DNA from: a virus | IMG/VR virus record: IMGVR_UViG_3300033149_001397 | Span: 1 to 54,166 of that record | Strand: one strand, 5' to 3' | Length of the DNA stretch: 54,166 nucleotides | Shown here: in pieces, positions 1-54,166 of the stretch | How positions within the stretch are numbered: the stretch's first letter is position 1 | Layout: every line of letters begins with the position of its first letter | Translations under genes and position numbers: made by a program | The notes under the pieces: generated by a model | The model's database searches: none | What the model was told of the DNA's origin: nothing | The model's input: only the letters and a program-made list of their open reading frames with translations

Positions 1-114
1 GGGGGTCGAACCCGGCATCCGGCCCTGACCGCTTATGCGGGATACCGTCAGCGTACCATTCTGAGGGGTCCAATTAAGTGTATGTGGTGTTGCCTTTCCT
101 TTCTCGGGGCCACC
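1..114. repeat. Terminal direct repeat, left copy (circular contig overlap)
   Basis: The first 114 bases are repeated exactly as the last 114 bases (54053-54166). An exact repeat of this size at both ends of an assembled contig usually means the molecule is circular or circularly permuted and the assembler closed on itself. The unique genome is then 54,052 bp and the break point is arbitrary. A genuine short terminal repeat of a linear virion DNA cannot be excluded. Confidence 0.95.
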
Positions 115-143
115 CTACAGAGGACAGGTATTTGGGCGGCCCC
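106..143 (-). other. Ten-base-pair GC-rich hairpin in the junction non-coding region
   Basis: GGGGCCACCC at 106-115 pairs with GGGCGGCCCC at 134-143, ten pairs with one wobble, enclosing an 18-base loop. No T run follows on either strand, so it is not a simple terminator. It lies in the gap between the SMC-like gene and the HAD gene across the circle junction (about 220 bp). I see no gene in the rest of that gap. An RNA structure or a protein-binding site is possible. Confidence 0.5.
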
Positions 144-183
144 AGTGCTTAAAGAATGAGTCTGAAACAAAAATATTTACTAA

Positions 184-204
184 AGGGTGTCAATCGAGCA
201 CCCT
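184..204 (-). terminator. Weak hairpin terminator after the SMC-like gene
   Basis: On the minus strand AGGGTG and CACCCT form a six-pair stem with a nine-base loop, followed by an A/T-rich tract with a run of five Ts (TTTAGTAAATATTTTT). It lies just after the stop codon of the SMC-like ATPase gene. The stem is short, so termination may be partial, with read-through into the genes beyond the circle junction. Confidence 0.5.
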
Positions 205-207
205 GTA

Positions 208-1575
208 TTATCCAACCACCTGCCCATCAACAGCCTTGATTTGACCTTCTTCAAAATACACTCCGACCTTGCCGCTCTCGTCCATCTGCTCAACCCATAT
301 CTGGAATCCGTTTTCTATGGCCATTGCTTCCACAACAGCCCAGGAATCACTATCGAATTTCTCCCCGTCGCGCACAAGCAAAATCCTCAGCTTAGGATTC
401 AGAGACATTCCTATCCCGATTGCAACCTTTAGTTTCTGCGCGTGGCTACACTGGTCAAGCGGGATTCCATCAATTAGTATTTTGCCGCCATCTATTGACA
501 TTCCAGCCAGCGGCATCTCTGCTTTTTCAAGGGCATCGCGTTTGATGTCGTCAATCTTTGCAAGCGCCTTTGTAAGGTTATCAACGGTCGCGGCAACCTC
601 ATCGCGCTTTTTCTCAGTGTTGCTTATCCGCGACAACATCTCTGCGACCCTGTTTTTTTCACCGGCCTCTTTAATCCGCTCATCGAATATTGACATGTCT
701 GGCGGTTCGACCATCTTGTCAAGGATGGCCGCCTCTTGGGTCTGCTTGTTCGTCAGCGAATTGATTGTGTTTTCATTTTCTTTTATCTGCTCTTTGAGCC
801 TCTTGATTTGCTCTGCGAGATCAAGGTTTTCATTGACGAGTGCCTTGATGTCGTCCTCCAGCCCGTCAACAACAGAGGATTGCCGTTCGAACTCTGCAAG
901 GTGTTCAATGGCCGCGTTTTTCTCGGCCAGAATATCGTCAATTGATACCGGCTCAACAGACTCCATGCCCTCGGGTATCGCGTCCCGCTCTGTGTTTATG
1001 ATTCCTTGGACATCCCGGAGCCGCCTGTTGGCCTCTGTGCGTTTATCGTAGATATCCTTGCGAATCTCGTCCATATATCGCAGCGGATCCGGCGGGTCTC
1101 CGTTGGGCTTCATGCCGGTCGCCTCGCCGAACGCCTCCCAATCTGGCTTTACGTCAATGCATTTTAGCAGTGTGCCGACCTGATCCTTGTCGTCAATGAA
1201 CGCGCTCGGGTCGAATGAAAGCTTTCCAACCAGCTTATCAAGCACGGCCTGCGGCGACTTGAATACCGCGCCGTCAGCATTCGCAACCTCAATCCTGCCA
1301 CCACCCTGGGTAAACCTGCGAGTCACTGTTATGTCGCCCAGGTCCACACGCACGGTTGCAGATTCTTCGCCGTCTCTGATTGGCTTGTCAGGGATGAGCC
1401 GCTTCCCGCCGAGTGCTGCGGCCACCGCATCAAGCACGCTTGTTTTCCCGGCCTCGTTTTTGCCTGTGATTTTCAGCACCCCGGATTCAATTTCCGGCTC
1501 GATGTGTACAACCCTCAGCCGCTTGAAATTCTCTGCGGTCAGGCTTACAATCTTCACTGCGTTCTGCTCGTTCAT
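208..1575 (-). CDS. SMC/RecF-like ATPase with central coiled coil
   Basis: A 455-residue ABC-type ATPase. The N-terminus carries a Walker A motif (GKNEAGKTS, residues 38-46) after a RecF/SbcC-like opening (SLTAENFKRLR). Residues from about 160 to 350 are rich in heptad-type charged and leucine positions and should form a coiled coil. The C-terminal half holds a signature-like segment (CSHAQKLKVAIGIGM) and a degenerate Walker B region (ILLVRDGEKFD). The family acts on DNA ends in recombination and repair. The start codon overlaps the ClpP stop by four bases, so the two are translationally coupled and part of the YqaJ-RecT operon. A role in phage recombination is inferred. At 455 residues it is much shorter than cellular SbcC. 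Confidence 0.8.
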   Translation of the reverse strand: MNEQNAVKIVSLTAENFKRLRVVHIEPEIESGVLKITGKNEAGKTSVLDAVAAALGGKRLIPDKPIRDGEESATVRVDLGDITVTRRFTQGGGRIEVANADGAVFKSPQAVLDKLVGKLSFDPSAFIDDKDQVGTLLKCIDVKPDWEAFGEATGMKPNGDPPDPLRYMDEIRKDIYDKRTEANRRLRDVQGIINTERDAIPEGMESVEPVSIDDILAEKNAAIEHLAEFERQSSVVDGLEDDIKALVNENLDLAEQIKRLKEQIKENENTINSLTNKQTQEAAILDKMVEPPDMSIFDERIKEAGEKNRVAEMLSRISNTEKKRDEVAATVDNLTKALAKIDDIKRDALEKAEMPLAGMSIDGGKILIDGIPLDQCSHAQKLKVAIGIGMSLNPKLRILLVRDGEKFDSDSWAVVEAMAIENGFQIWVEQMDESGKVGVYFEEGQIKAVDGQVVG

Positions 1576-2132
1576 TTTGCATCCTCCATGGTATTTATAA
1601 TCTCATCTGCCAGACCATGGGCAACCGCCTCAAACGGAGTCAGCCACTTGTCAGTCTTTTGCAGCAGATGTTTTTCAACCTGTTTCTCTGTCCTGTATTT
1701 GCTGTGCTTTATGTAGTGCTCAACACACATCTGGTGGGCAATGTCCTCACCGCGTCGCGCAGAAACCAGCTCTGCATGGCTGCCTATCTTTGAGTCCCAA
1801 AACCGGTGAGACAATATCAATGAGCTCGGTGATAGAAATCGTTTTCCGTGGCACCCGGCCATGACCACTAAAAGCCCGGCGCTCATAACCTGACCAGTAC
1901 CCAGCGTGTAAACCGGGATTCCGCAGATGTCCATCCAGTCTGTTATGAAAAAGCCTGCGCACATGTCGCCGCCTTCTGAGTTGACGACCAGAAGGATGTG
2001 GTCTGCTGTTTTGCTGTTTTCGATTTTGACCATTGATTCAACGGCGTCCTTTGCAACCTGGCTGTTAATCTCGCCGCTGATGATGTGTATCCCAAATTCC
2101 TCAACGTCATCGTTCGCCTGTGTTGTGGCCAT
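1572..2132 (-). CDS. ClpP-like serine protease
   Basis: A 186-residue protein of the ClpP/crotonase-fold protease family. Serine 84 in GQVMSAG is the expected nucleophile and histidine 109 in LILSHR the expected base. The NSEGG turn at 51-55 fits the oxyanion-loop region. I chose the ATG at 2132. A longer reading begins inside recT and adds 21 residues unlike the family. The gene sits between recT and the SMC-like ATPase in the recombination operon, not beside the capsid genes where phage ClpP-like proteins usually mature the head. Capsid maturation here has its own gpI-like protease at 35.7-37.1 kb. This protein therefore probably has an early role, possibly turnover of a recombination or host protein. 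That role is inferred. Confidence 0.85.
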   Translation of the reverse strand: MATTQANDDVEEFGIHIISGEINSQVAKDAVESMVKIENSKTADHILLVVNSEGGDMCAGFFITDWMDICGIPVYTLGTGQVMSAGLLVVMAGCHGKRFLSPSSLILSHRFWDSKIGSHAELVSARRGEDIAHQMCVEHYIKHSKYRTEKQVEKHLLQKTDKWLTPFEAVAHGLADEIINTMEDAK

Positions 2133-2154
2133 TTCCGGTGTGAACCCTTCCTGT

Positions 2155-3273
2155 TTATTTCTTGCAGTCAACCAGTCGTCCGAGCAGGATAGCAAGTCCG
2201 TCGTCGTCGAGCGCGTCTATGCTGGATGCGCCCACGGCCTTGATGCACTTCTTGTATTCAGCGTCTCCGACCTTTGCGGCCTGCTCTGATATCGCCATCT
2301 CAAGCTCATGCCTGTCCATGTCCGCGAATTTCTCCGGGGTCTTTGGGGCCGTCGGATTTTCAAGGTCGAACCCGTCGTCGCCACCAACGATATCTGCCGG
2401 CGGTTCAGGGTCCGGTGGTGTTTCGGCTTTTGGCTTTTGCTTTTTTGCCGGCGGGGCATCGGCACCTATCTTCTGCTTTAGCCGCTCGTTCTGCGCCTGC
2501 GCGGTCTGTGCAATCTCGTGTGTGATATCCTTGTATTCACCCTCAATAACGTCGTCGTCACCCACCTGTATTTTTGTTGTGAGTCCGCCGCTCTCTCCAA
2601 CGCTGTCAATTGTGATTGCGGTCTGCAGGTCTGGGCTCTTTGGGACGAACCGCAGCGCGTTTTTCAGGACCGTCTTGAGCGCCATCTTTTCCGGCCACTG
2701 TTGCCATGGCGATTCTTTGGCCCGTGCCGACGGCGATGCGTTCTTCACCTTCTGGACCTCGCCCGGTGACATTGTAAAAAATGTTGTGTCACCATTTTTC
2801 ATCGTGAGCACGGCGTAATAGGCCACGATGTTGTCAACATTGCTGATATCGTGTCCGTTTTTCCAGACCTCTTCATGCTCGATTCTGGGGTTGTCGGTAC
2901 CGCGCACCACGCGGAAATGGTCGTCTTTGTGGACTGGTATTACATCGATGCGCTCAAGCGTCCCGGCGTTATATGCAAGCTTGAGCAGCCCATCATAGCC
3001 CATCACGAGCGTGGCCACGCTTTTGAATGGAATCATGTAGCACTCTTTTGTCGGGCCGTTTAGCTCCAGCCCGAGCCGCGCAGCCTGAATCACACAGCGC
3101 ACTATTGATTCCGGCGTGCAGTTTTGCAGACTAGGAGTCTGGACGAGCGCGTTGTCAACGATGAAAACGAATTTCTTTTCTGAGATATGCTCCGGCAGCA
3201 GCCGCATTATGGCAGTCTTTTTTTCTTTTAGGTGACTCCTAATTAGTGCAAGTTTGTTGTTACCTGTTGGCAT
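2155..3273 (-). CDS. recT: RecT-family single-strand annealing protein
   Basis: A 372-residue RecT homologue. Residues about 20-230 carry the RecT core, with CVIQAARLGLEL, YMIPFKSVATLVMGYDGLLKLA and the SPWQQWPEKMALKTVLKNALR stretch typical of the family. The remaining 140 residues are an acidic, proline- and lysine-rich linker plus a small helical tail. RecT proteins anneal complementary single strands during phage recombination, working with a 5'-3' exonuclease. The adjacent upstream YqaJ-type nuclease is the expected partner, only 12 bp away. Confidence 0.95.
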   Translation of the reverse strand: MPTGNNKLALIRSHLKEKKTAIMRLLPEHISEKKFVFIVDNALVQTPSLQNCTPESIVRCVIQAARLGLELNGPTKECYMIPFKSVATLVMGYDGLLKLAYNAGTLERIDVIPVHKDDHFRVVRGTDNPRIEHEEVWKNGHDISNVDNIVAYYAVLTMKNGDTTFFTMSPGEVQKVKNASPSARAKESPWQQWPEKMALKTVLKNALRFVPKSPDLQTAITIDSVGESGGLTTKIQVGDDDVIEGEYKDITHEIAQTAQAQNERLKQKIGADAPPAKKQKPKAETPPDPEPPADIVGGDDGFDLENPTAPKTPEKFADMDRHELEMAISEQAAKVGDAEYKKCIKAVGASSIDALDDDGLAILLGRLVDCKK

Positions 3274-3285
3274 TGTAAGCCTCCT

Positions 3286-4164
3286 TTAATCTATAAAATC
3301 TTTCAGACGGAACACGCGTGTCCCGTTTTTATTCTCTGTCCATGTGGCCCTGAATGTGTCGCCCTGGATTCCTTTGTGTGAGCCTATTAGGTCCTTGAGC
3401 ATGTTGACAGACACCTGCATTTCAAGCTGATATTCCTCGTGTTTCTTTTTCGCAACCCGATAATTCTCCACGATTGTTTCAACCTCTTCGCCACCGGCTA
3501 TTATGTCGTCGTCGTGCTTGCCGTATTTCCGCTGTAGATACCTGTCAACGACCTTGTCCGGCGCGTGCTCCTCGGGTGGGATTCCGCGTATCACGTGCTC
3601 AAACCAGAACGTGCGCGCACGCGCCAACATTGTGGCCTCTATTGTTGTGTCTCGTGGAATGTGGTAAACACGAAAATCATTTCCGTTTATCAGACATGCC
3701 AAATGCCACAGGTCCATTTCCGTTATCATCATACACCAGTGACATTGTAACAAATATGCGTCAGGCACCTTGCCGTGCGGCGGCTCACCCCATTCGTGCG
3801 ACATATACGCAGACACGTTCTTTGCCTCAAGCCCGAGGGCTTTTTTGTCGCCAGCAAACACAATCCCGTCGGGCGAACATGTTGCCCATGGATATAGTTT
3901 ATGCCGTGCGACGCCGGAGCTTTCAACGCGATAGCCTGTAGAATCCTTGTACATTTCAATAATGGCGGGCTCGATAAACAGACCGGCCCGGGTCAGCTCG
4001 TTGCCTTCAAATGGTTCTGCAAGGCCGACCTTCAATTCCCATAGTTGGTTCGCTGATTGGAATTTGTTGAGCCCGAAAATTGACGCAATCTCAGAGCCGC
4101 CTATTGATTTGCGCCGCTCCTCGTGGTCGATTTTCTGCCCCGCCGGTCGATAGCTATCAGTCAT
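3286..4164 (-). CDS. YqaJ-type phage exonuclease
   Basis: A 292-residue member of the YqaJ/lambda-exonuclease family. The N-terminal IGGSEIASIFGLNKF segment, the E in RAGLFIEPAI, the SPDG motif (CSPDGIVF) and the GLEAKN motif are the conserved nuclease residues of the PD-(D/E)XK fold. QCHWCMMIT matches the usual Q motif. I start it at 4164, where AGAGG lies eight bases upstream. It follows a small membrane-protein gene with which it overlaps by eight bases. It should resect double-stranded DNA ends to feed RecT. Confidence 0.93.
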   Translation of the reverse strand: MTDSYRPAGQKIDHEERRKSIGGSEIASIFGLNKFQSANQLWELKVGLAEPFEGNELTRAGLFIEPAIIEMYKDSTGYRVESSGVARHKLYPWATCSPDGIVFAGDKKALGLEAKNVSAYMSHEWGEPPHGKVPDAYLLQCHWCMMITEMDLWHLACLINGNDFRVYHIPRDTTIEATMLARARTFWFEHVIRGIPPEEHAPDKVVDRYLQRKYGKHDDDIIAGGEEVETIVENYRVAKKKHEEYQLEMQVSVNMLKDLIGSHKGIQGDTFRATWTENKNGTRVFRLKDFID

Positions 4165-4300
4165 TTTCTGCCTCTTCCCTCCAGCAATCTTCCTCAAGGT
4201 CCAGCATGCGCATGTAGTGGACCTGTGCAACGGTCAGTGCGATTATGGCAATTGCCGCCATGCAGATTAAAATACCCACATAAATGATTTCTGTGTTCAA
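4157..4300 (-). CDS. Small single-span membrane protein, TTG start
   Basis: A 47-residue open frame begins with TTG at 4300 and is preceded by GAAAGGAGAAAAACC, a strong ribosome-binding site. It starts MNTEIIYVGILICM, continues with a hydrophobic stretch from residue 4 to 25, and ends in an acidic tail (LDLEEDCWREEAEND). Its last eight bases overlap the YqaJ start, the spacing of a translationally coupled pair. It is the first gene after the hairpin terminator at 4316-4361, so it leads the recombination operon. I do not recognise the family. A membrane-acting early function such as superinfection control is possible but unproven. Confidence 0.7.
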   Translation of the reverse strand: MNTEIIYVGILICMAAIAIIALTVAQVHYMRMLDLEEDCWREEAEND

Positions 4301-4315
4301 GGTTTTTCTCCTTTC

Positions 4316-4361
4316 AAAAAAGAGCCCGGGGCAGCCTCTAGGGTATTACTGCCGCCCCGGG
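4316..4361 (-). terminator. Rho-independent terminator or attenuator before the recombination operon
   Basis: On the minus strand CCCGGGGCGGCAG pairs with CTGCCCCGGG around a 14-base loop, followed by CTCTTTTTT. The stem is very GC-rich. It lies between the XRE regulator gene and the first gene of the recombination operon, which starts only 16 bases further on. I see no promoter in that space, so the operon is probably reached by read-through or antitermination. Confidence 0.85.
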
Positions 4362-4391
4362 GGTTGGAAAATGTAGGAGGAGGAGCAATCA

Positions 4392-4414
4392 TGAACAACA
4401 TCATATCGCCCGCC
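4392..4414 (+). repeat. 23-bp inverted-repeat element, copy 1
   Basis: The 23 bases from 4392 (TGAACAACATCATATC...) recur exactly in reverse orientation at 7549-7571. This copy spans the stop codon of the XRE regulator on the minus strand. On the plus strand it follows AGGAGGAGGAGC and would open a 38-codon frame starting MNNIISPA. The other copy lies at the predicted transcription start of the 7.58 kb promoter, so the two transcripts would be complementary. Confidence 0.85.
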
Positions 4415-4604
4415 CACATGCTTTTGCAAGTTTTCTCAGCTCTTTGTATGCGGCGTCCGGCAATGGCACACCGTGAACCTCCCATTGGCTTAATGCCGCG
4501 TTGCTGACGCCTATCTTGCGTGCGACTTCGCCCTGTGTGACGTTCGCAGCAATCCTATTTAAACGAAATTGGGTATGTTCTTGGGTGTTCGTTCCGGTGT
4601 TCAT
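4401..4604 (-). CDS. XRE/Cro-family DNA-binding regulator
   Basis: A 67-residue single-domain helix-turn-helix protein. The core TQGEVARKIGVSNAALSQWE (residues 23-42) matches the XRE/Cro recognition helix pattern. Its promoter at 4612-4640 ends seven bases before the ATG, so the mRNA should have almost no leader. The promoter spacer contains a GCGC-N6-GCGC inverted repeat, a possible operator for autoregulation. The gene is followed by a terminator. By position it probably controls the recombination genes or the late promoters. No integrase accompanies it, so it need not be a lysogeny repressor. Confidence 0.85.
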   Translation of the reverse strand: MNTGTNTQEHTQFRLNRIAANVTQGEVARKIGVSNAALSQWEVHGVPLPDAAYKELRKLAKACGRAI

Positions 4605-4611
4605 GGTGGAT

Positions 4612-4640
4612 AGTATAGGGTGCGCCTTTCAGCGCGTCAA
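4612..4640 (-). promoter_or_regulatory. Sigma-70 promoter of the XRE regulator with UP element and operator
   Basis: TTGACG (4640-4635), a 17-base spacer and TATACT (4617-4612) form a near-consensus promoter. About 30 bp of almost pure A/T tracts (4641-4673) lie just upstream, typical of an UP element. The spacer contains GCGC-TGAAAG-GCGC, a candidate operator. The predicted start point falls within a base or two of the ATG at 4604. Confidence 0.85.
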
Positions 4641-4659
4641 GATGTTTTTAAAAAATTTT

Positions 4660-4866
4660 TTAAAAATTTTTAGGCGTCTGTGTCCCGTCAAGCTCCGCAG
4701 CTATAATGTCGCGTGCCGCCGTGCTCGGGGCCACACCGCACTTTTTTGCGCGGAGCTTGAGCAGTAATAGGGTCTGCGTTGACAGCCTGACCATTAGCCG
4801 CTCTGTCAACGCCTGGTCTCCGAGCATCTTTCGCCCGGCGCCTGTTCGTTTCCCACCGTGTTTCAT
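4660..4866 (-). CDS. Small basic protein, ribbon-helix-helix-like
   Basis: A 68-residue basic protein beginning MKHGGKRTGAGRKML, an opening common in small phage DNA-binding proteins. The middle (RLMVRLSTQTLLLLKLRAKK) looks like the strand-helix of an Arc/MetJ-type ribbon-helix-helix fold, followed by a second helix (APSTAARDIIAAEL). GGAGGAGA precedes the start, and the start overlaps the upstream gene by four bases. It probably binds DNA. The regulon is unknown. Confidence 0.65.
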   Translation of the reverse strand: MKHGGKRTGAGRKMLGDQALTERLMVRLSTQTLLLLKLRAKKCGVAPSTAARDIIAAELDGTQTPKNF

Positions 4867-5216
4867 GGTTTCTCCTCCCGGATTCTGAGAAGTCGAATTG
4901 CCACATCAACAGCGCTTTCCCCTCCCTGAGGGTTGCCTTTGCCGATCTGTTCTGGCATGTTCTCCAAGATAAAGTTCGCCAACCTGTCAATTTCGCTCTC
5001 TGCAGGATTGACTTCTGCAAGGTGAATACCAGTGTCAGACGGGAGCAAGTCAGTGAGCGCCCCGAATAGGGCGCGCTCGTTGTTGCCGGAATTTATTGGC
5101 TTGTGAAGTTTGTAGTTGATCCGAACTTCTTTGTCGGTCAACTTCTCGACGTGAGCGTAACTGCACCCGTTCTCCCGGCAGAAGTCTTCGAGTGCCTCAG
5201 GCGTTATCTTATCCAT
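4863..5216 (-). CDS. Hypothetical protein, 117 aa
   Basis: I start this frame at the ATG at 5216 because GGAGGAGA lies five bases upstream. It reads MDKITPEALEDFCRENGC at the N-terminus and is acidic with mixed helices. No family is recognised. It lies in the small-gene run driven by the promoter at 5.68 kb and is coupled to the following ribbon-helix-helix-like gene by a four-base overlap. Confidence 0.65.
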   Translation of the reverse strand: MDKITPEALEDFCRENGCSYAHVEKLTDKEVRINYKLHKPINSGNNERALFGALTDLLPSDTGIHLAEVNPAESEIDRLANFILENMPEQIGKGNPQGGESAVDVAIRLLRIREEKP

Positions 5217-5255
5217 TGTCTCCTCCACCCGCTGCCCCCGGTGTCCCATGGGGAC

Positions 5256-5633
5256 TTACGCGGTGTACTTGCAGCCCTCGTACAGGGCCTCTATTTCATC
5301 CTGCAGGGCATCAACTCTGTCCTCATTGTCACAGCACAAAGCGCCTTCAAGCAGGTCAATCTCTGCCTGAGCGCGCACAATCTTGCGCAGCGCACGGACG
5401 GCGTCGTCGAGGGTCATGCCCTCGTGGGCGACAACCTCATGCCCACGGTATCCATAGCCAGGCAGATAGTGGCATGACGCCCTGCCCTCAACCTCACACC
5501 TGTACGTGTGGGGCTTGATGCTATGGCCAGCACCGTTAGTATAGCCCGGCACTGTCAGGCTTGCGACGGCGGTGATATATACCGTCTCGCTGACCGGGCT
5601 TTGCCGTTTCCTCGTGCGGGTTTTGATTTTCAT
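5256..5633 (-). CDS. Hypothetical protein, first gene of the 5.68 kb promoter
   Basis: A 125-residue protein with a very basic N-terminus (MKIKTRTRKRQ), a beta-rich middle containing several Y, H and C residues, and a C-terminal helical hairpin (ALRKIVRAQAEIDLLEGAL). It is the first gene downstream of a perfect consensus promoter and is preceded by an A/G-rich leader. No family is recognised. Position suggests a strongly expressed early protein. Confidence 0.65.
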   Translation of the reverse strand: MKIKTRTRKRQSPVSETVYITAVASLTVPGYTNGAGHSIKPHTYRCEVEGRASCHYLPGYGYRGHEVVAHEGMTLDDAVRALRKIVRAQAEIDLLEGALCCDNEDRVDALQDEIEALYEGCKYTA

Positions 5634-5668
5634 TTTTTTTGCCCCTTTCTTTTTTTCCTTATATCTAT

Positions 5669-5697
5669 ATTATAAGCCCCAGCATGATATCTGTCAA
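5669..5697 (-). promoter_or_regulatory. Perfect consensus sigma-70 promoter (early leftward)
   Basis: TTGACA (5697-5692), exactly 17 bases, then TATAAT (5674-5669). This is the textbook optimum for bacterial sigma-70. It lies in the 178-bp gap between the metallophosphoesterase terminator and the 125-residue hypothetical gene and fires leftwards. The rest of that gap holds the terminator and A/T-rich sequence. Confidence 0.93.
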
Positions 5698-5754
5698 CCT
5701 TTTTCAAAAATAATTATGCCCATAAAACAAGGCGTTTTTAATTATTTTAAAAAT

Positions 5755-5784
5755 AAAAATAAAAAAACCGCCATAAAAGGCGGC
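5755..5784 (-). terminator. Rho-independent terminator of the late operon
   Basis: On the minus strand CCGCC-TTTTAT-GGCGG is followed by TTTTTTTATTTTTATTTTT. It lies about 30 bases after the metallophosphoesterase stop codon and should end the long late transcript before the early promoter at 5.68 kb. Confidence 0.88.
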
Positions 5785-5811
5785 ATAAAAGGTTGGTTTG
5801 GTTGTGTGGGG

Positions 5812-7044
5812 TTAGTCTCTGTATACTTTAATCCGCTTTGCCCTGCGCTTTTGCGGTGGTATTAGTTTGATATTCCTCTTCCACGTGATCCCGAAATCCG
5901 GGTGGATGCCAAACATGGTTTGTGTGGGTGCGCCTGCTGCCTGCATCCGTTTCATTGACAATTCGCTGCCACCGACCCAGTTACTATTCATAATTATATG
6001 GTCCTCGATTTCGGCCTCCCGATGGTGGTGTCCGCAGAGCAGATAGTTGTAACCCTGATTGGCGTCGACGAACATCCTCCTATAGTTTGCCGCACTACGC
6101 AGTAGCCCATAGAACGGAATCCCGGCCCATGAGCGCGTATCATCACCATGCACGAGCAGAAACGCCCAGCCCATGCGCTCAACGATTTGATACCACGATT
6201 CGGACGGGTAGACGCTAACATTATCGTGGCCCTCAAGCCATTTGTCGAGCATCCAATATATCAGATAATCGAAGTTGTTTAGCGGGCTCTCGACTCCACG
6301 ATCTCCCACACGCCCGTGATTTCCTATCACACCGTATACATTAATCTGCCACGGGTATAATCCGGCCAGCCACGATATGTATTCGGCAAGCGATTTGACC
6401 GCAACTATAACCTGTTTGACGGTATGGATATCCGTCTGCCTCTGCTGCCCTTTGAATATCGTTGTGCCATCAACAATATCCCCAAGGAAGAACAGGTTGT
6501 GTGCCGGGCACGGGGTGTTTGATGTATGGATTTCAAATATTTTTTTCTGCGACGCCTTGAAAAACTCAAGGCGCTCAAGGAAGATATCTGTGCTATAGCC
6601 ACCGAGCCCGCCCGACTCCCCAACATCAACAAGCTGCCCAATCTGGCAATCGCTTATCATTGTTGCGATTTCTTCCGGGGCCTGGCGCGTGTTCAATTTC
6701 AGGTGTTGCCGCTTTGGTTTTGGCGGTGGTGGCAGTGCGGTGATTGCAGAGATGATATCCTCCGCGACGATTTCGAAAAATGTTTTTTTGTTGCGCAGCT
6801 TTCGCAGCTCTTTCCGCTCAAGTTCACGGCGCATCTGTGCGGTTTTTTTTCTGTCGCCATCGCTCGGGGCATCTGCCGTTTCAGGCTCCTCTCCCTGCTC
6901 AATCAGCTTAATGTATCTGCGCACCGATGTCTCCGGGATGCCGGTCTCCTCGCTGCACTCTGTTTTTGTCCCTGTTGGGTTGGCCAACAACCACTCTTTG
7001 ATTATGTTATACCTGCGTACCTGATCATCGTTTGGGCCGCCCAT
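5812..7044 (-). CDS. Calcineurin-like metallophosphoesterase with N-terminal HTH
   Basis: A 410-residue protein. Residues 8-50 look like a helix-turn-helix (ETGIPETSVRRYIKLI). A basic coiled segment (70-95) links to a metallophosphoesterase domain with SDCQIG (131-136), GDIVDG (188-193), GNHGR (241-245), a VHGDD motif and CGHHHREAE. The first motif has Q134 where classical members have the metal-binding H, a variant I believe is common in phage members. Such enzymes cleave phosphodiesters or phosphomonoesters on nucleic acids or nucleotides. It is the last gene of the late operon. Its substrate is unknown, and the HTH suggests it acts at DNA. Confidence 0.85.
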   Translation of the reverse strand: MGGPNDDQVRRYNIIKEWLLANPTGTKTECSEETGIPETSVRRYIKLIEQGEEPETADAPSDGDRKKTAQMRRELERKELRKLRNKKTFFEIVAEDIISAITALPPPPKPKRQHLKLNTRQAPEEIATMISDCQIGQLVDVGESGGLGGYSTDIFLERLEFFKASQKKIFEIHTSNTPCPAHNLFFLGDIVDGTTIFKGQQRQTDIHTVKQVIVAVKSLAEYISWLAGLYPWQINVYGVIGNHGRVGDRGVESPLNNFDYLIYWMLDKWLEGHDNVSVYPSESWYQIVERMGWAFLLVHGDDTRSWAGIPFYGLLRSAANYRRMFVDANQGYNYLLCGHHHREAEIEDHIIMNSNWVGGSELSMKRMQAAGAPTQTMFGIHPDFGITWKRNIKLIPPQKRRAKRIKVYRD

Positions 7045-7050
7045 ATTTGA

Positions 7051-7287
7051 CTACTCCTTCCCATCAGACTTATCTTTTTGTCCCCAGCCGAACTCATCAA
7101 TCAGGTTCAGGTAAGAGGCACGTGATATAACCTCTGCCGCGTGGACATCATTGCACAGTTTGTTGTATGCGCTGAGTGCCGCGCCCACTTTCAGATACCG
7201 GACAACAACAATTAGGTCAAGCATGGCGGCAATCAGCCACTCCCACCATGCCGCCGGCCGTCCAAGCATATGTACAAAAAATGTCAT
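7051..7287 (-). CDS. Small membrane protein near the lysis genes
   Basis: A 78-residue protein with one strongly hydrophobic segment at about residues 13-38 (WWEWLIAAMLDLIVVVRYL) and a polar C-terminal half ending KDKSDGKE. It overlaps its upstream neighbour by four bases and lies seven bases before the phosphoesterase gene. It could be a holin or holin partner by position. I do not recognise the family. Confidence 0.6.
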   Translation of the reverse strand: MTFFVHMLGRPAAWWEWLIAAMLDLIVVVRYLKVGAALSAYNKLCNDVHAAEVISRASYLNLIDEFGWGQKDKSDGKE

Positions 7288-7517
7288 TCGCCGTCCCTCT
7301 TTTCTATTGATATTTTAAACCGCACGTCTTTGTATTTGAGCCGCATTTTTTTCACCTTGTGCGCGGCTATTGCTATCTCTGACAATAGGTCTCTGACAAC
7401 CTGCCACACGCTCGAACAGCCAATTGCTTTACAGCGCACATTGGCAATCTCAAATACCGTGCTATTGTTAATCCAGATTGAAGTGTATTTGTTTTCGCTG
7501 TGTGTTATGTCGCTCAT
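7284..7517 (-). CDS. Hypothetical protein, 77 aa
   Basis: I choose the ATG at 7517, where GGGCGG lies a few bases upstream. An earlier in-frame ATG at 7529 has no ribosome-binding site. The protein has an alpha/beta look (SIWINNSTVFEIANVRCKA) and a basic C-terminus. It is the first complete gene after the promoter at 7.58-7.61 kb. Function unknown. Confidence 0.6.
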   Translation of the reverse strand: MSDITHSENKYTSIWINNSTVFEIANVRCKAIGCSSVWQVVRDLLSEIAIAAHKVKKMRLKYKDVRFKISIEKRDGE

Positions 7518-7548
7518 TTTGCCGCCCATTATATTCTATTGTTGTTGA

Positions 7549-7571
7549 GGCGGGCGATATGATGTTGTTCA
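7549..7571 (-). repeat. 23-bp inverted-repeat element, copy 2
   Basis: Exact reverse complement of 4392-4414. It begins one or two bases after the start point expected for the promoter at 7580-7608, so it would form the very 5' end of that mRNA. Read on the minus strand it opens GTG AAC AAC ATC, which would encode the same MNNIISPA peptide as copy 1 on the plus strand. Confidence 0.85.
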
Positions 7572-7579
7572 CGGTTGAT

Positions 7580-7608
7580 ATTATATGGTCGCATTTGCCG
7601 AATGTCAA
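7580..7608 (-). promoter_or_regulatory. Perfect consensus sigma-70 promoter inside the late region
   Basis: TTGACA (7608-7603), a 17-base spacer and TATAAT (7585-7580). It partly overlaps the end of the gene at 7610 and lies 60-90 bases before the next start codon at 7517. It would boost or uncouple expression of the last three late genes, including the metallophosphoesterase. Confidence 0.9.
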
Positions 7609-7609
7609 C

Positions 7610-7933
7610 TCACCTGCCAAATATTTTTATACCCGCTTTTGCTGCGGCGACCTTTGCCTTGCGCACAACCCCAAGCTTGCGAGCGTCTGCTATGTCGTCC
7701 ACCAGAGATAGGGCCTCATCAAATGTCTTGCGGGTGTTGGAGGAAATCCTGTCTGCTGCCTCTGTGAGACTTATCGCGCCGTCCATAAAATATTCAATGT
7801 TGGATTTCAACTCACTGAAATCGTTTACCGTGAGTTTATACTGCTTAACAATAGCAGCAGCGCCGGCAACGCACAATACTCCGAGGCCCCACCCCAGCGG
7901 AGAATAAAGCATTTCAATTATCTGGTCAACCAT
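7610..7933 (-). CDS. Small protein with N-terminal membrane segment
   Basis: A 107-residue protein with a hydrophobic segment at residues 9-29 (SPLGWGLGVLCVAGAAAIV) followed by an amphipathic helical region. It lies among four small genes after the tail fibres, three of them with membrane segments. A lysis or membrane-remodelling role is plausible from position only. Confidence 0.6.
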   Translation of the reverse strand: MVDQIIEMLYSPLGWGLGVLCVAGAAAIVKQYKLTVNDFSELKSNIEYFMDGAISLTEAADRISSNTRKTFDEALSLVDDIADARKLGVVRKAKVAAAKAGIKIFGR

Positions 7934-7949
7934 ATTTCTTCACACCCCA

Positions 7950-8225
7950 TTAGATTCTTTTTAGCAACGCTGATTTTACCTCTGCTATCAGTGCGCTAAC
8001 AATGTTTTTTATCACAGATGTCGGCACATCAAAACCGGCCTCCAGCAGCATCCGAGAAATCCACCGGACTGCCTTTGTTTCGATTGCGTTCAGGTCAACA
8101 TTCTCCCTGATTTCTGCGCGCAGTGTTTCACGCGCCTTGTGGATTGCGGCCTTAACCTCGTCGTCAATCTCGTTTTTTGCAATCCACTTTTTTGCCTTGC
8201 GAAAATTCTTCGATACCCAGCTCAT
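7950..8225 (-). CDS. Hypothetical helical protein, 91 aa
   Basis: A basic, probably all-helical protein (MSWVSKNFRKAKKWIAKNE) with an amphipathic C-terminal helix (IVSALIAEVKSALLKRI). No transmembrane segment and no recognised family. It lies in the small-gene cluster between XhlA-like and membrane-segment proteins. Confidence 0.6.
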   Translation of the reverse strand: MSWVSKNFRKAKKWIAKNEIDDEVKAAIHKARETLRAEIRENVDLNAIETKAVRWISRMLLEAGFDVPTSVIKNIVSALIAEVKSALLKRI

Positions 8226-8237
8226 GTAGACACCGCC

Positions 8238-8465
8238 TTAAATTATTTTTTGCAGTATAGCATTTGTTACGAACCCTGCTATCCCGCCCACAAGACCGAA
8301 AATCACAACCAGCAATTTGATTTTGCCGCCCGTCTCTGATACGGCTTCCTCAAGCGTGTTGATGCGTGCGTCATGGCCTCTCAGGTCTGCGCGAAACGCA
8401 TCAATTTCTTTCTTGATGTGCTTGATATTTTCGTCGATGCGGATTAGCAATTCTTTATCGTCCAT
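8238..8465 (-). CDS. XhlA-like hemolysin/holin-associated protein
   Basis: A 75-residue protein with an N-terminal coiled coil (residues 5-45, KELLIRIDENIKHIKKEID) and one C-terminal transmembrane segment (about 50-70, LLVVIFGLVGGIAGFVTNAIL). This coiled-coil plus terminal anchor layout is that of the XhlA family, which works with a holin in phage lysis. It is the best lysis candidate in this cluster. The endolysin itself is encoded far away at 46.0-46.7 kb. Confidence 0.65.
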   Translation of the reverse strand: MDDKELLIRIDENIKHIKKEIDAFRADLRGHDARINTLEEAVSETGGKIKLLVVIFGLVGGIAGFVTNAILQKII

Positions 8466-8470
8466 ATCGT

Positions 8471-8704
8471 TTACGCCCCCGGGATTATATCAGGGCCGTC
8501 GCCGGGGTGGTGATCCCACCCGGTTAGCCGGTCAAAAATTTTTTTGATTATCACAACCACGCGGTGTTTCTGGCGGTCGTTCATTGCGTCTGCGGCCATT
8601 AATGCAACCCATCCAAGCATTGCTATTGCGGCAACCGAAAAAACGCCCACCATGGCTTTGCGGAATGGTTTCCTGGGTGTCGGGTCAAGTACTCGAATAT
8701 CCAT
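8471..8704 (-). CDS. Small single-span membrane protein
   Basis: A 77-residue protein with a basic N-terminus (TPRKPFRKAM) and one hydrophobic segment (VGVFSVAAIAMLGWVALMAA, about residues 19-38). I use the ATG at 8704 because GGTGAT lies six bases upstream. Two in-frame starts lie 6 and 18 bases further up. It could be a holin or a spanin-like partner. No family is recognised. Confidence 0.6.
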   Translation of the reverse strand: MDIRVLDPTPRKPFRKAMVGVFSVAAIAMLGWVALMAADAMNDRQKHRVVVIIKKIFDRLTGWDHHPGDGPDIIPGA

Positions 8705-8740
8705 TATCATCACCACACACATTAATTATTTCACATCAGC

Positions 8741-9055
8741 TCACCTTTTTATACGTTGTATAACCTCGTCCTTGTTCCCGACTCGCCGCTTTAACCTCCG
8801 CGCATACTCCGGGTGTTTCGTCTCCCACGCTTTCCGGGTTGTAACTACGGGGTCGTCTTCACTGACAACACGCACGGATGTTTCAAGTTTTACCCCGGTC
8901 TCTATGATGTAGCTTGCCTTGTCGCCGTCCCCGCGTAGCCCACGGATTATTTTATATTCCACGCCGTCCGGCACATCCGGGCATGGATAGTTGGGCAGTA
9001 TAACCCCGCCATCGTCGTAATCCCTGTATGCTATTCCAACTTTGTAAACTGGCAT
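8741..9055 (-). CDS. Hypothetical protein, 104 aa
   Basis: The ATG at 9055 is preceded by GGGGTGA. A GTG nine bases earlier overlaps the previous stop and is possible. The protein is beta-rich at the N-terminus (MPVYKVGIAYRDYDDGG) and basic at the C-terminus (YARRLKRRVGNKDEV). It follows the tail-fibre genes and precedes the membrane-protein cluster. Function unknown. Confidence 0.6.
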   Translation of the reverse strand: MPVYKVGIAYRDYDDGGVILPNYPCPDVPDGVEYKIIRGLRGDGDKASYIIETGVKLETSVRVVSEDDPVVTTRKAWETKHPEYARRLKRRVGNKDEVIQRIKR

Positions 9056-9060
9056 TGTTG

Positions 9061-9864
9061 TCACCCCGTCAAAAGAGTAAATGTAAGCTGTGATATCTTG
9101 TCTATCCGGTCAAGGATATCTGTCCCGTCCCACGAGTATGAGCGGCGCTTTAATTGCGTGTAGTATGTGCCGGTCGGCTCCGGGATGTACCACATCATCC
9201 CGCCGGCGGATGCTGCGCTACGCACCACCTTGAAATTCTCCAGCAGGGCATTCATGTCCGCGACCGATTCAGCATTGACCACGTATATGCGCCTTGTCGC
9301 AGACCCTAAATCCTCCACGCCGTTATCTGTGAATTGCGTGACGTCCGGCATGGCATAGAATATCCATGAGTATGTGCTGGTAGATCCCTTGGCAATCACA
9401 CCGTTGTATTTGCGGGTGGTGTTGTTGCACGCCACACAGATAAAGTTCTCGAACGTGACATAATCATAGTCGCACGTCTGGCTTCTCAGGTCGTAATCTC
9501 CGCACACATTGGCGGTGTTTGATTTGATTGTCACCGGGGATCCGCTCGTGCCGGTTATCGTGTAGCTGCTGGAGCCCTCACCCTCAAGCCCTTTGTAGTT
9601 GGTTAGCTGGTGGAGTGTGATTGTATATCCCGCTTTGGTGATTGTGCAGTATCCTATTTTGGTTGCTGCCGTACCAGCGCTGTTATCTCCGAGATATATT
9701 TTGTTCAGGTCGATTGATGATGCCGTGTCCAGTGTGACCCGGGCAGAATTGTACACATAGATATTATCAGTGCTGGCGAGAGCCCCGCCCTTGAGCGTTA
9801 CAAGCCCGGCCTCGTCAACGTCTGTGTCTATGTCGAAATCTGGTGCGCTGTATGAGTTTGCCAC
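9061..9864 (-). CDS. Putative tail fibre or receptor-binding accessory protein
   Basis: A 267-residue protein rich in T, S, N, G and Y with beta-type repeats in residues 20-140 (TLKGGALASTDNIYVYNSA, TITKAGYTITLHQLTNYKG). This composition is typical of beta-helical phage fibres and decoration proteins. Four cysteines lie close together (VCGDYDLRSQTC, FICVAC). It is the last gene of the tail block. No catalytic motif is visible. Confidence 0.55.
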   Translation of the reverse strand: MANSYSAPDFDIDTDVDEAGLVTLKGGALASTDNIYVYNSARVTLDTASSIDLNKIYLGDNSAGTAATKIGYCTITKAGYTITLHQLTNYKGLEGEGSSSYTITGTSGSPVTIKSNTANVCGDYDLRSQTCDYDYVTFENFICVACNNTTRKYNGVIAKGSTSTYSWIFYAMPDVTQFTDNGVEDLGSATRRIYVVNAESVADMNALLENFKVVRSAASAGGMMWYIPEPTGTYYTQLKRRSYSWDGTDILDRIDKISQLTFTLLTG

Positions 9865-9870
9865 TGCTAA

Positions 9871-10074
9871 TCAACTCCACGCCGAGATTGCTGTTATTTC
9901 GCCGTCGGTCCACGTGATTGTCCGCGTGTATGTCATGGCTCCGATTGTCCAATCAATCTGTGTGAGTTCGCCGTCAGTCCACGTGTAGGCAAATGAGCCG
10001 TTGTTTTTGCTCGCATCCGTCGGCGGCTTTTCCGCTATGACGCGACGTTTGTTAACTGCCAGACCCTGCGACAT
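9871..10074 (-). CDS. Small protein with TWTDGE repeats
   Basis: A 67-residue protein. The motif T-W-T-D-G-E-(L/I)-T occurs twice about 25 residues apart and is the whole structured part. Short repeats of this kind occur in small proteins of phage tail-fibre clusters. It lies between the 109-residue tail-associated protein and the beta-rich protein. Exact role unknown. Confidence 0.6.
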   Translation of the reverse strand: MSQGLAVNKRRVIAEKPPTDASKNNGSFAYTWTDGELTQIDWTIGAMTYTRTITWTDGEITAISAWS

Positions 10075-10075
10075 A

Positions 10076-10405
10076 TCAGGTCACCTCCACGCCGAACGCG
10101 TTAAATGACAGGTTGCCATTGCCGGCATACGTGTGTATCTCGTCGGTCGCAGACAGCGTTATACCGAGCGTAGCGGCGAACGATTCATTGCCAGGTATTG
10201 ATGTGTCATAATAGATATACTGCTTGTTATCTGTTGCGGCCCCGGCCACTGCAATCAATAGCCGGAACGTGGTATCTGCGCTGCCCCTGTTACAGACAAT
10301 TATTGTGCTGACTACGGTCTCCGTGCTTGCGGGCACAGTGTATAGTGTCTCGTCAGTTGTGGCCGCCGCATCAAGCTGCCCGAGTACTTTTTTTGTCTCT
10401 GCCAT
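10076..10405 (-). CDS. Phage tail-associated beta protein
   Basis: A 109-residue beta-rich protein (ETLYTVPASTETVVSTIIVC, IYYDTSIPGNESFAATLGIT). Its pattern resembles a widespread small phage protein found next to tail fibres, as I recall it. The function is not established. It starts three bases after the large fibre gene ends and is probably a virion component. Confidence 0.65.
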   Translation of the reverse strand: MAETKKVLGQLDAAATTDETLYTVPASTETVVSTIIVCNRGSADTTFRLLIAVAGAATDNKQYIYYDTSIPGNESFAATLGITLSATDEIHTYAGNGNLSFNAFGVEVT

Positions 10406-10408
10406 TTT

Positions 10409-12523
10409 TCACGCCCCCATCATCAACATTATAGTTGAATAGTCTTTTCTCAACAAGTATTGCGGGTGGTCATTATCCTGTAATCCGGCCAGCGCCCCAT
10501 GGTCCTGCGCTGTGTAGCTCTGTGACAGCGGGTTTGTTCGCCAGTCAACATAGTCGTCACTGTCGTTGGTCGTGCGTATCCGGGCCTTTACGGCGTTGCT
10601 GTACGCGCTGCTCGTCTGGTAGATTATTGATGCTATCGGTTTCATCTCTGGCATAGGCAGCCCGGCCAACACAAGGTTGGATATCTCTATTTCCGCGCCG
10701 TCTCGCGCCTGCGAGATTGTGCTGTATTCGGCCTGCCCCTGGATAGCAATTACGTCTCCTGATGTAAGGTTTGTCGCGAACACGTGACATAAAACAAAAT
10801 TGGCATTCCCTACTTCCGTTTGTGTTCCGCTGTCATTCCACGCCAGACGCCCCCCAAGACCGCCATCCCAAACACTATATCCCGCATTGGTTGTCCATCG
10901 CCAGTCAGAGCCGTCGATATACCATATCTCTAACCCGGTTGTTTTGGCGATTGCGTTCAGGTTGATTATCAGGTCCTCGTCGAAGCACACCCCGGAGCCA
11001 ACGGAGAATTGAGCGGACGCGTTATCGTTTCCATTGCCATCGGCCACCACGTCACCAATTGCCAGCCCGCTCGAATAAGCAAGTCCCACAATGTTGTGCA
11101 GGTATTGATGCGTCTTGCCGTCCATTATTGTGCCGTGCCGTTCGTCGTATATCTGTGACAGGTTGTTTGTTGCGTCCCAGTATACGTAGGCAACAAAAAC
11201 TTTGTTAAGTATTATGTCGTCAACCTGGTCTGTTGTCGGATTTTGGATACTCGCAAGGATGCCGCCGTCATAATAGATTGCCCACAGACCCTCATCACCG
11301 ACCACGCCCGTGCCGATAATGGTATAGTTTGAGCCGACAACATCACTCGTGCTTACGATTGTTAGTGTTCCTGTCTGATATATTTCAAAGTCAGAGGCAA
11401 CCGGGTTGATAGTAAATTTTCTTGTGGCATTGTCGAATGATATGGTTGAGTCGTCTTTGTCAACAAATCCATTCGGTTCATTCTGCGCGGTAAGCTGGCC
11501 TTGTAATGCGTTTATCGCGCCTTCAATCGTCTTTGTCTGTGTGAGAAAGCTTGTGAACGTGTCTGACGGCGCACCCTGCCCGCTGAATCCTGTCTGTAAA
11601 ATATGCGCGGCGAATACAGCGCGTGTATCCATTGTGTGCTCTCGGTCGTTTGGAACATATATGGCTATGAGATTGTCGGCCCCGGTCCCCCAGTCGCCGA
11701 GGCTGTTTGTAACCACCGCCCCGGCTGCCGTAATGGTCGCCCGCTTATGCCCGGCAAATGACGACTGCAATCCTGCCGGATACGTGTATTCCCCCGCGGC
11801 AATATCATAGACCATTACGCATGCGCCGACACCGCTCGGGTCGCTCTGTGGTGTGCGGGATAGTGTAACAGTGCTCGCATCATCTGCCGTCAACGTCTCC
11901 TGCACAAATAGTTGATGTGACGGTCGCCCAAGTATAATCGCATATATGTTTCCGACCCCCGACACCTTGTCCTCAAGCGCAACCGCGAACACGCCATCAT
12001 CTGTCAGATAGTCTGCCTTTGCCGCCACGCCAGCAGTGGTATATGTCCTCAGGTAGTCGCCCTGTGTAATCGCTGCTGCATCCCCGTCTACCTTGATATT
12101 GGCAAGCCCTGATGTGCAGATTAACCCGTCGGCGTCAACTGCAATGGCATCGCTAACCCCGTCCGGACTATCCTGATAAACGACCCCGAGCACGTCTATA
12201 TCCCCGAGTGTGGTTGTGGTTGTGAACGCCGAATCTGAGGACGTGTATTTTACTACGACCTCGCCGTTGTTGCGCGCTGCCCCGGACTTGTTTGTGAGCT
12301 TGGATGTTGTTGTGTTTACCGTTGAGTATCCCTCTGTGTTAGGCGACATTGCATGAGCTTGAAGCATGTCGTTAATATACGACTGCAATGCGGACACTTG
12401 CCGCTGCACAGAGGATATGGCCATGCGGATACTCGGGTCAATATCTGTATGCGCCGCCTTCGCCGCCTGAACCTCAACGGCGCGCGGTATTCGCTTTACG
12501 TTTATGGGGTTCTGCTTGCTCAT
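10409..12523 (-). CDS. Tail fibre protein
   Basis: A 704-residue protein. The N-terminus is helical (SIRMAISSVQRQVSALQSYI), probably a trimeric coiled coil. The rest is beta-rich and low in lysine. Near the C-terminus is the motif DHGALAGLQDNDHPQYLLR (residues about 676-694), a signature of phage tail fibres. It overlaps the upstream giant tail gene by four bases. It is a likely receptor-binding protein. No chaperone or autocleavage motif is visible. Confidence 0.8.
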   Translation of the reverse strand: MSKQNPINVKRIPRAVEVQAAKAAHTDIDPSIRMAISSVQRQVSALQSYINDMLQAHAMSPNTEGYSTVNTTTSKLTNKSGAARNNGEVVVKYTSSDSAFTTTTTLGDIDVLGVVYQDSPDGVSDAIAVDADGLICTSGLANIKVDGDAAAITQGDYLRTYTTAGVAAKADYLTDDGVFAVALEDKVSGVGNIYAIILGRPSHQLFVQETLTADDASTVTLSRTPQSDPSGVGACVMVYDIAAGEYTYPAGLQSSFAGHKRATITAAGAVVTNSLGDWGTGADNLIAIYVPNDREHTMDTRAVFAAHILQTGFSGQGAPSDTFTSFLTQTKTIEGAINALQGQLTAQNEPNGFVDKDDSTISFDNATRKFTINPVASDFEIYQTGTLTIVSTSDVVGSNYTIIGTGVVGDEGLWAIYYDGGILASIQNPTTDQVDDIILNKVFVAYVYWDATNNLSQIYDERHGTIMDGKTHQYLHNIVGLAYSSGLAIGDVVADGNGNDNASAQFSVGSGVCFDEDLIINLNAIAKTTGLEIWYIDGSDWRWTTNAGYSVWDGGLGGRLAWNDSGTQTEVGNANFVLCHVFATNLTSGDVIAIQGQAEYSTISQARDGAEIEISNLVLAGLPMPEMKPIASIIYQTSSAYSNAVKARIRTTNDSDDYVDWRTNPLSQSYTAQDHGALAGLQDNDHPQYLLRKDYSTIMLMMGA

Positions 12524-15500
12524 GGGTAATCAGTCCCAGTAAATGTGTCGCCCTCTGGCGTTATGGTTTTGCCCTCGATGAAAAATGTTACCGTCCTTTC
12601 CATCGCGCCATTAATCACCTTGACGGTCTTGAATATCGGAATGCCGGGCAAATATGGACTCACTATTTGACACTGTGACATAAGCCGCTTCATTTCGTCA
12701 AGTACGTGCTGTGCGTCGTCGTCCACTTTTGCCTGTGTGTATAGCGCCTCGTCAGGCTGACCATTCCGCGCAACGTGTACAAGGTATCCATCGTAGCGTT
12801 TAATCAGTCCCCACTCGTCAAAGTTTTCATCGTTTGGATTGTCGTCTTGAAGCTTTGCTTCCCCGTAAATAAATTCAGACTCGTAGCACTGGACCTCGGA
12901 TATCCCAAATTGAGAATCCGTGTTTCCTTTGTGGTCGTATAGCCCGAGGCTGTGAAGATGGATTTTGATATACTGAAACTTGATGCCCTTGTCGTAATTG
13001 GTACCGGCTTTAAACTCTACGTTCTGTCCCGGTGGTATGTGGAATTGGTTTATAAGCCGTGTCCAGTTAAGCCCGTCGCTTGATATCCACACCGAATAGA
13101 TACAGACAGCCCCACGGTCGCCCTCGTTTGCAGCCTGCGAACCACGTGCCAATATGATGGTCTCCACAAAGTATTCTGCCTCAAGGTCAATTGATATTAA
13201 TGGTAAACCATCTTCACCGGCGGCCTCAAGCGCGGCCTGCACGGTGTATGTCCCTTCGCTCCACCTGCCGTATCCACCTGTTGCCTGTGTTGCGGGATTG
13301 CCGTCAACAATTGTCTGGAAGTCAGTACCCGCGTGCCACGCATAGGCCCACAGGTTTGTAACCGTTTTCGCATAGCATAAATTCGGCAACTCTGATAGCG
13401 GAGCACGGCCGTAGCTGCGGACATACGATGCAAGGTCGTAATGTATTGGGTCCTGTGATGCGCTGCTGATAATTATATCATCGTCGGTTATTACGTAGTC
13501 CTCACTACCAGCTGGTTTTTGTGTGTAGTAATCACAGACAATTTTGCCGTCCGGATCCTCGTGCAGAATATAGTTGGGTGCGACGCGCCTGCAAACCTCG
13601 TTTATACAGTCGTATGCCGTTGGGTGTGTGCGCGGACTGAACTCTATTTCGCGGAGGGTCACGCCTGTTTTCTGTATTGTGTAGTATGTACAATTTCCGG
13701 TGATTGTATACCCGGCCTGGCTTGACGGGAATGTCACCGTGCCGTTTTTCTCATCCCATGTTATTCCCAGTAGGTTCCACTCAATACCGCCCGACCAGTA
13801 ATATACAGGTGTGCCATTGCGGTATATGGCGTTATAGTGGTCTCCAGTTCTAATGTTGTTTTTGCTGAATGAATATGTCAGGTTGTCACTCGTTGTTAAT
13901 GTCTCTCCGAGGATGTTGCGGGTGAAACACGTGTCGTCAAGCCCCGCCCCGCCAAGCTCGTTTGCGTGTTTGAGAATACACCAGATAATATCCTCTGCGT
14001 CGTTTGTCCCCGGCACATAGTATGTAAAGTCTGCGGTTACCGTGCCTGTTATTATGTCGTAAAATGTTACTGTGCCTGCGGCGGTGTTGAGCGTGTATGC
14101 TGTGGCCACAGTGCCGTCAACGTAAACTATGGGCTCCGGGGTGGTCGCCCAGTCGTATATCTGTGTTCCACCGGTTTCATAGTGCCACGTCAACCCGCCA
14201 TCATCTGATGTGAGCGTGCCGCCTGTAACGATCTGTTCATCCGGCCTGTGCGTGTATTCGTAGATTGCGCGTGATAAGAACGTGGCGATTATCCCCTTGG
14301 CAGTCACGTTCATTGTGACTACGCCCTCTGTCGCGTCAATAGGCGTTGACACAACAAATACCTGACACTCCGGATACCACAGCATGCTCCCGCTCGTGTC
14401 GAGTATTCCACGCTCAACAAGTATGCGCGTGCCATCCTCAAGCGTTCCGTTATACGTCCCCGGCGCCCCGCTGTTCTCGTTGAATTTCGTTTCTCTCCAC
14501 GGCAGATAGTCTCGGTCTGTTACGGCGAATGTCAATTGATAGGACGCCTCGCCCTTTGAATGCGTGAATGAGACCGCCTCAAACCCAGCATTGCGCCCCA
14601 TGCCATCAAGACTCTGTGAGACAGAATTGTTGTACAGTATAACATCTGCACTTGTTCCGTCCCACCAGATTTTCGGGCTTCGCACGTGCTCGTTCTCTGT
14701 TGATTCTGGTTGAAACATCTGGATTTCATTTTGTGTGCAGCAGACAGTAATGTCGCCACCAAAAGCTAAATCAAGCGGCGGCGAAGATGTGGCCGGGTCA
14801 AACGATACGCTATCGCCACCCCAGCCGAACTCAAGCGTTTCCCCGTTGTAGTATTGTATTTTGCCGCCAGGTGGTGACGGCGCAGCGCCTTTGCCGGACA
14901 GCAGTATAAACGACTCTCCATTTATGGCCCACAATGCCCGGACATAATCGCTGTGCAAATCAGATGTGGCCTCTGTATACCGCACGATCTCTTTGCCGTC
15001 GTCTCTGATTCTCCACAGTCCGAGCGGATTGCCGCCCTCGTCCTCGACTGCCGCATAGTAGAAGTTCCTGCATTTGACGATATCGGTTATCACTGTGTAT
15101 TCTGTGTCGCCCAAGTCCTTTTCATCGTATACTTTTTTTGCAAGCGACGAGCAATAGGTAAGCTCGCTCTCCGGGATGTTCGTGTCTGCGGTTTGTTTCA
15201 GCGGGTCAGGGTCAAGCACAGAGCGTACAGCTATAAGACCGTTGGGATATGGCCGCACCTTGATTGTAACGTTAACTGTGTCTCCTGTGAATGCGCTTAC
15301 ATGGTTGCCCGGAACATCTATATGGCCAAGCCGAAACCAGATCACATCGTCTTGCGGATCTAGCTGCATAACGCACGTCGAGATTCCTTCCCACCCGACA
15401 CGTGTGCCATATCCCATTTTTGTCATCGCCTTAGATGTTTGCACATATAGTGTTGCCCCATTGTTCCGGTCAAACTCTGCAATGACCTCAAAATAGCCTC

Positions 15501-16563
15501 CGTTTTTCATATCGAGATTTCCTGCCCCGCTAATGCTCACATTCGCAAGATCGCAAACGAGCCACCTGAAATCACCCGGTTTAACCTCTGTTGGTGTTTT
15601 TGACATGGTAACAGAGTATTGATAGAATGATAGGTCTGTGTTGTCACGCTCTTCATCAAGGCTGAACTCTGCAATCAATGCCTCATGCCCGTATTCTGGG
15701 TGTAGCGGGCTGAACGCCATTGTCACATGGCCGTTATCCTCGTTGTAATACCACGCCTGTGGTTTGCCATATCCGGTTGAATAGTCTCCCGGAACTGGTC
15801 GCGCTGGCGTCTTTACTTTTTCTTCCAGATTAATGCCTGTCTGTGCAACGCCCCACGACCATAGTATGTCAAGGTTGTTGCTTGTAAGGTCATAGTAACC
15901 AAAAAAGCACGGCTTGCCGGTTGCTGTGCCGAAATCGGCCTGGTTGTAATCATAATAAACCCACAACCGATTATTGCGCACGGCCAGCAGGCACATCCTG
16001 CCCCAGTATTTTGTCTGCTTAACCGTGGTTGTCAGCACCGTGGTCTTCAAAAAGTCGGTTGATGTGTCGAGGAAACAACAGTTGTTTAGCTCGTCGCCGT
16101 ACACATTCATATCAATTTTGAGGATACACGGCGTGTCACTTCCGTCACCCGGCACGCTCACATAAAGATAGTTGCTCTCCTGGTCAAACAGCATGTGGTC
16201 GGGCTGCGATGAATATGTTGTTGGCCACCCGTCAGCGTTATTCCTGTTCGCCTCATAAATCAGCCCGGTATTGTGGTCAATCATTGTGACTACCTTTTCT
16301 GTCACATGAGACACCGCAACGTTATGCAATATGATTGTCCTGTTTCTGGATTTATACACATCCTGTATAATCTGTAGATAGTCTGCTGTGCTGGTTGAGT
16401 ATTTGTATCCTGTTCCGCCGCCCTTTTTAATTTTGGTTATTGTCGGATTGTCTTTGGCAACGTATTTTCCACGCGCTTTGAGAATCTTAAATCGCCACGC
16501 TGTCTGCCGCGCGGTGTCATTTATCTGGCTTATGTTTTCCTGTGTCAGGCTTATGTCACTCAT
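12520..16563 (-). CDS. Large tail-tip protein with discoidin-like domain
   Basis: A 1,347-residue protein, the second-largest tail gene. The first 650 residues are beta-rich with many W and Y. The middle part (about 650-1,080) reads like baseplate/central-tail repeats. Residues about 1,095-1,260 resemble an F5/8 type C (discoidin) sugar-binding domain: SIDLEAEYFVETIILARGS, WISSDGLNWTRLINQ and FQYIKIHLHSLG are its typical strands. It starts with a four-base overlap after the distal tail gene. It probably forms the tail tip and touches cell-surface glycans. Confidence 0.75.
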   Translation of the reverse strand: MSDISLTQENISQINDTARQTAWRFKILKARGKYVAKDNPTITKIKKGGGTGYKYSTSTADYLQIIQDVYKSRNRTIILHNVAVSHVTEKVVTMIDHNTGLIYEANRNNADGWPTTYSSQPDHMLFDQESNYLYVSVPGDGSDTPCILKIDMNVYGDELNNCCFLDTSTDFLKTTVLTTTVKQTKYWGRMCLLAVRNNRLWVYYDYNQADFGTATGKPCFFGYYDLTSNNLDILWSWGVAQTGINLEEKVKTPARPVPGDYSTGYGKPQAWYYNEDNGHVTMAFSPLHPEYGHEALIAEFSLDEERDNTDLSFYQYSVTMSKTPTEVKPGDFRWLVCDLANVSISGAGNLDMKNGGYFEVIAEFDRNNGATLYVQTSKAMTKMGYGTRVGWEGISTCVMQLDPQDDVIWFRLGHIDVPGNHVSAFTGDTVNVTIKVRPYPNGLIAVRSVLDPDPLKQTADTNIPESELTYCSSLAKKVYDEKDLGDTEYTVITDIVKCRNFYYAAVEDEGGNPLGLWRIRDDGKEIVRYTEATSDLHSDYVRALWAINGESFILLSGKGAAPSPPGGKIQYYNGETLEFGWGGDSVSFDPATSSPPLDLAFGGDITVCCTQNEIQMFQPESTENEHVRSPKIWWDGTSADVILYNNSVSQSLDGMGRNAGFEAVSFTHSKGEASYQLTFAVTDRDYLPWRETKFNENSGAPGTYNGTLEDGTRILVERGILDTSGSMLWYPECQVFVVSTPIDATEGVVTMNVTAKGIIATFLSRAIYEYTHRPDEQIVTGGTLTSDDGGLTWHYETGGTQIYDWATTPEPIVYVDGTVATAYTLNTAAGTVTFYDIITGTVTADFTYYVPGTNDAEDIIWCILKHANELGGAGLDDTCFTRNILGETLTTSDNLTYSFSKNNIRTGDHYNAIYRNGTPVYYWSGGIEWNLLGITWDEKNGTVTFPSSQAGYTITGNCTYYTIQKTGVTLREIEFSPRTHPTAYDCINEVCRRVAPNYILHEDPDGKIVCDYYTQKPAGSEDYVITDDDIIISSASQDPIHYDLASYVRSYGRAPLSELPNLCYAKTVTNLWAYAWHAGTDFQTIVDGNPATQATGGYGRWSEGTYTVQAALEAAGEDGLPLISIDLEAEYFVETIILARGSQAANEGDRGAVCIYSVWISSDGLNWTRLINQFHIPPGQNVEFKAGTNYDKGIKFQYIKIHLHSLGLYDHKGNTDSQFGISEVQCYESEFIYGEAKLQDDNPNDENFDEWGLIKRYDGYLVHVARNGQPDEALYTQAKVDDDAQHVLDEMKRLMSQCQIVSPYLPGIPIFKTVKVINGAMERTVTFFIEGKTITPEGDTFTGTDYP

Positions 16564-17144
16564 AACGCTACAAACTCAATCCCCACATCAATTTTATCCG
16601 GCACATCCGGCAATTCAACAAACCGTGGATAGTCCAGCGCCATCAAGTTTGAAATTGTCCTCGGCTCGTCGCCGTCACTGGTGCGCTCAAGGTCAAAAGC
16701 ATATCCGCTTTCAACTATCGTCCTCCACATGTTGAAGAAGGCCATGGTCGCATATTCCCACCGCACAATACCAATCCAGTTGCCAACAATTTCGTAGGAC
16801 TTTGATATCAGCGTGCGGCCGTTGGCGTCTTTTGACCTCATAACGTTTACCTCTTTTGCAATCTCGTAAATGCTCGCATCTTCCGCCCCGTCAGCACACT
16901 CATATTTCCATCTGTAATTTGCTTTTATTTCTCCGGTCTGCGTACTCGTAAACGTTATTGAGCAATTGGTACTCTGGTCGCCGTTGTTAAACGTGTATCC
17001 GGTGGTCTGTTCAACCCCGTCGATATACACAACCGGAGCCGGCGACGCCTGCGCATCTTTGCCCGTAAGATTAAACGTTAGTTGGTCGCCGCTATCTGTC
17101 GCAACCTCGCCGACCACCCTGACATAAAAAGCCCATTCAGCCAT
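16560..17144 (-). CDS. Putative distal tail protein (DUF2460-like position)
   Basis: A 194-residue protein between the tape measure and the tail-tip gene, where siphoviruses encode the distal tail or hub adaptor. It starts MAEWAFYVRVVGEVATDSGD and contains a central beta domain and a C-terminal part (NWIGIVRWEYATMAFFNMWR). Assignment rests mainly on position. It overlaps both neighbours by a few bases. Confidence 0.55.
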   Translation of the reverse strand: MAEWAFYVRVVGEVATDSGDQLTFNLTGKDAQASPAPVVYIDGVEQTTGYTFNNGDQSTNCSITFTSTQTGEIKANYRWKYECADGAEDASIYEIAKEVNVMRSKDANGRTLISKSYEIVGNWIGIVRWEYATMAFFNMWRTIVESGYAFDLERTSDGDEPRTISNLMALDYPRFVELPDVPDKIDVGIEFVAL

Positions 17145-17331
17145 TGTGCCTCACCTGCTCATCGCATCCGTTAAACATGCAATAGTAGTTATCGCCCATG
17201 ACAGCAAACCCCTCGTCAGCTTTGCAAAACACCCGCCCGCAGTGTTTGCAAGTCGCGTAATCCTCTTTACAAAATATCCGCTCATGGCCATCGCCCATCT
17301 CCTGCTCTGGATAGTGCTTGAATTTATCCAT
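17137..17331 (-). CDS. Small cysteine-rich putative zinc-binding protein
   Basis: A 64-residue protein with cysteines at CKEDYATCKHCGRVFC and a later pair (YYCMFNGC). It reads like a small zinc ribbon. It is wedged between the tape measure and distal tail genes with overlaps on both sides and preceded by AGGAGGACC, so it is translated. A zinc protein in the tail operon is unusual. Assembly chaperone or tail-tip metal site are possibilities. Confidence 0.7.
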   Translation of the reverse strand: MDKFKHYPEQEMGDGHERIFCKEDYATCKHCGRVFCKADEGFAVMGDNYYCMFNGCDEQVRHNG

Positions 17332-20300
17332 TGGTAAATCCGGTCCTCCTTGGCACGCCGCCAGAATTTGACCTGCTTATCTGTCCAACAAGACGCTGTG
17401 AAACCTCGGCGTCAAACATGCCGCCCGGCTTGACCTCAACCTCAACCTGTACGCGCGGCTCACCGAACCTTGCATTTGCGAAATCGCTTGATAGTCTGCC
17501 CGCCTCGTTACGCCCGCTGAATGCCGCCCGTGTAAACGCCTCAGAGCCACGCAACACATCGAGGCTGCCGCCCATCTGATTAATGCCCTGAAATTGCGGC
17601 AGCGCGGCAACGCCGGATTGTGGTGCGCCTCTGCCTTTTTTAAACAGACCCGACAACAGCATGGCCGCCCCGAGATACGGCCCGAATCCTCCGAGCATTC
17701 CACCCCCGCCACCAATGCCGCCAAGCAGACCGCCACCCTGTGCTATTCCTGCCGCCCGTGCCTGACCACCATAAACCCCCATGGCCATGGGTGCCATGAA
17801 GCTTGTTCCGAAATTGCCCGCCCCGGCAACACCGGCCCTCATGTTTCCAACGCCGCCCATTGCTGCCGCCATTGCAGATGCACGCGATGGCGCACCACCA
17901 CCACCACCACCAAAGATGCCGCCGAATATTCCAGCCCCCATTCCAGCCCCGGCCCCGCCAACGCCAAGTATCTCTGCTGCAAGCGCGTCCGCTGCGGCCT
18001 TTTTGATTTTGTTTTTCAGGTAGTCCGCAAGGCTGTCAACCGCCGCGCGCGGACCCTCGTCAAATCCCTTCTGTAATGCACTTGATGTGGCATTAAAGAC
18101 CTCATCGTGCCATCGCTTTGCTGCATCCTGTGCGGCTTTTGCGGCGTCGGCCTGTGACTTTTCAGCCTCTGCAACGCCGGCATAAAACTCAGCCTGCCGG
18201 AAGGAAAAGATATCTCCGGTTTCTTCTGCGCGTGTGCGATATAGCCTCTCAAGCTCTGCTGCCCTGCCGCTCACATCACCGCCGAACATCATAATGTTTC
18301 CATATTTCTTTTCAATGGCCGCAACCTGGTCGGCAAACCTCTTCCGCTGCTGCATCATTTCAAACTCTTCTTTTGATATGCCACGAATTGTTTGTAACAG
18401 CGACTCCGCTTCTGTGGTTGAGACACCGAGCATTTCGGCATACTGTGCAAGGCCCTCGTTGACAGCTCTGCGCAACGCAACCTCTTCCTCTGTTGTGGCC
18501 GCAAGCCCATATTCGAGTTTTGTTATTTTCCCGAGCAGCTCGGCAGCTTGTGCCTGGTGTCCCACGAGCCCGTTGTATGCAATGTCCATCTGCACGCCCA
18601 GGTCGTGGCTCCTGGACATGTGCTGTAACGCCTCCTGTGCGTCTTTTGATATCTGTGTTTGCAATCTCTGTATGTCGGCCATTGCCTGTTTGCGCTGCTC
18701 GAATGTAAGGTTCTGCGCGTTGGCAAGCCCCGAATAAATGTCAAACGTAGCCTGCAAAAGCGTGTTATCTTTCTCAAGTGTGTCAACACTTTGCTGCAAT
18801 AGGGCGTTGCTCTCTTTTAATTTGTTGTTCTGCTCGCCGGTGCTTCTCAGGTATTCTGAGTATGAGCTTTTTATTTGCTCGATGGCCTTCTGGCTTTCTT
18901 TCCACTGCTCTGCTTTGCCGGCCTCAAAGCCTCTCTGCTCTGCAGCTACAGCCTCGGCTTTCAAGTCTGCTATTTGTTTTGCGGCGGCCATTTCAGCAGC
19001 AGCACGCTCTGCCTTTAGTGAGCGCATCCGCTCTTCATGCTGTGTCTCCAGATTAAATAGCTGTTCCTCTCCCTGCTGCTTTAGCTCAAGGTATCGCAAG
19101 TCCTCTTCGTTTCCATCTTTTATTTGTGAGTTTACTTCGTTCCTCTTGGCAATTATTTTGTCTTGAAGCTCAAAGATTTGCTCTTGTGCAGCTCCGTTCT
19201 CTTTTGCATACTGGAGCGTCTTTGTTAACAGGTTTAACTCCGCGTGCGGCGAAAGCTTCTTCTGCCCGCCGAACTCTCTCTGGCGGTTTATGTTTTCGAT
19301 GTTTTTTAATTGGTTTTCTATTTCAACAGATATATCCTCTTGTGTTTTAAGCTGCTGTTTTGCAACCCTCTGCGCTTCCCGCCACTCCTGTATCTGCTGT
19401 TTTGGCGATTTAACACCGAACATACCTTCAACTGTTCCTGTTGGCTTCTCCGCTTCTTTTCTGATTTGCTGTGCCAAATCAAATATATTTTTAGTCTCTT
19501 TGTATGCTTTGAATACAACGCCAGCCGGACCACCAGCAAACGCGCGCCCATATTCATAACCTTTTTTTGCTCCTGTAACACCGGCATCAACAAGCGACCC
19601 GCCAATAGTGCCCTCTCCACCAGCGCCCTTTCGCACAATGTCTATCACAACTTCGAATTTTTCAGAAACACTCTCTCTGAGCTTCCCAAGCCATGCTACC
19701 GCCTCTGAAATATCAGTTGCAATATCGGCAAACGCTCCAGCCATTTCGGATAGTGACGGGATTAACAAATCAACAATGGATTTTTTTGTGTCTTCGATTG
19801 CGTTTTTAAATTTGTTTATTTGCTTCTCTGTTGTCATTCCCTGTTTTGCGAGGCCGCCGATTGTGTCTTTCATTTTGGCAATCATTTTTTCGGCTCGTTC
19901 AGCCTCTGTAAATGTTCGCCCCATCTGTTTTTCTTGCTTGTCAAGCTCGGCGCCATACTCGCGCAAAAACGGGAGCATTGTTTCAAGCGTTGCAGAATTG
20001 CCGCCATACGCCTCTGCAATTGCCTTTACTGCTGTTTTATTTCTAACCAGCCCTGTTTCCATTGCCGACAGCGTAACATCAAGCGCGTCAAATGCTGTGT
20101 CAAGATTGCCTGTTGCGTTCAGCAACATCGTGAACGTTTCGCCGACGTCCTCATCGCCAATGCCAGCAACATTCTGCATTTCGGCGCCAATAGCCTGGAC
20201 CTTTGCAACAACAGAATCAGACTCATAGCCGAACGTTTGTAGCGATAGCGCAAGTCGTTGCCACACGCTCTCCTGCTCAATTGCGCTACCGATAAAATTT

Positions 20301-20605
20301 TTGAAAACATTTATTACGCCAGATGCGGCTGCTGTTAGTGCGAGATATCCTGTTGACAGCGCCGTTATTCCTGCGGCCATCGAGGAAAATTTGCTTTTCA
20401 GGTTGCCGGAACTTGTGGCCAATTTTTGGCTTGATGCGGCCATCTTGTCTGTGGCGGCTTTCGCACCAGCCATCGATGCCTTTATTTGGTTTCCTGCCGT
20501 TCTCGCGTCTGTTCCGGCCTTTTTGAATTTGCTACTGACGCCCTTAAGCACATTGCCAGCGGCGTCTTTTGCGCGTATAATAATCGTTACATCTTTGTCA
20601 GTCAT
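17324..20605 (-). CDS. Tail tape measure protein
   Basis: A 1,093-residue protein, the longest helical protein of the tail block. It starts with a TP901-like opening (MTDKDVTIIIRAKDAAGNVL), has a hydrophobic segment around residues 80-105 (LSTGYLALTAAASGVINVF), long charged coiled coils from about 380 to 700, and a glycine/alanine/methionine-rich stretch near residues 870-960. By the usual rule of about 0.15 nm per residue, the tail would be near 160 nm. It follows the frameshifted chaperone pair directly: the upstream stop and its ATG are adjacent (TAAATG). Confidence 0.92.
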   Translation of the reverse strand: MTDKDVTIIIRAKDAAGNVLKGVSSKFKKAGTDARTAGNQIKASMAGAKAATDKMAASSQKLATSSGNLKSKFSSMAAGITALSTGYLALTAAASGVINVFKNFIGSAIEQESVWQRLALSLQTFGYESDSVVAKVQAIGAEMQNVAGIGDEDVGETFTMLLNATGNLDTAFDALDVTLSAMETGLVRNKTAVKAIAEAYGGNSATLETMLPFLREYGAELDKQEKQMGRTFTEAERAEKMIAKMKDTIGGLAKQGMTTEKQINKFKNAIEDTKKSIVDLLIPSLSEMAGAFADIATDISEAVAWLGKLRESVSEKFEVVIDIVRKGAGGEGTIGGSLVDAGVTGAKKGYEYGRAFAGGPAGVVFKAYKETKNIFDLAQQIRKEAEKPTGTVEGMFGVKSPKQQIQEWREAQRVAKQQLKTQEDISVEIENQLKNIENINRQREFGGQKKLSPHAELNLLTKTLQYAKENGAAQEQIFELQDKIIAKRNEVNSQIKDGNEEDLRYLELKQQGEEQLFNLETQHEERMRSLKAERAAAEMAAAKQIADLKAEAVAAEQRGFEAGKAEQWKESQKAIEQIKSSYSEYLRSTGEQNNKLKESNALLQQSVDTLEKDNTLLQATFDIYSGLANAQNLTFEQRKQAMADIQRLQTQISKDAQEALQHMSRSHDLGVQMDIAYNGLVGHQAQAAELLGKITKLEYGLAATTEEEVALRRAVNEGLAQYAEMLGVSTTEAESLLQTIRGISKEEFEMMQQRKRFADQVAAIEKKYGNIMMFGGDVSGRAAELERLYRTRAEETGDIFSFRQAEFYAGVAEAEKSQADAAKAAQDAAKRWHDEVFNATSSALQKGFDEGPRAAVDSLADYLKNKIKKAAADALAAEILGVGGAGAGMGAGIFGGIFGGGGGGAPSRASAMAAAMGGVGNMRAGVAGAGNFGTSFMAPMAMGVYGGQARAAGIAQGGGLLGGIGGGGGMLGGFGPYLGAAMLLSGLFKKGRGAPQSGVAALPQFQGINQMGGSLDVLRGSEAFTRAAFSGRNEAGRLSSDFANARFGEPRVQVEVEVKPGGMFDAEVSQRLVGQISRSNSGGVPRRTGFTNG

Positions 20606-21243
20606 TTACATCAGCCGCCTCCCGGGTATCCCCGCGTTCCTGCCAGACCGAAGTTCCTCAAGTCGTTGTCTCCGTTTAGCTTCTTTGCTTTTTTTGCTCA
20701 GATACTCAGAATAGATTATTATCTGCTTGATTGTAAGCTTTGATATCTGTTCGGGGGTCCACTGCAACCCCTCAATAAGTGAGCCGAACATGCCGCTAAA
20801 ATCTACTCCAGCATCATATTGTTTTTTTTTTGGCCGCTACGCTCTGCTTCCTTCCGCACCTTCTCGACAAACTCATCGAGCGGCATATCGTAGTTTGCAA
20901 CTATGACCGCGTTGAGAAAGCCTTCAAAATCTTTAACTCGCACAACACGCCACAGGTATTTCCGGCTGTAGTGCGGCAATCCAAGAGAGCCCTTGAGCCG
21001 CTGTAATAGTGTCGGAGTTGGGTTATAAAGCACCGACTGTAAAAAGGCTATCTGCCTTGTAGGTTCCTCCGGTCCCTGAAAGAACTCCGCGAGGATGTTG
21101 CGGAACTTTATTTGCTCGCCAAGCTGGAATGATTTCACAAACCATTCGTGGCCAAGCGAGTCACGAAAAGACTCCTGTCCGAATATCTGCTCAAGTGAGC
21201 GCTGCTCTCCGGGTCTCTTGGATCTTTTTGATATGTATCCCAT
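20606..21243 (-). CDS. Tail assembly chaperone GT-type fusion made by -1 frameshift
   Basis: The zero frame (20803-21243) contains CAA AAA AAA AAC near its end. This A AAA AAC heptamer (20827-20821) is a classical -1 slippery site inside a run of ten As. Slipping back one base after AAC gives Q-Y-D-A-G-V-D-F-S-G and joins the frame ending at 20606, which has its own ATG at 20791 but no good ribosome site. The product would be about 212 residues. This matches lambda G/GT and most siphoviruses, where the rare fusion loads the tail tube protein onto the tape measure. Confidence 0.85.
20803..21243 (-). CDS. Tail assembly chaperone (gpG-like)
   Basis: A 146-residue protein located between the tail tube and tape measure genes, the universal place of the tail assembly chaperone. 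It is charged and helical (LGHEWFVKSFQLGEQIKFRN) and ends MMLE after the slippery sequence. It is the main, unshifted product. No sequence family was recalled. The call rests on position, size and the frameshift site. Confidence 0.85.
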   Translation of the reverse strand: MGYISKRSKRPGEQRSLEQIFGQESFRDSLGHEWFVKSFQLGEQIKFRNILAEFFQGPEEPTRQIAFLQSVLYNPTPTLLQRLKGSLGLPHYSRKYLWRVVRVKDFEGFLNAVIVANYDMPLDEFVEKVRKEAERSGQKKNNMMLE

Positions 21244-21262
21244 ACCACCACACCTGTTGTTG

Positions 21263-22273
21263 TTACGGGTCAGGATACCCGCTCTGGCCGTTAACCAGCG
21301 TGACCGTCATCATTGCAGAGTTTGTGGTCGAATACTTTGTTACGAAATCAACATCCTGCATGATGCGGTCATCCGCGCCGGTAAGGTTCGGTTCGCCACC
21401 ACGCAACACGATTTCGTGGAAATCGAACTGACACCGATAATTGTAACTCGATGAGCCGATCTTGCCATACGTCGCGTCATACGCATCCGACATCACAATG
21501 TTGTAGGTCAAGTCCACAACGTTAACATAGTCGCGCGGAGCGGTCGCTGCCGCATGCCCCCAAATAAGGCGCATGATATCCATGTCGTCGAACTCAAGAC
21601 TAAATGTGCCGCTGCAGTCGAACTGGTGCGCGACAATCTTGCCGACATACCGCTGGTTGTTCAGCGTCATAACCGGTTCGAGCGCGTTGGTAATGTTGAT
21701 CTCAAGGTTTTCAAAGCTCGTATTGGCGACACTGTTCAGCGTTACGCTCGCATGGAATGGTAAGAACGGGTCCAGGGTTGTATAGCTCGGCGTCTGGATT
21801 GCCCCTTCTTTGACCGTCTGCGCCTGCAGGTTAACGCTCATCTCCATGATTTCATCCGGTGTTATTCCCATTGTGAACCCGTCGAACACGCAACCGAGAT
21901 AGTTGAATACCCCGGCCTCTGAATCCTTCTGAATTGTGAATGATGGAAGCGACCCGCTATCAATCGGAGTGAATACGTGCTGATATGCACCGCCGCCCAA
22001 ATCGGTTGTGGTCACCTGTCCGAAGATGCCCTTGAAAATCCAGCCGGTCAGGTCCTCGGGAAACAGCAAATAGTTGAAACTCCCGGATGCGGTTAAACTG
22101 GCCGGTAGGATCCGCTTGTTGCCACGGATGCCGCCGATTAATCTCGGTATGTGCAATGCGTTGTCGCTGGAAAGGTCAAGGTTTGAAATCTCGCCAAACA
22201 CATCAACAGTTGCCTCTGTGCCGAAGCTCGTTTCCTGCTTAAGCCCCATATGTCCTGCCATTGCTACTGACAT
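21263..22273 (-). CDS. Major tail tube protein
   Basis: A 336-residue beta-rich protein beginning MSVAMAGHMGLKQETSFGTE, the typical opening of siphovirus tail tube proteins. The first half reads as a tube domain (SGSFNYLLFPEDLTGWIFKG, YLGCVFDGFTMGITPDEIME). The C-terminal part may form an extra surface domain. GGGGAGGTGA precedes the ATG, next to a CCCC-CATC-GGGG hairpin that could modulate its translation. A tube of this size with no sheath gene supports a siphovirus. Confidence 0.85.
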   Translation of the reverse strand: MSVAMAGHMGLKQETSFGTEATVDVFGEISNLDLSSDNALHIPRLIGGIRGNKRILPASLTASGSFNYLLFPEDLTGWIFKGIFGQVTTTDLGGGAYQHVFTPIDSGSLPSFTIQKDSEAGVFNYLGCVFDGFTMGITPDEIMEMSVNLQAQTVKEGAIQTPSYTTLDPFLPFHASVTLNSVANTSFENLEINITNALEPVMTLNNQRYVGKIVAHQFDCSGTFSLEFDDMDIMRLIWGHAAATAPRDYVNVVDLTYNIVMSDAYDATYGKIGSSSYNYRCQFDFHEIVLRGGEPNLTGADDRIMQDVDFVTKYSTTNSAMMTVTLVNGQSGYPDP

Positions 22274-22346
22274 ATTATTTCACCTCCCCGATGGGGGATT
22301 GAAAAAAACGGTGTCCCGAAAGTGTGTGTGCGCGCGTGCGCATGGC

Positions 22347-22799
22347 TTACGGCTGTAGCCGTTTCTCTTTTCTGCGGCCTTCCAGCAATAACTCGCCGAC
22401 GAATATCCAATCAGCATCATCGTTGATTACGTCGGTCCGCACGCGCCGTACCGCTGCCGGTCTGGTAAACGCGCCGTCAAACATGCGCCCCCGGCAGAAG
22501 TGTCGCAGATCATCTGCGATATGCAATAGTCCCTTTGTTGTCGCATCCCCGAAATACGCAATCTCCGGGACTAAGTGCTTTGTTCCAAACTCGATATACA
22601 CAGTAAAAACAGACTCGTCGTTTCCAAGCCTGCCAATTGTTTGTGATGTTACAACATCCTCAACGCGGCCGATATTAATAAATGGAAACATCAGTCGCGT
22701 GGTCTCCCAGCCGCCCTTTGTAAACTGTTTAACCTGCGAGAATGTCGTATCCTTCACGGCGTATATTTCGTTGAAGATTTTGTCAATCGTGTCTCTCAT
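22347..22799 (-). CDS. Putative tail terminator/completion protein
   Basis: A 150-residue alpha/beta protein (MRDTIDKIFNEIYAV...) between the gpG-like head-tail protein and the tail tube gene. In siphoviruses and Mu-like heads this slot encodes the tail terminator (gpU-like) or Mu gp37. Its strands (ESVFTVYIEFGTK, DADWIFVGELLLEG) would fit that fold. Position-based call. Confidence 0.6.
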   Translation of the reverse strand: MRDTIDKIFNEIYAVKDTTFSQVKQFTKGGWETTRLMFPFINIGRVEDVVTSQTIGRLGNDESVFTVYIEFGTKHLVPEIAYFGDATTKGLLHIADDLRHFCRGRMFDGAFTRPAAVRRVRTDVINDDADWIFVGELLLEGRRKEKRLQP

Positions 22800-23219
22800 T
22801 TATTTCACCACGTTGTGCATTAGTATTTTTACGATTCGTGGGACATCCTCATCCTGAATCATGATGAACGGTCTTGCCACCATGTTGCGTGTTCCTGTCT
22901 GGTGATATTTGCCGTATGCAACGCTCGGGGCAATCGAAACAGCGTTTCCTGTGACACGCCATCCTATTGAGTTTTTCAGCGTACCGGTATCCATCAACGG
23001 CCTTGATGAGCCGCCCCTGCGCCGTGCAATTGTTGACGCCTTCAACGGCGCCCATCGCGTTGGTTGGCCACCAGCTTTAAAGTTTTTGTCAATACTGCCA
23101 ATCATGTAGCGGCCAATATCATCAAGGTTGCGCGGCATTTGTTTTTTTATCCTGTCGCGCAGCATGTCAATGGACTTGATTGCGGATTTATCGTCAACGC
23201 TGATTGATATCTCAAGCAT
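22800..23219 (-). CDS. Phage virion morphogenesis protein (Mu gpG-like)
   Basis: A 139-residue protein of the phage virion morphogenesis family. Typical elements are the helical N-terminus, WAPLKASTIARRR, LMDTGTLKNSIGWRV, VAYGKYHQTGTRN and a C-terminal RPFIMI. The family includes Mu gpG and phage P2 gpS-like tail-completion proteins. It is packed directly between the DUF1320-like and terminator-like genes. Confidence 0.88.
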   Translation of the reverse strand: MLEISISVDDKSAIKSIDMLRDRIKKQMPRNLDDIGRYMIGSIDKNFKAGGQPTRWAPLKASTIARRRGGSSRPLMDTGTLKNSIGWRVTGNAVSIAPSVAYGKYHQTGTRNMVARPFIMIQDEDVPRIVKILMHNVVK

Positions 23220-23222
23220 TTA

Positions 23223-23678
23223 TTACCAGTCCTCCATGGTACCCTCGTCACCGATTGTTACGCCGTCGGTTTTGCGCGTTATGGTAAACTCCCTGTCCTC
23301 GTCTTTCCTGTTTGACAGCATCAGCGGTTCTGTTGTGGTGTCCGCATCAAGCAACCCCGGGTTGTTTTCTATGATATCGTCTATGCGCTCCAGCGGCCCA
23401 TCACAAAAGCGCACAACCCAATCTGTTTTATTTGGTGCCTTCTGTATTGATAACCGCTTCAATACCTCGCAAACCGCAAGCTCATTTGCAATATCGTCTA
23501 TCTCTCCGGGTACTGTTGTAAGCGGAGTCGTGACAATAGATGATATCCGTCCGTCTATCGCGTTGGACGCCTTTGTCAAAAACCTGTTGATCATATCGGT
23601 CGTGATAAGCGACTCTGTGATCATGTCTCCATAATCCACAAGCATGTCCTGCACGCCCTGTATATTTCCGTATGCCAT
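23223..23678 (-). CDS. DUF1320-like head-tail connector (Mu gp36-like)
   Basis: A 151-residue protein. Its helical opening (GDMITESLITTDMINRFLTK), the DGRISSIV motif and IANELAVCEVLKRL match DUF1320, the Mu gp36 family of head-tail connectors. It is the first structural gene after the sugar cassette. The sugar cassette therefore separates it from the capsid genes it would normally follow. Confidence 0.82.
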   Translation of the reverse strand: MAYGNIQGVQDMLVDYGDMITESLITTDMINRFLTKASNAIDGRISSIVTTPLTTVPGEIDDIANELAVCEVLKRLSIQKAPNKTDWVVRFCDGPLERIDDIIENNPGLLDADTTTEPLMLSNRKDEDREFTITRKTDGVTIGDEGTMEDW

Positions 23679-23737
23679 AATCCATCACCTACCAATATTT
23701 TGACAGTCGCACATGGCAAATCATACCACGTGTTTCG

Positions 23738-24628
23738 TCACTGCGTGTTTGCCCTGAACCACTCAATCAGGTTTGAAATCCCGCGATCTATCTGGACAAT
23801 CGGCTTCCACCCCGTGTGTTTTTTTATCAGTGTTGTATCTGCTACAGAATGCAGCAGTTCGCCACTGCGCGGCTTTTCGTATACGCGCGGAAGCTTCGCT
23901 CCGTCCACGCAATCAAATATATCTGCGAGCATATTGATTGATATGTTGTTGCCGGTGCCGACCCCAACTGATTCGCCCACAAGACCGTCTGCATATAGCA
24001 CGTCGTGTATTGCGTGTGACAGGTCTGATACGCTGATAAAGTCCCGTGTCTGCTCACCGTCGCCGTATATCTTATAAGCTTTGAGTGTTCCGTTTGCAAT
24101 GCCGCGCGCCCATAGCGCGATTATGCTGCCCTTGTGCATGGACACAGGGCCATACACGTTTGCAAACCGCAGCGGTGTTATCCGCATTCCATAGGATTCG
24201 CAGTATGCCTGGCAGTATGATTCTGTTGCGGCTTTTGATGCGCCGTATGGCGATGATGCCTTGTCGGCACCCGCCGCGCACGACGAGGCAACAACCACGC
24301 GCATGTCCTTATTCTCTCTGCGCACAGCCTCAAGAACGGATATTGTCCCAAGCACATTTTCGTATGCGTTTATCCACGGGTTTTCCTTTGAGTCAACAAC
24401 CGATGTTTGCGCGGCCAGGTGTACTACCGCATCACATCCGTGTATTGCCGTGTCTATTATATCGTTGGTATGTATGTTCCCGGCGACAACAGACGCACCA
24501 AACGGCACGCCTCTCAACCCGCATACGTCGCCGGTGTCCAGCACCACAACCTCATGGCCAATTTCAAGCAGCACCCTGCAGAGATTGCTGCCTATAAACC
24601 CGGCGCCACCCGTTATCAATATTCTCAT
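23738..24628 (-). CDS. NAD-dependent sugar-nucleotide epimerase/dehydratase
   Basis: A 296-residue extended short-chain dehydrogenase. GGAGFIGSN (residues 7-15) is the NAD-binding glycine motif, HLAAQTSV the next conserved segment, and YGASK the catalytic Y-x3-K pair. RFANVYGP and DGEQTRDFISVSDL are typical of UDP-glucose/GlcNAc 4-epimerases and related enzymes. It starts in a four-base overlap with the SqdB-like gene, so the two are coupled. It probably supplies a second nucleotide sugar or isomerises the sulfosugar precursor. The exact substrate cannot be read from the sequence. Confidence 0.88.
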   Translation of the reverse strand: MRILITGGAGFIGSNLCRVLLEIGHEVVVLDTGDVCGLRGVPFGASVVAGNIHTNDIIDTAIHGCDAVVHLAAQTSVVDSKENPWINAYENVLGTISVLEAVRRENKDMRVVVASSCAAGADKASSPYGASKAATESYCQAYCESYGMRITPLRFANVYGPVSMHKGSIIALWARGIANGTLKAYKIYGDGEQTRDFISVSDLSHAIHDVLYADGLVGESVGVGTGNNISINMLADIFDCVDGAKLPRVYEKPRSGELLHSVADTTLIKKHTGWKPIVQIDRGISNLIEWFRANTQ

Positions 24629-25821
24629 TTTTCATCCTCCAATAGTTTTGACCGTCTGTGTTTTCCGTCCCACCGCGTTTGCGGGATTAATACATGCCGA
24701 AGCTTTTCAATCCTGTCTTTATATTGTGATAGATTTTGCAGCATGATTCGTATTTCGCCGCTGATATCCGTTGTTGGCTCGTATCCAATATCAAGCAGAT
24801 GTTTGTGGTCTGGATTATACCTGTGTTTCTCCGCCTCCATGCGCGGGTTTTCGTAGTGCTCAACAGATGCCCTCATTCCGAGGCTGTTCGCCTCTCGACA
24901 AACCATGTGCGCAAGCTCTGTCACGTTATACACGGCCTCGAACTGATTAAACACGCGGTATTCGCCTGCTGCCGGCGGGTTCTCGCACGTTAGTGTCAGG
25001 CACTGCATGGAGTCTTTCAGCGGGAGGAATCCGCGTCGCTGGCCACCAGCTCCATATACTGTCAATGGGTGGCCGATAATCGCAGACGCGCAGTAGCGAT
25101 TAATGGCCGTACCAAAGCATTCGTCAATATCAAACCGCGTCCGCATGTTTGGGTCGTCGCCCATTTCATCAATATGCGCGCCAAACACAACACCCTGCAT
25201 AATGTCTGTTGACCGCAGCCCCCAAATGCGACAAGCAAAACGTGCGTTTTCGCTGTCATGTACTTTCGACAAGTGGTAGAAGCTCCCGGCGTTGCGCGGG
25301 AATGGTGCGTTCTTCCAGACCCGGCCACGGTATTCGATATCAAAAAAACCCTCTGGAATGTCCACTGGCGGCGTGCCGTATTCGCCCATTGTGCCAAGCT
25401 TAACAAGGTGGGCATCCGGGCATACTGTTCGTATCGCCCACAATAGATTCAGCGACCCGAGGACATTGTTGCGCTGTGTCTCCGCTGACTTCCACTGGCC
25501 CATCATGGACCACGGCGCAGACGGTATTTCCGCAAGGTGAACGATTGCATCCGGGAGACAATCCATTAACACACTCTCAAGCTTTATGTATTCAAGCATA
25601 TCGCATTTATATATGTGGTGTCCCGGCCCGTATTTGTCCCTGAACGCCGCTATTCTGTCGTCAATATGGGCAATCTCTATTACGCTGTCTGAGCCCACGC
25701 CATGCACCATATCGCGCCGCAAGCCAATATCACAACCATAAACAGTATGCCCGCGCGCGGCAAGATACTGCGCCAGCGGCCACCCAAGATACCCATCAAT
25801 TCCAGCGATAAAGATTTTCAT
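24625..25821 (-). CDS. sqdB: UDP-sulfoquinovose synthase (SqdB/SQD1-like)
   Basis: A 398-residue member of the SqdB/SQD1/Agl3 family, which makes UDP-sulfoquinovose from UDP-glucose and sulfite with bound NAD. GIDGYLG (7-13) is the NAD motif. HLVKLGTMGEYGTP holds T144, and SFYHLSKVHDS holds Y182 and K186. These positions match the catalytic T/Y/K triad I recall for plant SQD1. IWGLRSTDIMQGVVFG and IGHPLTVYGAGGQRRGFLPL are strongly family-specific. It lies in the glycan cassette, overlapping the epimerase by four bases and 25 bp after the sulfotransferase. I know of no established role for SqdB in phages. Confidence 0.92.
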   Translation of the reverse strand: MKIFIAGIDGYLGWPLAQYLAARGHTVYGCDIGLRRDMVHGVGSDSVIEIAHIDDRIAAFRDKYGPGHHIYKCDMLEYIKLESVLMDCLPDAIVHLAEIPSAPWSMMGQWKSAETQRNNVLGSLNLLWAIRTVCPDAHLVKLGTMGEYGTPPVDIPEGFFDIEYRGRVWKNAPFPRNAGSFYHLSKVHDSENARFACRIWGLRSTDIMQGVVFGAHIDEMGDDPNMRTRFDIDECFGTAINRYCASAIIGHPLTVYGAGGQRRGFLPLKDSMQCLTLTCENPPAAGEYRVFNQFEAVYNVTELAHMVCREANSLGMRASVEHYENPRMEAEKHRYNPDHKHLLDIGYEPTTDISGEIRIMLQNLSQYKDRIEKLRHVLIPQTRWDGKHRRSKLLEDEK

Positions 25822-25846
25822 TGTTTGTCAATCTCCCGGTTTTGTT

Positions 25847-26677
25847 TTACAGCGCTGTTTTGTTCTGCTCAAGCTCAGCAAATATTTCATTCATTTCGTC
25901 GTGGCGAGATATGGAATCATATTCGCTTTTTGGCAACACGTCTTTTGCCTTTTCCATGTATGATATCTTTTTGTAGTATGCGTTTCTTTCAAGCTTGTAT
26001 ATGTCCTCGTCGAATACGTCGGCAATCGCCTTGTCATATACTGATTCATTGGTGTTCAGGTTGGTCATGTTGTTGCCGCCCATCTGGTGATGCTCGTAAT
26101 TCCAGTATTCGACAATGCCCGGCTCATATTCTTCACCGATAATGCCGCACAGGTATTTCAACCACGCCTCATTCTCCGTTGCGAAATCTTTGTATGACAG
26201 GACTATTGTGTTATCAATGTTTGCCGTTGCGAGTAGCGCCTGTTCGTAGAATGTTCCCCACACGCCTATTTTGTCTTCGCGCTTTCGTATGCGCGCAGAT
26301 GCGTAGAACTCCAGCGGCGACTTGTACATAATGAGCGGTATTATATTTGCTCTCCCACCCCACGCCGGCAAAACGTGCTGCCTGAAATACCAAGGTGATT
26401 TGCTCGAATCTACCATGTTGGTAACGTCAAACAACTCTGCGTATCTGTAATACACATTATTGATATCTGTCCCATGCAGAAATTCATCTGTGATGTATTT
26501 GCAGTTTGTCCGACATGATGAGCATCTGCTGTATTCGATATATCCGCGGTCCGGGCTCGTCCACTGTGAAACCTCTCCGATGGAAACACAGTTCTTGAGC
26601 GACCCAAGCTGATATCCGAGCAATGTGCTGCCACAGTAAGACGCCCCAAGAATGAAAACCACGTTCGGCTGCTTCAT
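25847..26677 (-). CDS. PAPS-dependent sulfotransferase
   Basis: A 276-residue protein. GASYCGSTLLG (residues 11-21) is a P-loop-like 5'-phosphosulfate-binding loop at the N-terminus, as in carbohydrate sulfotransferases. IMYKSPLEFYASARIR near residues 117-132 fits the 3'-phosphate-binding strand-helix with its conserved serine. DSSKSPWYFRQ also matches the family. A CxxC-x2-C cysteine group (RCSSCRTNCK) lies around residue 52-61. It would transfer sulfate from PAPS to a sugar or protein hydroxyl. It overlaps the upstream methyltransferase gene by four bases. Confidence 0.85.
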   Translation of the reverse strand: MKQPNVVFILGASYCGSTLLGYQLGSLKNCVSIGEVSQWTSPDRGYIEYSRCSSCRTNCKYITDEFLHGTDINNVYYRYAELFDVTNMVDSSKSPWYFRQHVLPAWGGRANIIPLIMYKSPLEFYASARIRKREDKIGVWGTFYEQALLATANIDNTIVLSYKDFATENEAWLKYLCGIIGEEYEPGIVEYWNYEHHQMGGNNMTNLNTNESVYDKAIADVFDEDIYKLERNAYYKKISYMEKAKDVLPKSEYDSISRHDEMNEIFAELEQNKTAL

Positions 26678-27492
26678 GCGATTCTTCTCCCAACAACAGT
26701 AACCATAATCCCGTTTTCAAACCAGTCGAGAATTTCAAACCCAACCGACTCAAGCATTGCCCGCAGGACACGCCCAAAGAAGTGTGTAGCATGGCCAATC
26801 GGCGCGGCCATTGTGCGCTCAACATCAAGCTCCTCAAGAAATGTTTTGAGCAGAATCGACCCGCCATCCCTTATCATTGACGACATCTTTTTCAAGTCTT
26901 GATGCGGGGAATAGCTGTGCTCGATATAATCCAGCATGACCCCGCAGTCATATTGCCGCATATCATGGTAGTCCTGAAATCGGCCATACCACATGTTCTC
27001 AAGCCCAAGTTTTTGTTTGGCGTTTCGCACGTGCCACTTGTTCAGTTCACACCCGCACAGCTCTTCAACGCCCATATCGCGGACAGCATCAAGGAAAAAC
27101 CCACACGCGCCCCCAACCTCAAATATGCTTTTTGGCAACCCGTTTGCATCAATCACGCGCTGAAATGTCCTCTGGTAAAAGTCCTTGATTTGCCGGCGCC
27201 GTAAGTAGCGATCTTCAACAGGTGTAAACCCTGTATTTAGAAAGTACCTGTCAGCGTGCGCCCGGGCGTTTTCGCTGTTGCCGCTATTCTTTGACAGCAC
27301 ATCAAATCTAAGCCTCGGAGAATAGAACCTGAGGCCGCACCCTGAGCATTCTACAAGATTGTGAAGCGTGTTGTTTACGTTCTCGTAAATCAACACATGC
27401 TCTCTTTTATCTGAGCCACAAAACGAGCAATCCGGTGTTTCCCAGTCTTCCCGCTTTTGCCACCGCTTTTTGAAGTCAACCGTCTTCGACAT
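26674..27492 (-). CDS. SAM-dependent methyltransferase with N-terminal zinc knuckles
   Basis: A 272-residue class I methyltransferase. I start it at the ATG at 27492, right after the GT2 gene. The longer frame extends 51 residues into that gene without a plausible start. Residues 20-60 hold two CxxC knuckles (CSFCG and CSGCG), a layout common in sugar methyltransferases. The SAM motif is IFEVGGACGFFLDAV, and MLDYIEHSYSPHQDL matches the usual post-II motif. It probably methylates a sugar in the cassette product. Confidence 0.85.
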   Translation of the reverse strand: MSKTVDFKKRWQKREDWETPDCSFCGSDKREHVLIYENVNNTLHNLVECSGCGLRFYSPRLRFDVLSKNSGNSENARAHADRYFLNTGFTPVEDRYLRRRQIKDFYQRTFQRVIDANGLPKSIFEVGGACGFFLDAVRDMGVEELCGCELNKWHVRNAKQKLGLENMWYGRFQDYHDMRQYDCGVMLDYIEHSYSPHQDLKKMSSMIRDGGSILLKTFLEELDVERTMAAPIGHATHFFGRVLRAMLESVGFEILDWFENGIMVTVVGRRIA

Positions 27493-27496
27493 TCCA

Positions 27497-28378
27497 CTAA
27501 TCCTCTGTGTCTTGTTTCTGCTGGGCAATATCAACCACCGCACCCATAACATGCTGGTTAGAATATGGAAGGCCAGATATGGAAAATACATCGGACACAA
27601 ACCCGCATACGTCCTTGTTGTATAAAGAATCCCGCACCGCACCAAGGTTGCTAATCAGCCCTTTCAGCCCGTGTAGTTTGCTGTATTTCCGCGAATCTTT
27701 CCCGGCAACAATGACGCTGTTGTCTGTGATTGTCCCTATCAGCAGCCCGCATAGCGCCATTGCATCAACATCGTCCCACCGCCGCTTCAGCCGGCTATAA
27801 AATATCCCGTAGTACGGAATTATCCATGGTATCAATCCATGATTCCTGTGTTTCTCAACCAACCCCTTATATCGTTCGTATGACATTTCCGGCGTGAACG
27901 ATGTTCCATGCAGCCCGAGGCATTGGTATCTTCTATTGTCGAATATACATTTGAATGTGTATCCGTCCTTCTTCATTCTGGTTATCTGGTCAACCTCGCA
28001 CGCGACCCTGTTGATATACGGATAGTTTTTCATGATTTCATGCTTGTAAATTTTAACCCCGAATATCCACCTATCAAGATGAACGTCCCACAGCGGATAT
28101 ACTATGATTGCTTCTTTCGGCCCGCTTTCAATCACGCCGTTATACATGCGGCGAACCGCGTCCGGGCGCAACAGCATATCCTCGTCAACCTGTATATAGT
28201 ATGGTGTCTCGCACCGATTAATCATTTCCTGAAATGCCGCCGCTGACGGCGAGTAGTTTTCTACCGTATCAAGCTGAAACTTACAGTCTTGATTCTTTAG
28301 TCTCGATACGCAATCTGCCGCAGTAATGCCGCCAATAGTAATCACGTATACTGTTAATTCGCTGCTAAGGTCTTTCAT
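27497..28378 (-). CDS. GT2-like glycosyltransferase (free-standing paralogue)
   Basis: A 293-residue protein. The N-terminal strand (LTVYVITIGG), AAFQEMINRC and YYIQVDEDMLL with its D-x-D metal motif are typical of GT-A fold family 2 glycosyltransferases. Along its whole length it is clearly related to the N-terminal half of the next gene upstream (shared PLWDVHLDRW, VKIY, LHGTS, ERYKGLVEKHR), so the pair arose by duplication. The substrate is unknown. Confidence 0.82.
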   Translation of the reverse strand: MKDLSSELTVYVITIGGITAADCVSRLKNQDCKFQLDTVENYSPSAAAFQEMINRCETPYYIQVDEDMLLRPDAVRRMYNGVIESGPKEAIIVYPLWDVHLDRWIFGVKIYKHEIMKNYPYINRVACEVDQITRMKKDGYTFKCIFDNRRYQCLGLHGTSFTPEMSYERYKGLVEKHRNHGLIPWIIPYYGIFYSRLKRRWDDVDAMALCGLLIGTITDNSVIVAGKDSRKYSKLHGLKGLISNLGAVRDSLYNKDVCGFVSDVFSISGLPYSNQHVMGAVVDIAQQKQDTED

Positions 28379-30150
28379 CCTATCACCCTGCCAAAACAGT
28401 GTTTACAGCTCTCCTGTGGCTGTTTGCTTAACACCGAATATCTCAACTCGTTAAACGCCTCTATGTTGTATGGGCTCGCTGGCGTGTCAATTCTGTGAAT
28501 GTCTTGTGGCGGGGCAATACGCCGGCACAGCCCTGTCAGAACCCAGTCGTATTTTGCAGCACACCGCGCGGCAACAAACGGGCTTTTGCAGTTGTGGACC
28601 CTCATGGTTGTATCAATCGGCGTCGGCCACACTGTCACAAGCTCAGCGCCCGGCAGGTTTTTATACCCCTCAATTTCTTCAATCTGTTCTGTGTCTGTGT
28701 CAAAAATCGCCACATCCCGGAAGGCCCTGCTATCCAATGGTGACATTTCGAAATGTGGCAGCGTGTTCATAAATGTTATGAACGCCACCCCGAGCCCGTT
28801 GGCGAACCCAATGAACGCCGGAATCTCTGTATAATTCTGCTTGTTCACCACGCATGATACGCCTGTTTTTATCTGGCCTTTAACCGCCTCGATTCCTGCC
28901 AGCACAACCTCAAACGTCTTTGTGCGCGTGACCATGTTGTGGCCATCTGCATCATAGGCATTCAGGCTCACGGATATGTTATCAAGCCCTGATTCAACAA
29001 GAGAATCCGCATGCTTGTGCAGAAGTATTCCATTTGTGATAAGAGATACAAACTTGCCCTTGCTTTTTAGCAACCTGATAATATCAAACACATTCTCATT
29101 AAGCAGCGGTTCGCCCATTCCGGCAAGGCATGCCCCGGTGATTGATGGGAACTTTCGAAGGAACCGCTCAACGTGCTGGGGCTCCAGGTCTTTAAACCCA
29201 GTCACCTCTTCCGTGTGCTCTTCTCTGCGGCAGAACCAGCAGCGCGAATTACACTTGTCGGTCATAAACAAAACAGCCTCACGCGGAGCCCCGAGTTTTG
29301 ACATGACTCGATTGATATTATCTTCTGTGTATGGCAGCCCGGACAGGTCCATGATATCAGTTATAAACTGTCGCGGCCATTTGTTGTGGAATGAAAAATC
29401 AAGCACGTCAAGGTTGTCAAGTATTCCGCGCACCCCGGGAAGGCTGCCATATTTTGTATAGTCTTTTTCCCCTGTGTTTTCGTTAACGTCTGTTATGTTG
29501 CCTATCACCATTCCGGCGAATGATGCGGCGGCAATGGGATTGAAATTCTGCTCCATGCGATTAAAAAATATCTGATAATACTCGTCAACCCATCTGACAA
29601 GACCATGGCGACGGTGTTTTTCCACGAGGTCTTTGTATCGCTCGTATGCTGTTATCGTTGTATATGATGTGCCGTGCAGGCCCACGCACGATTCGCGGCC
29701 GCCATAGGGAATGTTCTTGAATGTGTATCCGTCCGCTTCCAGCCGCTTGAACTGTCCGACCTCGCATGAGATTGTGTTCTCGTATGGGTAGTTTCGGACA
29801 ATGTTGTGGTCATATATTTTGACGCCCTGCAACCACCTGTCAAGATGGACATCCCACAGCGGGAACACCGCAAACGCCTCTTTGTCGTCGAGGCTAATCG
29901 CCGCATCATACATCGTCTGTACGGCTGTTTCTTCAAGTATCATATCCTCATCAAGCTGAATGAAGTATCTTGTTTTACATCGCGTCAACATCTCCTGGAA
30001 TGCCGCAGACATTGGGCGCTTGTTGACGATAAAGGCAACGTTGAACACGCCATCGCACTCCTGCTTTTTCAGCGCCGACACGCACGCATCAAATGTCTCG
30101 CCACCAATACTGATTACAAACACTGTCAAGTCAAGCCGATTCAATTCCAT
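28375..30150 (-). CDS. GT2 glycosyltransferase fused to a radical-SAM enzyme
   Basis: A 591-residue fusion. Residues 1-285 are a GT2-like domain paralogous to the neighbouring gene (QLDEDMIL, residues 65-72, carries D-x-D). Residues about 290-510 are a radical-SAM core with C300-x3-C304-x2-C307 (KCNSRCWFC) and GMGEP, the SAM-binding motif. Residues about 520-591 contain further cysteines (HNCKSPFVAARCAA, GLCRR, SCKHC), fitting an auxiliary iron-sulfur SPASM-like region. Such enzymes make hard bonds on sugars or peptides. The fusion suggests modification and sugar transfer are linked. Confidence 0.85.
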   Translation of the reverse strand: MELNRLDLTVFVISIGGETFDACVSALKKQECDGVFNVAFIVNKRPMSAAFQEMLTRCKTRYFIQLDEDMILEETAVQTMYDAAISLDDKEAFAVFPLWDVHLDRWLQGVKIYDHNIVRNYPYENTISCEVGQFKRLEADGYTFKNIPYGGRESCVGLHGTSYTTITAYERYKDLVEKHRRHGLVRWVDEYYQIFFNRMEQNFNPIAAASFAGMVIGNITDVNENTGEKDYTKYGSLPGVRGILDNLDVLDFSFHNKWPRQFITDIMDLSGLPYTEDNINRVMSKLGAPREAVLFMTDKCNSRCWFCRREEHTEEVTGFKDLEPQHVERFLRKFPSITGACLAGMGEPLLNENVFDIIRLLKSKGKFVSLITNGILLHKHADSLVESGLDNISVSLNAYDADGHNMVTRTKTFEVVLAGIEAVKGQIKTGVSCVVNKQNYTEIPAFIGFANGLGVAFITFMNTLPHFEMSPLDSRAFRDVAIFDTDTEQIEEIEGYKNLPGAELVTVWPTPIDTTMRVHNCKSPFVAARCAAKYDWVLTGLCRRIAPPQDIHRIDTPASPYNIEAFNELRYSVLSKQPQESCKHCFGRVIG

Positions 30151-31834
30151 TTTCTATTGCCCTCTCTGTATAATGGATTACTCTGTCCCACGATAGTATT
30201 TTGTTAACCACATGGTTGTTCAACATGAATATCCTGTCATAATTTTGCAGCGAAAAATAGCGAATCGCCGCTATAAATTGCCCGACATCCGGCCTAACAA
30301 TAACTCCGTTTATATCGCCCACAAAAAGATTCATTGCATAGCCTACATCCGTTGATACAACCGGCGTTCCGCACGCAATGGCCTCGCATGTGGTTGACGC
30401 TATGGCCTCGGAATGGCTCGCATTAAGATACACATCCACGCTGTTGTAGAATTTGCACATTCCGTCATACGGTATTTCGTCGATGAGGTGTCCGGCCATG
30501 CGGATTTCCTCTACCACGTCCGGGTTAACATCCTTTGCGGCGAACCTGAAATTATATTCATCTTTCAATGCCCTGAACACAGGCAGGATGATTTCATAAA
30601 ACCGTTTGTGGTCGCGCGGGTTGCCGTGGCTTGCATTGCCGGCCCACCCTATTGTCAGCCGCTCATTCCGCTTTGTTCGCACGTTGAAAAACATGTTTGT
30701 ATCAACGCCCTGCGGAGTAAAATATACTTTGTGGCCGATGTGCGCTGACCGTGCAATTTTGTACAGCCTGTCTGAAATCGCGTGTATGTGTTTGCAACAT
30801 TTAAGTTTCTCATTGAACACACCAATGAACCTGTCATCATCATACCCGTGGTGGGACTCAACAGATACTGCTACGCGCTCTGGTGGCACCTGCGCCATGA
30901 GCCGCCGTAATATCTCTGGATACAGCCCAATAATCGACCGGCAGACAATGAAGTCATACCGAGAAAAATTAATATCGTCAATTTTTATGTAGCCTCTAAT
31001 TGCCTTGTTCCTGTACTCGCGGATAAAGCACGTCTTGTCAACCCTGTATTTGTGTGATAGCTTTTCTGCAATTACATCAACGAGCCGCGCAACAGCCCAG
31101 TCCGGCGTATCTGCGATAAACAGAATGCGCTTCTTTTCCGGCTCCGGAATCTTGTTTGCGAACCCTGCAATTCCGCTAAGTCTGTCAGGCCACTTGAATT
31201 GTAATATTGAGTGGCTTTTTATGTACTGGTCGTCATGGTCAAATGTTTTTTGGGTGTGCATTGTCCTGTGTTCGGCGTGCTGAATCCGGTGATCCTTCAG
31301 CCACCCTATTGAATATCCGGCCTCTTTAGCCCGCCAGTAAAAATCAACGTCCGAGCAGTATGCTGGTGAAAACACCTGGTCTAACCCGCCGAGATATTCC
31401 CACACGTCGCGCCTTACCAGCAGACCGCCACCACCCAAATATACGCGGTCGCTGTCTTTCCATTCGTGTAGATCTTTCCCTATTCCGTTTTCGTTGACCT
31501 CGTTGAGCACACACCCAACAATGTCATGGTTGTTTTCTGTTGCCGCCCGGAACAGCCGCTCAATGGCACCCGGGCTCACAAACTGGTCGTCGTCAAGAAA
31601 TAGAAACCAGCCGTATTTTGCGAACTTGGCAATATGATTGCGGCCACCCACACACCCAAGGTTCTTTTCGTGCTCAATAAAGCGTACCCACGGGAATCGC
31701 TCTTTGCGTATTTTCGACTCCCCGCCATTGTTCATCACAATGACCTCGCCGAACTTCTCACAGCTAATTGCTTTTAAGCAACTCACAATTGTTCCGCTGT
31801 TATGCGTTAAAATCAAAACAGATATGTCAAGCAT
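30131..31834 (-). CDS. Bifunctional GT2-GT4 glycosyltransferase
   Basis: A 567-residue protein. Residues 1-220 are a GT2 domain (SVLILTHNSG, WFLFLDDDQF with the D-x-D metal site, CSDVDFYWRAKEAGY). Residues about 230-560 resemble a GT-B fold family 4 domain: GWAGNASHG, then SEAIASTTCEAIACGTPVVS, which has the conserved E-x7-E spacing. Two glycosyltransferase domains in one chain usually add two sugars in succession. It overlaps both neighbours, so it belongs to the coupled cassette. Confidence 0.87.
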   Translation of the reverse strand: MLDISVLILTHNSGTIVSCLKAISCEKFGEVIVMNNGGESKIRKERFPWVRFIEHEKNLGCVGGRNHIAKFAKYGWFLFLDDDQFVSPGAIERLFRAATENNHDIVGCVLNEVNENGIGKDLHEWKDSDRVYLGGGGLLVRRDVWEYLGGLDQVFSPAYCSDVDFYWRAKEAGYSIGWLKDHRIQHAEHRTMHTQKTFDHDDQYIKSHSILQFKWPDRLSGIAGFANKIPEPEKKRILFIADTPDWAVARLVDVIAEKLSHKYRVDKTCFIREYRNKAIRGYIKIDDINFSRYDFIVCRSIIGLYPEILRRLMAQVPPERVAVSVESHHGYDDDRFIGVFNEKLKCCKHIHAISDRLYKIARSAHIGHKVYFTPQGVDTNMFFNVRTKRNERLTIGWAGNASHGNPRDHKRFYEIILPVFRALKDEYNFRFAAKDVNPDVVEEIRMAGHLIDEIPYDGMCKFYNSVDVYLNASHSEAIASTTCEAIACGTPVVSTDVGYAMNLFVGDINGVIVRPDVGQFIAAIRYFSLQNYDRIFMLNNHVVNKILSWDRVIHYTERAIENGIESA

Positions 31835-32960
31835 TTTTTATCATCCTTGCCGCCTTTGTTGCTATCTCAGCGGGCTTTATTGAGGACATACAAACATTGT
31901 CTTTTGTGCGGTTGCAATATCTAATCCTTCCACGCAAGCGCTGCCAGTCCCAGCACGGAACACATGGGGCCGCGCCGATTTTGTGGATGTAATCAACGTG
32001 GTCACCGTAATGGTCAAACCGCCATTCAAACGGCATTGACGACAACAGCACCAGCGTGGGTATTCCAAGCGCGGCAGATACATGGGCCATGCCGGTGTCC
32101 GGAGATATCACAAGGTCAGACATCCAGCATACAGCCGCTGCATCCATTGCGGTTTCTGTTCGCGTGCCGAGGTCAAGCACCCCTGGAATATCGCCAAACA
32201 ATGCGGCATCAACGTCCAGCACAACAACGGTGTGGTCGGGTAGTGCCTTGCGCAGTTCAATAATTACATCGCGTGATTTCCACGGCTCATACGATCTATT
32301 CCACGCCACCGCCTGTAGCACGTATGTAATGATAGGCCCGGTTACGTTGCGCAGCAGGTCTGACGCCGCAGCATAGTTCTCTGCTGTTAATCTCGGCTCA
32401 ACCACGTTCTCATATTCAGGCAGGTCGATTCCAATCATTTTTGCAAACGATTCAACCCGCCTGCCACGGTTGCGCAGTATGCTATAAAATTCAAGGCACC
32501 GCATGAAATTTATAATCAGCTTGTATTCTGTCCCATCAAGATTTATGTCGTGTATGGAAACCGGCTCGTCAATGAAATCATGGCCGGAAACCATATCAAT
32601 AAATTTCGGCAGCGTGGCATAGGTGATAGTCGCGTGCGGATACCTGTGTTTTAGCTGCTTGACTGTTGGCAGAGAAAGAAGGATATCGCCGAGGCCCATG
32701 TCGCGCATTATCAGTATTTTGTCGCCCGGCAATATCTCATCATCAAAAACAGAAATAGACTCCAATGTTGTATTGGAGCCTATATAATACGTGTCGTCGT
32801 TAATAACCTTATACTCAGGATATAACCCCGTCATTATTTCGCGTGAGATATCGGATTTATCGTCAACCTGTCGCGGTATCCCGCGCACCATTGTTGTTCC
32901 TGTTTTGCCACCCGGCGGGAAACCCAACATTTCCCGGCCGAGATAAACGACCTGTTTCAC
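31827..32960 (-). CDS. GT9-like (heptosyltransferase-family) glycosyltransferase
   Basis: A 377-residue protein. IMRDMGLGDILLSLPTVKQL (residues about 83-102) is the N-terminal motif of family 9 transferases, and SPDTGMAHVSAALGIPTLVL (about 288-307) is the C-terminal nucleotide-sugar motif. The first 60 residues are an extra domain. It begins with GTG after AAGGAGGA and is the first gene of the cassette, 23 bp after the secreted-protein gene. Confidence 0.85.
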   Translation of the reverse strand: MKQVVYLGREMLGFPPGGKTGTTMVRGIPRQVDDKSDISREIMTGLYPEYKVINDDTYYIGSNTTLESISVFDDEILPGDKILIMRDMGLGDILLSLPTVKQLKHRYPHATITYATLPKFIDMVSGHDFIDEPVSIHDINLDGTEYKLIINFMRCLEFYSILRNRGRRVESFAKMIGIDLPEYENVVEPRLTAENYAAASDLLRNVTGPIITYVLQAVAWNRSYEPWKSRDVIIELRKALPDHTVVVLDVDAALFGDIPGVLDLGTRTETAMDAAAVCWMSDLVISPDTGMAHVSAALGIPTLVLLSSMPFEWRFDHYGDHVDYIHKIGAAPCVPCWDWQRLRGRIRYCNRTKDNVCMSSIKPAEIATKAARMIKNA

Positions 32961-32983
32961 GGTCGTCCTCCTTTTTCATTTGG

Positions 32984-34267
32984 TTATTGGTTCTCTACAT
33001 ATCCATTCAGTTTGACAATCACATCAACGTTCCCGCCGACCCCTGCACGTGACGAAAGCCTTACCCCGAGTATCGGGTTTGTATTAACCGGAATGTGCAG
33101 CACTCCGTTAATCGGGAAGTGGCAATTGCCAAGGGCATTACACTGCGCAGAGTAGATTTCCTCATCGGTCCCGGCATCCTGCCATAGTATCATCTGGACA
33201 GGCACAGTGTCGCTTGCACCTGCGCCCAAATCATCATCAACAATAATTGAGATATCCGTAACGTGCTTATCGTAGGTTGTGTTTATCCATGTGCTGATTG
33301 AGCTCGTGGCCCACGTCCAATTGTCGGCAACCGTTATTGTTGCCTGCGGAATCTGCTGCCCGCTGTCAGCCTGGTCGCGCATACCGAATGTGCCGATGCC
33401 GCTTGAATATGTGGTTACGCTTTTCGCGCCCTGGTTTGTAATGTGTGTATAGATAGTGTTTCCGTTGGTCTCTACAACCTGCAATCCACGGGCCGCTGAA
33501 CCACCGGCGAAATCGCGCACAGGAACAACAGCACTGCCGTCTGTTATGGTCGTCAACAGGCTCTTGTATGTGCCTGTGTTTATGTCGGCAAAAATATTTC
33601 CGTCCTCGTCTGTCAACACAAATATTTGTGGATCATAGGTGCCGGCCGCATCAAGGATGTCTGCCGTGGTTGTGCCATCCGTAATACCAACCGGGCCATA
33701 GTTAACCGTGTCGTCAACGATGTTCCACGGTGTCCCATCAATGGCATTTCTTATCGTGACCGCGCTTGATGCCGTGCCGACTCCGAGCGTAACGTTAAGA
33801 GCACCACTCGAATCAACCGTCGCCTCAACACCGCTTGTCCTGTCTGTAATAACAGCCGTGTCTGTGGCTGATACCCCGGCGCATGTTACCGTCCCGTCAA
33901 CCGTCAGGCTGCCACCGTCGTCGTCAACACTGATTGCCTGCGAGCCATCGGCTATAAACAGGTGACCTGTTGCGTCTACATTGGCAAGGTCGTACCCATC
34001 GCCTATCTCAACGCGCAGTGCGGGAGAATTGCCCGGGGCCACGTCAACACACGTTGAATAGTCCTCGTTGCAAATTCTGAATGTGCCGCTGGCAATCTCT
34101 GTGATGCTGCCCACGGAAACAACAGTGTTTACATCAATTGTCCCGTCGGCGTTTACCTCAAGACGGTCATCATCCGTATCGCGAATATGAACATCCCTAA
34201 TCGGCCCGGCCAACGCCAACATGGACGCGACAAGGATCATGATCGTTGTGTAAAAAATAGTTTTCAT
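32984..34267 (-). CDS. Secreted phage protein with signal peptide
   Basis: A 427-residue protein. The N-terminus (basic K2, hydrophobic core residues 4-19, A-L-A-G cleavage-like end) is a clear signal peptide. The mature part is beta-rich, acidic and threonine/serine-rich with short repeats, and has cysteine pairs (CNEDYSTC, CNALGNC) that could form disulfides outside the cytoplasm. It lies between the capsid gene and the sugar cassette, behind a terminator. An exported protein in a head operon is unusual. It may be surface-displayed and glycosylated by the cassette. A head decoration protein with a hydrophobic start is an alternative. Confidence 0.75.
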   Translation of the reverse strand: MKTIFYTTIMILVASMLALAGPIRDVHIRDTDDDRLEVNADGTIDVNTVVSVGSITEIASGTFRICNEDYSTCVDVAPGNSPALRVEIGDGYDLANVDATGHLFIADGSQAISVDDDGGSLTVDGTVTCAGVSATDTAVITDRTSGVEATVDSSGALNVTLGVGTASSAVTIRNAIDGTPWNIVDDTVNYGPVGITDGTTTADILDAAGTYDPQIFVLTDEDGNIFADINTGTYKSLLTTITDGSAVVPVRDFAGGSAARGLQVVETNGNTIYTHITNQGAKSVTTYSSGIGTFGMRDQADSGQQIPQATITVADNWTWATSSISTWINTTYDKHVTDISIIVDDDLGAGASDTVPVQMILWQDAGTDEEIYSAQCNALGNCHFPINGVLHIPVNTNPILGVRLSSRAGVGGNVDVIVKLNGYVENQ

Positions 34268-34287
34268 TTGCTGTTCACCCCTGTGTT

Positions 34288-34322
34288 TAAAATAAAGGGC
34301 CGGACGGTTGCCCGCCCAGCCC
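34288..34322 (-). terminator. Terminator/attenuator after the capsid gene
   Basis: On the minus strand an 11-pair stem (GGGCTGGGCGG with CCGTCCGGCCC) encloses a GCAA tetraloop and is followed by TTTATTTTAAA. It starts ten bases after the capsid stop codon. It should cut transcript levels of the secreted protein and sugar cassette below those of the capsid gene. Confidence 0.85.
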
Positions 34323-34331
34323 TCAGGTTTG

Positions 34332-35270
34332 TTACGAAATGACGTTACGGATCAGGTATGCGGCGTATTCGCACACAACCTTGACGTCGTTTTTCTCGTC
34401 TGCGCGCACGTACTTGCCGCGCGGGTCAATGGTGTCCCACTTGTCCACCCGGCGCATCTGAGTGAAGAAGGTCTGACCAAATGTCATCATCTTTTTCCGC
34501 GGCGTTCCAGGAGATTTGTAGAACAATAGCACGTGCTTGCCCCACACGTCAGAGCCGCTGTAGGTAGCTCCGTGGTTGGCAGAATCGTAAATGCCGCCCG
34601 GAATGAGCACCTTCATGTTGAACAGTGTGGCGGGAAGATCGCCGTTGATCAACAGGTTGTCATTGGTGAACTTGCGGAGCGCGCGGATGTTGCTGTCGCG
34701 CTTCATCACCTTTGCAACAGCCGCCGGAATCACAATGTGGTTGGGCTCGAACCCGATGGCCGCGCGAATGGTTTCTTTCGCGGCATCAAGCTCTTCTTCG
34801 ATATCGCCGGTGTAGCTGGCGTTATCCCACTGTGCTGTTCCCGTGCGTGTGGCAGTGTGTCCGCTGGTTGCGAACGTGGCTGCGGCCGTAGCAAGATCGG
34901 CAGCCCGCTTCTCATGTGCAAGCATCAGATTCTCTGTGATGTATCCAGTCGCGTCAACCTCCAGGTCAATGGGTTTGTCCGCGGCGTCGATATCATCCTG
35001 GGAAATTTTGTGCTTCAACGCATGTCGGTCACACGTGTAGGTCGGAGTGCTTTCGATTTCGAACGGGTCAACCTCGTTAGCCTCCGCGTTGCTGGCCTGC
35101 ACGGTGTCATAAATGCGCTTGTCCTGCTTGCCGTAGACAGGATATTTGTCGCTCTCTTTGTCTACCTTGACAAACGGGAAAACCTCAGAGGCGACGAATA
35201 ACCCCTGCCCGTATTTAATGCTGTAGTTCGTCAGAAATCTGTCAACTTTGATGTCTCCATACTTGGACAT
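34332..35270 (-). CDS. Major capsid protein
   Basis: A 312-residue protein with an HK97-fold major capsid look: SIKYGQGLFVASEVFPFVKV near the start, DRHALKHKISQDDIDAADKP, FEPNHIVIPAAVAKVMKRD and a strong P-domain pattern. It follows the DUF2190-like gene and the protease/scaffold, and AGGAGGTGAGCG precedes the ATG. The terminator just after it fits the highest expression in the operon. Confidence 0.88.
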   Translation of the reverse strand: MSKYGDIKVDRFLTNYSIKYGQGLFVASEVFPFVKVDKESDKYPVYGKQDKRIYDTVQASNAEANEVDPFEIESTPTYTCDRHALKHKISQDDIDAADKPIDLEVDATGYITENLMLAHEKRAADLATAAATFATSGHTATRTGTAQWDNASYTGDIEEELDAAKETIRAAIGFEPNHIVIPAAVAKVMKRDSNIRALRKFTNDNLLINGDLPATLFNMKVLIPGGIYDSANHGATYSGSDVWGKHVLLFYKSPGTPRKKMMTFGQTFFTQMRRVDKWDTIDPRGKYVRADEKNDVKVVCEYAAYLIRNVIS

Positions 35271-35284
35271 ATTCGCTCACCTCC

Positions 35285-35686
35285 TTAGCTGGAATATGCA
35301 TTAATACCGACGAGCTGAACGGCGATAATATCACCGGATGAGCTCGCCGCTTCCAGGGCTTTACCCACAATTATGATGCCCTGAGTTGTAGCCCCTGCTG
35401 GCTTCGGTTTGACCCGACCAGCTGAATCAGCTGTCACGAGTTTGTCACCGATTGATACGCTTGCCCCGGCGGTGAGATACACGATGCCGGATGTGTACAC
35501 TGTGCCATATTTTCCGTCCGCGATCTGCTCGCTTGTCGCGCCGATCATTGTCTCGACCGAGCTTGCGCCTGACGGATACTGGCACTCGTCTTTGGTGGAT
35601 GACGTCACAACAACCCGGTATTTCTCGATTGTCGAGCCGCTGCCGTTTTTCCACGTGGTCAAATTGCTTAGATTTTTCTCTGGCAT
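35285..35686 (-). CDS. DUF2190-like capsid decoration protein
   Basis: A 133-residue beta-rich protein. GTVYTSGIVYLTAGASVSIG, KLVTADSAGRVKP and GKALEAASSSGDIIAVQLVG are typical of the DUF2190 family found between the scaffold/protease and the capsid gene. Family members stabilise or decorate heads. AGGAGGTGTGA precedes the start. Confidence 0.85.
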   Translation of the reverse strand: MPEKNLSNLTTWKNGSGSTIEKYRVVVTSSTKDECQYPSGASSVETMIGATSEQIADGKYGTVYTSGIVYLTAGASVSIGDKLVTADSAGRVKPKPAGATTQGIIIVGKALEAASSSGDIIAVQLVGINAYSS

Positions 35687-35701
35687 GTTATCACACCTCC
35701 T

Positions 35702-36334
35702 TTAGTCTTTGTCGTAAAGTTCGAGATCCAGGACGGCCTTTGCGTAGTGGTCCTTGTTGTCGTAATCAAGGTCGTTCTCCTTGCAATAGGCCCGCACTTT
35801 CTTCTCGATAACTGAGTCGTCATCCTTGTTGCGCTCGTTGGCGGGCGTTGATTTGCCAGCCTGCGAGAACAGGTCAGATTCCGGCATGTCCTCAATGTGC
35901 TTGCGGATGTCCGTCACCGTCTCGCCATCCACATCGATTGAAAATTTGTCCGGGTCTTCATCGGCCTGCTTCAACAGCGCGGAGAAATGCGCGCGCAGTG
36001 CCGGTGGAAATTTCTTAGAGTGCTTATCAAGAAACGCCTCGCGCTCCTTGTCTGCGGCCTCGTCTGCGGCCTTCCTGTATTCGGTAATTTCCTCTTTCAT
36101 TGTGCTGTTCTCTTTTTTGACAGCATCCAGTTCGTCGGAAATCTTTGAAAACTTTTCAGCCTCTTCCGTGGCCTTGTCCTCGGCCTCTTTCATGGCCTTG
36201 GCGTGATCGTCTTTGGCCTGTTTCAGCTTGTCGCCAAGCTCCTCAATCTTGCTCTGTGCGGCAGAGTGTTTCTTGGTAAGCTCGGTTACTTCTGCTGTCA
36301 GGTCTGCGATCTGCTTTTCAAGCTCTTTGCTCAT
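35702..36334 (-). CDS. Nested scaffold protein (internal start in the protease gene)
   Basis: Inside the protease frame the sequence GGAGGTGAAAGCAAA-ATG places a near-perfect ribosome site seven bases before an in-frame ATG at 36334. Initiation here gives a 210-residue, mostly coiled-coil protein (MSKELEKQIADLTAEVTEL...). This is the arrangement of lambda C/Nu3 and Mu I/Z, where the scaffold is the C-terminal half of the protease gene. Confidence 0.85.
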   Translation of the reverse strand: MSKELEKQIADLTAEVTELTKKHSAAQSKIEELGDKLKQAKDDHAKAMKEAEDKATEEAEKFSKISDELDAVKKENSTMKEEITEYRKAADEAADKEREAFLDKHSKKFPPALRAHFSALLKQADEDPDKFSIDVDGETVTDIRKHIEDMPESDLFSQAGKSTPANERNKDDDSVIEKKVRAYCKENDLDYDNKDHYAKAVLDLELYDKD

Positions 36335-37129
36335 TTTGCTTTCACCTCCGTCAGGTGAATTTGGTTCATCGTCCTGCTTATACCAAAAACTGGTTTCGGG
36401 GACACCGTTTTCATACATTGCCGCAAGCTCGTTAAGGTTCGATAGCGCAGGCATGCTCTTGCCCAATATCGCCACGCCAACAGGGAGCAGCTTGTACAAT
36501 TTGCCGGTTGCCTCATCTTTAAAGTTTTTCGCTATCTCAAGCGACTTGAATTTGTAGGCCCCGGCCCTTATCAGCGTGGCAAGTTTTTTTGGAACTTGCT
36601 TCAGGTCACATATCAGCTTTTCGCCCTGTACACGGAAATTGCGCATCCATCCGAACGCCGGCATACCGTCCTTGAAGTGACCTTCCAGCTTTGCAATCGA
36701 CTGGTCTTTGTTGTGTCCAAGCTTCACCGCCGCACTCAGCCGTCCACCCATTTCGTTAGCAGCAGCCGCCATCCCGAGCAGGTCGTCCTTGGTGTACTTG
36801 CGCTTTGAGCCGTTGCAACTTGTGTATTCGCCTGTCGCAAATACTTCCTGCCCATTAAAGTCAACCGTCTCAAGTGTATCTTTTGCAAACTTGTCTGACG
36901 CGGGCTCGAACGGAACGCACTTGAAATCATGTTCTTTTACCCATTTGCGCGCCTGCGCCTCGGTGTATTTTTCCTTGTCAAAACGGATCGCCTGGATTTC
37001 AGATTTTCCGTCTTCTGTTATACCAAAGATGGCGTCAATGCCAGGCGCAAACTTGTCGTTCTGTCTGCGCATCTCTTTAAACTTTTTTGGGTCTGCTACC
37101 CTGCATGCGTGTTCGTTTTCGTATGGCAT
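35702..37129 (-). CDS. Capsid maturation protease fused to scaffold (Mu gpI-like)
   Basis: A 475-residue protein. The N-terminal part (about residues 40-260) resembles the Mu gpI protease family: VKLGHNKDQ, PAFGWMRNFRV, LATLIRAGAYKFKSLEIAKN and LLPVGVAILG. H in LGHN and S in KFKSLEI are the likely catalytic residues. The rest is a coiled-coil scaffold domain also made separately from an internal start at 36334. I use the ATG at 37129 (AAGGTGAT upstream). A longer in-frame start overlaps the phosphatase gene. Confidence 0.85.
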   Translation of the reverse strand: MPYENEHACRVADPKKFKEMRRQNDKFAPGIDAIFGITEDGKSEIQAIRFDKEKYTEAQARKWVKEHDFKCVPFEPASDKFAKDTLETVDFNGQEVFATGEYTSCNGSKRKYTKDDLLGMAAAANEMGGRLSAAVKLGHNKDQSIAKLEGHFKDGMPAFGWMRNFRVQGEKLICDLKQVPKKLATLIRAGAYKFKSLEIAKNFKDEATGKLYKLLPVGVAILGKSMPALSNLNELAAMYENGVPETSFWYKQDDEPNSPDGGESKMSKELEKQIADLTAEVTELTKKHSAAQSKIEELGDKLKQAKDDHAKAMKEAEDKATEEAEKFSKISDELDAVKKENSTMKEEITEYRKAADEAADKEREAFLDKHSKKFPPALRAHFSALLKQADEDPDKFSIDVDGETVTDIRKHIEDMPESDLFSQAGKSTPANERNKDDDSVIEKKVRAYCKENDLDYDNKDHYAKAVLDLELYDKD

Positions 37130-37143
37130 AGTATCACCTTCAA

Positions 37144-37608
37144 TTATTCTGAATTGTTTTCTGTACAATTCATACCACGTATAAACTGGTTGAATGTCTT
37201 TATTAGTGCCTCGTTTGGATTTGCAATTGATCTTTTTTCTTTAATCATCGCAATTGCCGAATTGATATCTTTGCACACACCGCCAAACACAAGGTATGAT
37301 GCCACAACACAAACAGACCTGCTCCTGCCCTCATGGCAATATACAAGAATTGGTTTGTCAGAGTGGGCCAGAATAGAGCGCAGGGAATCTATTGCCACGC
37401 CGACTTTCCACACCGGATTTCCGCCGCCATCAACAAACCCAACATGTATGCTTGCCTCAACATCAAGATCTATTGCGCAGTTCATTGTCAAGAAATCCTG
37501 CTCATTTGCATTAACAATAAAAAACACGCCGTTTTTCTTTCTGACCGGCGCCTTGTCTTTTCCATCACGAGATGAGCCAATCCAAACCCTATCTGTAATT
37601 CTGTCCAT
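37144..37608 (-). CDS. Dual-specificity protein phosphatase
   Basis: A 154-residue protein tyrosine/dual-specificity phosphatase. YCHEGRSRSV carries the C-x5-R loop with C91 and R97. The usual H before C is replaced by Y90. D60 in VGFVDGG is a candidate general acid. It opens with DRITDRVWIGS, the typical start of small DSPs. The gene sits between portal and protease, three bases after the portal stop, so it is expressed with head proteins. It may dephosphorylate a virion protein, a host protein or a nucleic-acid cap. The target is unknown. Confidence 0.87.
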   Translation of the reverse strand: MDRITDRVWIGSSRDGKDKAPVRKKNGVFFIVNANEQDFLTMNCAIDLDVEASIHVGFVDGGGNPVWKVGVAIDSLRSILAHSDKPILVYCHEGRSRSVCVVASYLVFGGVCKDINSAIAMIKEKRSIANPNEALIKTFNQFIRGMNCTENNSE

Positions 37609-37610
37609 TT

Positions 37611-40016
37611 TTATACCGTCCTTTCTCCAAGCCCGCCGAACTCGGAAGCCAGGTTGTTCAAATTTGGCTTGTTTGAAAATTTCTCCGGAACATCATCAAC
37701 AAATACTGCGACTATGATTGACCTGCAATTTAAATGGTTATGTGGCGTTATGCTGTTCCAGACAGGATCGTCTGCCGCATATATTTTTCCATCAAGGCTG
37801 CTGCAGAAAGCAGTTGTGCGCTCATCCAGTATTGCAGAGTACATTAGCGCCGGGAAGTTTCCGCTTGCGGCTCCTTCCTTAAACGCCTCTCTGCGCGCAA
37901 GGTTGAATGCTCTGGTTACGTTTGTCCGCACTATGGTTTCAAGGCGCGGAGCAGAGGCTATGGCTTTATTGGCAACATCGCCACGCGCAATGTATTTTTC
38001 AAAAACATCCCCAACGCCCTTCATCATTGTCTTTACATCTGCACCATTTGTCACCCCGGACATGATTGCGTTTTTCACATCCCGCAAGATGTCAGTCTTT
38101 ATAACGTCGGTTATCCAGAATGCCTGCGCGTCTATATTGCCGGACAGTTCAAGCGCCATGCGATTTCTCCACGCGCGTATCTTTGCCCACTCCCCGGCCT
38201 CTCGCCATTTGCGAATCTGCGATATCTCTTCTTCTGGAATCCTTCGGTCTTCCATTTTGATTTTCACAAACCTGTCAACATCTTCCGTCTGTGAAAACGT
38301 CTTTGCCGCCAGCGTGCCGCCCACATTGATTTCTTTATATGCGACCTCTGCCTGATCTGTGATAATGGCTTTAAGGCCATCCTTGTATATGTTCTTGAAG
38401 TCGCGCAAGCCAATAAGCTTCAGGCTTTGCAGTTGCTTTGTGTCAACCTTGTCGCCAACAAACACGCGACGCGGCAGATATGCCAGCATGTTGTCCTTCA
38501 TTTTCTGCAACGGCCCCGCAAGCTCCTCCATAATGGCCTCTGCCGCACCTGTCATATCCCTGTCAAGCTTTTCAAAATTGACGCGCTCTTCATACGCATT
38601 TTTCTTGCGCGCAAGTGAAAAAGAATGTTGCGTATCGCGGCTCTTGCTTTCTCCTGTAATCTGCGCCTCTTGTGGCTGATTCTGCGGCTCCTGTTGTACC
38701 AACGGTGTTTTCCCATCAGGGCCAATCTCCGGAGGCGACAACCACGGCGATAGCGGTTTGCCCTCGACGTTTGTTCTCCACTGCTTCCCGGAGATATCAA
38801 CACGCGGCAACCCAAGCTTTTCACGATAGTCGTTAACGTCGCTTGGAGTTATAATACCACCAGCAAACAGTGTCATAACGTCACTTGCGGTCATGTCCTC
38901 AATGCCTTTACCGCGCGGTGAAGACCTGAACTTGGGATATGACTCAACGCCCTGATAATTCAGGTCAACAAGCTGCTTTATCACCTGCTCGAACATGATT
39001 GTATCTTCGATGTCAGAGCGAATCATGCCCACATAGGTTTCTTTTGTTGCGGCGTGAATGTCTCCGAGCGCATAGCTGCCTTTTCCGTCGCCGGTGGTTG
39101 ATGTGAGTGTCTGCCCCTGTATGCCGGTAACAATCTGCTTATCGTGGTATTCAATCGCTTTCAGAAAGCCGAGCGCGCCGCCGGATGCAACCTGCTCAAA
39201 ATCAATCTCGATATCGTTCGGGATAGTGATTGCTGTGTTGCTCATGATGTCTTTCAGGATAGACTGTAGCTGATTCTGCGATGCGCCGTCGCCGGACGCC
39301 GACTGTGAATATGAGCCCGCCGGATACTTTGCGATGCGCGTCGGGAATCCGTATGTTTCAAGATAGATATTCCACCACTTTAGCAAGAAGTCCTTTGACC
39401 AATAATGTTTGTAGACTTTTCGCAACACAGACCGGCCATAGATGTTTCCATCTTCCGGGTTGTGCGAATAGACAATGAATTTATATATCGGTACGGTGGT
39501 TTCCTGGTCTGCGACGTTCTTGATTTCAATCAGGTTGTTATATTCATCAACGATAAGCTCGTAGTCTCCTGGCCACTGCGGCTTGATGCTACTGAGCGCC
39601 CACATGCCATTGTATTTGCCGCCCTCGCACACCTTGAAATTCTTTTCGAGTATCGCGTATCCCCTGTATATCGCGGACATGCAATCCCACAGAAAGCGCT
39701 TTAGCGACCCGTCCATATTCTCAAAAACCCATGCAACGAAATCAGCAATCTCAACGTCCTGCTTGTCTTTGGTTGCCGGGATTATCTGGTAGTTGTTCGG
39801 GATAACTGAATAGCGAATGGCATTAATGGAGTTTTCAACCTGAACCTCGTTCATCATGGTGTCATAAATCTCTATGCCCTTGCGCGATATTAGAGTATCC
39901 GGGTTTTCAAACTCGTCTCCGAGGCTGCTTAATGCGCTTTCTCCAACACCATAACTTTTTAACAAGACACTCTTATTAATCTTCTTGCCGTCTGGACCAT
40001 ATATTTCGTTTGCCAT
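37611..40016 (-). CDS. Portal protein fused to MuF-type head protein
   Basis: An 801-residue protein. Residues about 1-440 match the DUF935/Mu gp29 portal family (IYGRSVLRKVYKHYWSKDFL, WNIYLETYGFPTRIAKYPAG, GDIHAATKETYV, YREKLGLPRVD). Residues about 480-800 contain a MuF/gp30 domain (TIVRTNVTRAFNLARREAF, ILDERTTAFCSSLDGKIY, TPHNHLNCRSI). In Mu these are separate genes. I start at the ATG at 40016 with GGAG eight bases upstream. The fusion places the MuF domain, thought to be injected or internal, on every portal subunit. Confidence 0.9.
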   Translation of the reverse strand: MANEIYGPDGKKINKSVLLKSYGVGESALSSLGDEFENPDTLISRKGIEIYDTMMNEVQVENSINAIRYSVIPNNYQIIPATKDKQDVEIADFVAWVFENMDGSLKRFLWDCMSAIYRGYAILEKNFKVCEGGKYNGMWALSSIKPQWPGDYELIVDEYNNLIEIKNVADQETTVPIYKFIVYSHNPEDGNIYGRSVLRKVYKHYWSKDFLLKWWNIYLETYGFPTRIAKYPAGSYSQSASGDGASQNQLQSILKDIMSNTAITIPNDIEIDFEQVASGGALGFLKAIEYHDKQIVTGIQGQTLTSTTGDGKGSYALGDIHAATKETYVGMIRSDIEDTIMFEQVIKQLVDLNYQGVESYPKFRSSPRGKGIEDMTASDVMTLFAGGIITPSDVNDYREKLGLPRVDISGKQWRTNVEGKPLSPWLSPPEIGPDGKTPLVQQEPQNQPQEAQITGESKSRDTQHSFSLARKKNAYEERVNFEKLDRDMTGAAEAIMEELAGPLQKMKDNMLAYLPRRVFVGDKVDTKQLQSLKLIGLRDFKNIYKDGLKAIITDQAEVAYKEINVGGTLAAKTFSQTEDVDRFVKIKMEDRRIPEEEISQIRKWREAGEWAKIRAWRNRMALELSGNIDAQAFWITDVIKTDILRDVKNAIMSGVTNGADVKTMMKGVGDVFEKYIARGDVANKAIASAPRLETIVRTNVTRAFNLARREAFKEGAASGNFPALMYSAILDERTTAFCSSLDGKIYAADDPVWNSITPHNHLNCRSIIVAVFVDDVPEKFSNKPNLNNLASEFGGLGERTV

Positions 40017-40033
40017 TAACACCACTCCGCGCG

Positions 40034-40537
40034 TTACGCTTTGTTTGCTGCCGCAAGCTCAAGATCAACAAGGCGTTGCTCAAGCCGCTCTGCCATCACC
40101 GTTAATTTTGACACGACGAATCTGAAAGTTATACCACGTATCAAACCTACGCTGTTTCCGGACCCGGCTGCTGACGCCATAAGATCGGCCATCTTGTCGC
40201 CCAGCATCGAAATCGCTACGCGCATATCAGCGATATTGTCGGCCTTCTTTATGTCTTTCGGGATATGGTTTGCTGTAAGCACCCCGGAAATGATTTCGCC
40301 CACAACGCCATTAACCCATTCGATGTCTTTGTTTTTTGTGGCAGTTGCCTTTTCACTCTTTAGCCGCCCAGTCTCTGCTTTCAGCTTTTCTATGTGTTCT
40401 CTGAGCTCAATGGCTGTTGCCTCAGCTTCCGAGGCGTGATCCTCAATCTCTTTGATTCTTGCCTGCGCTGCCAGCAGATCAAGATCAAGCCTGTTGCAGT
40501 TTTCACACTCATGCTTTTCCTGTTTTTTTGTTGCCAT
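40034..40537 (-). CDS. Coiled-coil protein with N-terminal CxxC
   Basis: A 167-residue protein between the large terminase and portal genes. It starts with a short basic segment and ECENCN, then a coiled coil of about 55 residues (LAAQARIKEIEDHASEAEAT), then a mixed C-terminal region. No family was recognised. Position suggests a head or packaging accessory protein. Confidence 0.7.
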   Translation of the reverse strand: MATKKQEKHECENCNRLDLDLLAAQARIKEIEDHASEAEATAIELREHIEKLKAETGRLKSEKATATKNKDIEWVNGVVGEIISGVLTANHIPKDIKKADNIADMRVAISMLGDKMADLMASAAGSGNSVGLIRGITFRFVVSKLTVMAERLEQRLVDLELAAANKA

Positions 40538-40554
40538 GTTTTCAATCTCCCTTT

Positions 40555-42228
40555 TTACCAGTTGCTTGTTTCAGACCCTCTTAACATTTCCTGAACGCTG
40601 ATTGTCTTGGGCTTGAACGCCTCTTCAACTGCCGGGCCGCCCTTGCCTGCCCCCGAACGGTTTCCTGACCCGGCCACCATCTTTATCAGCGAATCAAGGC
40701 TGCGGCCCCCGCGCACTTCTTCACGCGCGAACCACATGGCCATCAACGTGTCGCTTGTTCCGTATGTCGGGAAGAATTTTACTTCACGCTGCCATACACA
40801 CCACGGACACTCACAGTCTGGATTGTCGCGGTGGTCCACATGACCGAGCGCAATAACCCACAGCCCGTTACTAAACTCAATATCCATTCCCTCAACCCCG
40901 GCTGTCGGATCCGCTTTGTTGCGACCTGTCTGAAATGGCTTTGTGTTTATTTTCCCTTCCCCCGCGTCCTGGACCCATGAAACAACACGCTCTTGTACTG
41001 CGTTATTCTCTATTACAAAGACGTCCGGGTTAAACTCACTCTGTACCGCAAGGCATTGCTCGATTGGTTCTCGCCCTTTCCATGCGCCCCGTCTAATGTC
41101 AAGCGGTATCCGTATCCCGGTCGTTCGTTCACAAGCCAGCGTAAATATCGCAAAGCCCGGCCGGCCGCTTCCGCTCGGGTCAACAGCCGAAACCACGCGC
41201 CAGTTCTTTCCGTGCATCTTCATCGCTTCAAATGGCGTTATCGTGTAGTCAACGCACTTGTCAAATGATTTCAGAACTATGTCGTCATCTGAGTACGGTT
41301 TTAGAAATCCACCACGCGCCCACGCGCGTTCTCCTACTGTGCGCCGGCGTTTCTGTAGCTCTGCCTGATTCCATTTGGTGTCCCACAGTGGCAGCAACCA
41401 TTTCTCCCCGTCACATAGGCAAACAATCTTGTCAAGCTTTTCAGCTATAGGCTGCACGAGCACGAGAAATTCAGGATTCTTCATCACATAGCTCATCGTG
41501 CAATCATCCTCATGCCACGGCGTGGCGATATAAAGGACCTGCACATAGTTGAGCTGTCTGTTCGTAACGTCCAGCCTGGATAGCCACGTCTCCCTGACTG
41601 CCCCGGATACCATGTCGCGTTTCTTCGGCTCCTGGATTGAGTTCTTATGGTCACACACATCGTCAAACATCAACTTGTCTGCGCGGCCGCCGATTCCAGA
41701 CGACAACACTCCGAGCGATTCAATGCTTGGATCTTTGCTTGCCCCTTTCCTTTTCACAAACAGCCGGTGTGTTGACCACCCACGTTTATAGTCCGGCTCT
41801 ATGTTTGGGAAGACCATTTTAAACCGCTCGTTCTGTTCGATGTATGTTTTCACAGACTGTATTCTGTTCGCCGCATTCGCGTCATTGTTCGATATGATTT
41901 TCTGCCGCATCTGCGGGTTACGCCCCAGGTCAAACAGCGCGTCACCTATTATTGTCTGCTCTGTTTTCCCGTGGCCCCATGGCGCGATTATGCCGCAGTA
42001 TTTTTTCACCTTGATGCAGTGCTCAACGTGCGCCGACCATGACAGATGAATCTTCCCAGGGATAAGACGGTCGCCATGCTCGTCCTCCATCACAAACGAC
42101 TTGAACACATCACGGTCACGCCGCGCCTCATGAATTATCCGCTCTTCGCGCGATAATAACACAGATGCAACATGCTCTGTTATTACCGGTTTACTTTTTC
42201 CCGCTTCTGCCACCGCGATAAACACCAT
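40555..42228 (-). CDS. terL: Terminase large subunit
   Basis: A 557-residue packaging motor. APWGHGKTE (82-90) is Walker A, KLMFDDVCD the Walker B region, and VSAVDPSGSG plus FVIENNAVQ mark the C-terminal RNase-H-like nuclease with its acidic residues. The sequence RAWARGGFLKPYSDD also fits the family. I start at the ATG at 42228. A longer reading would run 18 more residues into the small-subunit gene. It overlaps the small subunit by 38 bp. Confidence 0.93.
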   Translation of the reverse strand: MVFIAVAEAGKSKPVITEHVASVLLSREERIIHEARRDRDVFKSFVMEDEHGDRLIPGKIHLSWSAHVEHCIKVKKYCGIIAPWGHGKTEQTIIGDALFDLGRNPQMRQKIISNNDANAANRIQSVKTYIEQNERFKMVFPNIEPDYKRGWSTHRLFVKRKGASKDPSIESLGVLSSGIGGRADKLMFDDVCDHKNSIQEPKKRDMVSGAVRETWLSRLDVTNRQLNYVQVLYIATPWHEDDCTMSYVMKNPEFLVLVQPIAEKLDKIVCLCDGEKWLLPLWDTKWNQAELQKRRRTVGERAWARGGFLKPYSDDDIVLKSFDKCVDYTITPFEAMKMHGKNWRVVSAVDPSGSGRPGFAIFTLACERTTGIRIPLDIRRGAWKGREPIEQCLAVQSEFNPDVFVIENNAVQERVVSWVQDAGEGKINTKPFQTGRNKADPTAGVEGMDIEFSNGLWVIALGHVDHRDNPDCECPWCVWQREVKFFPTYGTSDTLMAMWFAREEVRGGRSLDSLIKMVAGSGNRSGAGKGGPAVEEAFKPKTISVQEMLRGSETSNW

Positions 42229-42805
42229 CTTTCTGTTTGGTAAGGTCCAGCACCATGCCCTGTTCACGCCGCATCTTTTCAACGTCGTCCGGGGACAGGC
42301 TCAAGATGTTGTTGATTATCTGCACGCGGACACTATCGCCACCCTCGCCGTCGGACAGCTTACTTTTCAATTTCTCCAGCCGCTCAAGCGTGTCATTCCG
42401 CAGCCGTATCAAATCTTTGGTAGCAATGTCGGCGTCCAGCTCCCCATCTTCGTTTTCCTTAAATCGGTTTGTAATTACCCGGTTCATCTTTTCAACGTCG
42501 GCCGTCAGCACGTCAATTTGTTTATCAACCAGCGCCAGCGCGAACCGCTCACGCCTGGCAACAACCGCGCTCTGTATGGCGTCCCGCTTTCTAAGCCGCG
42601 TGATATGCCGCGTGTCGCAACCGTGCCGCTCGGCTATCTGGCTATTGGTGTACTTCCCGCTCGCTATCGCGCCCACGATTTTCCACAGCTCCGGGGTCCA
42701 TTGCTTATGCGGCTGACTCGCAGCCCAAAGCAAAGACTTGCCTTTCTCTTCGCGCGCATTATTGTCTATTGCGTTTTGAACATGTGGTTTCAGTTTCTTG
42801 CCCAT
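42191..42805 (-). CDS. terS: Terminase small subunit (Mu gp27-like helix-turn-helix)
   Basis: A 204-residue DNA-binding protein. WTPELWKIVGAIASGKYTNS followed by QIAERHGCDTRHITRLRKRD is a helix-turn-helix. The rest is helical with a coiled-coil (DLIRLRNDTLERLEKLKSKL). It lies directly before terL. I choose the ATG at 42805 because the promoter -10 box lies only ten bases upstream. In-frame ATGs at 42838 and 42826 fall inside the promoter. The mRNA is nearly leaderless. Confidence 0.82.
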   Translation of the reverse strand: MGKKLKPHVQNAIDNNAREEKGKSLLWAASQPHKQWTPELWKIVGAIASGKYTNSQIAERHGCDTRHITRLRKRDAIQSAVVARRERFALALVDKQIDVLTADVEKMNRVITNRFKENEDGELDADIATKDLIRLRNDTLERLEKLKSKLSDGEGGDSVRVQIINNILSLSPDDVEKMRREQGMVLDLTKQKDGVYRGGRSGKK

Positions 42806-42815
42806 CGCTGCTAAT

Positions 42816-42844
42816 AGTGTATACATTTCTGACAGCATTGTCAA
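42816..42844 (-). promoter_or_regulatory. Late-operon promoter (leftward)
   Basis: TTGACA (42844-42839), 17 bases, TACACT (42821-42816), within GTATACACT. The predicted start point is about four bases before the terS ATG. This promoter would drive the whole head, sugar, tail and lysis operon. Confidence 0.85.
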
Positions 42845-42893
42845 CAACCTGTAAAGAAAATATACACACGCACAAAAAAACCCGATAATACTA

Positions 42894-42921
42894 TTGATTT
42901 TTGCACGCCAGCAATTATAAT
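42894..42921 (+). promoter_or_regulatory. Divergent rightward promoter
   Basis: TTGATT (42894-42899), 16 bases, TATAAT (42916-42921). AAAGGA precedes the first plus-strand gene at 42963. Together with the leftward promoter it forms a compact divergent control region of about 160 bp. Confidence 0.82.
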
Positions 42922-42962
42922 CAATATATAACACTACCACTTCGCACAGAAAGGACCTCACA

Positions 42963-43289
42963 ATGAAAGCTCAAAAAACAATGTTCACTGTTTGGAACGA
43001 GCCGGACCTGAAAATCCAAATCGGTAATAACCTCGGACTGGTTGAACTCCGAATTTTTACAATCAGCAATGACCCGGAAAAGCCGGGCCAGCTCACAAAA
43101 AAACCCACCACATACAACATAAATTACGAATCAGCCCTGAAACACCTATACTGCGTGCTGAAGGATGTACCAACCGGCGTGGTAAAAGGCTTCGACGCAC
43201 TCATCGAGCAGGAAAAACTGTGGCAAAAAAAGGTGTCGCAAATAGCACAACGGATTGAGGATGCTGTTTCGGCCGCCAAAAGGGACTGA
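42963..43289 (+). CDS. Hypothetical protein, 108 aa, upstream of the methyltransferase
   Basis: The first of the two plus-strand genes. It is a 108-residue mixed protein (MKAQKTMFTVWNEPDLKIQI) with a helical C-terminus (EKLWQKKVSQIAQRIEDAV). Its stop codon lies three bases before the methyltransferase starts, inside their shared ribosome-binding region. Function unknown. A modulator or specificity partner of the methyltransferase is possible. Confidence 0.7.
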   Translation: MKAQKTMFTVWNEPDLKIQIGNNLGLVELRIFTISNDPEKPGQLTKKPTTYNINYESALKHLYCVLKDVPTGVVKGFDALIEQEKLWQKKVSQIAQRIEDAVSAAKRD

Positions 43290-43291
43290 CA

Positions 43292-44326
43292 ATGTGGCTG
43301 CACATACCGAAAGAGCATTTAACGGAATCAGCCTGTGCGCGGGATACGACGGGATCGGGCTCGGAATTGCCATGGTTGAACCCGGCTATAGAACAGTCTG
43401 TTACGTGGAGAGAGAAGCTTTCGCATCAGCAAACCTGGCGGCAAAGATGGAAAAAAAATGCCTGGCTCCGGCGCCTATCTGGTCTGACGTTAAAACCTTC
43501 GACGGCAAGCCGTGGCGCGGAATCGTTCATATCGTCACTGCGGGAATCCCATGCCAGCCATGGAGCACCGCGGGCAAGCGAACCGGAACATCTGATGAAC
43601 GCTGGATTTGGGACGATATCTACAGAATCATTCAGGAAATCAGACCCGCATTCTGTTTCTTTGAAGAAGTCCGGGGATTTGTTTCCGGCGGTGGACTATC
43701 ACACATTCTCTGCGATTTGTCAGCCGTCGGGTATGATTGTGCGTGGGGCTTATTCAGAGCATCCGACGTGGACGCCCCGCACAAAAGGGAAAGATTGTTT
43801 GTGTTTTGCAGTCTGGCCAACACCGGCGAGCAGAGACTACAGGGACGGGAACAGCGAAAAGCATTGCCTAAAAACCGGCTCAGGCAGAAAACACATGGGC
43901 CAGTTGCCGAACTTCGTTCTTTATGGCCAGCCAGACCCGGACGACGGCAATACGAATGGGAACCCCCGAGGACGGTTGGGGAGAACGCCACGCGCCGGCG
44001 ATGCGGATCACGGCGGCCAGAATGCGAGGGACAGCTCCGGGGCTTTGCACCTATCAGCCCAGGCTGCGAATTGGCCGACACCAAGATGTTGCAACGGAAA
44101 GAGGAGTTCTGGAGCGCCGAGATCGGAATTCTACAAGAAAATGCCCGGGAAACAGGGGAAACTCAATCCACGCTGGGTAGAAACACTCATGGGATTACCA
44201 ATCGGGTGGACGAGCTGCGATTATGCGGTAATGGCGTCATACCTCTCGTGGCAGCAGTCGCATGGCAGGTTCTTAAAAACCGCCTTGAAAAACATGACCA
44301 CTAATCAGGTCCACACGGGCGGCTAA
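43292..44326 (+). CDS. Overlapping +1-frame product of the methyltransferase gene
   Basis: A second open frame of 344 residues covers the whole methyltransferase gene in the +1 frame, from ATG at 43292. The N-terminal half looks low-complexity and S/R/T-rich. The C-terminal half contains VWPTPASRDYRDGNSEKH, NWPTPRCCNGK and LNPRWVETLMGLPIGW. These are segments I recognise from the C-terminal parts of many phage C5 methyltransferases. It may be translated itself from the same ribosome site, or be reached by frameshifting. Without further evidence it could also be a relic. Confidence 0.5.
   Translation: MWLHIPKEHLTESACARDTTGSGSELPWLNPAIEQSVTWREKLSHQQTWRQRWKKNAWLRRLSGLTLKPSTASRGAESFISSLRESHASHGAPRASEPEHLMNAGFGTISTESFRKSDPHSVSLKKSGDLFPAVDYHTFSAICQPSGMIVRGAYSEHPTWTPRTKGKDCLCFAVWPTPASRDYRDGNSEKHCLKTGSGRKHMGQLPNFVLYGQPDPDDGNTNGNPRGRLGRTPRAGDADHGGQNARDSSGALHLSAQAANWPTPRCCNGKRSSGAPRSEFYKKMPGKQGKLNPRWVETLMGLPIGWTSCDYAVMASYLSWQQSHGRFLKTALKNMTTNQVHTGG
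43294..44304 (+). CDS. C5-cytosine DNA methyltransferase
   Basis: A 336-residue enzyme if started at GTG 43294 (longer starts at 43261 and 43255 overlap the upstream gene). GISLCAGYDGIGLG is motif I, TAGIPCQPWSTAGKR motif IV with the catalytic PCQ cysteine, FFEEVRGF motif VI, and DVDAPHKRERLF motif VIII. RLCGNGVIPLVAAVAW near the end is motif X. It would methylate cytosine in DNA, protecting phage DNA from restriction. It has no cognate nuclease. The ribosome site AAGGGA (43280-43285) lies eight bases before GTG and six before the overlapping frame's ATG. Confidence 0.9.
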   Translation: MAAHTERAFNGISLCAGYDGIGLGIAMVEPGYRTVCYVEREAFASANLAAKMEKKCLAPAPIWSDVKTFDGKPWRGIVHIVTAGIPCQPWSTAGKRTGTSDERWIWDDIYRIIQEIRPAFCFFEEVRGFVSGGGLSHILCDLSAVGYDCAWGLFRASDVDAPHKRERLFVFCSLANTGEQRLQGREQRKALPKNRLRQKTHGPVAELRSLWPARPGRRQYEWEPPRTVGENATRRRCGSRRPECEGQLRGFAPISPGCELADTKMLQRKEEFWSAEIGILQENARETGETQSTLGRNTHGITNRVDELRLCGNGVIPLVAAVAWQVLKNRLEKHDH

Positions 44327-45276
44327 ACACCCAAAGCCATATCAACCCACCACAACCACCACAAAAACCTTATCATCGCTTTACTGTGCATTATAACGGC
44401 ATACACAGGAATGACCGGACACCCAAGTTTTAAAAATACTACGCAATTTGTTGAAGGACCTCCCCCAGCCGCCCACCATGGGTACCCGGATTTTTTCCGG
44501 CCATGTTGCGTTAGGCCCCGGCTGCGGCCGCCAGCAACCAGCCAACACTCCGCCGATAACACCAGATAACCACACAACAAAAGCTGCTCACACCAGATTA
44601 GCTCACCAAACCTCGCAATATCTCACCAATACTCACTCAGACGCATTTTGTATTAAAAGTTAATTGGATACAAAACGAGCGTAGGCAAGCATACAGCAGC
44701 ATTAGCGAGCTATCCAGCCCTAATCAACCGTAACCGCCGCTACCCAGTGTTGCAATTATGCTGCCTTATCGTGCGATATCCGACAACGCCACACACAGCA
44801 GACAACATCAACCGCTATGCGACAATATCGACACCAAACGCAACGCGGTTACGATTCAATTGCCAGGATTGTGTTTTGAGGTCAATTGCCTGTTTGGGTG
44901 TGCCGGGTCTTCCCTAGTGTTCCGCTTGTCTTTCCCCTGATTTGGTCGTTGCCCATGAAAGGCTTTACAATCTACTGATACTGAATTACATAAATACTGT
45001 TAGGCTTTTGGGTTAGTACTCTAGCGTGACATTATATGTGTGCGTGCAGGGTGGTGTTGTGGGGGTGGGTTTGTGTGTGTGTGGCTGGTATGCTATGTGG
45101 TGGTTAGTCCCCTGGGTGTGGCGGCTGGCCCGGCGATGGTGTGGTGGTGTCCTTGACACCTTCCACGCTCTCGCATGTGTGGCGGCATTTATGGTCAATT
45201 CATTTTATGCCATGGTCAACTCAGTTTACCTACGCGTGCGTGCGCGTGTGTGTGCGCGGTGTTATGTTTGTCTGTA
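44327..45276. other. Non-coding convergence region with iterons and palindrome
   Basis: About 950 bp with no convincing gene. Here the rightward methyltransferase unit and the leftward early genes converge. The left part (to about 44,900) is A/C-rich on the plus strand. The right part (from about 45,010) is G/T-rich, with long GT stretches. It contains a perfect palindrome GGTGTC-CTT-GACACC (45146-45160) and two copies of ATGGTCAAYTCA exactly 21 bp apart (45191 and 45212). These could be an origin or an operator. I see no clear terminator. Confidence 0.55.
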
Positions 45277-45720
45277 TCAGCCCAAAATGATTGACATGTG
45301 TGTAAGTTCCCAGCCTTCATCAGCGAGCTTATTCTGCATGCTGTCTTCTCGCAGTGAGTTTGCAATAATTTCTCCGCGACTGGTTATTAAAGACCACGAG
45401 AAAAACCGACCAGCTTCTGCGGTTGCAAGCATTGCAATCTGTGGTGGTGTGGTGGAGTCTTTAATCCAGACTTGACCTGGCTTGATATGCGGCAATGGGC
45501 TGATGGCCGCTGCCAATCGTTCCGGATTTGGCCAAAAGCGGTCGCAATACGAGTTTACGCACCTGAACTCAACTGATGTTTTGGTGGTATCGCCCCACGT
45601 GTCATAAGATGCTTTCCCGCTTCTCCTCAATGACGATATGGTGCCTGTTGTCACCCGGGTCTCTTTCACTGTTATTCTGCCCCCACAATGTGGGCACTTT
45701 GGGTCTGTAATCTCTTTCAT
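45277..45720 (-). CDS. Zinc-ribbon protein
   Basis: A 147-residue protein. CPHCGG at residues 9-14 and CVNSYCDRFW further on form a four-cysteine zinc ribbon, the layout of Ogr/Delta-like or TFIIS-like phage activators. The C-terminal half is a mixed domain (GQVWIKDSTTPPQIAMLATA). It could bind DNA or RNA polymerase and regulate transcription. It is the last gene of the early unit. Confidence 0.65.
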   Translation of the reverse strand: MKEITDPKCPHCGGRITVKETRVTTGTISSLRRSGKASYDTWGDTTKTSVEFRCVNSYCDRFWPNPERLAAAISPLPHIKPGQVWIKDSTTPPQIAMLATAEAGRFFSWSLITSRGEIIANSLREDSMQNKLADEGWELTHMSIILG

Positions 45721-45795
45721 TGTTTGCCCTCGCCTTCTTCGCGTGCGTGCGCGGTGTTATGTGTTCTTATTCTGCACACAAATAAATACACACCC

Positions 45796-46017
45796 TTAGA
45801 ACGGATGTGGCAGGTTGTCGCAGTCGCTGCCGTCAAGGTTGGAGCATCGCGGGCACTCGTTATACCACTTGCCGTTCCGCTTGCCCACGCTCCACCCCTT
45901 TGCGCGCATTGCCCGTGCAGTGTACGTTATTGTTGTCGAGCGGTATAGCTCGGTTTTGCCGCACGTGTCGCACTTTGCGATATGGTTCCTGTTGTAGTTT
46001 GTGCGTTCAATTGTCAT
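45796..46017 (-). CDS. Small zinc-finger protein, 73 aa
   Basis: A 73-residue protein with CDTCGK and CPRCSN, two CxxC knuckles about 37 residues apart. GGGGGATAAGC precedes the ATG. It probably binds zinc and nucleic acid. No family is recognised. Confidence 0.65.
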   Translation of the reverse strand: MTIERTNYNRNHIAKCDTCGKTELYRSTTITYTARAMRAKGWSVGKRNGKWYNECPRCSNLDGSDCDNLPHPF

Positions 46018-46020
46018 TGC

Positions 46021-46719
46021 TTATCCCCCACTCACTGGCTTTGTTAAAATATTTTTGTCTACAAGGTTGTTATATAGATTCGCCCCAGGACATGCAGTAT
46101 GTGCCAAGTCGCGGTGTGCATAAATGAGTGTTTTCATTCCGGGTAGAATGCTCATATTCGCAGCAACAAGCTCGTCTACAAGCCGCAACAAAATATCAAC
46201 TGTTTCCTGTTCTGGTTTTTCAATTTCATAATTTCCACAAACGCAAATCCCTATTGATGATGTGTTGTGACCCTTGCAATGTGCGCCCTTACGCGACAGC
46301 GGACGACCCAAAAATACGCCGGATTTATTAATCACAAAATGGTAACCGATTCCGTTAAACCCGCGTGTTTTGTGCCACTGGCTAATTTGTTGTACAGTTG
46401 TCTCTTTCCTGCTTGCGCTATGGTGAATAACGATTTCGTTGAAATAGCGGCCTTGCAGCAGCTTTTTGTAGTCGAAGAAATACGCGTCTTTGCGAATAAT
46501 ATCTATTGCGCTATTGATTTCTTCCTGTGCTGCAACAATCTTGATTTTGGCAACCAGTAGCTTATCCTCCACTTTCGAGATTATGTCATCCTCTGCATAC
46601 GCCAGCGGGCAGCTTTCTTTTTTACACTCCTCGCTTTCGTTGTGTCTATGCGAACATGACACGCCGTTAAACCTGAATGCGCAGTTCTCGCTTGATGTTA
46701 AGATGTCCCAGTTGTCCAT
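46021..46719 (-). CDS. N-acetylmuramoyl-L-alanine amidase endolysin
   Basis: A 232-residue amidase-2 (T7 lysozyme-like) enzyme. IVIHHSASRKET holds the first zinc ligand, ISQWHKTRGFNGIGYHFVIN is the substrate strand, GAHCKGHNTSSIGICVCGNY follows, and HRDLAHTACPG holds the last zinc ligands and catalytic residues. The first 80 residues are an extra cysteine-rich and helical region. It cleaves the peptide from muramic acid in peptidoglycan. I use ATG 46719 with GGGGTG upstream. It is encoded in the early region, far from the holin candidates. Confidence 0.88.
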   Translation of the reverse strand: MDNWDILTSSENCAFRFNGVSCSHRHNESEECKKESCPLAYAEDDIISKVEDKLLVAKIKIVAAQEEINSAIDIIRKDAYFFDYKKLLQGRYFNEIVIHHSASRKETTVQQISQWHKTRGFNGIGYHFVINKSGVFLGRPLSRKGAHCKGHNTSSIGICVCGNYEIEKPEQETVDILLRLVDELVAANMSILPGMKTLIYAHRDLAHTACPGANLYNNLVDKNILTKPVSGG

Positions 46720-46741
46720 GTTATTCACCCCGTTTTTTCAG

Positions 46742-46945
46742 TCACGGTTTTTGATAAATCCCGTTTTTTAGTGTATATCCCTGTGCGTCGAGGAGTCTAT
46801 CAAGCTTTTCCTCAATAGCCTTGAGACGTTCTATCGCCTCGGAACCACACTGCGTGTCCTCATACGCGAAACGCGCAACCGGTATTGGGCTCCTGAACCA
46901 AGACGATGGGCTTGTCGCTTTCGCAGATTGTTCTCCAGCTGCCAT
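46742..46945 (-). CDS. Hypothetical protein, 67 aa
   Basis: The ATG at 46945 has GGTGG upstream. The protein has a helical heptad segment (SEAIERLKAIEEKLDRLLDA) and a short C-terminal strand. No family is recognised. It lies between the amidase and a small beta-protein gene, with spacing of two bases to the latter. Confidence 0.6.
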   Translation of the reverse strand: MAAGEQSAKATSPSSWFRSPIPVARFAYEDTQCGSEAIERLKAIEEKLDRLLDAQGYTLKNGIYQKP

Positions 46946-46947
46946 AT

Positions 46948-47160
46948 CTACACCACCCCGCAATACCCCTCAAAGCACTGGCAGCTAACGGCATGGCCAT
47001 CCAGCGGGCCGAGCCTTGTTATCCCGTCACGCTCTTCGAGCATCGGTATTACTGTTTTGCCGTCGAACGTAATAGTAAGCCACTGCTGCATCAATTGAGG
47101 CTTGCCGATAACCAGCCCGATGTTGCCGTATCTGTCCATAACAACGTCATCAACCCGCAT
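46948..47160 (-). CDS. Hypothetical small beta protein, 70 aa
   Basis: A 70-residue protein. MRVDDVVMDRYGNIGLVIGK and WLTITFDGKTVIPML suggest a small SH3-like or KOW-like beta barrel. A short cysteine-containing tail (CQCFEGYC) follows. The function is not known. Confidence 0.6.
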   Translation of the reverse strand: MRVDDVVMDRYGNIGLVIGKPQLMQQWLTITFDGKTVIPMLEERDGITRLGPLDGHAVSCQCFEGYCGVV

Positions 47161-47190
47161 GGCCGTCGCCTCCCTCTGTCTCTTTACAAG

Positions 47191-47760
47191 TCAAACTCGC
47201 ACACAAATTCCATTTTCTTTGACAAGCGCCGCCAGCAGGAAAAGTGCATCAGCCTGATTGTCGTCCACAATATCCTGCTCTGGCCAGCGCCCACGAGCGG
47301 CACGCAATATTTGATCCTTGTTCGCGCGGCCCTTACCCGTCGCCTCTTTTTTGATTGCCTGTACGGTTATGCCTGTCCATGGCACCGGCGGCTCGTGCGT
47401 GTCACACCACATAAACAAGACGTTTGTAATTGCCCCGTAAACGTGTGCGGCGTCCCACATGCACACTGTGCGGCCCTGTAGCTTTACACTGTGGTTGTGG
47501 ACCTCTTCATATCCAACGAGATCCACCCTGCCGATTTTACGCAGGTAGTTCAGCAGATGGACAAGTCGCATTCCCTGGGACTCATATCTGCTCGGGGTCA
47601 GGTTCCACGAGCCTGACAGAAGTATGCCGTTATCATATAGAGCCCACCCGCACTGACTGCCCGGGTCAATAGCCAGTATGCGTTTATACTGCTGGTCTCC
47701 ATGCTGTGAATTCGGAATGCTGTTAAGCTTTTCTTGTAGTGTCATTTCCATCGTCTCCAT
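47191..47760 (-). CDS. RuvC-like Holliday-junction resolvase
   Basis: A 189-residue protein with a RuvC/RNase-H-like fold. ILAIDPGSQCGWAL holds the first catalytic D, VGYEEVH the first E, and DDNQADALFLLA the last acidic residues. GYEEV...and the AIKKEATGKGRANKDQIL loop fit phage RuvC relatives. It would cut branched DNA before packaging. I start at ATG 47760 (AAGGA nearby). Alternative in-frame ATGs lie 9 and 15 bases on. Confidence 0.85.
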   Translation of the reverse strand: METMEMTLQEKLNSIPNSQHGDQQYKRILAIDPGSQCGWALYDNGILLSGSWNLTPSRYESQGMRLVHLLNYLRKIGRVDLVGYEEVHNHSVKLQGRTVCMWDAAHVYGAITNVLFMWCDTHEPPVPWTGITVQAIKKEATGKGRANKDQILRAARGRWPEQDIVDDNQADALFLLAALVKENGICVRV

Positions 47761-47938
47761 TGTTCCTTGGCCTGTAAACATACATCCCCTTGGCTATCAG
47801 CCTGTGTATTTCGCGGCCCTGCATATTGATTACAAATGCAGCAGGCATGCGGCCCATGCAGGTATTTGTAACCACTGCCTTTTTGTCAACAACAGCCTTC
47901 CACAGATCGTCAAGCGTGTTTATTTTTTCTCCACGCAT
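47723..47938 (-). CDS. Hypothetical protein, 71 aa
   Basis: A 71-residue protein with an N-terminal helical part (INTLDDLWKAVVDKKAVV) and a beta part (PAAFVINMQGREIHRLI). It overlaps the resolvase gene by 38 bp. No family is recognised. Confidence 0.6.
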   Translation of the reverse strand: MRGEKINTLDDLWKAVVDKKAVVTNTCMGRMPAAFVINMQGREIHRLIAKGMYVYRPRNNGDDGNDTTRKA

Positions 47939-47940
47939 TC

Positions 47941-48639
47941 TCAGTTGCCACCCCCATTGTATTTTTTCAACGCCTCAAGAGCATCGCGCTTTTTCTGTTC
48001 AAATTCTTCTTGTGTCATTGGGGCCTTTGCGGAACTCTGCTTTGCCATGCGTGATTCGGCTTGGCGCTTTTCGCTGTCAGATAGATTGAGCCGCTCGACG
48101 AGTTTATTCATCCGCTCTCGTACTGTATGTATCTTTGGCTTGATATCGTCGCTTTTCGCGGCCGATAATTGCTTCTGTTGTTTGGGTGTGCTCGGCAGGA
48201 ACGAGTTGTAGCCACCGGCCTTCCTGAACGACGTGTAAAGTTTCACGAAATTTCGCTGTATTGACTGCCTCTCAAAATTCGACATCTTCAACAGCCTGTC
48301 CCAACCGCCGATTGCGCGTATTGTTGCCGCGCATACCTGGTCATTCATTGTTGATGTTGTGTATGGTCCGCCAGCAGATATTGTGTTCATCACGCCTTCC
48401 CATGCAATAATTGCCGCAGAATCATTGTCCTGCTCGATGTACTGTTTGAATGTTGCCGGTTTGGGGAAGTATACCTCATTCTGCATAATATTATAACCGG
48501 CGTTCTCGATTTCTTCAATGGTATATTTTTTCAGCAGCTTGAAATACAGTGTTATCAGCCCGGAGTCAATCTGTTTTTCCCACAGCTCCCCGAGGGATAA
48601 AATGATTTTTCCAAAGCGTTTCTTCTCTTCGTTCTTCAT
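47941..48639 (-). CDS. Putative replication accessory (helicase-loader-like) protein
   Basis: A 232-residue protein next to the DUF1376 replication gene. LYFKLLKKYTIEEIENAGYN and YFPKPATFKQYIEQ resemble phage proteins of the G39P/helicase-loader or inhibitor type, which also carry such helical N-termini. The C-terminus is basic and helical (ERMNKLVERLNLSDSEKRQ). It probably works in initiation of DNA replication. The assignment is tentative. Confidence 0.55.
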   Translation of the reverse strand: MKNEEKKRFGKIILSLGELWEKQIDSGLITLYFKLLKKYTIEEIENAGYNIMQNEVYFPKPATFKQYIEQDNDSAAIIAWEGVMNTISAGGPYTTSTMNDQVCAATIRAIGGWDRLLKMSNFERQSIQRNFVKLYTSFRKAGGYNSFLPSTPKQQKQLSAAKSDDIKPKIHTVRERMNKLVERLNLSDSEKRQAESRMAKQSSAKAPMTQEEFEQKKRDALEALKKYNGGGN

Positions 48640-48642
48640 GCC

Positions 48643-49437
48643 TTAATCATCCTTTCCAACAAACTCATCAAGTGCTTTCATGTTGTGCTGTTTGCGGCGT
48701 ATCTGCTTGCCGGCGCCCAGCGATGCATTCATCTGCGCGGTCAATGTGTTCCACTGTTTTCGCAGCTTATCAGCAGACAGAATGTTGGTGCTCCAGAAGT
48801 CGTCATTCTGCGACCACTCAATGACCCTGCGTATATCGCCTATGCTGTGGCCGTCAATTTTTTCCATCTTGCGGAATGTGTCTGCCCATTTATGACCGTG
48901 CGATTTTGTCGGTTCCTTGGCTTTGGGATTGTTGGCCTTGATTTTTCTCCAGAGGAAACGTGCGAGTTCGATGTGCTGTTCGTCGAACTTCGAACAATAA
49001 TCTTTTCTGTCTTTGTATTTGTTTTTATCTGTATCTGTAAATGAGTCTGAGTTGCGCGCGCGCGAGTGCATTGCATTTGCTATGCATTTGCTATGCATTT
49101 GCATTGCAGGCTTTTCCCACCGCGCATTTGCCGCATCACGCCTTTTTTGCGATGTTAGCTTTGTTTTTTGTAACAGCTCATCTATTTTTTTATGCCTCAA
49201 TCTATCGGAATCTTCATAAAAACAATCAAGCACCGGTTTTAATTTTTTCGAATTAAAATGAGGTTTTGCTGCAATTAATTTCAAAATTTCTGCATTATTT
49301 TTTGGAATACTTCCGTCTTTCCAGCAGAAAAGCAACAGCTCAATATAGATTCCGCGCTGTTCAAATGTCATCATTCTGACCGCGCTTGACCCCAACCAAT
49401 CATCCGTAAAAAAAGGTAGATATGGCCTTTTACTCAT
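48643..49437 (-). CDS. DUF1376 replication protein
   Basis: A 264-residue protein. PYLPFFTDDWLGSSAVRMMT then FEQRGIYIELLLFCWKDGSI is the N-terminal DUF1376 domain, common in phage replication initiators. The middle is linker (ANARWEKPAMQMHSK). The C-terminus is helical. It overlaps the next zinc-protein gene by eight bases. It is likely an origin-binding or primosome protein. No separate polymerase or helicase gene is seen in the window, so host enzymes are probably used. Confidence 0.82.
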   Translation of the reverse strand: MSKRPYLPFFTDDWLGSSAVRMMTFEQRGIYIELLLFCWKDGSIPKNNAEILKLIAAKPHFNSKKLKPVLDCFYEDSDRLRHKKIDELLQKTKLTSQKRRDAANARWEKPAMQMHSKCIANAMHSRARNSDSFTDTDKNKYKDRKDYCSKFDEQHIELARFLWRKIKANNPKAKEPTKSHGHKWADTFRKMEKIDGHSIGDIRRVIEWSQNDDFWSTNILSADKLRKQWNTLTAQMNASLGAGKQIRRKQHNMKALDEFVGKDD

Positions 49438-49633
49438 TGCCCGTATTGTTTCCTTTTGATTGTTTTTGTTTTACCATACACTCGTCGCATTCCCCGTCCT
49501 CATTTACGTGTCCAACCCAACATACGCGACCGCATTCAGCGCAGACTACAGCGCAATCAGGACATAATACAGCGCCGTATCTGTCCCTCAAAAGGCACTC
49601 TGGCTCAGTGTCATGAACGTGGTCGCAGAACAT
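49430..49633 (-). CDS. Small zinc-ribbon protein
   Basis: A 67-residue protein started at ATG 49633, preceded by GAGGT. Six cysteines in pairs (LCPDCAVVCAECGRVC and CDEC) suggest two zinc sites. The longer frame would extend into the methyltransferase gene. Function unknown. Confidence 0.65.
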   Translation of the reverse strand: MFCDHVHDTEPECLLRDRYGAVLCPDCAVVCAECGRVCWVGHVNEDGECDECMVKQKQSKGNNTGNE

Positions 49634-49634
49634 A

Positions 49635-50291
49635 TTAAACCTCAACACCTGCCGACGTAAACAGGTCAATATTCTCCCTGCTGGTAATCTCATCTGCTGT
49701 TGCAATGTTCTTTACAGCCTGATTATAATACGACTCTTTAAGCTCCACGCCAATCCCGCGCCGGCCGCATTTTACCGCGCAATAAACCTCTGAGCCAACA
49801 CCCATAAATGGCGTGAATACTGATTCGCCTTTGTTCGACCATAGCATTAGTATTCGTTCGATTACATCAAGCTGGAGCGGGTGTACGTGCTTTTCGTCTT
49901 TTTCGTCCTTGCTCTCTACGTATGGCAGGACATTATCAATGCGTATGTCGTCCCAGAAGGCGGATGCGTATCTGCGCCACACATTCTGAGAGTATTTGTT
50001 CAGCTTCTGGTCGCCATCAAATCCGCGATACCGCAATATCTCATTGTCAATATATTCAAGGTGGCCTTTGTTATCACGTGTTAAAAAGCGACCTGAGGCA
50101 TCCTGCATTCCGGCATACCCTGTAAACCCGGTTGGGTGCTCGATTGGAATCTTGTTTTCTCCCCTCCGCCTGAACACAACGAGATAGTCGGCAGATGCAA
50201 CGCCACACCTTGAAGAATCGTCAACTATTGTCTTGTGGGCAAGGTTTTTAGCCATAGTTCTGTTTCTAACCCCTAACGGCTCTTTCCACAC
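49635..50291 (-). pseudogene. Truncated DNA methyltransferase (C-terminal part)
   Basis: The frame carries the C-terminal half of a phage N6/N4-type DNA methyltransferase: HVHPLQLDVIERILMLWSNK and FTPFMGVGSEVYCAVKCGRR (the SAM-binding part). The catalytic (D/N/S)PP(Y/F/W) motif is absent. The same reading frame continues upstream of the first usable start (GTG 50291) for 45 codons with methyltransferase-like sequence (DFPGDIIRLHEKHGFRF), then meets a stop at 50427-50429 inside the XRE gene. The enzyme has therefore lost its N-terminus and is probably inactive, unless it pairs with another subunit. Confidence 0.65.
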
Positions 50292-50335
50292 ACAATAGCG
50301 GCCAATAAACCTAAATCCGTGCTTCTCGTGCAGCC

Positions 50336-50647
50336 TTATAATGTCTCCGGGGAAGTCAACCAGATGGTCACATCCGCTTGCCGCAATCCGAGCATTTTCC
50401 TTGCCTGTGCCATGTCTGGGCGCCTTCTACCAGCTGATGGAAGGCGGATCTCCAATGGTTTGGCGCCAGCAGCTGGTTGGTGTTTTTGCTCAAGGCGCCT
50501 GAGTGCTGCCGTGATTTTCTTTTTTGTGGACAGCAGCACATCTCCACCGTTGAGATAGCGCGTGATACATGATTGCGCAACCCCAGCCTCGCTTGCCAGC
50601 TCTTTTTGTGTTACACGCATTGACCTCAGTTTGTTTTTTGTTGTCAT
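50336..50647 (-). CDS. XRE-type regulator
   Basis: A 103-residue protein started at ATG 50647 with GGGAGGC upstream. VTQKELASEAGVAQSCITRY is a helix-turn-helix of the XRE type. A second helical part follows. Its 3' end overlaps, in another frame, the upstream remains of the truncated methyltransferase gene. It probably controls the early genes. Confidence 0.75.
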   Translation of the reverse strand: MTTKNKLRSMRVTQKELASEAGVAQSCITRYLNGGDVLLSTKKKITAALRRLEQKHQPAAGAKPLEIRLPSAGRRRPDMAQARKMLGLRQADVTIWLTSPETL

Positions 50648-50661
50648 TTTGCCTCCCATTT

Positions 50662-50976
50662 TCACTTTGTTGTTTTCCGTATCATTATCAACAAATCGCG
50701 TATCGCCACGATAAACACGCCTCGCCTATATTCGCTTTCCTCAAGCTGCGCCGCGCAGTAGAAATAAACAATCGCGTCCAGTAGCTCCTCCCGCGCCTCG
50801 ACCTTGTAATCCCGGCCGTCGTGTATGGGCAGGTCAATGTTGCCGTAGCGCTCTGCCCCGAGGTTAAGCCGCTCTCGTATGTAGCTGACATATTTATACT
50901 CGTCCAGGGAGTTCCTGTTGCATACATCTGCAACCAACCTGATAAGCCCGTCGCTAATCGGTGTATCTGACACCAT
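50662..50976 (-). CDS. MazG-like nucleotide pyrophosphohydrolase-type protein
   Basis: A 104-residue protein. GAERYGNIDLPIHDGRDYKV followed by EAREELLDAIVYFYCAAQLE resembles MazG-like/dATP-pyrophosphatase-type all-alpha proteins, whose E-x-x-E-L-x-D helix binds metal. It starts at ATG with GGAGGAAAC upstream. Phage members may lower host alarmone or nucleotide pools. Substrate unknown. Confidence 0.7.
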   Translation of the reverse strand: MVSDTPISDGLIRLVADVCNRNSLDEYKYVSYIRERLNLGAERYGNIDLPIHDGRDYKVEAREELLDAIVYFYCAAQLEESEYRRGVFIVAIRDLLIMIRKTTK

Positions 50977-51359
50977 TATGTTTCCTCCGTTTCAAGTATG
51001 GTCTCGCAAACAAACAGCAATAGCCGCTCTTCGGCTTCTTCTTCGTCGTATTCGGCAACCCTCGCAGAACACATCATAACATCGCACGCCTGCTCAGCTT
51101 TAATAATCCACTCCATACGATCGTGGGTAAGCCCTGGTTGGTTTAACAGCACGTCCGCTTTACATTTTTCAATTAGTCGCTGCGTCTGGTGCCGAGTAAA
51201 TACCCTACCTACAAACCACAGAACATCCTCAATTGGAATATCCATACAAACAGCGTCAGCCACTGTTATTTCCTTGCGTCCAGCGAATAGCTTTTCTATC
51301 TTACTGCGAGAATAGCACGGGCCGACGGCTACAACGTCGTCAACGGTGAAGCGTTTCAC
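50976..51359 (-). CDS. Hypothetical protein, 127 aa
   Basis: A 127-residue GTG-start protein with GGGAGGACT upstream. Helical throughout, acidic C-terminus (AEYDEEEAEERLLLFVCETI). VADAVCMDIPIEDVLWFVGR resembles a segment I have seen in phage proteins of unknown function. It overlaps the MazG-like gene by one base. Confidence 0.6.
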   Translation of the reverse strand: MKRFTVDDVVAVGPCYSRSKIEKLFAGRKEITVADAVCMDIPIEDVLWFVGRVFTRHQTQRLIEKCKADVLLNQPGLTHDRMEWIIKAEQACDVMMCSARVAEYDEEEAEERLLLFVCETILETEET

Positions 51360-51392
51360 TATAAGTCCTCCCTGGTTTTAATCTTGTTCTAA

Positions 51393-52109
51393 TCAGAATA
51401 GCCTCACAACCCTATGCCTCAGGTGCTCAGGTATCGCGCTGTCCGGCAGGCTCGTGCAGCCGGATATGTATATGTTGCCACCCACGGTGAGATTATCGGG
51501 CAGGGACGTGAGGCCCGTGCAGCCGCGTAGGTCGAGGCTGCCCCGCACGTTGAGGCTGTCGGGCAGGGATGTCAGGCCCGTGCAGTCGGATAGGTCGAGG
51601 TCTTCCCCCACAGCGAGATTGTCGGGCAGGGATGTCAGGCCCGTGCAGCCGCGTAGGTCGAGGCTGCCCCGCACGTTGAGGCTGTCGGGCAGGGATGTCA
51701 GGCCCGTGCAGCCCTCCAGGTAGAGGGCGCCATAAACAACAATCTTTTCCGGCAGCCTTCGTTCAAGCTTTTTGGCCAGCCCGAGCTCCCCTGCCTTGAG
51801 CGTCCAGAAGTACGCCCCAACAGGGCTTGCCGTTACCCACGGCGGGCCTTCGCCGAGTGCGGCGTCCACCAGGTCGCATGCAAGATGTTCCCAGCAGTCG
51901 TAGTGTTGTAATACAGCCGACTTGTACCAGTTCTCATCCTCGCCGCCGTATGTGCGGACTGTGAGCGCTTTTCCCGGCTCCCATTCTCCTTCCCGGTAGG
52001 AGCCTGGTTTCAAGCCGAATTCGTCTTCGATACCGCTGTGTGAATCGGGCTTGTTGCAGTAGAGATGTCCGCTTTCGCGGCCGATTACGAATGATACGTA
52101 GTTACACAT
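51393..52109 (-). CDS. Leucine-rich-repeat protein
   Basis: A 238-residue protein. After an N-terminal domain of about 120 residues come five copies of a 21-residue unit (GSLDLRGCTGLTSLPDNL and variants). The DNA repeats with a period of 63 bp, and alternate units are almost identical, so the array expanded recently. The unit resembles bacterial LRR of the LPx type (SLPDxL). I start at ATG 52109 with GGAGGAC upstream. LRR proteins bind other proteins. Their presence in a phage suggests a host-interaction or antidefence role, which is inferred. Confidence 0.8.
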   Translation of the reverse strand: MCNYVSFVIGRESGHLYCNKPDSHSGIEDEFGLKPGSYREGEWEPGKALTVRTYGGEDENWYKSAVLQHYDCWEHLACDLVDAALGEGPPWVTASPVGAYFWTLKAGELGLAKKLERRLPEKIVVYGALYLEGCTGLTSLPDSLNVRGSLDLRGCTGLTSLPDNLAVGEDLDLSDCTGLTSLPDSLNVRGSLDLRGCTGLTSLPDNLTVGGNIYISGCTSLPDSAIPEHLRHRVVRLF

Positions 52110-52124
52110 TGTTTTGTCCTCCAA

Positions 52125-52862
52125 TCAAATCTCCAGCACCACATCTGCATCCGGCCCGCAGCGCAGCCGCCAGGTCTTACCGTCGAATGATGGCACATAT
52201 CCGCTCACCCATAGCTCCCGCAGGCTGCACCATGGGTCGTAAATATCTGTGTAGTACCAATGGCGGATATTGTAAAACAGTGAGCCGATGTAGGCATATA
52301 GTGCATCTATTAGGCTTAGCCGCACAGCATCACCCATGTTGCTCAACACACAATGCTGCACGCTGCTCAACACGGTTGATGATACGCTTGACCATAATCT
52401 GCTAGTATAAATACCCCCTAGGGTTGTGCGCACGCTTAGCGTCGGACTCCATCGCATACTACCAACAACCCCAGCCCAATCAATCAGCAGCGGCTCAAGG
52501 TCAATAGGCTTTGGCTTTATCGCAAACGGGTTTACCGGATGGTTTACCTCCCACAATGCGAAGCCAGCCATTTCATCTTGTTCATCTGGTGAAAGCCAAC
52601 GCAGCACGCGCACAGCCTCACACCGCGCTTTGGTAGCACTCTTTGCAACAATATTAACCGGCTCAACCTCGCAGTATATTGACGGCCCGTCCTGCCAAAG
52701 CACAGCGCAGCGCAGCGTCGGCGAACAGTGTATTCCATGGCCGCAGACACCGCCCCCGGGATCAACCTTATCGGGCCTGACGATGCGGCCACTTCTCCAC
52801 TCGGTAGTGTGGTCAAAATGCGATGTCTTATCTGGCCTGACTGCTTTGTAGTATGGTTTCAT
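52125..52862 (-). CDS. DUF7666-like protein
   Basis: A 245-residue protein. KAVRPDKTSHFDHTTEW, CGHGIHCSPTLRCAVLW and CEVEPVNIVAKSATKARCEA match the start of a phage protein family I recall as DUF7666. The C-terminal part is rich in W and Y. GGAGGCAC precedes the ATG. It lies next to the LRR gene. Function unknown. Confidence 0.65.
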   Translation of the reverse strand: MKPYYKAVRPDKTSHFDHTTEWRSGRIVRPDKVDPGGGVCGHGIHCSPTLRCAVLWQDGPSIYCEVEPVNIVAKSATKARCEAVRVLRWLSPDEQDEMAGFALWEVNHPVNPFAIKPKPIDLEPLLIDWAGVVGSMRWSPTLSVRTTLGGIYTSRLWSSVSSTVLSSVQHCVLSNMGDAVRLSLIDALYAYIGSLFYNIRHWYYTDIYDPWCSLRELWVSGYVPSFDGKTWRLRCGPDADVVLEI

Positions 52863-52901
52863 TTTGTGCCTCCGTCATTGTTGCTTTTTGTCTCGTCAAT
52901 C

Positions 52902-53432
52902 TCAAACTCGATTCGCCACACCCATGGGGCTAATCACCCACCAACACATGGCGCTGTGAGACACTATTCTTTTTTTCTTTGGCTTTTCTTCTTTCTGCTG
53001 TTGTGTGTTGTTTTTATCAAGCAGCACAACGCGGTTCGATGTGAAGAATTGTGTATCAAGCGGCTTTCCGTCTCTGTCGAGCTTGTTCGACTGGACGCCG
53101 ATGTTAATGCAGCCTGTTTGGTAAAATGTTATATCGACCACGAAACCAGAGAATCCGGTTAATGTGTCTTTAACATAATCGTGAATTTCAAAATCTAGAT
53201 TCCACGTCTTTTGCGTATTAGCAGAAATGGCCATGGTTTTTTTAAGCCTCGTTTCGTCTACCCATTGCCATTTTTCTGGTTTTCCGTCCTTCAGTTTTTG
53301 CGACTGAACGCCGTAGTGGATTGCCCCGGTATCCAGCTCTGAGACAGCGACAACAACGCCCTCAAAGCCAGTTATTTCGTCTTTTACAACATCAAGCATT
53401 TTGAACTTCCAGTCTTTTTGTGTCTTTTTCAT
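52902..53432 (-). CDS. Protein with two tandem KOW-like domains
   Basis: A 176-residue protein in which the first 65 residues (DVVKDEITGFEGVVVAVSEL) are repeated from about residue 80 (DYVKDTLTGFSGFVVDITFY). Both copies share GVQS followed by KL and a charged segment. This is an internal duplication of a small beta domain found in phage proteins. The last 20 residues are unlike the rest. In another frame the bases before the next gene read like a coding tail (IEFEIDETKSN), so the natural 3' end may be frameshifted. Confidence 0.65.
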   Translation of the reverse strand: MKKTQKDWKFKMLDVVKDEITGFEGVVVAVSELDTGAIHYGVQSQKLKDGKPEKWQWVDETRLKKTMAISANTQKTWNLDFEIHDYVKDTLTGFSGFVVDITFYQTGCINIGVQSNKLDRDGKPLDTQFFTSNRVVLLDKNNTQQQKEEKPKKKRIVSHSAMCWWVISPMGVANRV

Positions 53433-53465
53433 TGGTCTGTTTCCTTTCGTTTTGTTTTTTCTAAA

Positions 53466-54041
53466 TTATCCATCCAATATAAATCTACTTATCTTTGCCA
53501 TTATTTCATCAAGCGTATTCTCATCCATTACTATTGGATTATCACCATTCCACGGGCGCGGTATCAGTATCGTCTCCCCACCGGCCTTTTCAAACGCATC
53601 CGTGTTGGCTTTGCTATCATCTATCAATAGCCGACCATGGCCAGCTAATAACTGTTTCTGCTTGCAATAAATAATAGCCAATGTCTCGTCGCTATCATAC
53701 ATGTACGCCTCAATCCAGAGCTGCCGCTGTGACAAGAACCTGATTTCGTCTCCAGACATTGGCGTTGTGCAGATTGTTAGCGGCGTATCTGTCCAATAAC
53801 ATAGGTTTTTTAGCCACCACCACAGCCTCATGCCATCATCGTGGAATGGCAGGTCACACCAAAAGCCGGTTGTTTCGCGTATCTTTTTCACCAGTGCTTC
53901 ACGCGAAATGCCTAGCTGTTTGTGTATGTCCCACCTGTCAGCAACCCAGCCGTGCGGAAGTTCGAGCGCCACCCTGAGGCCCTCTATAAAATTTGCAATT
54001 ACTCCGTCGCAGTCAAAAAATATATGTTTGTGTGTTTTCAT
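53466..54041 (-). CDS. HAD-family phosphatase (5'-nucleotidase-like)
   Basis: A 191-residue HAD hydrolase. DCDGVIANF (residues 10-18) holds the two catalytic aspartates. ICTTP (motif II) and LLIDDSKANT (motif IV acidic pair) follow. Its lid and size resemble 5'(3')-deoxyribonucleotidases. It would dephosphorylate nucleotides or their modified forms. The ATG at 54041 has only a weak ribosome site, and a strong hairpin lies right before it. A longer TTG frame would include 28 residues of leader sequence. Confidence 0.82.
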   Translation of the reverse strand: MKTHKHIFFDCDGVIANFIEGLRVALELPHGWVADRWDIHKQLGISREALVKKIRETTGFWCDLPFHDDGMRLWWWLKNLCYWTDTPLTICTTPMSGDEIRFLSQRQLWIEAYMYDSDETLAIIYCKQKQLLAGHGRLLIDDSKANTDAFEKAGGETILIPRPWNGDNPIVMDENTLDEIMAKISRFILDG

Positions 54042-54052
54042 ATCCGCTGGCC

Positions 54053-54166
54053 GGGGGTCGAACCCGGCATCCGGCCCTGACCGCTTATGCGGGATACCGT
54101 CAGCGTACCATTCTGAGGGGTCCAATTAAGTGTATGTGGTGTTGCCTTTCCTTTCTCGGGGCCACC
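54053..54166. repeat. Terminal direct repeat, right copy (circular contig overlap)
   Basis: Exact copy of bases 1-114. The minus-strand HAD phosphatase gene begins just left of it, so the repeat is the upstream leader of that gene once the circle is closed. Read on the minus strand it contains a strong hairpin (GCCGGG, loop, CCCGGC) directly before the HAD start codon. Confidence 0.95.

What the first reader, a model, noticed from the sequence alone, without database searches (positions are those of the whole stretch)
23738..32960. Eight-gene glycan cassette embedded in the phage structural operon
Between the capsid region and the DUF1320-like connector sits a tightly coupled run of genes. 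Most neighbours overlap by 4-20 bp, and the two gaps in the run are only 4 and 25 bp. It encodes a GT9-like transferase, a GT2-GT4 fusion, a GT2-radical-SAM fusion, a GT2, a methyltransferase, a sulfotransferase, an SqdB-like synthase and an epimerase. Single glycosyltransferases occur in phages, but a whole pathway ending in sulfur chemistry inside the head-tail operon is unusual. I infer that it builds a sulfonated or sulfated glycan for the virion or an exported phage protein.
Basis: partly seen in the sequence, partly recalled or inferred. Interest (0 to 1): 0.9.

Follow-up and report, generated by a model that had tools for sequence, protein, structure and literature searches.

The report
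Phage sugar-pathway cassette inside head-tail operon
A virus of bacteria carries, between its capsid gene and its tail genes, eight tightly packed genes that look like a sugar-building line including an enzyme of the kind that makes sulfur-containing sugars; unrelated viruses carry similar lines in the same place, which suggests that they coat their own particles or proteins with an unusual glycan.

Summary
Eight intact minus-strand genes (23738-32960) lie between the capsid protein plus a signal-peptide protein and the Mu gp36-like connector, overlapping by 4-20 bp or 4 and 25 bp apart. GT9-like, GT2-GT4, GT2-radical-SAM, GT2, methyltransferase, SQD1-like and epimerase assignments hold; the sulfotransferase is weak.

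It is not a stray insertion. A sister phage (capsid 81% identical) has the same cassette at the same place with the middle genes exchanged. Phages with unrelated capsids (L012, L052) carry SQD1-like genes among transferases inside the head-tail operon; L032 and L053 fit too. SQD1-like genes occur in at least 115 IMG/VR contigs, yet none was found in 50,697 deposited phage genomes.

Best explanation: the phage makes its own nucleotide sugar and assembles an oligosaccharide in the cytoplasm on a phage protein, probably a virion protein. Sulfonation is likely but unproven: this enzyme and 57 of 58 distinct phage relatives have Pro where proven UDP-sulfoquinovose synthases have Arg101, whose change to Ala inactivates the Sulfolobus enzyme. 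Acceptor, sugar and host are untested. New variant of a known kind (phage virion glycosylation).

The parts
34332..35270 (-). major capsid protein (upstream flank)
   Evidence: phrog_1005 major head protein 9.5e-64; 81% identical in sister phage L002
34295..34324 (-). terminator-like hairpin with T tail between capsid gene and the signal-peptide protein; a like hairpin lies at the same place in L002
32984..34267 (-). 427-aa protein with signal-peptide-like N-terminus, conserved first ~90 residues, variable rest; possible glycan acceptor
   Evidence: hydrophobic segment 3-21 here and 6-24 in L002; alignment; no family match
31827..32960 (-). GT9-like glycosyltransferase (conserved core)
   Evidence: Pfam 0.00033, NCBIfam heptosyltransferase I 1.8e-9; 67% identical in L002
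30131..31834 (-). GT2-GT4 fusion (conserved core; separate genes in L002)
   Evidence: Pfam GT2 1.2e-14, GT4 3e-11
28375..30150 (-). GT2-radical SAM fusion with CxxxCxxC and four conserved C-terminal Cys (variable middle)
   Evidence: Radical_SAM 1.2e-23; alignment with separate radical SAM genes of L175, L176
27497..28378 (-). stand-alone GT2-fold transferase, paralogue of the preceding GT2 half (variable middle)
   Evidence: 47% identity; model pLDDT 85.5, GT2 structures by Foldseek
26674..27492 (-). SAM-dependent methyltransferase (variable middle), start taken at ATG 27492
   Evidence: Methyltransf_23 1.5e-12
25847..26677 (-). putative sulfotransferase (variable middle, weak assignment)
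   Evidence: Sulfotransfer_3 0.005, below cut-off; 26% identical relative in L069; model failed
24625..25821 (-). SQD1-like (UDP-sulfoquinovose synthase family) enzyme with Pro at Arg101 position (conserved core)
   Evidence: PDB SQD1 3.8e-105; NCBIfam 501 of 575 bits; residues
23738..24628 (-). GalE-like NAD-dependent sugar epimerase/dehydratase (conserved core)
   Evidence: Pfam Epimerase 1.2e-47, UDP-glucose 4-epimerase structures 4.6e-39
23223..23678 (-). Mu gp36-like head-tail connector (downstream flank)
   Evidence: Phage_Mu_Gp36 5.9e-6

Best explanation
The cassette is a phage-owned, cytoplasmic glycan pathway expressed with the virion genes. The SQD1-like enzyme (with the GalE-like epimerase that follows it) makes an unusual UDP-sugar, most likely a 6-sulfo sugar of the sulfoquinovose/sulfofucose kind. 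The GT9-like, GT2-GT4, GT2 and GT2-radical-SAM enzymes build a short oligosaccharide that contains it, and the radical SAM, methyltransferase and putative sulfotransferase decorate it. The glycan is placed on a phage protein, most likely a virion protein (capsid or tail) during assembly. Shown: gene content, integrity, co-direction, conserved position, absence of membrane proteins among the eight, recurrence in phages with unrelated capsids. Inferred: the sugar's identity, the order of transfer, the acceptor, the benefit (masking the particle or altering adsorption).
For: Intact, overlapping, co-directional genes with ribosome-binding-like sequences. Sister phage keeps both ends of the cassette (GT9, GT2, GT4 / SQD1, epimerase at 60-68%) at the same place while the middle is exchanged. 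Deposited phages with homologous capsids have no cassette between capsid and connector. L012 (Gp13-like capsid) and L052 (phrog_10 capsid) carry SQD1-epimerase and transferases between capsid and tail genes; L032 and L053 just before tail genes. GT2 within 10 kb of SQD1 in 17 of 25 phage contigs vs 10.3 expected. No transmembrane segment in any of the eight proteins in either phage, so no flippase, lipid-linked initiating enzyme or ligase. No thymidylate synthase/hydroxymethylase homologue, which argues against DNA as acceptor. SQD1 homology over the full length and conserved catalytic residues. Precedent: glycans on capsid and tail tube of mycobacteriophages (Freeman et al. 2023 as cited in PMC12619734).
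Against: Pro instead of Arg101 in the SQD1-like enzyme (R101A inactive in Agl3, PMC4388408) and sub-threshold NCBIfam score. Sulfotransferase unproven. A signal-peptide-like protein sits next to the cassette and could be the acceptor instead. No acceptor enzyme or site identified; no experiment.
Confidence: 0.5

Rival explanations
1. The glycan is put on the neighbouring signal-peptide protein (32984-34267) in the cytoplasm before export, giving a glycosylated phage-encoded surface protein of the infected cell (for example a superinfection-exclusion or adhesion factor), not a virion part.
For: The gene is the immediate neighbour of the cassette in both phages, with a signal-peptide-like start and a conserved N-terminal part. 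L052 also has a protein with a signal-peptide-like start directly after SQD1. GT9-like enzymes that glycosylate autotransporters before export are known (own knowledge, not checked here).
Against: In L012, L032 and L053 no such neighbour was noticed (not tested systematically). The position between capsid and connector also suits a head fibre or decoration protein, whose hydrophobic start would then be no export signal.
Confidence: 0.2
2. The cassette alters the host cell envelope (LPS core or other surface glycan), for example to block superinfection, as serotype-converting phages do.
For: GT9 enzymes are mostly LPS-core heptosyltransferases (family knowledge; hits). PMC7785012 proposed host N-glycosylation for a Mu-like phage with this enzyme.
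Against: No flippase, lipid-carrier enzyme or other membrane protein in the cassette; location in the late head-tail operon, where host modification would come late; no tyrosine integrase found, so lysogeny is not supported, though not excluded.
Confidence: 0.17
3. The SQD1-like enzyme does not add sulfite but makes another UDP-sugar (for example a 4-keto or 5,6-ene derived sugar), so the glycan is unusual but not sulfonated.
For: Pro at Arg101 in the window and 57 of 58 phage relatives; R101A kills Agl3 (PMC4388408); Arg in the proven enzymes compared; 501 bits against a 575-bit cut-off.
Against: All other residues named as important are kept. Bacterial proteins 57-62% identical to Arabidopsis SQD1 also have Pro, and Arg-bearing Thermoplasmata enzymes lie inside the Pro clade.
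Confidence: 0.35
4. The transferases modify phage DNA (hypermodified bases).
For: Phage transferases that hypermodify DNA are known (Pyle et al. 2024, cited in PMC12619734); in another phage lineage SQD1 sits next to dCMP deaminase and PolA.
Against: No thymidylate-synthase/hydroxymethylase homologue in the window or 20 related records, with positive controls. Location among virion genes. The Tet/JBP search had no positive control.
Confidence: 0.05

Closest known systems
Mycobacteriophage virion glycosylation (Freeman et al. 2023; read here only through citations in PMC12619734 and PMC12691614)
   Same: Phage-encoded glycosyltransferases; glycans on capsid and tail-tube subunits
   Different: Those phages are annotated with one or two glycosyltransferases (for example PMC11256854 abstract); here a pathway with its own nucleotide-sugar enzymes, radical SAM, methyltransferase and SQD1-like enzyme. 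Acceptor not shown here.
Mu-like Cariaco Basin phage with putative UDP-sulfoquinovose synthase (PMC7785012)
   Same: SQD1-family gene in a phage with Mu-like head genes
   Different: Reported as one auxiliary gene acting on host N-glycans; no glycan cassette in the head-tail operon was discussed in the sections read
Archaeal Agl3 / plant SQD1 / bacterial SqdB
   Same: Full-length homology, catalytic residues kept
   Different: Pro in place of Arg101; context is a phage head-tail operon
Sister phage contig L002/L005 (IMGVR_UViG_3300033153_003713)
   Same: Capsid 81%; same position; GT9, GT2, GT4, SQD1, epimerase shared
   Different: GT2 and GT4 on separate genes with an added GT2 domain; no radical SAM, stand-alone GT2 or sulfotransferase homologue; has a 240-aa protein without Pfam match and another methyltransferase
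Serotype-converting gtr cassettes of temperate phages (own knowledge)
   Same: Phage-borne glycosyltransferases
   Different: gtr cassettes have membrane proteins (GtrA, GtrC) and act on host O-antigen; none of the eight proteins here has a transmembrane segment

Membership tests
UDP-sulfoquinovose synthase (SQD1/SqdB/Agl3) | Full-length homology to a proven enzyme | tested here: met
   3.8e-105 to Arabidopsis SQD1, residues 2-385
UDP-sulfoquinovose synthase (SQD1/SqdB/Agl3) | Catalytic residues His96, Thr145, Met146, Tyr182, Lys186 | tested here: met
   all present
UDP-sulfoquinovose synthase (SQD1/SqdB/Agl3) | Arg101 (R101A inactive in Agl3) | tested here: not met
   Pro (PMC4388408); so called SQD1-like, not filed as a proven member
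UDP-sulfoquinovose synthase (SQD1/SqdB/Agl3) | NCBIfam NF041015 curated cut-off 575 bits | tested here: not met
   501.3 bits
UDP-sulfoquinovose synthase (SQD1/SqdB/Agl3) | Adds sulfite to UDP-glucose | not testable with these tools
   needs enzyme assay
Phage virion glycosylation system | Phage-encoded glycosyltransferases expressed with virion genes | tested here: met
   position and direction; expression itself not measured
Phage virion glycosylation system | Glycan present on virion proteins | not testable with these tools
   needs particles and mass spectrometry
Serotype-converting gtr cassette | Membrane flippase/transferase genes | tested here: not met
   no transmembrane segment in the eight proteins
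PAPS-dependent sulfotransferase (25847-26677) | PAPS-binding loop and sulfotransferase fold | tested here: inconclusive
   motif-like N-terminus and sub-threshold Pfam hit; model unusable

The most novel reading that the evidence does not exclude
Tailed phages of several unrelated capsid lineages have repeatedly taken up a cellular SQD1-epimerase pair and built it, with exchangeable glycosyltransferases, into their head-tail operons to coat their particles with a sulfonated glycan made by the phage: a widespread phage sulfoglycan coat that has escaped notice because the deposited phage genomes lack it.
Probability: 0.35. Interest if true: 0.85.

Novelty: new variant of a known kind. Interest (0 to 1): 0.66.

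Why it matters
Phage virion glycosylation is known from few cases, and the sulfosugar enzyme in a phage was, in the one paper found here, discussed as a single auxiliary gene acting on the host. A multi-gene sugar pathway fixed between capsid and tail genes, with conserved ends and an exchangeable middle, and recurring in phages with unrelated capsids, points to decoration of a phage protein as a selected trait in uncultivated phages. It gives a concrete enzyme question (does the Pro101 form add sulfite?) and a concrete particle question (which protein bears the glycan?), and it would change how such genes in viral metagenomes are read.

Tried and rejected
Contamination or bacterial fragment: rejected (virus record; sister phage with the same arrangement). 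Broken insertion: rejected (all frames intact; core genes 60-68% identical in the sister). DNA glycosylation: disfavoured. Host assignment: not reached; a capsid profile found only distant relatives in 4 of 396 genomes of the class of an Anaerolineae genome, and the affinity of SQD1 to Anaerolineae speaks of gene origin, not of host. Led nowhere: the GT2-radical-SAM protein as single query in viral contigs; capsid profile in viral contigs found only the sister; structure of the sulfotransferase candidate; PDB search of the signal-peptide protein; a long N-terminal extension of the SQD1 in L028 looked like a fusion but has no match and the make-up of a frame artefact. The Tet/JBP search had no positive control. 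The key paper on mycobacteriophage virion glycosylation is not in the library and was read only through citations.
Full report
Observation. The window is a 54,166-base virus record. Spacing: overlaps of 8, 20, 4, 4 and 4 bp and gaps of 4 and 25 bp, provided the methyltransferase starts at ATG 27492 rather than at the TTG of the longer mechanical ORF. Upstream lie a portal-MuF fusion (37611-40025), a coiled-coil protein at the scaffold position (35702-37168), a cement protein (35285-35686), the major capsid protein (34332-35270) and a 427-aa protein with a signal-peptide-like start (32984-34267); downstream the Mu gp36-like connector, Phage_tail_S and the tail tube. A hairpin with a T tail lies between the capsid gene and the 427-aa gene in both the window and its sister, so the cassette may be transcribed at a lower level than the capsid (inference).

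Gene identities. Firm: epimerase (1.2e-47), radical SAM (1.2e-23), GT2-GT4 (1.2e-14 and 3e-11), methyltransferase (1.5e-12), SQD1-like (3.8e-105 to the Arabidopsis crystal structure). The stand-alone GT2 and the GT2 half of the radical-SAM fusion match no Pfam family, but they are paralogues (47% identical), have relatives in other phages, and a confident model of the stand-alone one has the GT-A/GT2 fold. In L175 and L176 the radical SAM is a separate gene directly after a large GT2-containing protein, so the fusion in the window joins a natural operon pair. The GT9 assignment is weak by Pfam but supported by heptosyltransferase models. The sulfotransferase rests on a P-loop-like motif, a sub-threshold Pfam hit and a 26%-identical relative in L069, which also has an SQD1-like gene nearby; its structure prediction failed.

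Conservation. A sister contig, L002/L005 (IMGVR_UViG_3300033153_003713), has a capsid protein 81% identical and the same order: capsid, 427-aa homologue, GT9 (67%), GT2, GT4, two other genes, SQD1 (68%), epimerase (60%), gp36 (62%). The middle differs: the window has GT2-radical SAM, GT2, methyltransferase and the putative sulfotransferase; the sister has an extra GT2 domain, a 240-aa protein without a Pfam match whose GxSxG motif suggests a hydrolase, and another methyltransferase. Deposited phages with the same capsid family go from capsid to gp36 with two small genes between (RcapMu, Komp_PAO1_1) or carry one other small gene before the neck gene (RDJL Phi 1), without a cassette. So the cassette is an added, maintained and diversifying module.

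Recurrence. No SQD1 homologue was found in 50,697 deposited phage genomes, but at least 115 IMG/VR contigs encode one; 80 were fetched, 58 distinct. Outside one large lineage, 17 of 25 have a GT2 within 10 kb of the SQD1 gene, against 10.3 expected at random positions (0 of 2000 simulations reach 17; the contigs are fragments and weak hits are counted). In L012 (Gp13-like capsid) and L052 (phrog_10 capsid) the SQD1-epimerase pair and transferases lie between the capsid gene and tail genes; in L032 and L053 SQD1 lies just before tail genes, with the capsid side cut off or not identified. In the SQD1 tree phage genes fall into several places among cellular ones (9 changes between cell and phage; at least 5 forced by well-supported branches for the cellular group), and the window pair sits with Anaerolineae enzymes (quick tree, no bootstrap). 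In the other large lineage (33 of 58) SQD1 sits in the replication module, while GT2, and in some records epimerase, methyltransferase or a B12-radical-SAM-GT2 gene, were seen upstream of a SU10-type portal.

Does it make a sulfosugar? The catalytic residues are kept, but Arg101 is Pro in the window protein and in 57 of 58 other distinct phage homologues, whereas Arabidopsis SQD1 and S. meliloti SqdB have Arg. In Agl3 the R101A mutant is inactive (PMC4388408). Against reading too much into this, bacterial proteins 57-62% identical to Arabidopsis SQD1 also have Pro, and the Thermoplasmata enzymes with Arg lie inside the clade of Pro enzymes. Sulfonation is therefore likely but not shown. The epimerase that follows, also found next to SQD1 in several Desulfobacterota, Anaerolineales, Omnitrophota and Bathyarchaeota loci, could convert UDP-sulfoquinovose to UDP-sulfofucose (inference; sulfofucose is described as a rare sulfosugar in PMC12421959, abstract).

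Where does the glycan go? None of the eight proteins has a transmembrane segment in either phage (simple hydropathy scan), so no flippase, lipid-linked initiating enzyme or ligase is seen; this favours a protein acceptor in the cytoplasm. Position in the late operon favours a virion protein. The 427-aa signal-peptide protein is the main alternative acceptor. Host-surface modification is possible because GT9 enzymes often act on LPS core. DNA is unlikely: no thymidylate-synthase/hydroxymethylase homologue in 21 records. No tyrosine integrase was found.

Comparison. The working principle is closest to mycobacteriophage virion glycosylation (Freeman et al. 2023, cited in PMC12619734, and PMC12691614; the paper itself was not in the library). 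The one report found of an SQD1-like gene in a Mu-like phage (PMC7785012) treated it as a single auxiliary gene acting on host N-glycans. The multi-gene cassette, its fixed place and its recurrence across capsid families were not found described in the papers searched; subscription papers could not be searched.

Verdict. Observation confirmed; interpretation partly supported; new variant of a known kind. Main uncertainties: acceptor, sulfonation, host.

Noticed in passing
L013, L023, L024, L025, L031, L047, L051 and others (33 of 58 distinct SQD1 phage loci): A phage lineage with a SU10-type portal carries SQD1 alone in its replication module (exonuclease, Sak4, dCMP deaminase, SQD1, ParB/DNA methylase, PolA); its transferases lie elsewhere, upstream of the portal.
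   Followed up: partly
SQD1 family, Arabidopsis position 101: Pro/Arg split at a residue reported essential: Pro in 112 of 125 aligned members, Arg in Arabidopsis, one phage and the Thermoplasmata; no other column separates the two groups.
   Followed up: partly
L083:4046-6064: B12-binding, radical SAM and GT2 domains in one 672-aa protein, another radical SAM-GT2 fusion, in an SQD1-bearing phage.
   Followed up: no
window 32984-34267; L002:4390-5535: Protein right after the capsid gene with a signal-peptide-like start; first ~90 residues highly conserved, rest strongly diverged.
   Followed up: partly
L175:7058-10732, L176:7898-10813, L177:3271-6906: Proteins of 970-1220 aa that contain the same GT2 domain; in L176 the gene follows a capsid gene closely.
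   Followed up: partly
L003/L004 (173-241 kb contigs), L007 (228 kb contig): SQD1-like gene 56-57% identical in very large phage contigs, amid other sugar genes.
   Followed up: partly
L052:7581-8825, L052:11136-11735: By eye, a UDP-GlcNAc 2-epimerase-like protein in the cassette and a protein with a signal-peptide-like start directly after SQD1.
   Followed up: no

What the first reader, a model, noticed from the sequence alone, without database searches (positions are those of the whole stretch)
24625..25821. Phage-encoded UDP-sulfoquinovose synthase
The protein matches SqdB/SQD1/Agl3 along its length, including the family-specific segments HLVKLGTMGEYGTP, GSFYHLSKVHDS and IGHPLTVYG. The catalytic T/Y/K residues are at positions 144, 182 and 186. 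The enzyme makes UDP-sulfoquinovose for sulfolipids or, in Sulfolobus, for S-layer glycans. A phage copy in a glycosyltransferase cassette suggests a sulfosugar on phage or host surface.
Basis: partly seen in the sequence, partly recalled or inferred. Interest (0 to 1): 0.85.

Follow-up and report, generated by a model that had tools for sequence, protein, structure and literature searches.

The report
Phage sulfoquinovose synthase-like gene, variant branch
An uncultured phage carries, inside a sugar-modifying gene cluster among its late structural genes, an enzyme gene of the kind that plants and microbes use to put sulfur onto glucose; the same kind of gene is spread through well over 100 viral contigs, and in two other phages it sits beside a gene that makes the sulfite it would need.

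Summary
Window 24625-25821 (minus strand) encodes an intact 398-aa protein. Its only close solved homologue is SQD1 (43% identity; model Z 56 against SQD1, Z 34 against the best GalE), with T144, Y182 and K186 in place. The record is a phage. The gene lies in a ~10.5-kb glycan cassette between the major head protein and head-completion genes, overlaps an epimerase gene by 4 bases, and follows a sulfotransferase-like gene. A related phage keeps the sqdB-epimerase pair.

Refinement: this is not the textbook form. The Arg essential in Sulfolobus Agl3 (R101A is inactive) is Pro100. Pro stands there in 133 of 163 relatives aligned; SQD1, Sulfolobales and Thermoplasmata carry Arg. So the product cannot be read off homology alone. 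The best evidence that the Pro branch uses sulfite is context: two unrelated phages have an APS/PAPS reductase (sulfite producer) immediately upstream of a Pro-type sqdB, and two Bathyarchaeota loci pair it with APS kinase.

Verdict: probable UDP-sulfoquinovose synthase (about 0.7) feeding a late-expressed sulfosugar decoration; target unknown. One Mu-like virus with a putative UDP-SQ synthase was reported in 2020, so 'phage-encoded' is not new. The breadth, Pro branch, cysH-sqdB pairs and a virus-only clade beside replication genes appear new.

The parts
24625..25821 (-). sqdB-like gene, 398 aa: UDP-sulfoquinovose synthase-like SDR, Pro100 branch
23738..24628 (-). NDP-sugar epimerase-like SDR, start overlaps the sqdB stop (ATGA); the pair is conserved in phage L090 and 8 cellular loci
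25847..26677 (-). sulfotransferase-like protein (N-terminal GASYCGSTLL loop, VDSSK motif; Pfam Sulfotransfer_3 below cut-off); relative 3 genes upstream of sqdB in phage L154
26674..27645 (-). methyltransferase (Methyltransf_23); the TTG start is uncertain
27497..28378 (-). glycosyltransferase-like protein without Pfam hit, similar to the N-terminal part of the next ORF
28375..30150 (-). glycosyltransferase-like N-terminus fused to a radical SAM domain
30131..31834 (-). two-domain glycosyltransferase (family 2 plus group 1)
31827..32960 (-). heptosyltransferase-like (GT9) protein
34332..35270 (-). major head protein, cassette border on the 5' side of the operon
23223..23678 (-). Mu Gp36-like head-completion gene, cassette border on the 3' side of the operon

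Best explanation
The gene makes a UDP-sulfoquinovose synthase-like enzyme. Probable mechanism, as in SQD1/Agl3 (step order from the literature): NAD+ oxidises C4 of UDP-glucose, water is lost across C5-C6, sulfite adds at C6 and the 4-keto group is reduced, giving UDP-sulfoquinovose. The overlapping epimerase may then change the ring stereochemistry, and cassette glycosyltransferases, perhaps with the neighbouring sulfotransferase and methyltransferase, build a sulfur-bearing glycan. Because the cassette is embedded in the late structural operon it is probably expressed late and decorates the virion or the host surface. The phage shows no sulfite-making gene of its own here, so it would draw on host sulfite. 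Shown: homology, fold, conserved catalytic residues, gene position, conservation of the pair. Inferred: sulfite use by the Pro100 branch, product, target.
For: Profile and PDB matches specific to the SqdB family. AlphaFold2 model (pLDDT 93) fits SQD1 at Z 56, rmsd 1.5 over 385 residues, against Z 34 for the best UDP-glucose 4-epimerase. All 55 near-invariant family positions are kept, including H95, M145, E147, Y148, S180, Y182, H183, K186; 79 of 87 positions invariant in Arg-type enzymes are kept. A related phage (L090) has the sqdB-epimerase pair at the same site, 68% identical, pN 0.22 against saturated pS 0.75. Two phages carry an APS/PAPS reductase above the NCBIfam equivalog cut-off directly upstream of a Pro100-type sqdB: L124 (reading frames abut within a few bases) and L147 (about 230 bases upstream with a DUF2061 ORF between, and terminase and portal on either side). 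PF01507 hits 2 of 49 sqdB-bearing viral records, and both hits lie right next to sqdB. Two Bathyarchaeota loci have Pro-type sqdB, epimerase, glycosyltransferase and APS kinase in a row.
Against: Agl3 R101A is inactive (PMC4388408), and this protein has Pro at the aligned position. No Pro-type enzyme found here is known to have been assayed. No sulfite-producing gene was found in this window. NCBIfam cut-off not reached. Cellular Pro-type genes of Anaerolineae sit beside his/asd/pheA genes and not in obvious sulfoglycan loci.
Confidence: 0.7

Rival explanations
1. The Pro100 branch is a neofunctionalised SqdB paralogue: it dehydrates UDP-glucose to the 5,6-ene (known for Agl3 without sulfite) and either stops there or adds a nucleophile other than sulfite.
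For: Pro replaces an Arg that is essential in Agl3. One Anaerolineaceae genome holds both an Arg-type and a Pro-type copy, as expected if they do different jobs. Agl3 makes UDP-glucose-5,6-ene without sulfite (PMC4388408, PMC8987622).
Against: cysH directly upstream of Pro-type sqdB in two unrelated phages and APS kinase near it in two Bathyarchaeota loci. The other catalytic residues assayed in Agl3 are kept, with Ser for Thr at 185. Pro and Arg types are interleaved on the tree, four changes, not one clean split.
Confidence: 0.2
2. An ordinary UDP-sugar epimerase or 4,6-dehydratase misread as SqdB.
For: Generic Pfam epimerase domain hit; PHROGs names only nucleotide-sugar epimerase.
Against: SqdB profile at E 1e-150 against 1e-8 for the next model; SQD1 Z 56 against 34 for epimerases; TMG instead of the dehydratase TDE/TDK motif.
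Confidence: 0.04
3. It makes UDP-sulfoquinovose, but for host sulfolipid or host envelope remodelling during infection and not for a phage-encoded glycan.
For: SQD1 and cyanobacterial SqdB serve sulfolipid synthesis (general knowledge; PMC4388408).
Against: The gene sits among glycosyltransferases inside the structural operon, with the same epimerase partner in L090.
Confidence: 0.06

Closest known systems
SQD1 (Arabidopsis) and SqdB, UDP-sulfoquinovose synthase
   Same: Full-length homology (43% identity), fold (Z 56, rmsd 1.5), GxxGxxG, TMG, YxxxK
   Different: Pro100 replaces Arg; glycan cassette in a phage and not a sulfolipid locus
Agl3 of Sulfolobus acidocaldarius and other Sulfolobales
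   Same: H95, T144, M145, E147, Y148, S180, Y182 and K186 all present; Agl3 serves surface glycans
   Different: Agl3 has the essential Arg; this protein has Pro
Mu-like virus with a putative UDP-sulfoquinovose synthase, Cariaco Basin (Mara et al. 2020, PMC7785012)
   Same: Virus with Mu-like head genes carrying a SqdB homologue
   Different: One contig, discussed as an auxiliary metabolic gene for host glycosylation; no residue analysis or sulfite-supply link in the passages read
Phage L090 (IMGVR_UViG_3300033153_003713)
   Same: Same head gene order, sqdB-epimerase pair at the same place
   Different: Sulfotransferase-like and radical SAM genes not seen; other cassette genes

Membership tests
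UDP-sulfoquinovose synthase (SqdB/SQD1/Agl3) | Full-length match to the family profile far above other SDRs | tested here: met
   NF041015 1.7e-150 over 1-383/384, next model 1.7e-8
UDP-sulfoquinovose synthase (SqdB/SQD1/Agl3) | Score over the NCBIfam equivalog cut-off (575 bits) | tested here: not met
   501 bits; Synechococcus elongatus is also under the cut-off in the control, so the cut-off is strict
UDP-sulfoquinovose synthase (SqdB/SQD1/Agl3) | [ST]MG plus YxxxK active-site signature and GxxGxxG | tested here: met
   G7-x2-G10-x2-G13, T144-M145-G146, Y182, K186
UDP-sulfoquinovose synthase (SqdB/SQD1/Agl3) | Arg aligned with Agl3 Arg101 (R101A inactive) | tested here: not met
   Pro100; Pro in 133 of 163 relatives, Arg in 28
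UDP-sulfoquinovose synthase (SqdB/SQD1/Agl3) | Other residues assayed in Agl3: H95, M145, E147, Y148, S180 | tested here: met
   all present and near-invariant; T185 is Ser here, as in SQD1
UDP-sulfoquinovose synthase (SqdB/SQD1/Agl3) | SQD1 fold, closer than to other SDRs | tested here: met
   Z 56 against 34
UDP-sulfoquinovose synthase (SqdB/SQD1/Agl3) | Genetic link to a sulfite source | tested here: inconclusive
   none in this window; cysH adjacent in L124 and L147, APS kinase in L050/L051
UDP-sulfoquinovose synthase (SqdB/SQD1/Agl3) | UDP-glucose + sulfite to UDP-sulfoquinovose in vitro | not testable with these tools
   needs an enzyme assay
Phage-borne glycan cassette | Sugar genes within a phage operon with head and tail genes on both sides | tested here: met

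The most novel reading that the evidence does not exclude
Phages widely make their own sulfosugar: a Pro100 branch of SqdB, including a virus-only clade kept beside dCMP deaminase, ParB-methylase and DNA polymerase genes, makes UDP-sulfoquinovose or a related sulfonated sugar nucleotide, in some phages with a dedicated sulfite-making reductase, and uses it on virions or even on phage DNA.
Probability: 0.3. Interest if true: 0.85.

Novelty: new variant of a known kind. Interest (0 to 1): 0.62.

Why it matters
Sulfoquinovose is known from photosynthetic membranes and archaeal surface glycans. If phages make it, they use a sulfonate sugar as a coat or mask and tap host sulfite. The Pro100 branch, most of the relatives found here, would also change what is thought essential in this enzyme, since the curated model's cut-off is reached only by archaeal forms in the sets tested here. 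A single enzyme assay decides the main question.

Tried and rejected
Generic epimerase reading: rejected on profile and fold. Artefact or misassembled cellular piece: disfavoured, same strand and site as in phage L090. A sulfite-maker in this window: cysH tblastn found none. Host assignment: sqdB groups with Anaerolineaceae/Chloroflexota (local support 94, not starred), while the head protein finds only distant relatives (24-32% identity) in RcapMu-, RDJL- and Mu-like phages and in 4 of 297 genomes of the phylum of a Desulfobacterales MAG, so the host is left open. No named phage record holds a relative of the enzyme. Sulfotransferase neighbour: no significant PDB hit and no close viral relatives, so only motif-level. 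Reverse search from phage cysH gave three distinct phages of that subfamily, two with adjacent sqdB and one 4.3-kb contig (L191) without. The SQD1 structure paper is not held, so the exact contact made by its Arg101 was not checked; from memory the equivalent position in GalE (Lys84) lies near the NAD phosphates, which would make the loss less telling for sulfite.

Full report
Observation. The ORF is real and intact: 24625-25821 minus, 398 aa. It matches NCBIfam UDP-sulfoquinovose synthase along its whole length at 1.7e-150 and SQD1 in the PDB at about 4e-105, with nothing else better than 1e-7. The motifs and T144/Y182/K186 are as described. The window is a virus record whose head, packaging and tail genes are recognised by PHROGs and whose head protein relatives include RcapMu- and RDJL-type phages.

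Anatomy. The gene lies in a cassette of glycosyltransferases, a radical SAM fusion, a methyltransferase and a sulfotransferase-like gene, between the major head protein (34332-35270) and Mu Gp36-like and tail-completion genes (23223-23678, 22800-23219). The epimerase start codon overlaps the sqdB stop. Phage L090 has the same head gene, a partly different set of cassette genes and the same sqdB-epimerase pair directly before its Gp36-like gene. Synonymous sites are saturated (pS 0.75) while pN is 0.22: purifying selection.

Family. I aligned 163 relatives from viral contigs, genomes and a plasmid. All 55 near-invariant positions are kept in the window protein. The one clear departure is position 100. 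Zolghadr et al. (PMC4388408) found Agl3 R101A inactive; the primer sequence AEQ[R]SAP identifies the site. It is Pro in 133 sequences including the window's, Arg in 28 including SQD1, Sulfolobales, Thermoplasmata and one phage (L150), and Ala or Lys in one each. A second phage with Arg (L246) came later. With that column removed from the tree, the residue at this site needs four changes. The sampling started from this protein and patterns drawn from it, so the Pro share is not a census.

Fold. The AlphaFold2 model (38-sequence alignment, pLDDT 93.1) matches SQD1 at Z 56, rmsd 1.5, 385 residues; the best UDP-glucose 4-epimerase reaches Z 34.

Does the Pro branch use sulfite? Among 49 sqdB-bearing viral records, PAPS reductase domains occur in two, and in both the gene is right upstream of a Pro-type sqdB. 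In L124 the reductase reading frame ends where the sqdB homology begins, inside a run of glycosyltransferases downstream of a head protein; in L147 the order is terminase, epimerase, small ORF, reductase, DUF2061, sqdB, portal. Both reductases pass the NCBIfam equivalog cut-off for phosphoadenylyl-sulfate reductase and keep the Cys pairs and ECGIH end. Two Bathyarchaeota loci place Pro-type sqdB, epimerase, glycosyltransferase and APS kinase in a row. Eight cellular loci, in Chloroflexota, Thermodesulfobacteriota, Omnitrophota, Pseudomonadota and Bathyarchaeota among others, have the same epimerase at +1, as in this phage. This is context and not biochemistry, but it is specific to the substrate in question.

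Breadth. Viral scans returned 112 and 128 contigs with relatives, overlapping sets. After thinning, 31 viral sequences form a starred virus-only clade. Its neighbours are conserved and unlike this cassette: dCMP deaminase (-1), ParB-DNA methylase (+2), DNA polymerase, primase, Sak4-like annealing protein, exonuclease. A GT2 gene is present in 36 of the 49 records tested.

Known or new. The library holds one prior report of a virus with a putative UDP-sulfoquinovose synthase (PMC7785012). The searches cover open-licence papers only. What I did not find reported: the Pro100 branch, the phage cysH-sqdB pairs, the virus-only clade.

Conclusion. The protein belongs by sequence and fold to the SqdB/SQD1/Agl3 clade and probably works like a UDP-sulfoquinovose synthase. 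Because one residue essential in Agl3 is missing, I do not file it as a proven member of that enzyme function.

Noticed in passing
L098, L108, L116, L136 and others (31 thinned rows): Virus-only clade of SqdB-like enzymes in a conserved replication module: dCMP deaminase at -1, 81-aa ORF at +1, ParB-DNA methylase at +2, DNA polymerase after it. Why a sugar-nucleotide enzyme is kept there is unexplained.
   Followed up: partly
L124:9357-11110; L147:9063-11188: Phage-borne APS/PAPS reductase directly upstream of sqdB; L147 also has a DUF2061 ORF between them and terminase and portal on either side.
   Followed up: yes
L191:536-1207: Third phage-type cysH of the same subfamily next to structural-looking genes, without sqdB in its 4.3 kb.
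   Followed up: no
window 28375-30150: Glycosyltransferase-like N-terminus fused to a radical SAM domain in a phage cassette; a free copy of the N-terminal part is next door (27497-28378).
   Followed up: no
L050, L051: Bathyarchaeota operon: Pro-type sqdB, epimerase, family 2 glycosyltransferase, APS kinase.
   Followed up: partly
L001:1379-3334 and 11848-14187: Large repetitive proteins (repeats like GCGSQTAGLSFGG..TTEEYNGTSW) flank the sugar cassette of a 241-kb viral contig.
   Followed up: no
L011, L014, L188: In Anaerolineae the Pro-type sqdB sits in a conserved block with his, asd and pheA genes, not in a glycan locus.
   Followed up: no

What the first reader, a model, noticed from the sequence alone, without database searches (positions are those of the whole stretch)
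28375..30150. Glycosyltransferase fused to a radical-SAM enzyme
One chain joins a GT2 domain with D-x-D to a radical-SAM core (C300-x3-C-x2-C, GMGEP) and a cysteine-rich end. Radical-SAM enzymes act on sugars or peptides by hydrogen abstraction. Coupled to a transferase and adjacent to a methyltransferase and SqdB, it could make an unusual bond, such as a C-linked or rearranged sugar. I know of no described enzyme with this architecture.
Basis: partly seen in the sequence, partly recalled or inferred. Interest (0 to 1): 0.75.

Follow-up and report, generated by a model that had tools for sequence, protein, structure and literature searches.

The report
Phage glycosyltransferase–radical-SAM fusion enzyme
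A bacterial virus carries one protein that joins a sugar-transferring enzyme to a free-radical (radical-SAM) enzyme; the same fusion recurs in at least 14 other virus contigs, often inside the genes that build the virus head, which suggests that these viruses make an unusual, radical-modified sugar coat.

Summary
Window 28375-30150(-) is one open frame of 591 aa: an N-terminal GT-A glycosyltransferase (D67-E-D69) joined, almost without linker, to a radical-SAM domain (C300-x3-C-x2-C) with a four-cysteine tail. It is not an assembly artefact: the same order recurs in 13 other IMG/VR contigs and in one phage contig inside a bacterial MAG. Two further viruses (L003, L004) carry the halves as overlapping neighbour genes. 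Among 48 glycosyltransferase-positive loci in 84,980 prokaryote genomes, only that phage contig has the fusion. The cysteine set (none of 21 relatives has the 7-Cys SPASM motif) predicts a Twitch-type single auxiliary cluster as in the aminocyclitol dehydrogenase BtrN; the best structural match is the sugar-active BlsE. The gene lies in an eight-gene glycan cassette directly after the head genes. The nearest cellular radical-SAM relatives lie in surface-polysaccharide loci. Best reading: a bifunctional enzyme that transfers a sugar and oxidises or epimerises it by hydrogen abstraction, most likely for a virion glycan. The chemistry and the target are inferred, not shown. Both halves are of known kinds; the architecture, its viral distribution and its head-module location look new.

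The parts
28375..30150 (-). GT–radical-SAM fusion gene, 591 aa (P0001)
   Evidence: single ORF; 14 further fusions of the same order; AF2 model pLDDT 85
29302..30150 (-). GT domain, residues 1-283: GT-A core about 4-162 plus a helical extension
   Evidence: VIA Z 17.1 to GT 6p61 and 16.0 to WrtF fucosyltransferase; 9/14 family members hit PF00535
29944..29952 (-). D67-E-D69 (D-x-D) motif; both Asp invariant in 14 of 14 relatives
28384..29289 (-). Radical-SAM (Twitch-like) domain, residues 288-589
   Evidence: PF04055 E 1.2e-23; VIA Z 23.3 to BlsE
29230..29253 (-). CX3CX2C (C300, C304, C307), SAM/[4Fe-4S] motif
28396..28590 (-). Four-cysteine auxiliary-cluster site C521, C542, C582, C585
   Evidence: invariant in 11 of 11 aligned relatives; no 7-Cys SPASM motif in 21 of 21
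27497..28378 (-). Unfused paralogue of the GT domain, 293 aa (P0002)
   Evidence: 49% identity over residues 7-280
26674..27492 (-). SAM methyltransferase with N-terminal CxxC...CxxC stretch (P0003)
   Evidence: PF13489 E 1e-12; family shared with L030, L036, L058
25847..26677 (-). Sulfotransferase-like protein (P0006)
   Evidence: PF13469 E 0.005, below cut-off; homologues next to the fusion in L132 (PF13469 E 6.7e-6) and L044
24625..25821 (-). UDP-sulfoquinovose-synthase-like SDR (P0007)
   Evidence: SQD1 1qrr E 3.8e-105; NF041015 501 bits against cut-off 575
23738..24628 (-). NAD-dependent epimerase/dehydratase (P0008)
   Evidence: PF01370 E 1.2e-47; also in L003, L060, L132
30131..31834 (-). 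GT2 + GT4 double glycosyltransferase, 567 aa (P0004)
   Evidence: PF00535 E 1.2e-14 and PF13692 E 3e-11
31827..32960 (-). GT9/heptosyltransferase-like gene (P0005)
   Evidence: TIGR02193 E 1.8e-9; PF01075 E 3e-4
34332..35270 (-). Major head protein, upstream of the cassette
   Evidence: phrog_1005 E 9.5e-64
22800..23678 (-). Neck / head-tail adaptor genes, downstream of the cassette
   Evidence: phrog_26 and phrog_195

Best explanation
A virus-encoded bifunctional glycan enzyme. Shown: a GT-A glycosyltransferase domain with D-x-D is fused to a radical-SAM domain with CX3CX2C and four conserved C-terminal cysteines, inside a glycan cassette placed in the phage head operon. Inferred: the GT domain transfers one sugar from a nucleotide-sugar onto a growing glycan. 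The radical-SAM domain cleaves SAM at its first [4Fe-4S] cluster, and the 5'-deoxyadenosyl radical abstracts a hydrogen from that sugar unit (or its nucleotide-sugar form). The electron then passes to the fully ligated auxiliary cluster, giving an oxidised (keto) sugar or, after re-reduction, an epimer. Inferred with less certainty: the finished glycan, probably also sulfonated, sulfated and methylated by the neighbouring genes, is attached to head proteins of the virion.
For: Recurrence and order: 15 distinct contigs with GT then radical SAM, 14 of them with 16 or fewer residues between the domain hits. Split, overlapping genes in L003 and L004. The radical-SAM tree forces at least 3 changes between the fused and unfused states, as expected for a functional pair. 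18 of 21 radical-SAM family members have this GT domain in the same protein or within about 1.3 kb. Fold: GT-A; radical SAM nearest BlsE, also MoaA, DesII and BtrN. Cluster: four Cys and no SPASM second half; BtrN, with four Cys ligands on its Twitch cluster, oxidises an aminocyclitol (PMC9012708, PMC6231123). Sugar context without the GT: L060 has a cytidylyltransferase, SDR and methyltransferase; the nearest cellular relatives lie beside an N-acetyl-sugar amidotransferase or near an ArnB-like sugar aminotransferase. Head context: a major head protein gene a short way upstream in the window, L033, L003 and L004, from three different PHROG families; between portal and other head genes in L132 and L034. 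Precedent: glycans on major capsid proteins of mycobacteriophages Che8 and Rita (PMC11256854).
Against: No activity, cluster or product has been measured. In the window protein the first auxiliary motif is CX20C without the usual glycine, so the strict CX9-15GX4C motif fails here, although 15 of 21 relatives fit a slightly relaxed form. Structural nearness of radical-SAM domains does not predict reaction type (stated in PMC6231123). L030 sits beside a DNA polymerase gene, and several loci have no recognised head gene in reach. L009, L060 and L064 have the radical-SAM gene without this GT nearby. Interdomain contacts could not be judged (no PAE was given; pTM 0.68).
Confidence: 0.5

Rival explanations
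1. The radical-SAM half modifies a protein (for example a head protein side chain) so that the GT half can glycosylate it, or makes a protein-sugar C-C or C-S bond.
For: The radical-SAM fold is also close to peptide maturases (SuiB, SkfB, PqqE); genes sit in the head operon.
Against: No RRE/PqqD domain was found in the protein. Relatives without the GT sit in nucleotide-sugar or surface-polysaccharide loci, not beside short precursor peptides that I noticed.
Confidence: 0.17
2. The cassette alters the host cell surface (receptor masking, superinfection exclusion, serotype conversion) rather than the virion; the enzyme reaction is the same.
For: Closest cellular relatives are in surface-polysaccharide loci. 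Serotype conversion by phage glycosyltransferases is established knowledge. L030 lies outside a head module.
Against: No flippase, polymerase or membrane GtrA/B-like gene was identified in the window cassette. The cassette lies between head and neck genes, presumably with late expression.
Confidence: 0.25
3. The radical-SAM half is not catalytically coupled to the GT; the two are fused only for co-expression and act on different sugars of the same pathway.
For: Each half also exists alone (L009, L060, L064; the Nitrospira multi-GT proteins). The window itself carries a second, unfused GT copy.
Against: Almost no linker in 14 of 15 fusions and always the same order; neighbours even when split.
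Confidence: 0.15
4. Assembly or sequencing artefact joining two genes.
For: None found.
Against: 14 further contigs with the same fusion; intact ORF; even G+C across both halves (48.0% and 50.4%).
Confidence: 0.01

Closest known systems
BtrN (Twitch radical-SAM dehydrogenase of 2-deoxy-scyllo-inosamine, butirosin)
   Same: CX3CX2C core; one auxiliary site of four cysteines; VIA Z 16.0; acts on a sugar-like alcohol (PMC9012708)
   Different: Stand-alone and cellular; sequence kinship covers only the core (E 4e-11 with the family profile); substrate here unknown; window protein has CX20C
BlsE (cytosylglucuronate decarboxylase) and DesII (TDP-sugar deaminase)
   Same: Best PDB match by sequence and structure (7vob, E 8e-12, Z 23.3; DesII Z 19.5); both act on sugar nucleosides or nucleotides
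   Different: No GT domain; only 57.6 bits on TIGR04466 against a cut-off of 400
Radical-SAM proteins of bacterial surface-polysaccharide loci (L155, L156 in Nitrospirota)
   Same: Nearest cellular relatives (E 1e-39 and 3e-35) with the same CX2C tail, in amino-sugar loci
   Different: Unfused, no GT-A partner of this family, cellular
Nitrospira multi-GT proteins of about 2,200 aa
   Same: Same GT domain (E about 1e-50 to 1e-60)
   Different: Fused to other domains, no radical-SAM domain of this family
Capsid glycosylation of mycobacteriophages (Che8, Rita)
   Same: Phage-encoded glycosyltransferases and glycans on head proteins (PMC11256854, citing Freeman 2023)
   Different: No radical-SAM enzyme, SQD1 or sulfotransferase reported in the text I read

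Membership tests
Radical SAM superfamily | PF04055 match above its cut-off and CX3CX2C motif | tested here: met
   84.5 bits against 29.5; C300, C304, C307
SPASM-domain radical SAM | Seven-cysteine motif CX9-15GX4C-gap-CX2CX5CX3C-gap-C | tested here: not met
   0 of 21 family members; definition from PMC6231123. PF13186 does hit 7 of 11 members, weakly
Twitch-domain radical SAM | Four cysteines of the AuxI site (first half of SPASM), no AuxII cysteines | tested here: met
   All four invariant in 11 of 11 aligned members; 18-residue spacing in 10 of 11
Twitch-domain radical SAM | Strict CX9-15GX4C spacing in the window protein | tested here: not met
   Window has C521-x20-C542 without the Gly; 15 of 21 relatives fit a slightly relaxed pattern, CX9-18GX4C
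Twitch-domain radical SAM | Binds one auxiliary [4Fe-4S] cluster | not testable with these tools
   needs anaerobic reconstitution with Mossbauer or EPR
Glycosyltransferase family 2 / GT-A | GT-A fold | tested here: met
   model pLDDT 89, pTM 0.85; top 50 VIA rows Z 13.8-17.1, glycosyltransferases as far as their titles say, over residues 1-162
Glycosyltransferase family 2 / GT-A | D-x-D metal and nucleotide-sugar motif | tested here: met
   D67 and D69 invariant in 14 of 14; His159 in 13 of 14
Glycosyltransferase family 2 / GT-A | PF00535 above its cut-off in the window protein | tested here: not met
   no Pfam hit for this domain; 9 of 14 relatives hit at E up to 0.1
BlsE (TIGR04466) | curated score cut-off 400 bits | tested here: not met
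   57.6 bits
RiPP radical-SAM maturase | RRE/PqqD-like domain in the protein | tested here: not met
   no such Pfam match in the 591 aa; precursor peptides were not searched systematically
UDP-sulfoquinovose synthase (neighbour P0007) | NF041015 cut-off 575 bits | tested here: not met
   501 bits over the full length; SQD1 E 3.8e-105; probably the same function
Phage virion glycosylation system | Glycan covalently on head proteins | not testable with these tools
   needs virions; only gene position supports it

The most novel reading that the evidence does not exclude
A virus-specific family of GT–radical-SAM enzymes builds radical-modified (keto, epimerised or sulfonated) glycans directly on phage heads: the first radical chemistry in virion glycosylation, and an enzyme that couples glycosyl transfer to hydrogen abstraction in one chain.
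Probability: 0.3. Interest if true: 0.8.

Novelty: new variant of a known kind. Interest (0 to 1): 0.62.

Why it matters
It would add radical-SAM chemistry to the tools with which phages decorate themselves or their hosts, give a testable model for direct coupling of sugar transfer and radical tailoring, and provide a catalyst for making rare sugars. The recurrent fused and split forms offer natural variants for testing the coupling.

Tried and rejected
Artefact: rejected, 14 further fusions. SPASM type: rejected, no 7-Cys motif. MoaA, tungsten-cofactor, heme-maturase or viperin identity: NCBIfam scores far below cut-offs, core-only matches. Close relatives by a single-sequence viral scan: none; alignments were needed. 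INPHARED phages: only radical-SAM-half matches, and none for the unfused GT paralogue. Plasmids: no match covering 80% of the query; the listed ones cover the radical-SAM half. BFVD: no model matching both halves (best TMq 0.36 among those listed). Cellular fusion: none in 295 Nitrospirota genomes and, in 100 Bipolaricaulota genomes, only the phage contig; in the Nitrospirota search at most four candidates per genome were scored, so weak cases could be missed. Other, unrelated GT2–radical-SAM fusions elsewhere in bacteria were not surveyed. Paper searches found no description of the architecture; only open-access papers are held. The fused state is interleaved with the unfused on the radical-SAM tree (5 changes, no more clustered than shuffled), so a single origin could not be shown.

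Full report
What is there. Window 28375-30150(-) is a single ATG-started frame of 591 codons. The C-terminal half is radical SAM (PF04055, E 1.2e-23). The N-terminal half escapes Pfam, but 9 of 14 of its relatives hit Glycos_transf_2, and its model (pLDDT 89) has the GT-A fold, with Z 17.1 to a Leptospira glycosyltransferase and 16.0 to the fucosyltransferase WrtF. The following gene (27497-28378) is an unfused paralogue of that half, 49% identical.

Where it lies. The window is a virus record whose first and last 114 bases are identical, so it is probably a complete phage genome. The gene belongs to a tightly packed, same-strand run from 32960 down to 23738: GT9-like, GT2+GT4, the fusion, the GT paralogue, methyltransferase, sulfotransferase-like, SQD1-like and SDR. 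It sits between the head genes (large terminase, portal, protease, scaffold/decoration, major head protein phrog_1005) and the neck and tail genes.

Relatives. A single-sequence scan found none. Scans with alignments and domain mapping gave 14 distinct IMG/VR contigs, the window included, with GT then radical SAM in one protein: window, L008, L013, L016, L020, L022, L025, L033, L034, L044, L051, L052, L056, L057. In L003 and L004 the two halves are separate genes in the same order, overlapping by a few bases. A scan of 84,980 prokaryote genomes with the GT profile gave 48 loci; one, L132, has the fusion, and it is a phage contig with terminase, portal and head-morphogenesis genes. Nitrospira and other bacteria carry the GT domain only in other proteins, such as multi-GT proteins of about 2,200 aa. 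A search with the fusion profile in 295 Nitrospirota and 100 Bipolaricaulota genomes found no further fusion. The fusion therefore looks virus-specific within what I could search; unrelated GT2–radical-SAM fusions were not surveyed.

Trees. On the radical-SAM tree the fused and unfused states are interleaved (5 changes, at least 3 forced by well-supported branches). Repeated fusion or splitting of the same two parts is what a working pair would show, but the number of origins is not settled. On the GT tree fusions fall in several places among viral and cellular unfused forms.

Chemistry. All aligned relatives keep CX3C(X2-6)C, a further Cys just before the GxGEP motif, and four C-terminal cysteines. 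None of 21 has the 7-Cys SPASM motif. By the published definition (PMC6231123) this is a Twitch-type site with one auxiliary cluster. In BtrN such a cluster has four Cys ligands and probably takes the electron during the oxidation of an aminocyclitol, whereas MoaA leaves one site open (PMC9012708). The window protein departs in spacing (CX20C, no glycine). The nearest solved structure is BlsE, a sugar-nucleoside decarboxylase (Z 23.3), then MoaA, SuiB, SkfB, PqqE, DesII (Z 19.5) and BtrN (Z 16.0). The rank of radical-SAM folds does not decide the reaction.

Substrate. Three contexts point to sugars. First, the phage cassettes hold glycosyltransferases, methyltransferases, SDRs, SQD1 and sulfotransferase-like genes. 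Second, in L060 the radical-SAM gene stands without the GT but near a cytidylyltransferase, a 2-hydroxyacid dehydrogenase, SDRs and a methyltransferase. Third, the closest cellular relatives, L155 and L156, lie beside an N-acetyl-sugar amidotransferase with a HisF-like gene and near an ArnB-like sugar aminotransferase, with a flippase-like gene in L155 by eye.

Target. A major head protein gene lies a short way upstream of the cassette in the window and L033 (phrog_1005), L003 (phrog_138) and L004 (phrog_2522); in L132 and L034 the fusion lies between portal and other head genes. Capsid glycans are known in mycobacteriophages (PMC11256854). This favours a virion glycan. But L030 lies by a DNA polymerase gene and several loci could not be assigned, so host-surface modification remains a real rival.

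Verdict. Observation confirmed; interpretation partly supported. I propose a bifunctional enzyme in which the GT domain places a sugar and the Twitch radical-SAM domain oxidises or epimerises it. Domain identities, recurrence and context are shown; reaction, substrate and target are inferred.

Noticed in passing
window 1-114 and 54053-54166: Identical 114-base direct repeat at both ends, so the record is probably a complete phage genome of about 54 kb.
   Followed up: partly
window 37144-37608 (-): 154-aa protein with a YCHEGRSRS stretch like dual-specificity phosphatases, between the portal/head-morphogenesis gene and the protease gene; no PHROG match.
   Followed up: no
window 32984-34267 (-): 427-aa protein with a signal-peptide-like start between the major head protein and the cassette; no PHROG match.
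   Followed up: no
window 43255-44304 (+): DNA methyltransferase (phrog_363), encoded on the opposite strand to the head and cassette genes.
   Followed up: no
L017 5094-11526: Run of seven divergent radical-SAM ORFs close together in one viral contig.
   Followed up: no
L003 9601-10650, L004 10417-11472, L033 9619-10902 and 8 others: A family of roughly 330-430 aa with a ParB/SerK-like DGxHR stretch and a C-terminal methyltransferase-like part, near the GT–radical-SAM genes in 11 loci; the one tested member has no Pfam match.
   Followed up: partly
L109, L112-L129: Nitrospira genomes carry multi-glycosyltransferase proteins of about 2,200 aa with the same GT domain at about residues 410-640.
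   Followed up: partly
L051, L056, L057: Proteins of about 1,100 aa in which the GT–radical-SAM pair is followed by further sequence; L051 has a GT4 match at 719-812.
   Followed up: partly
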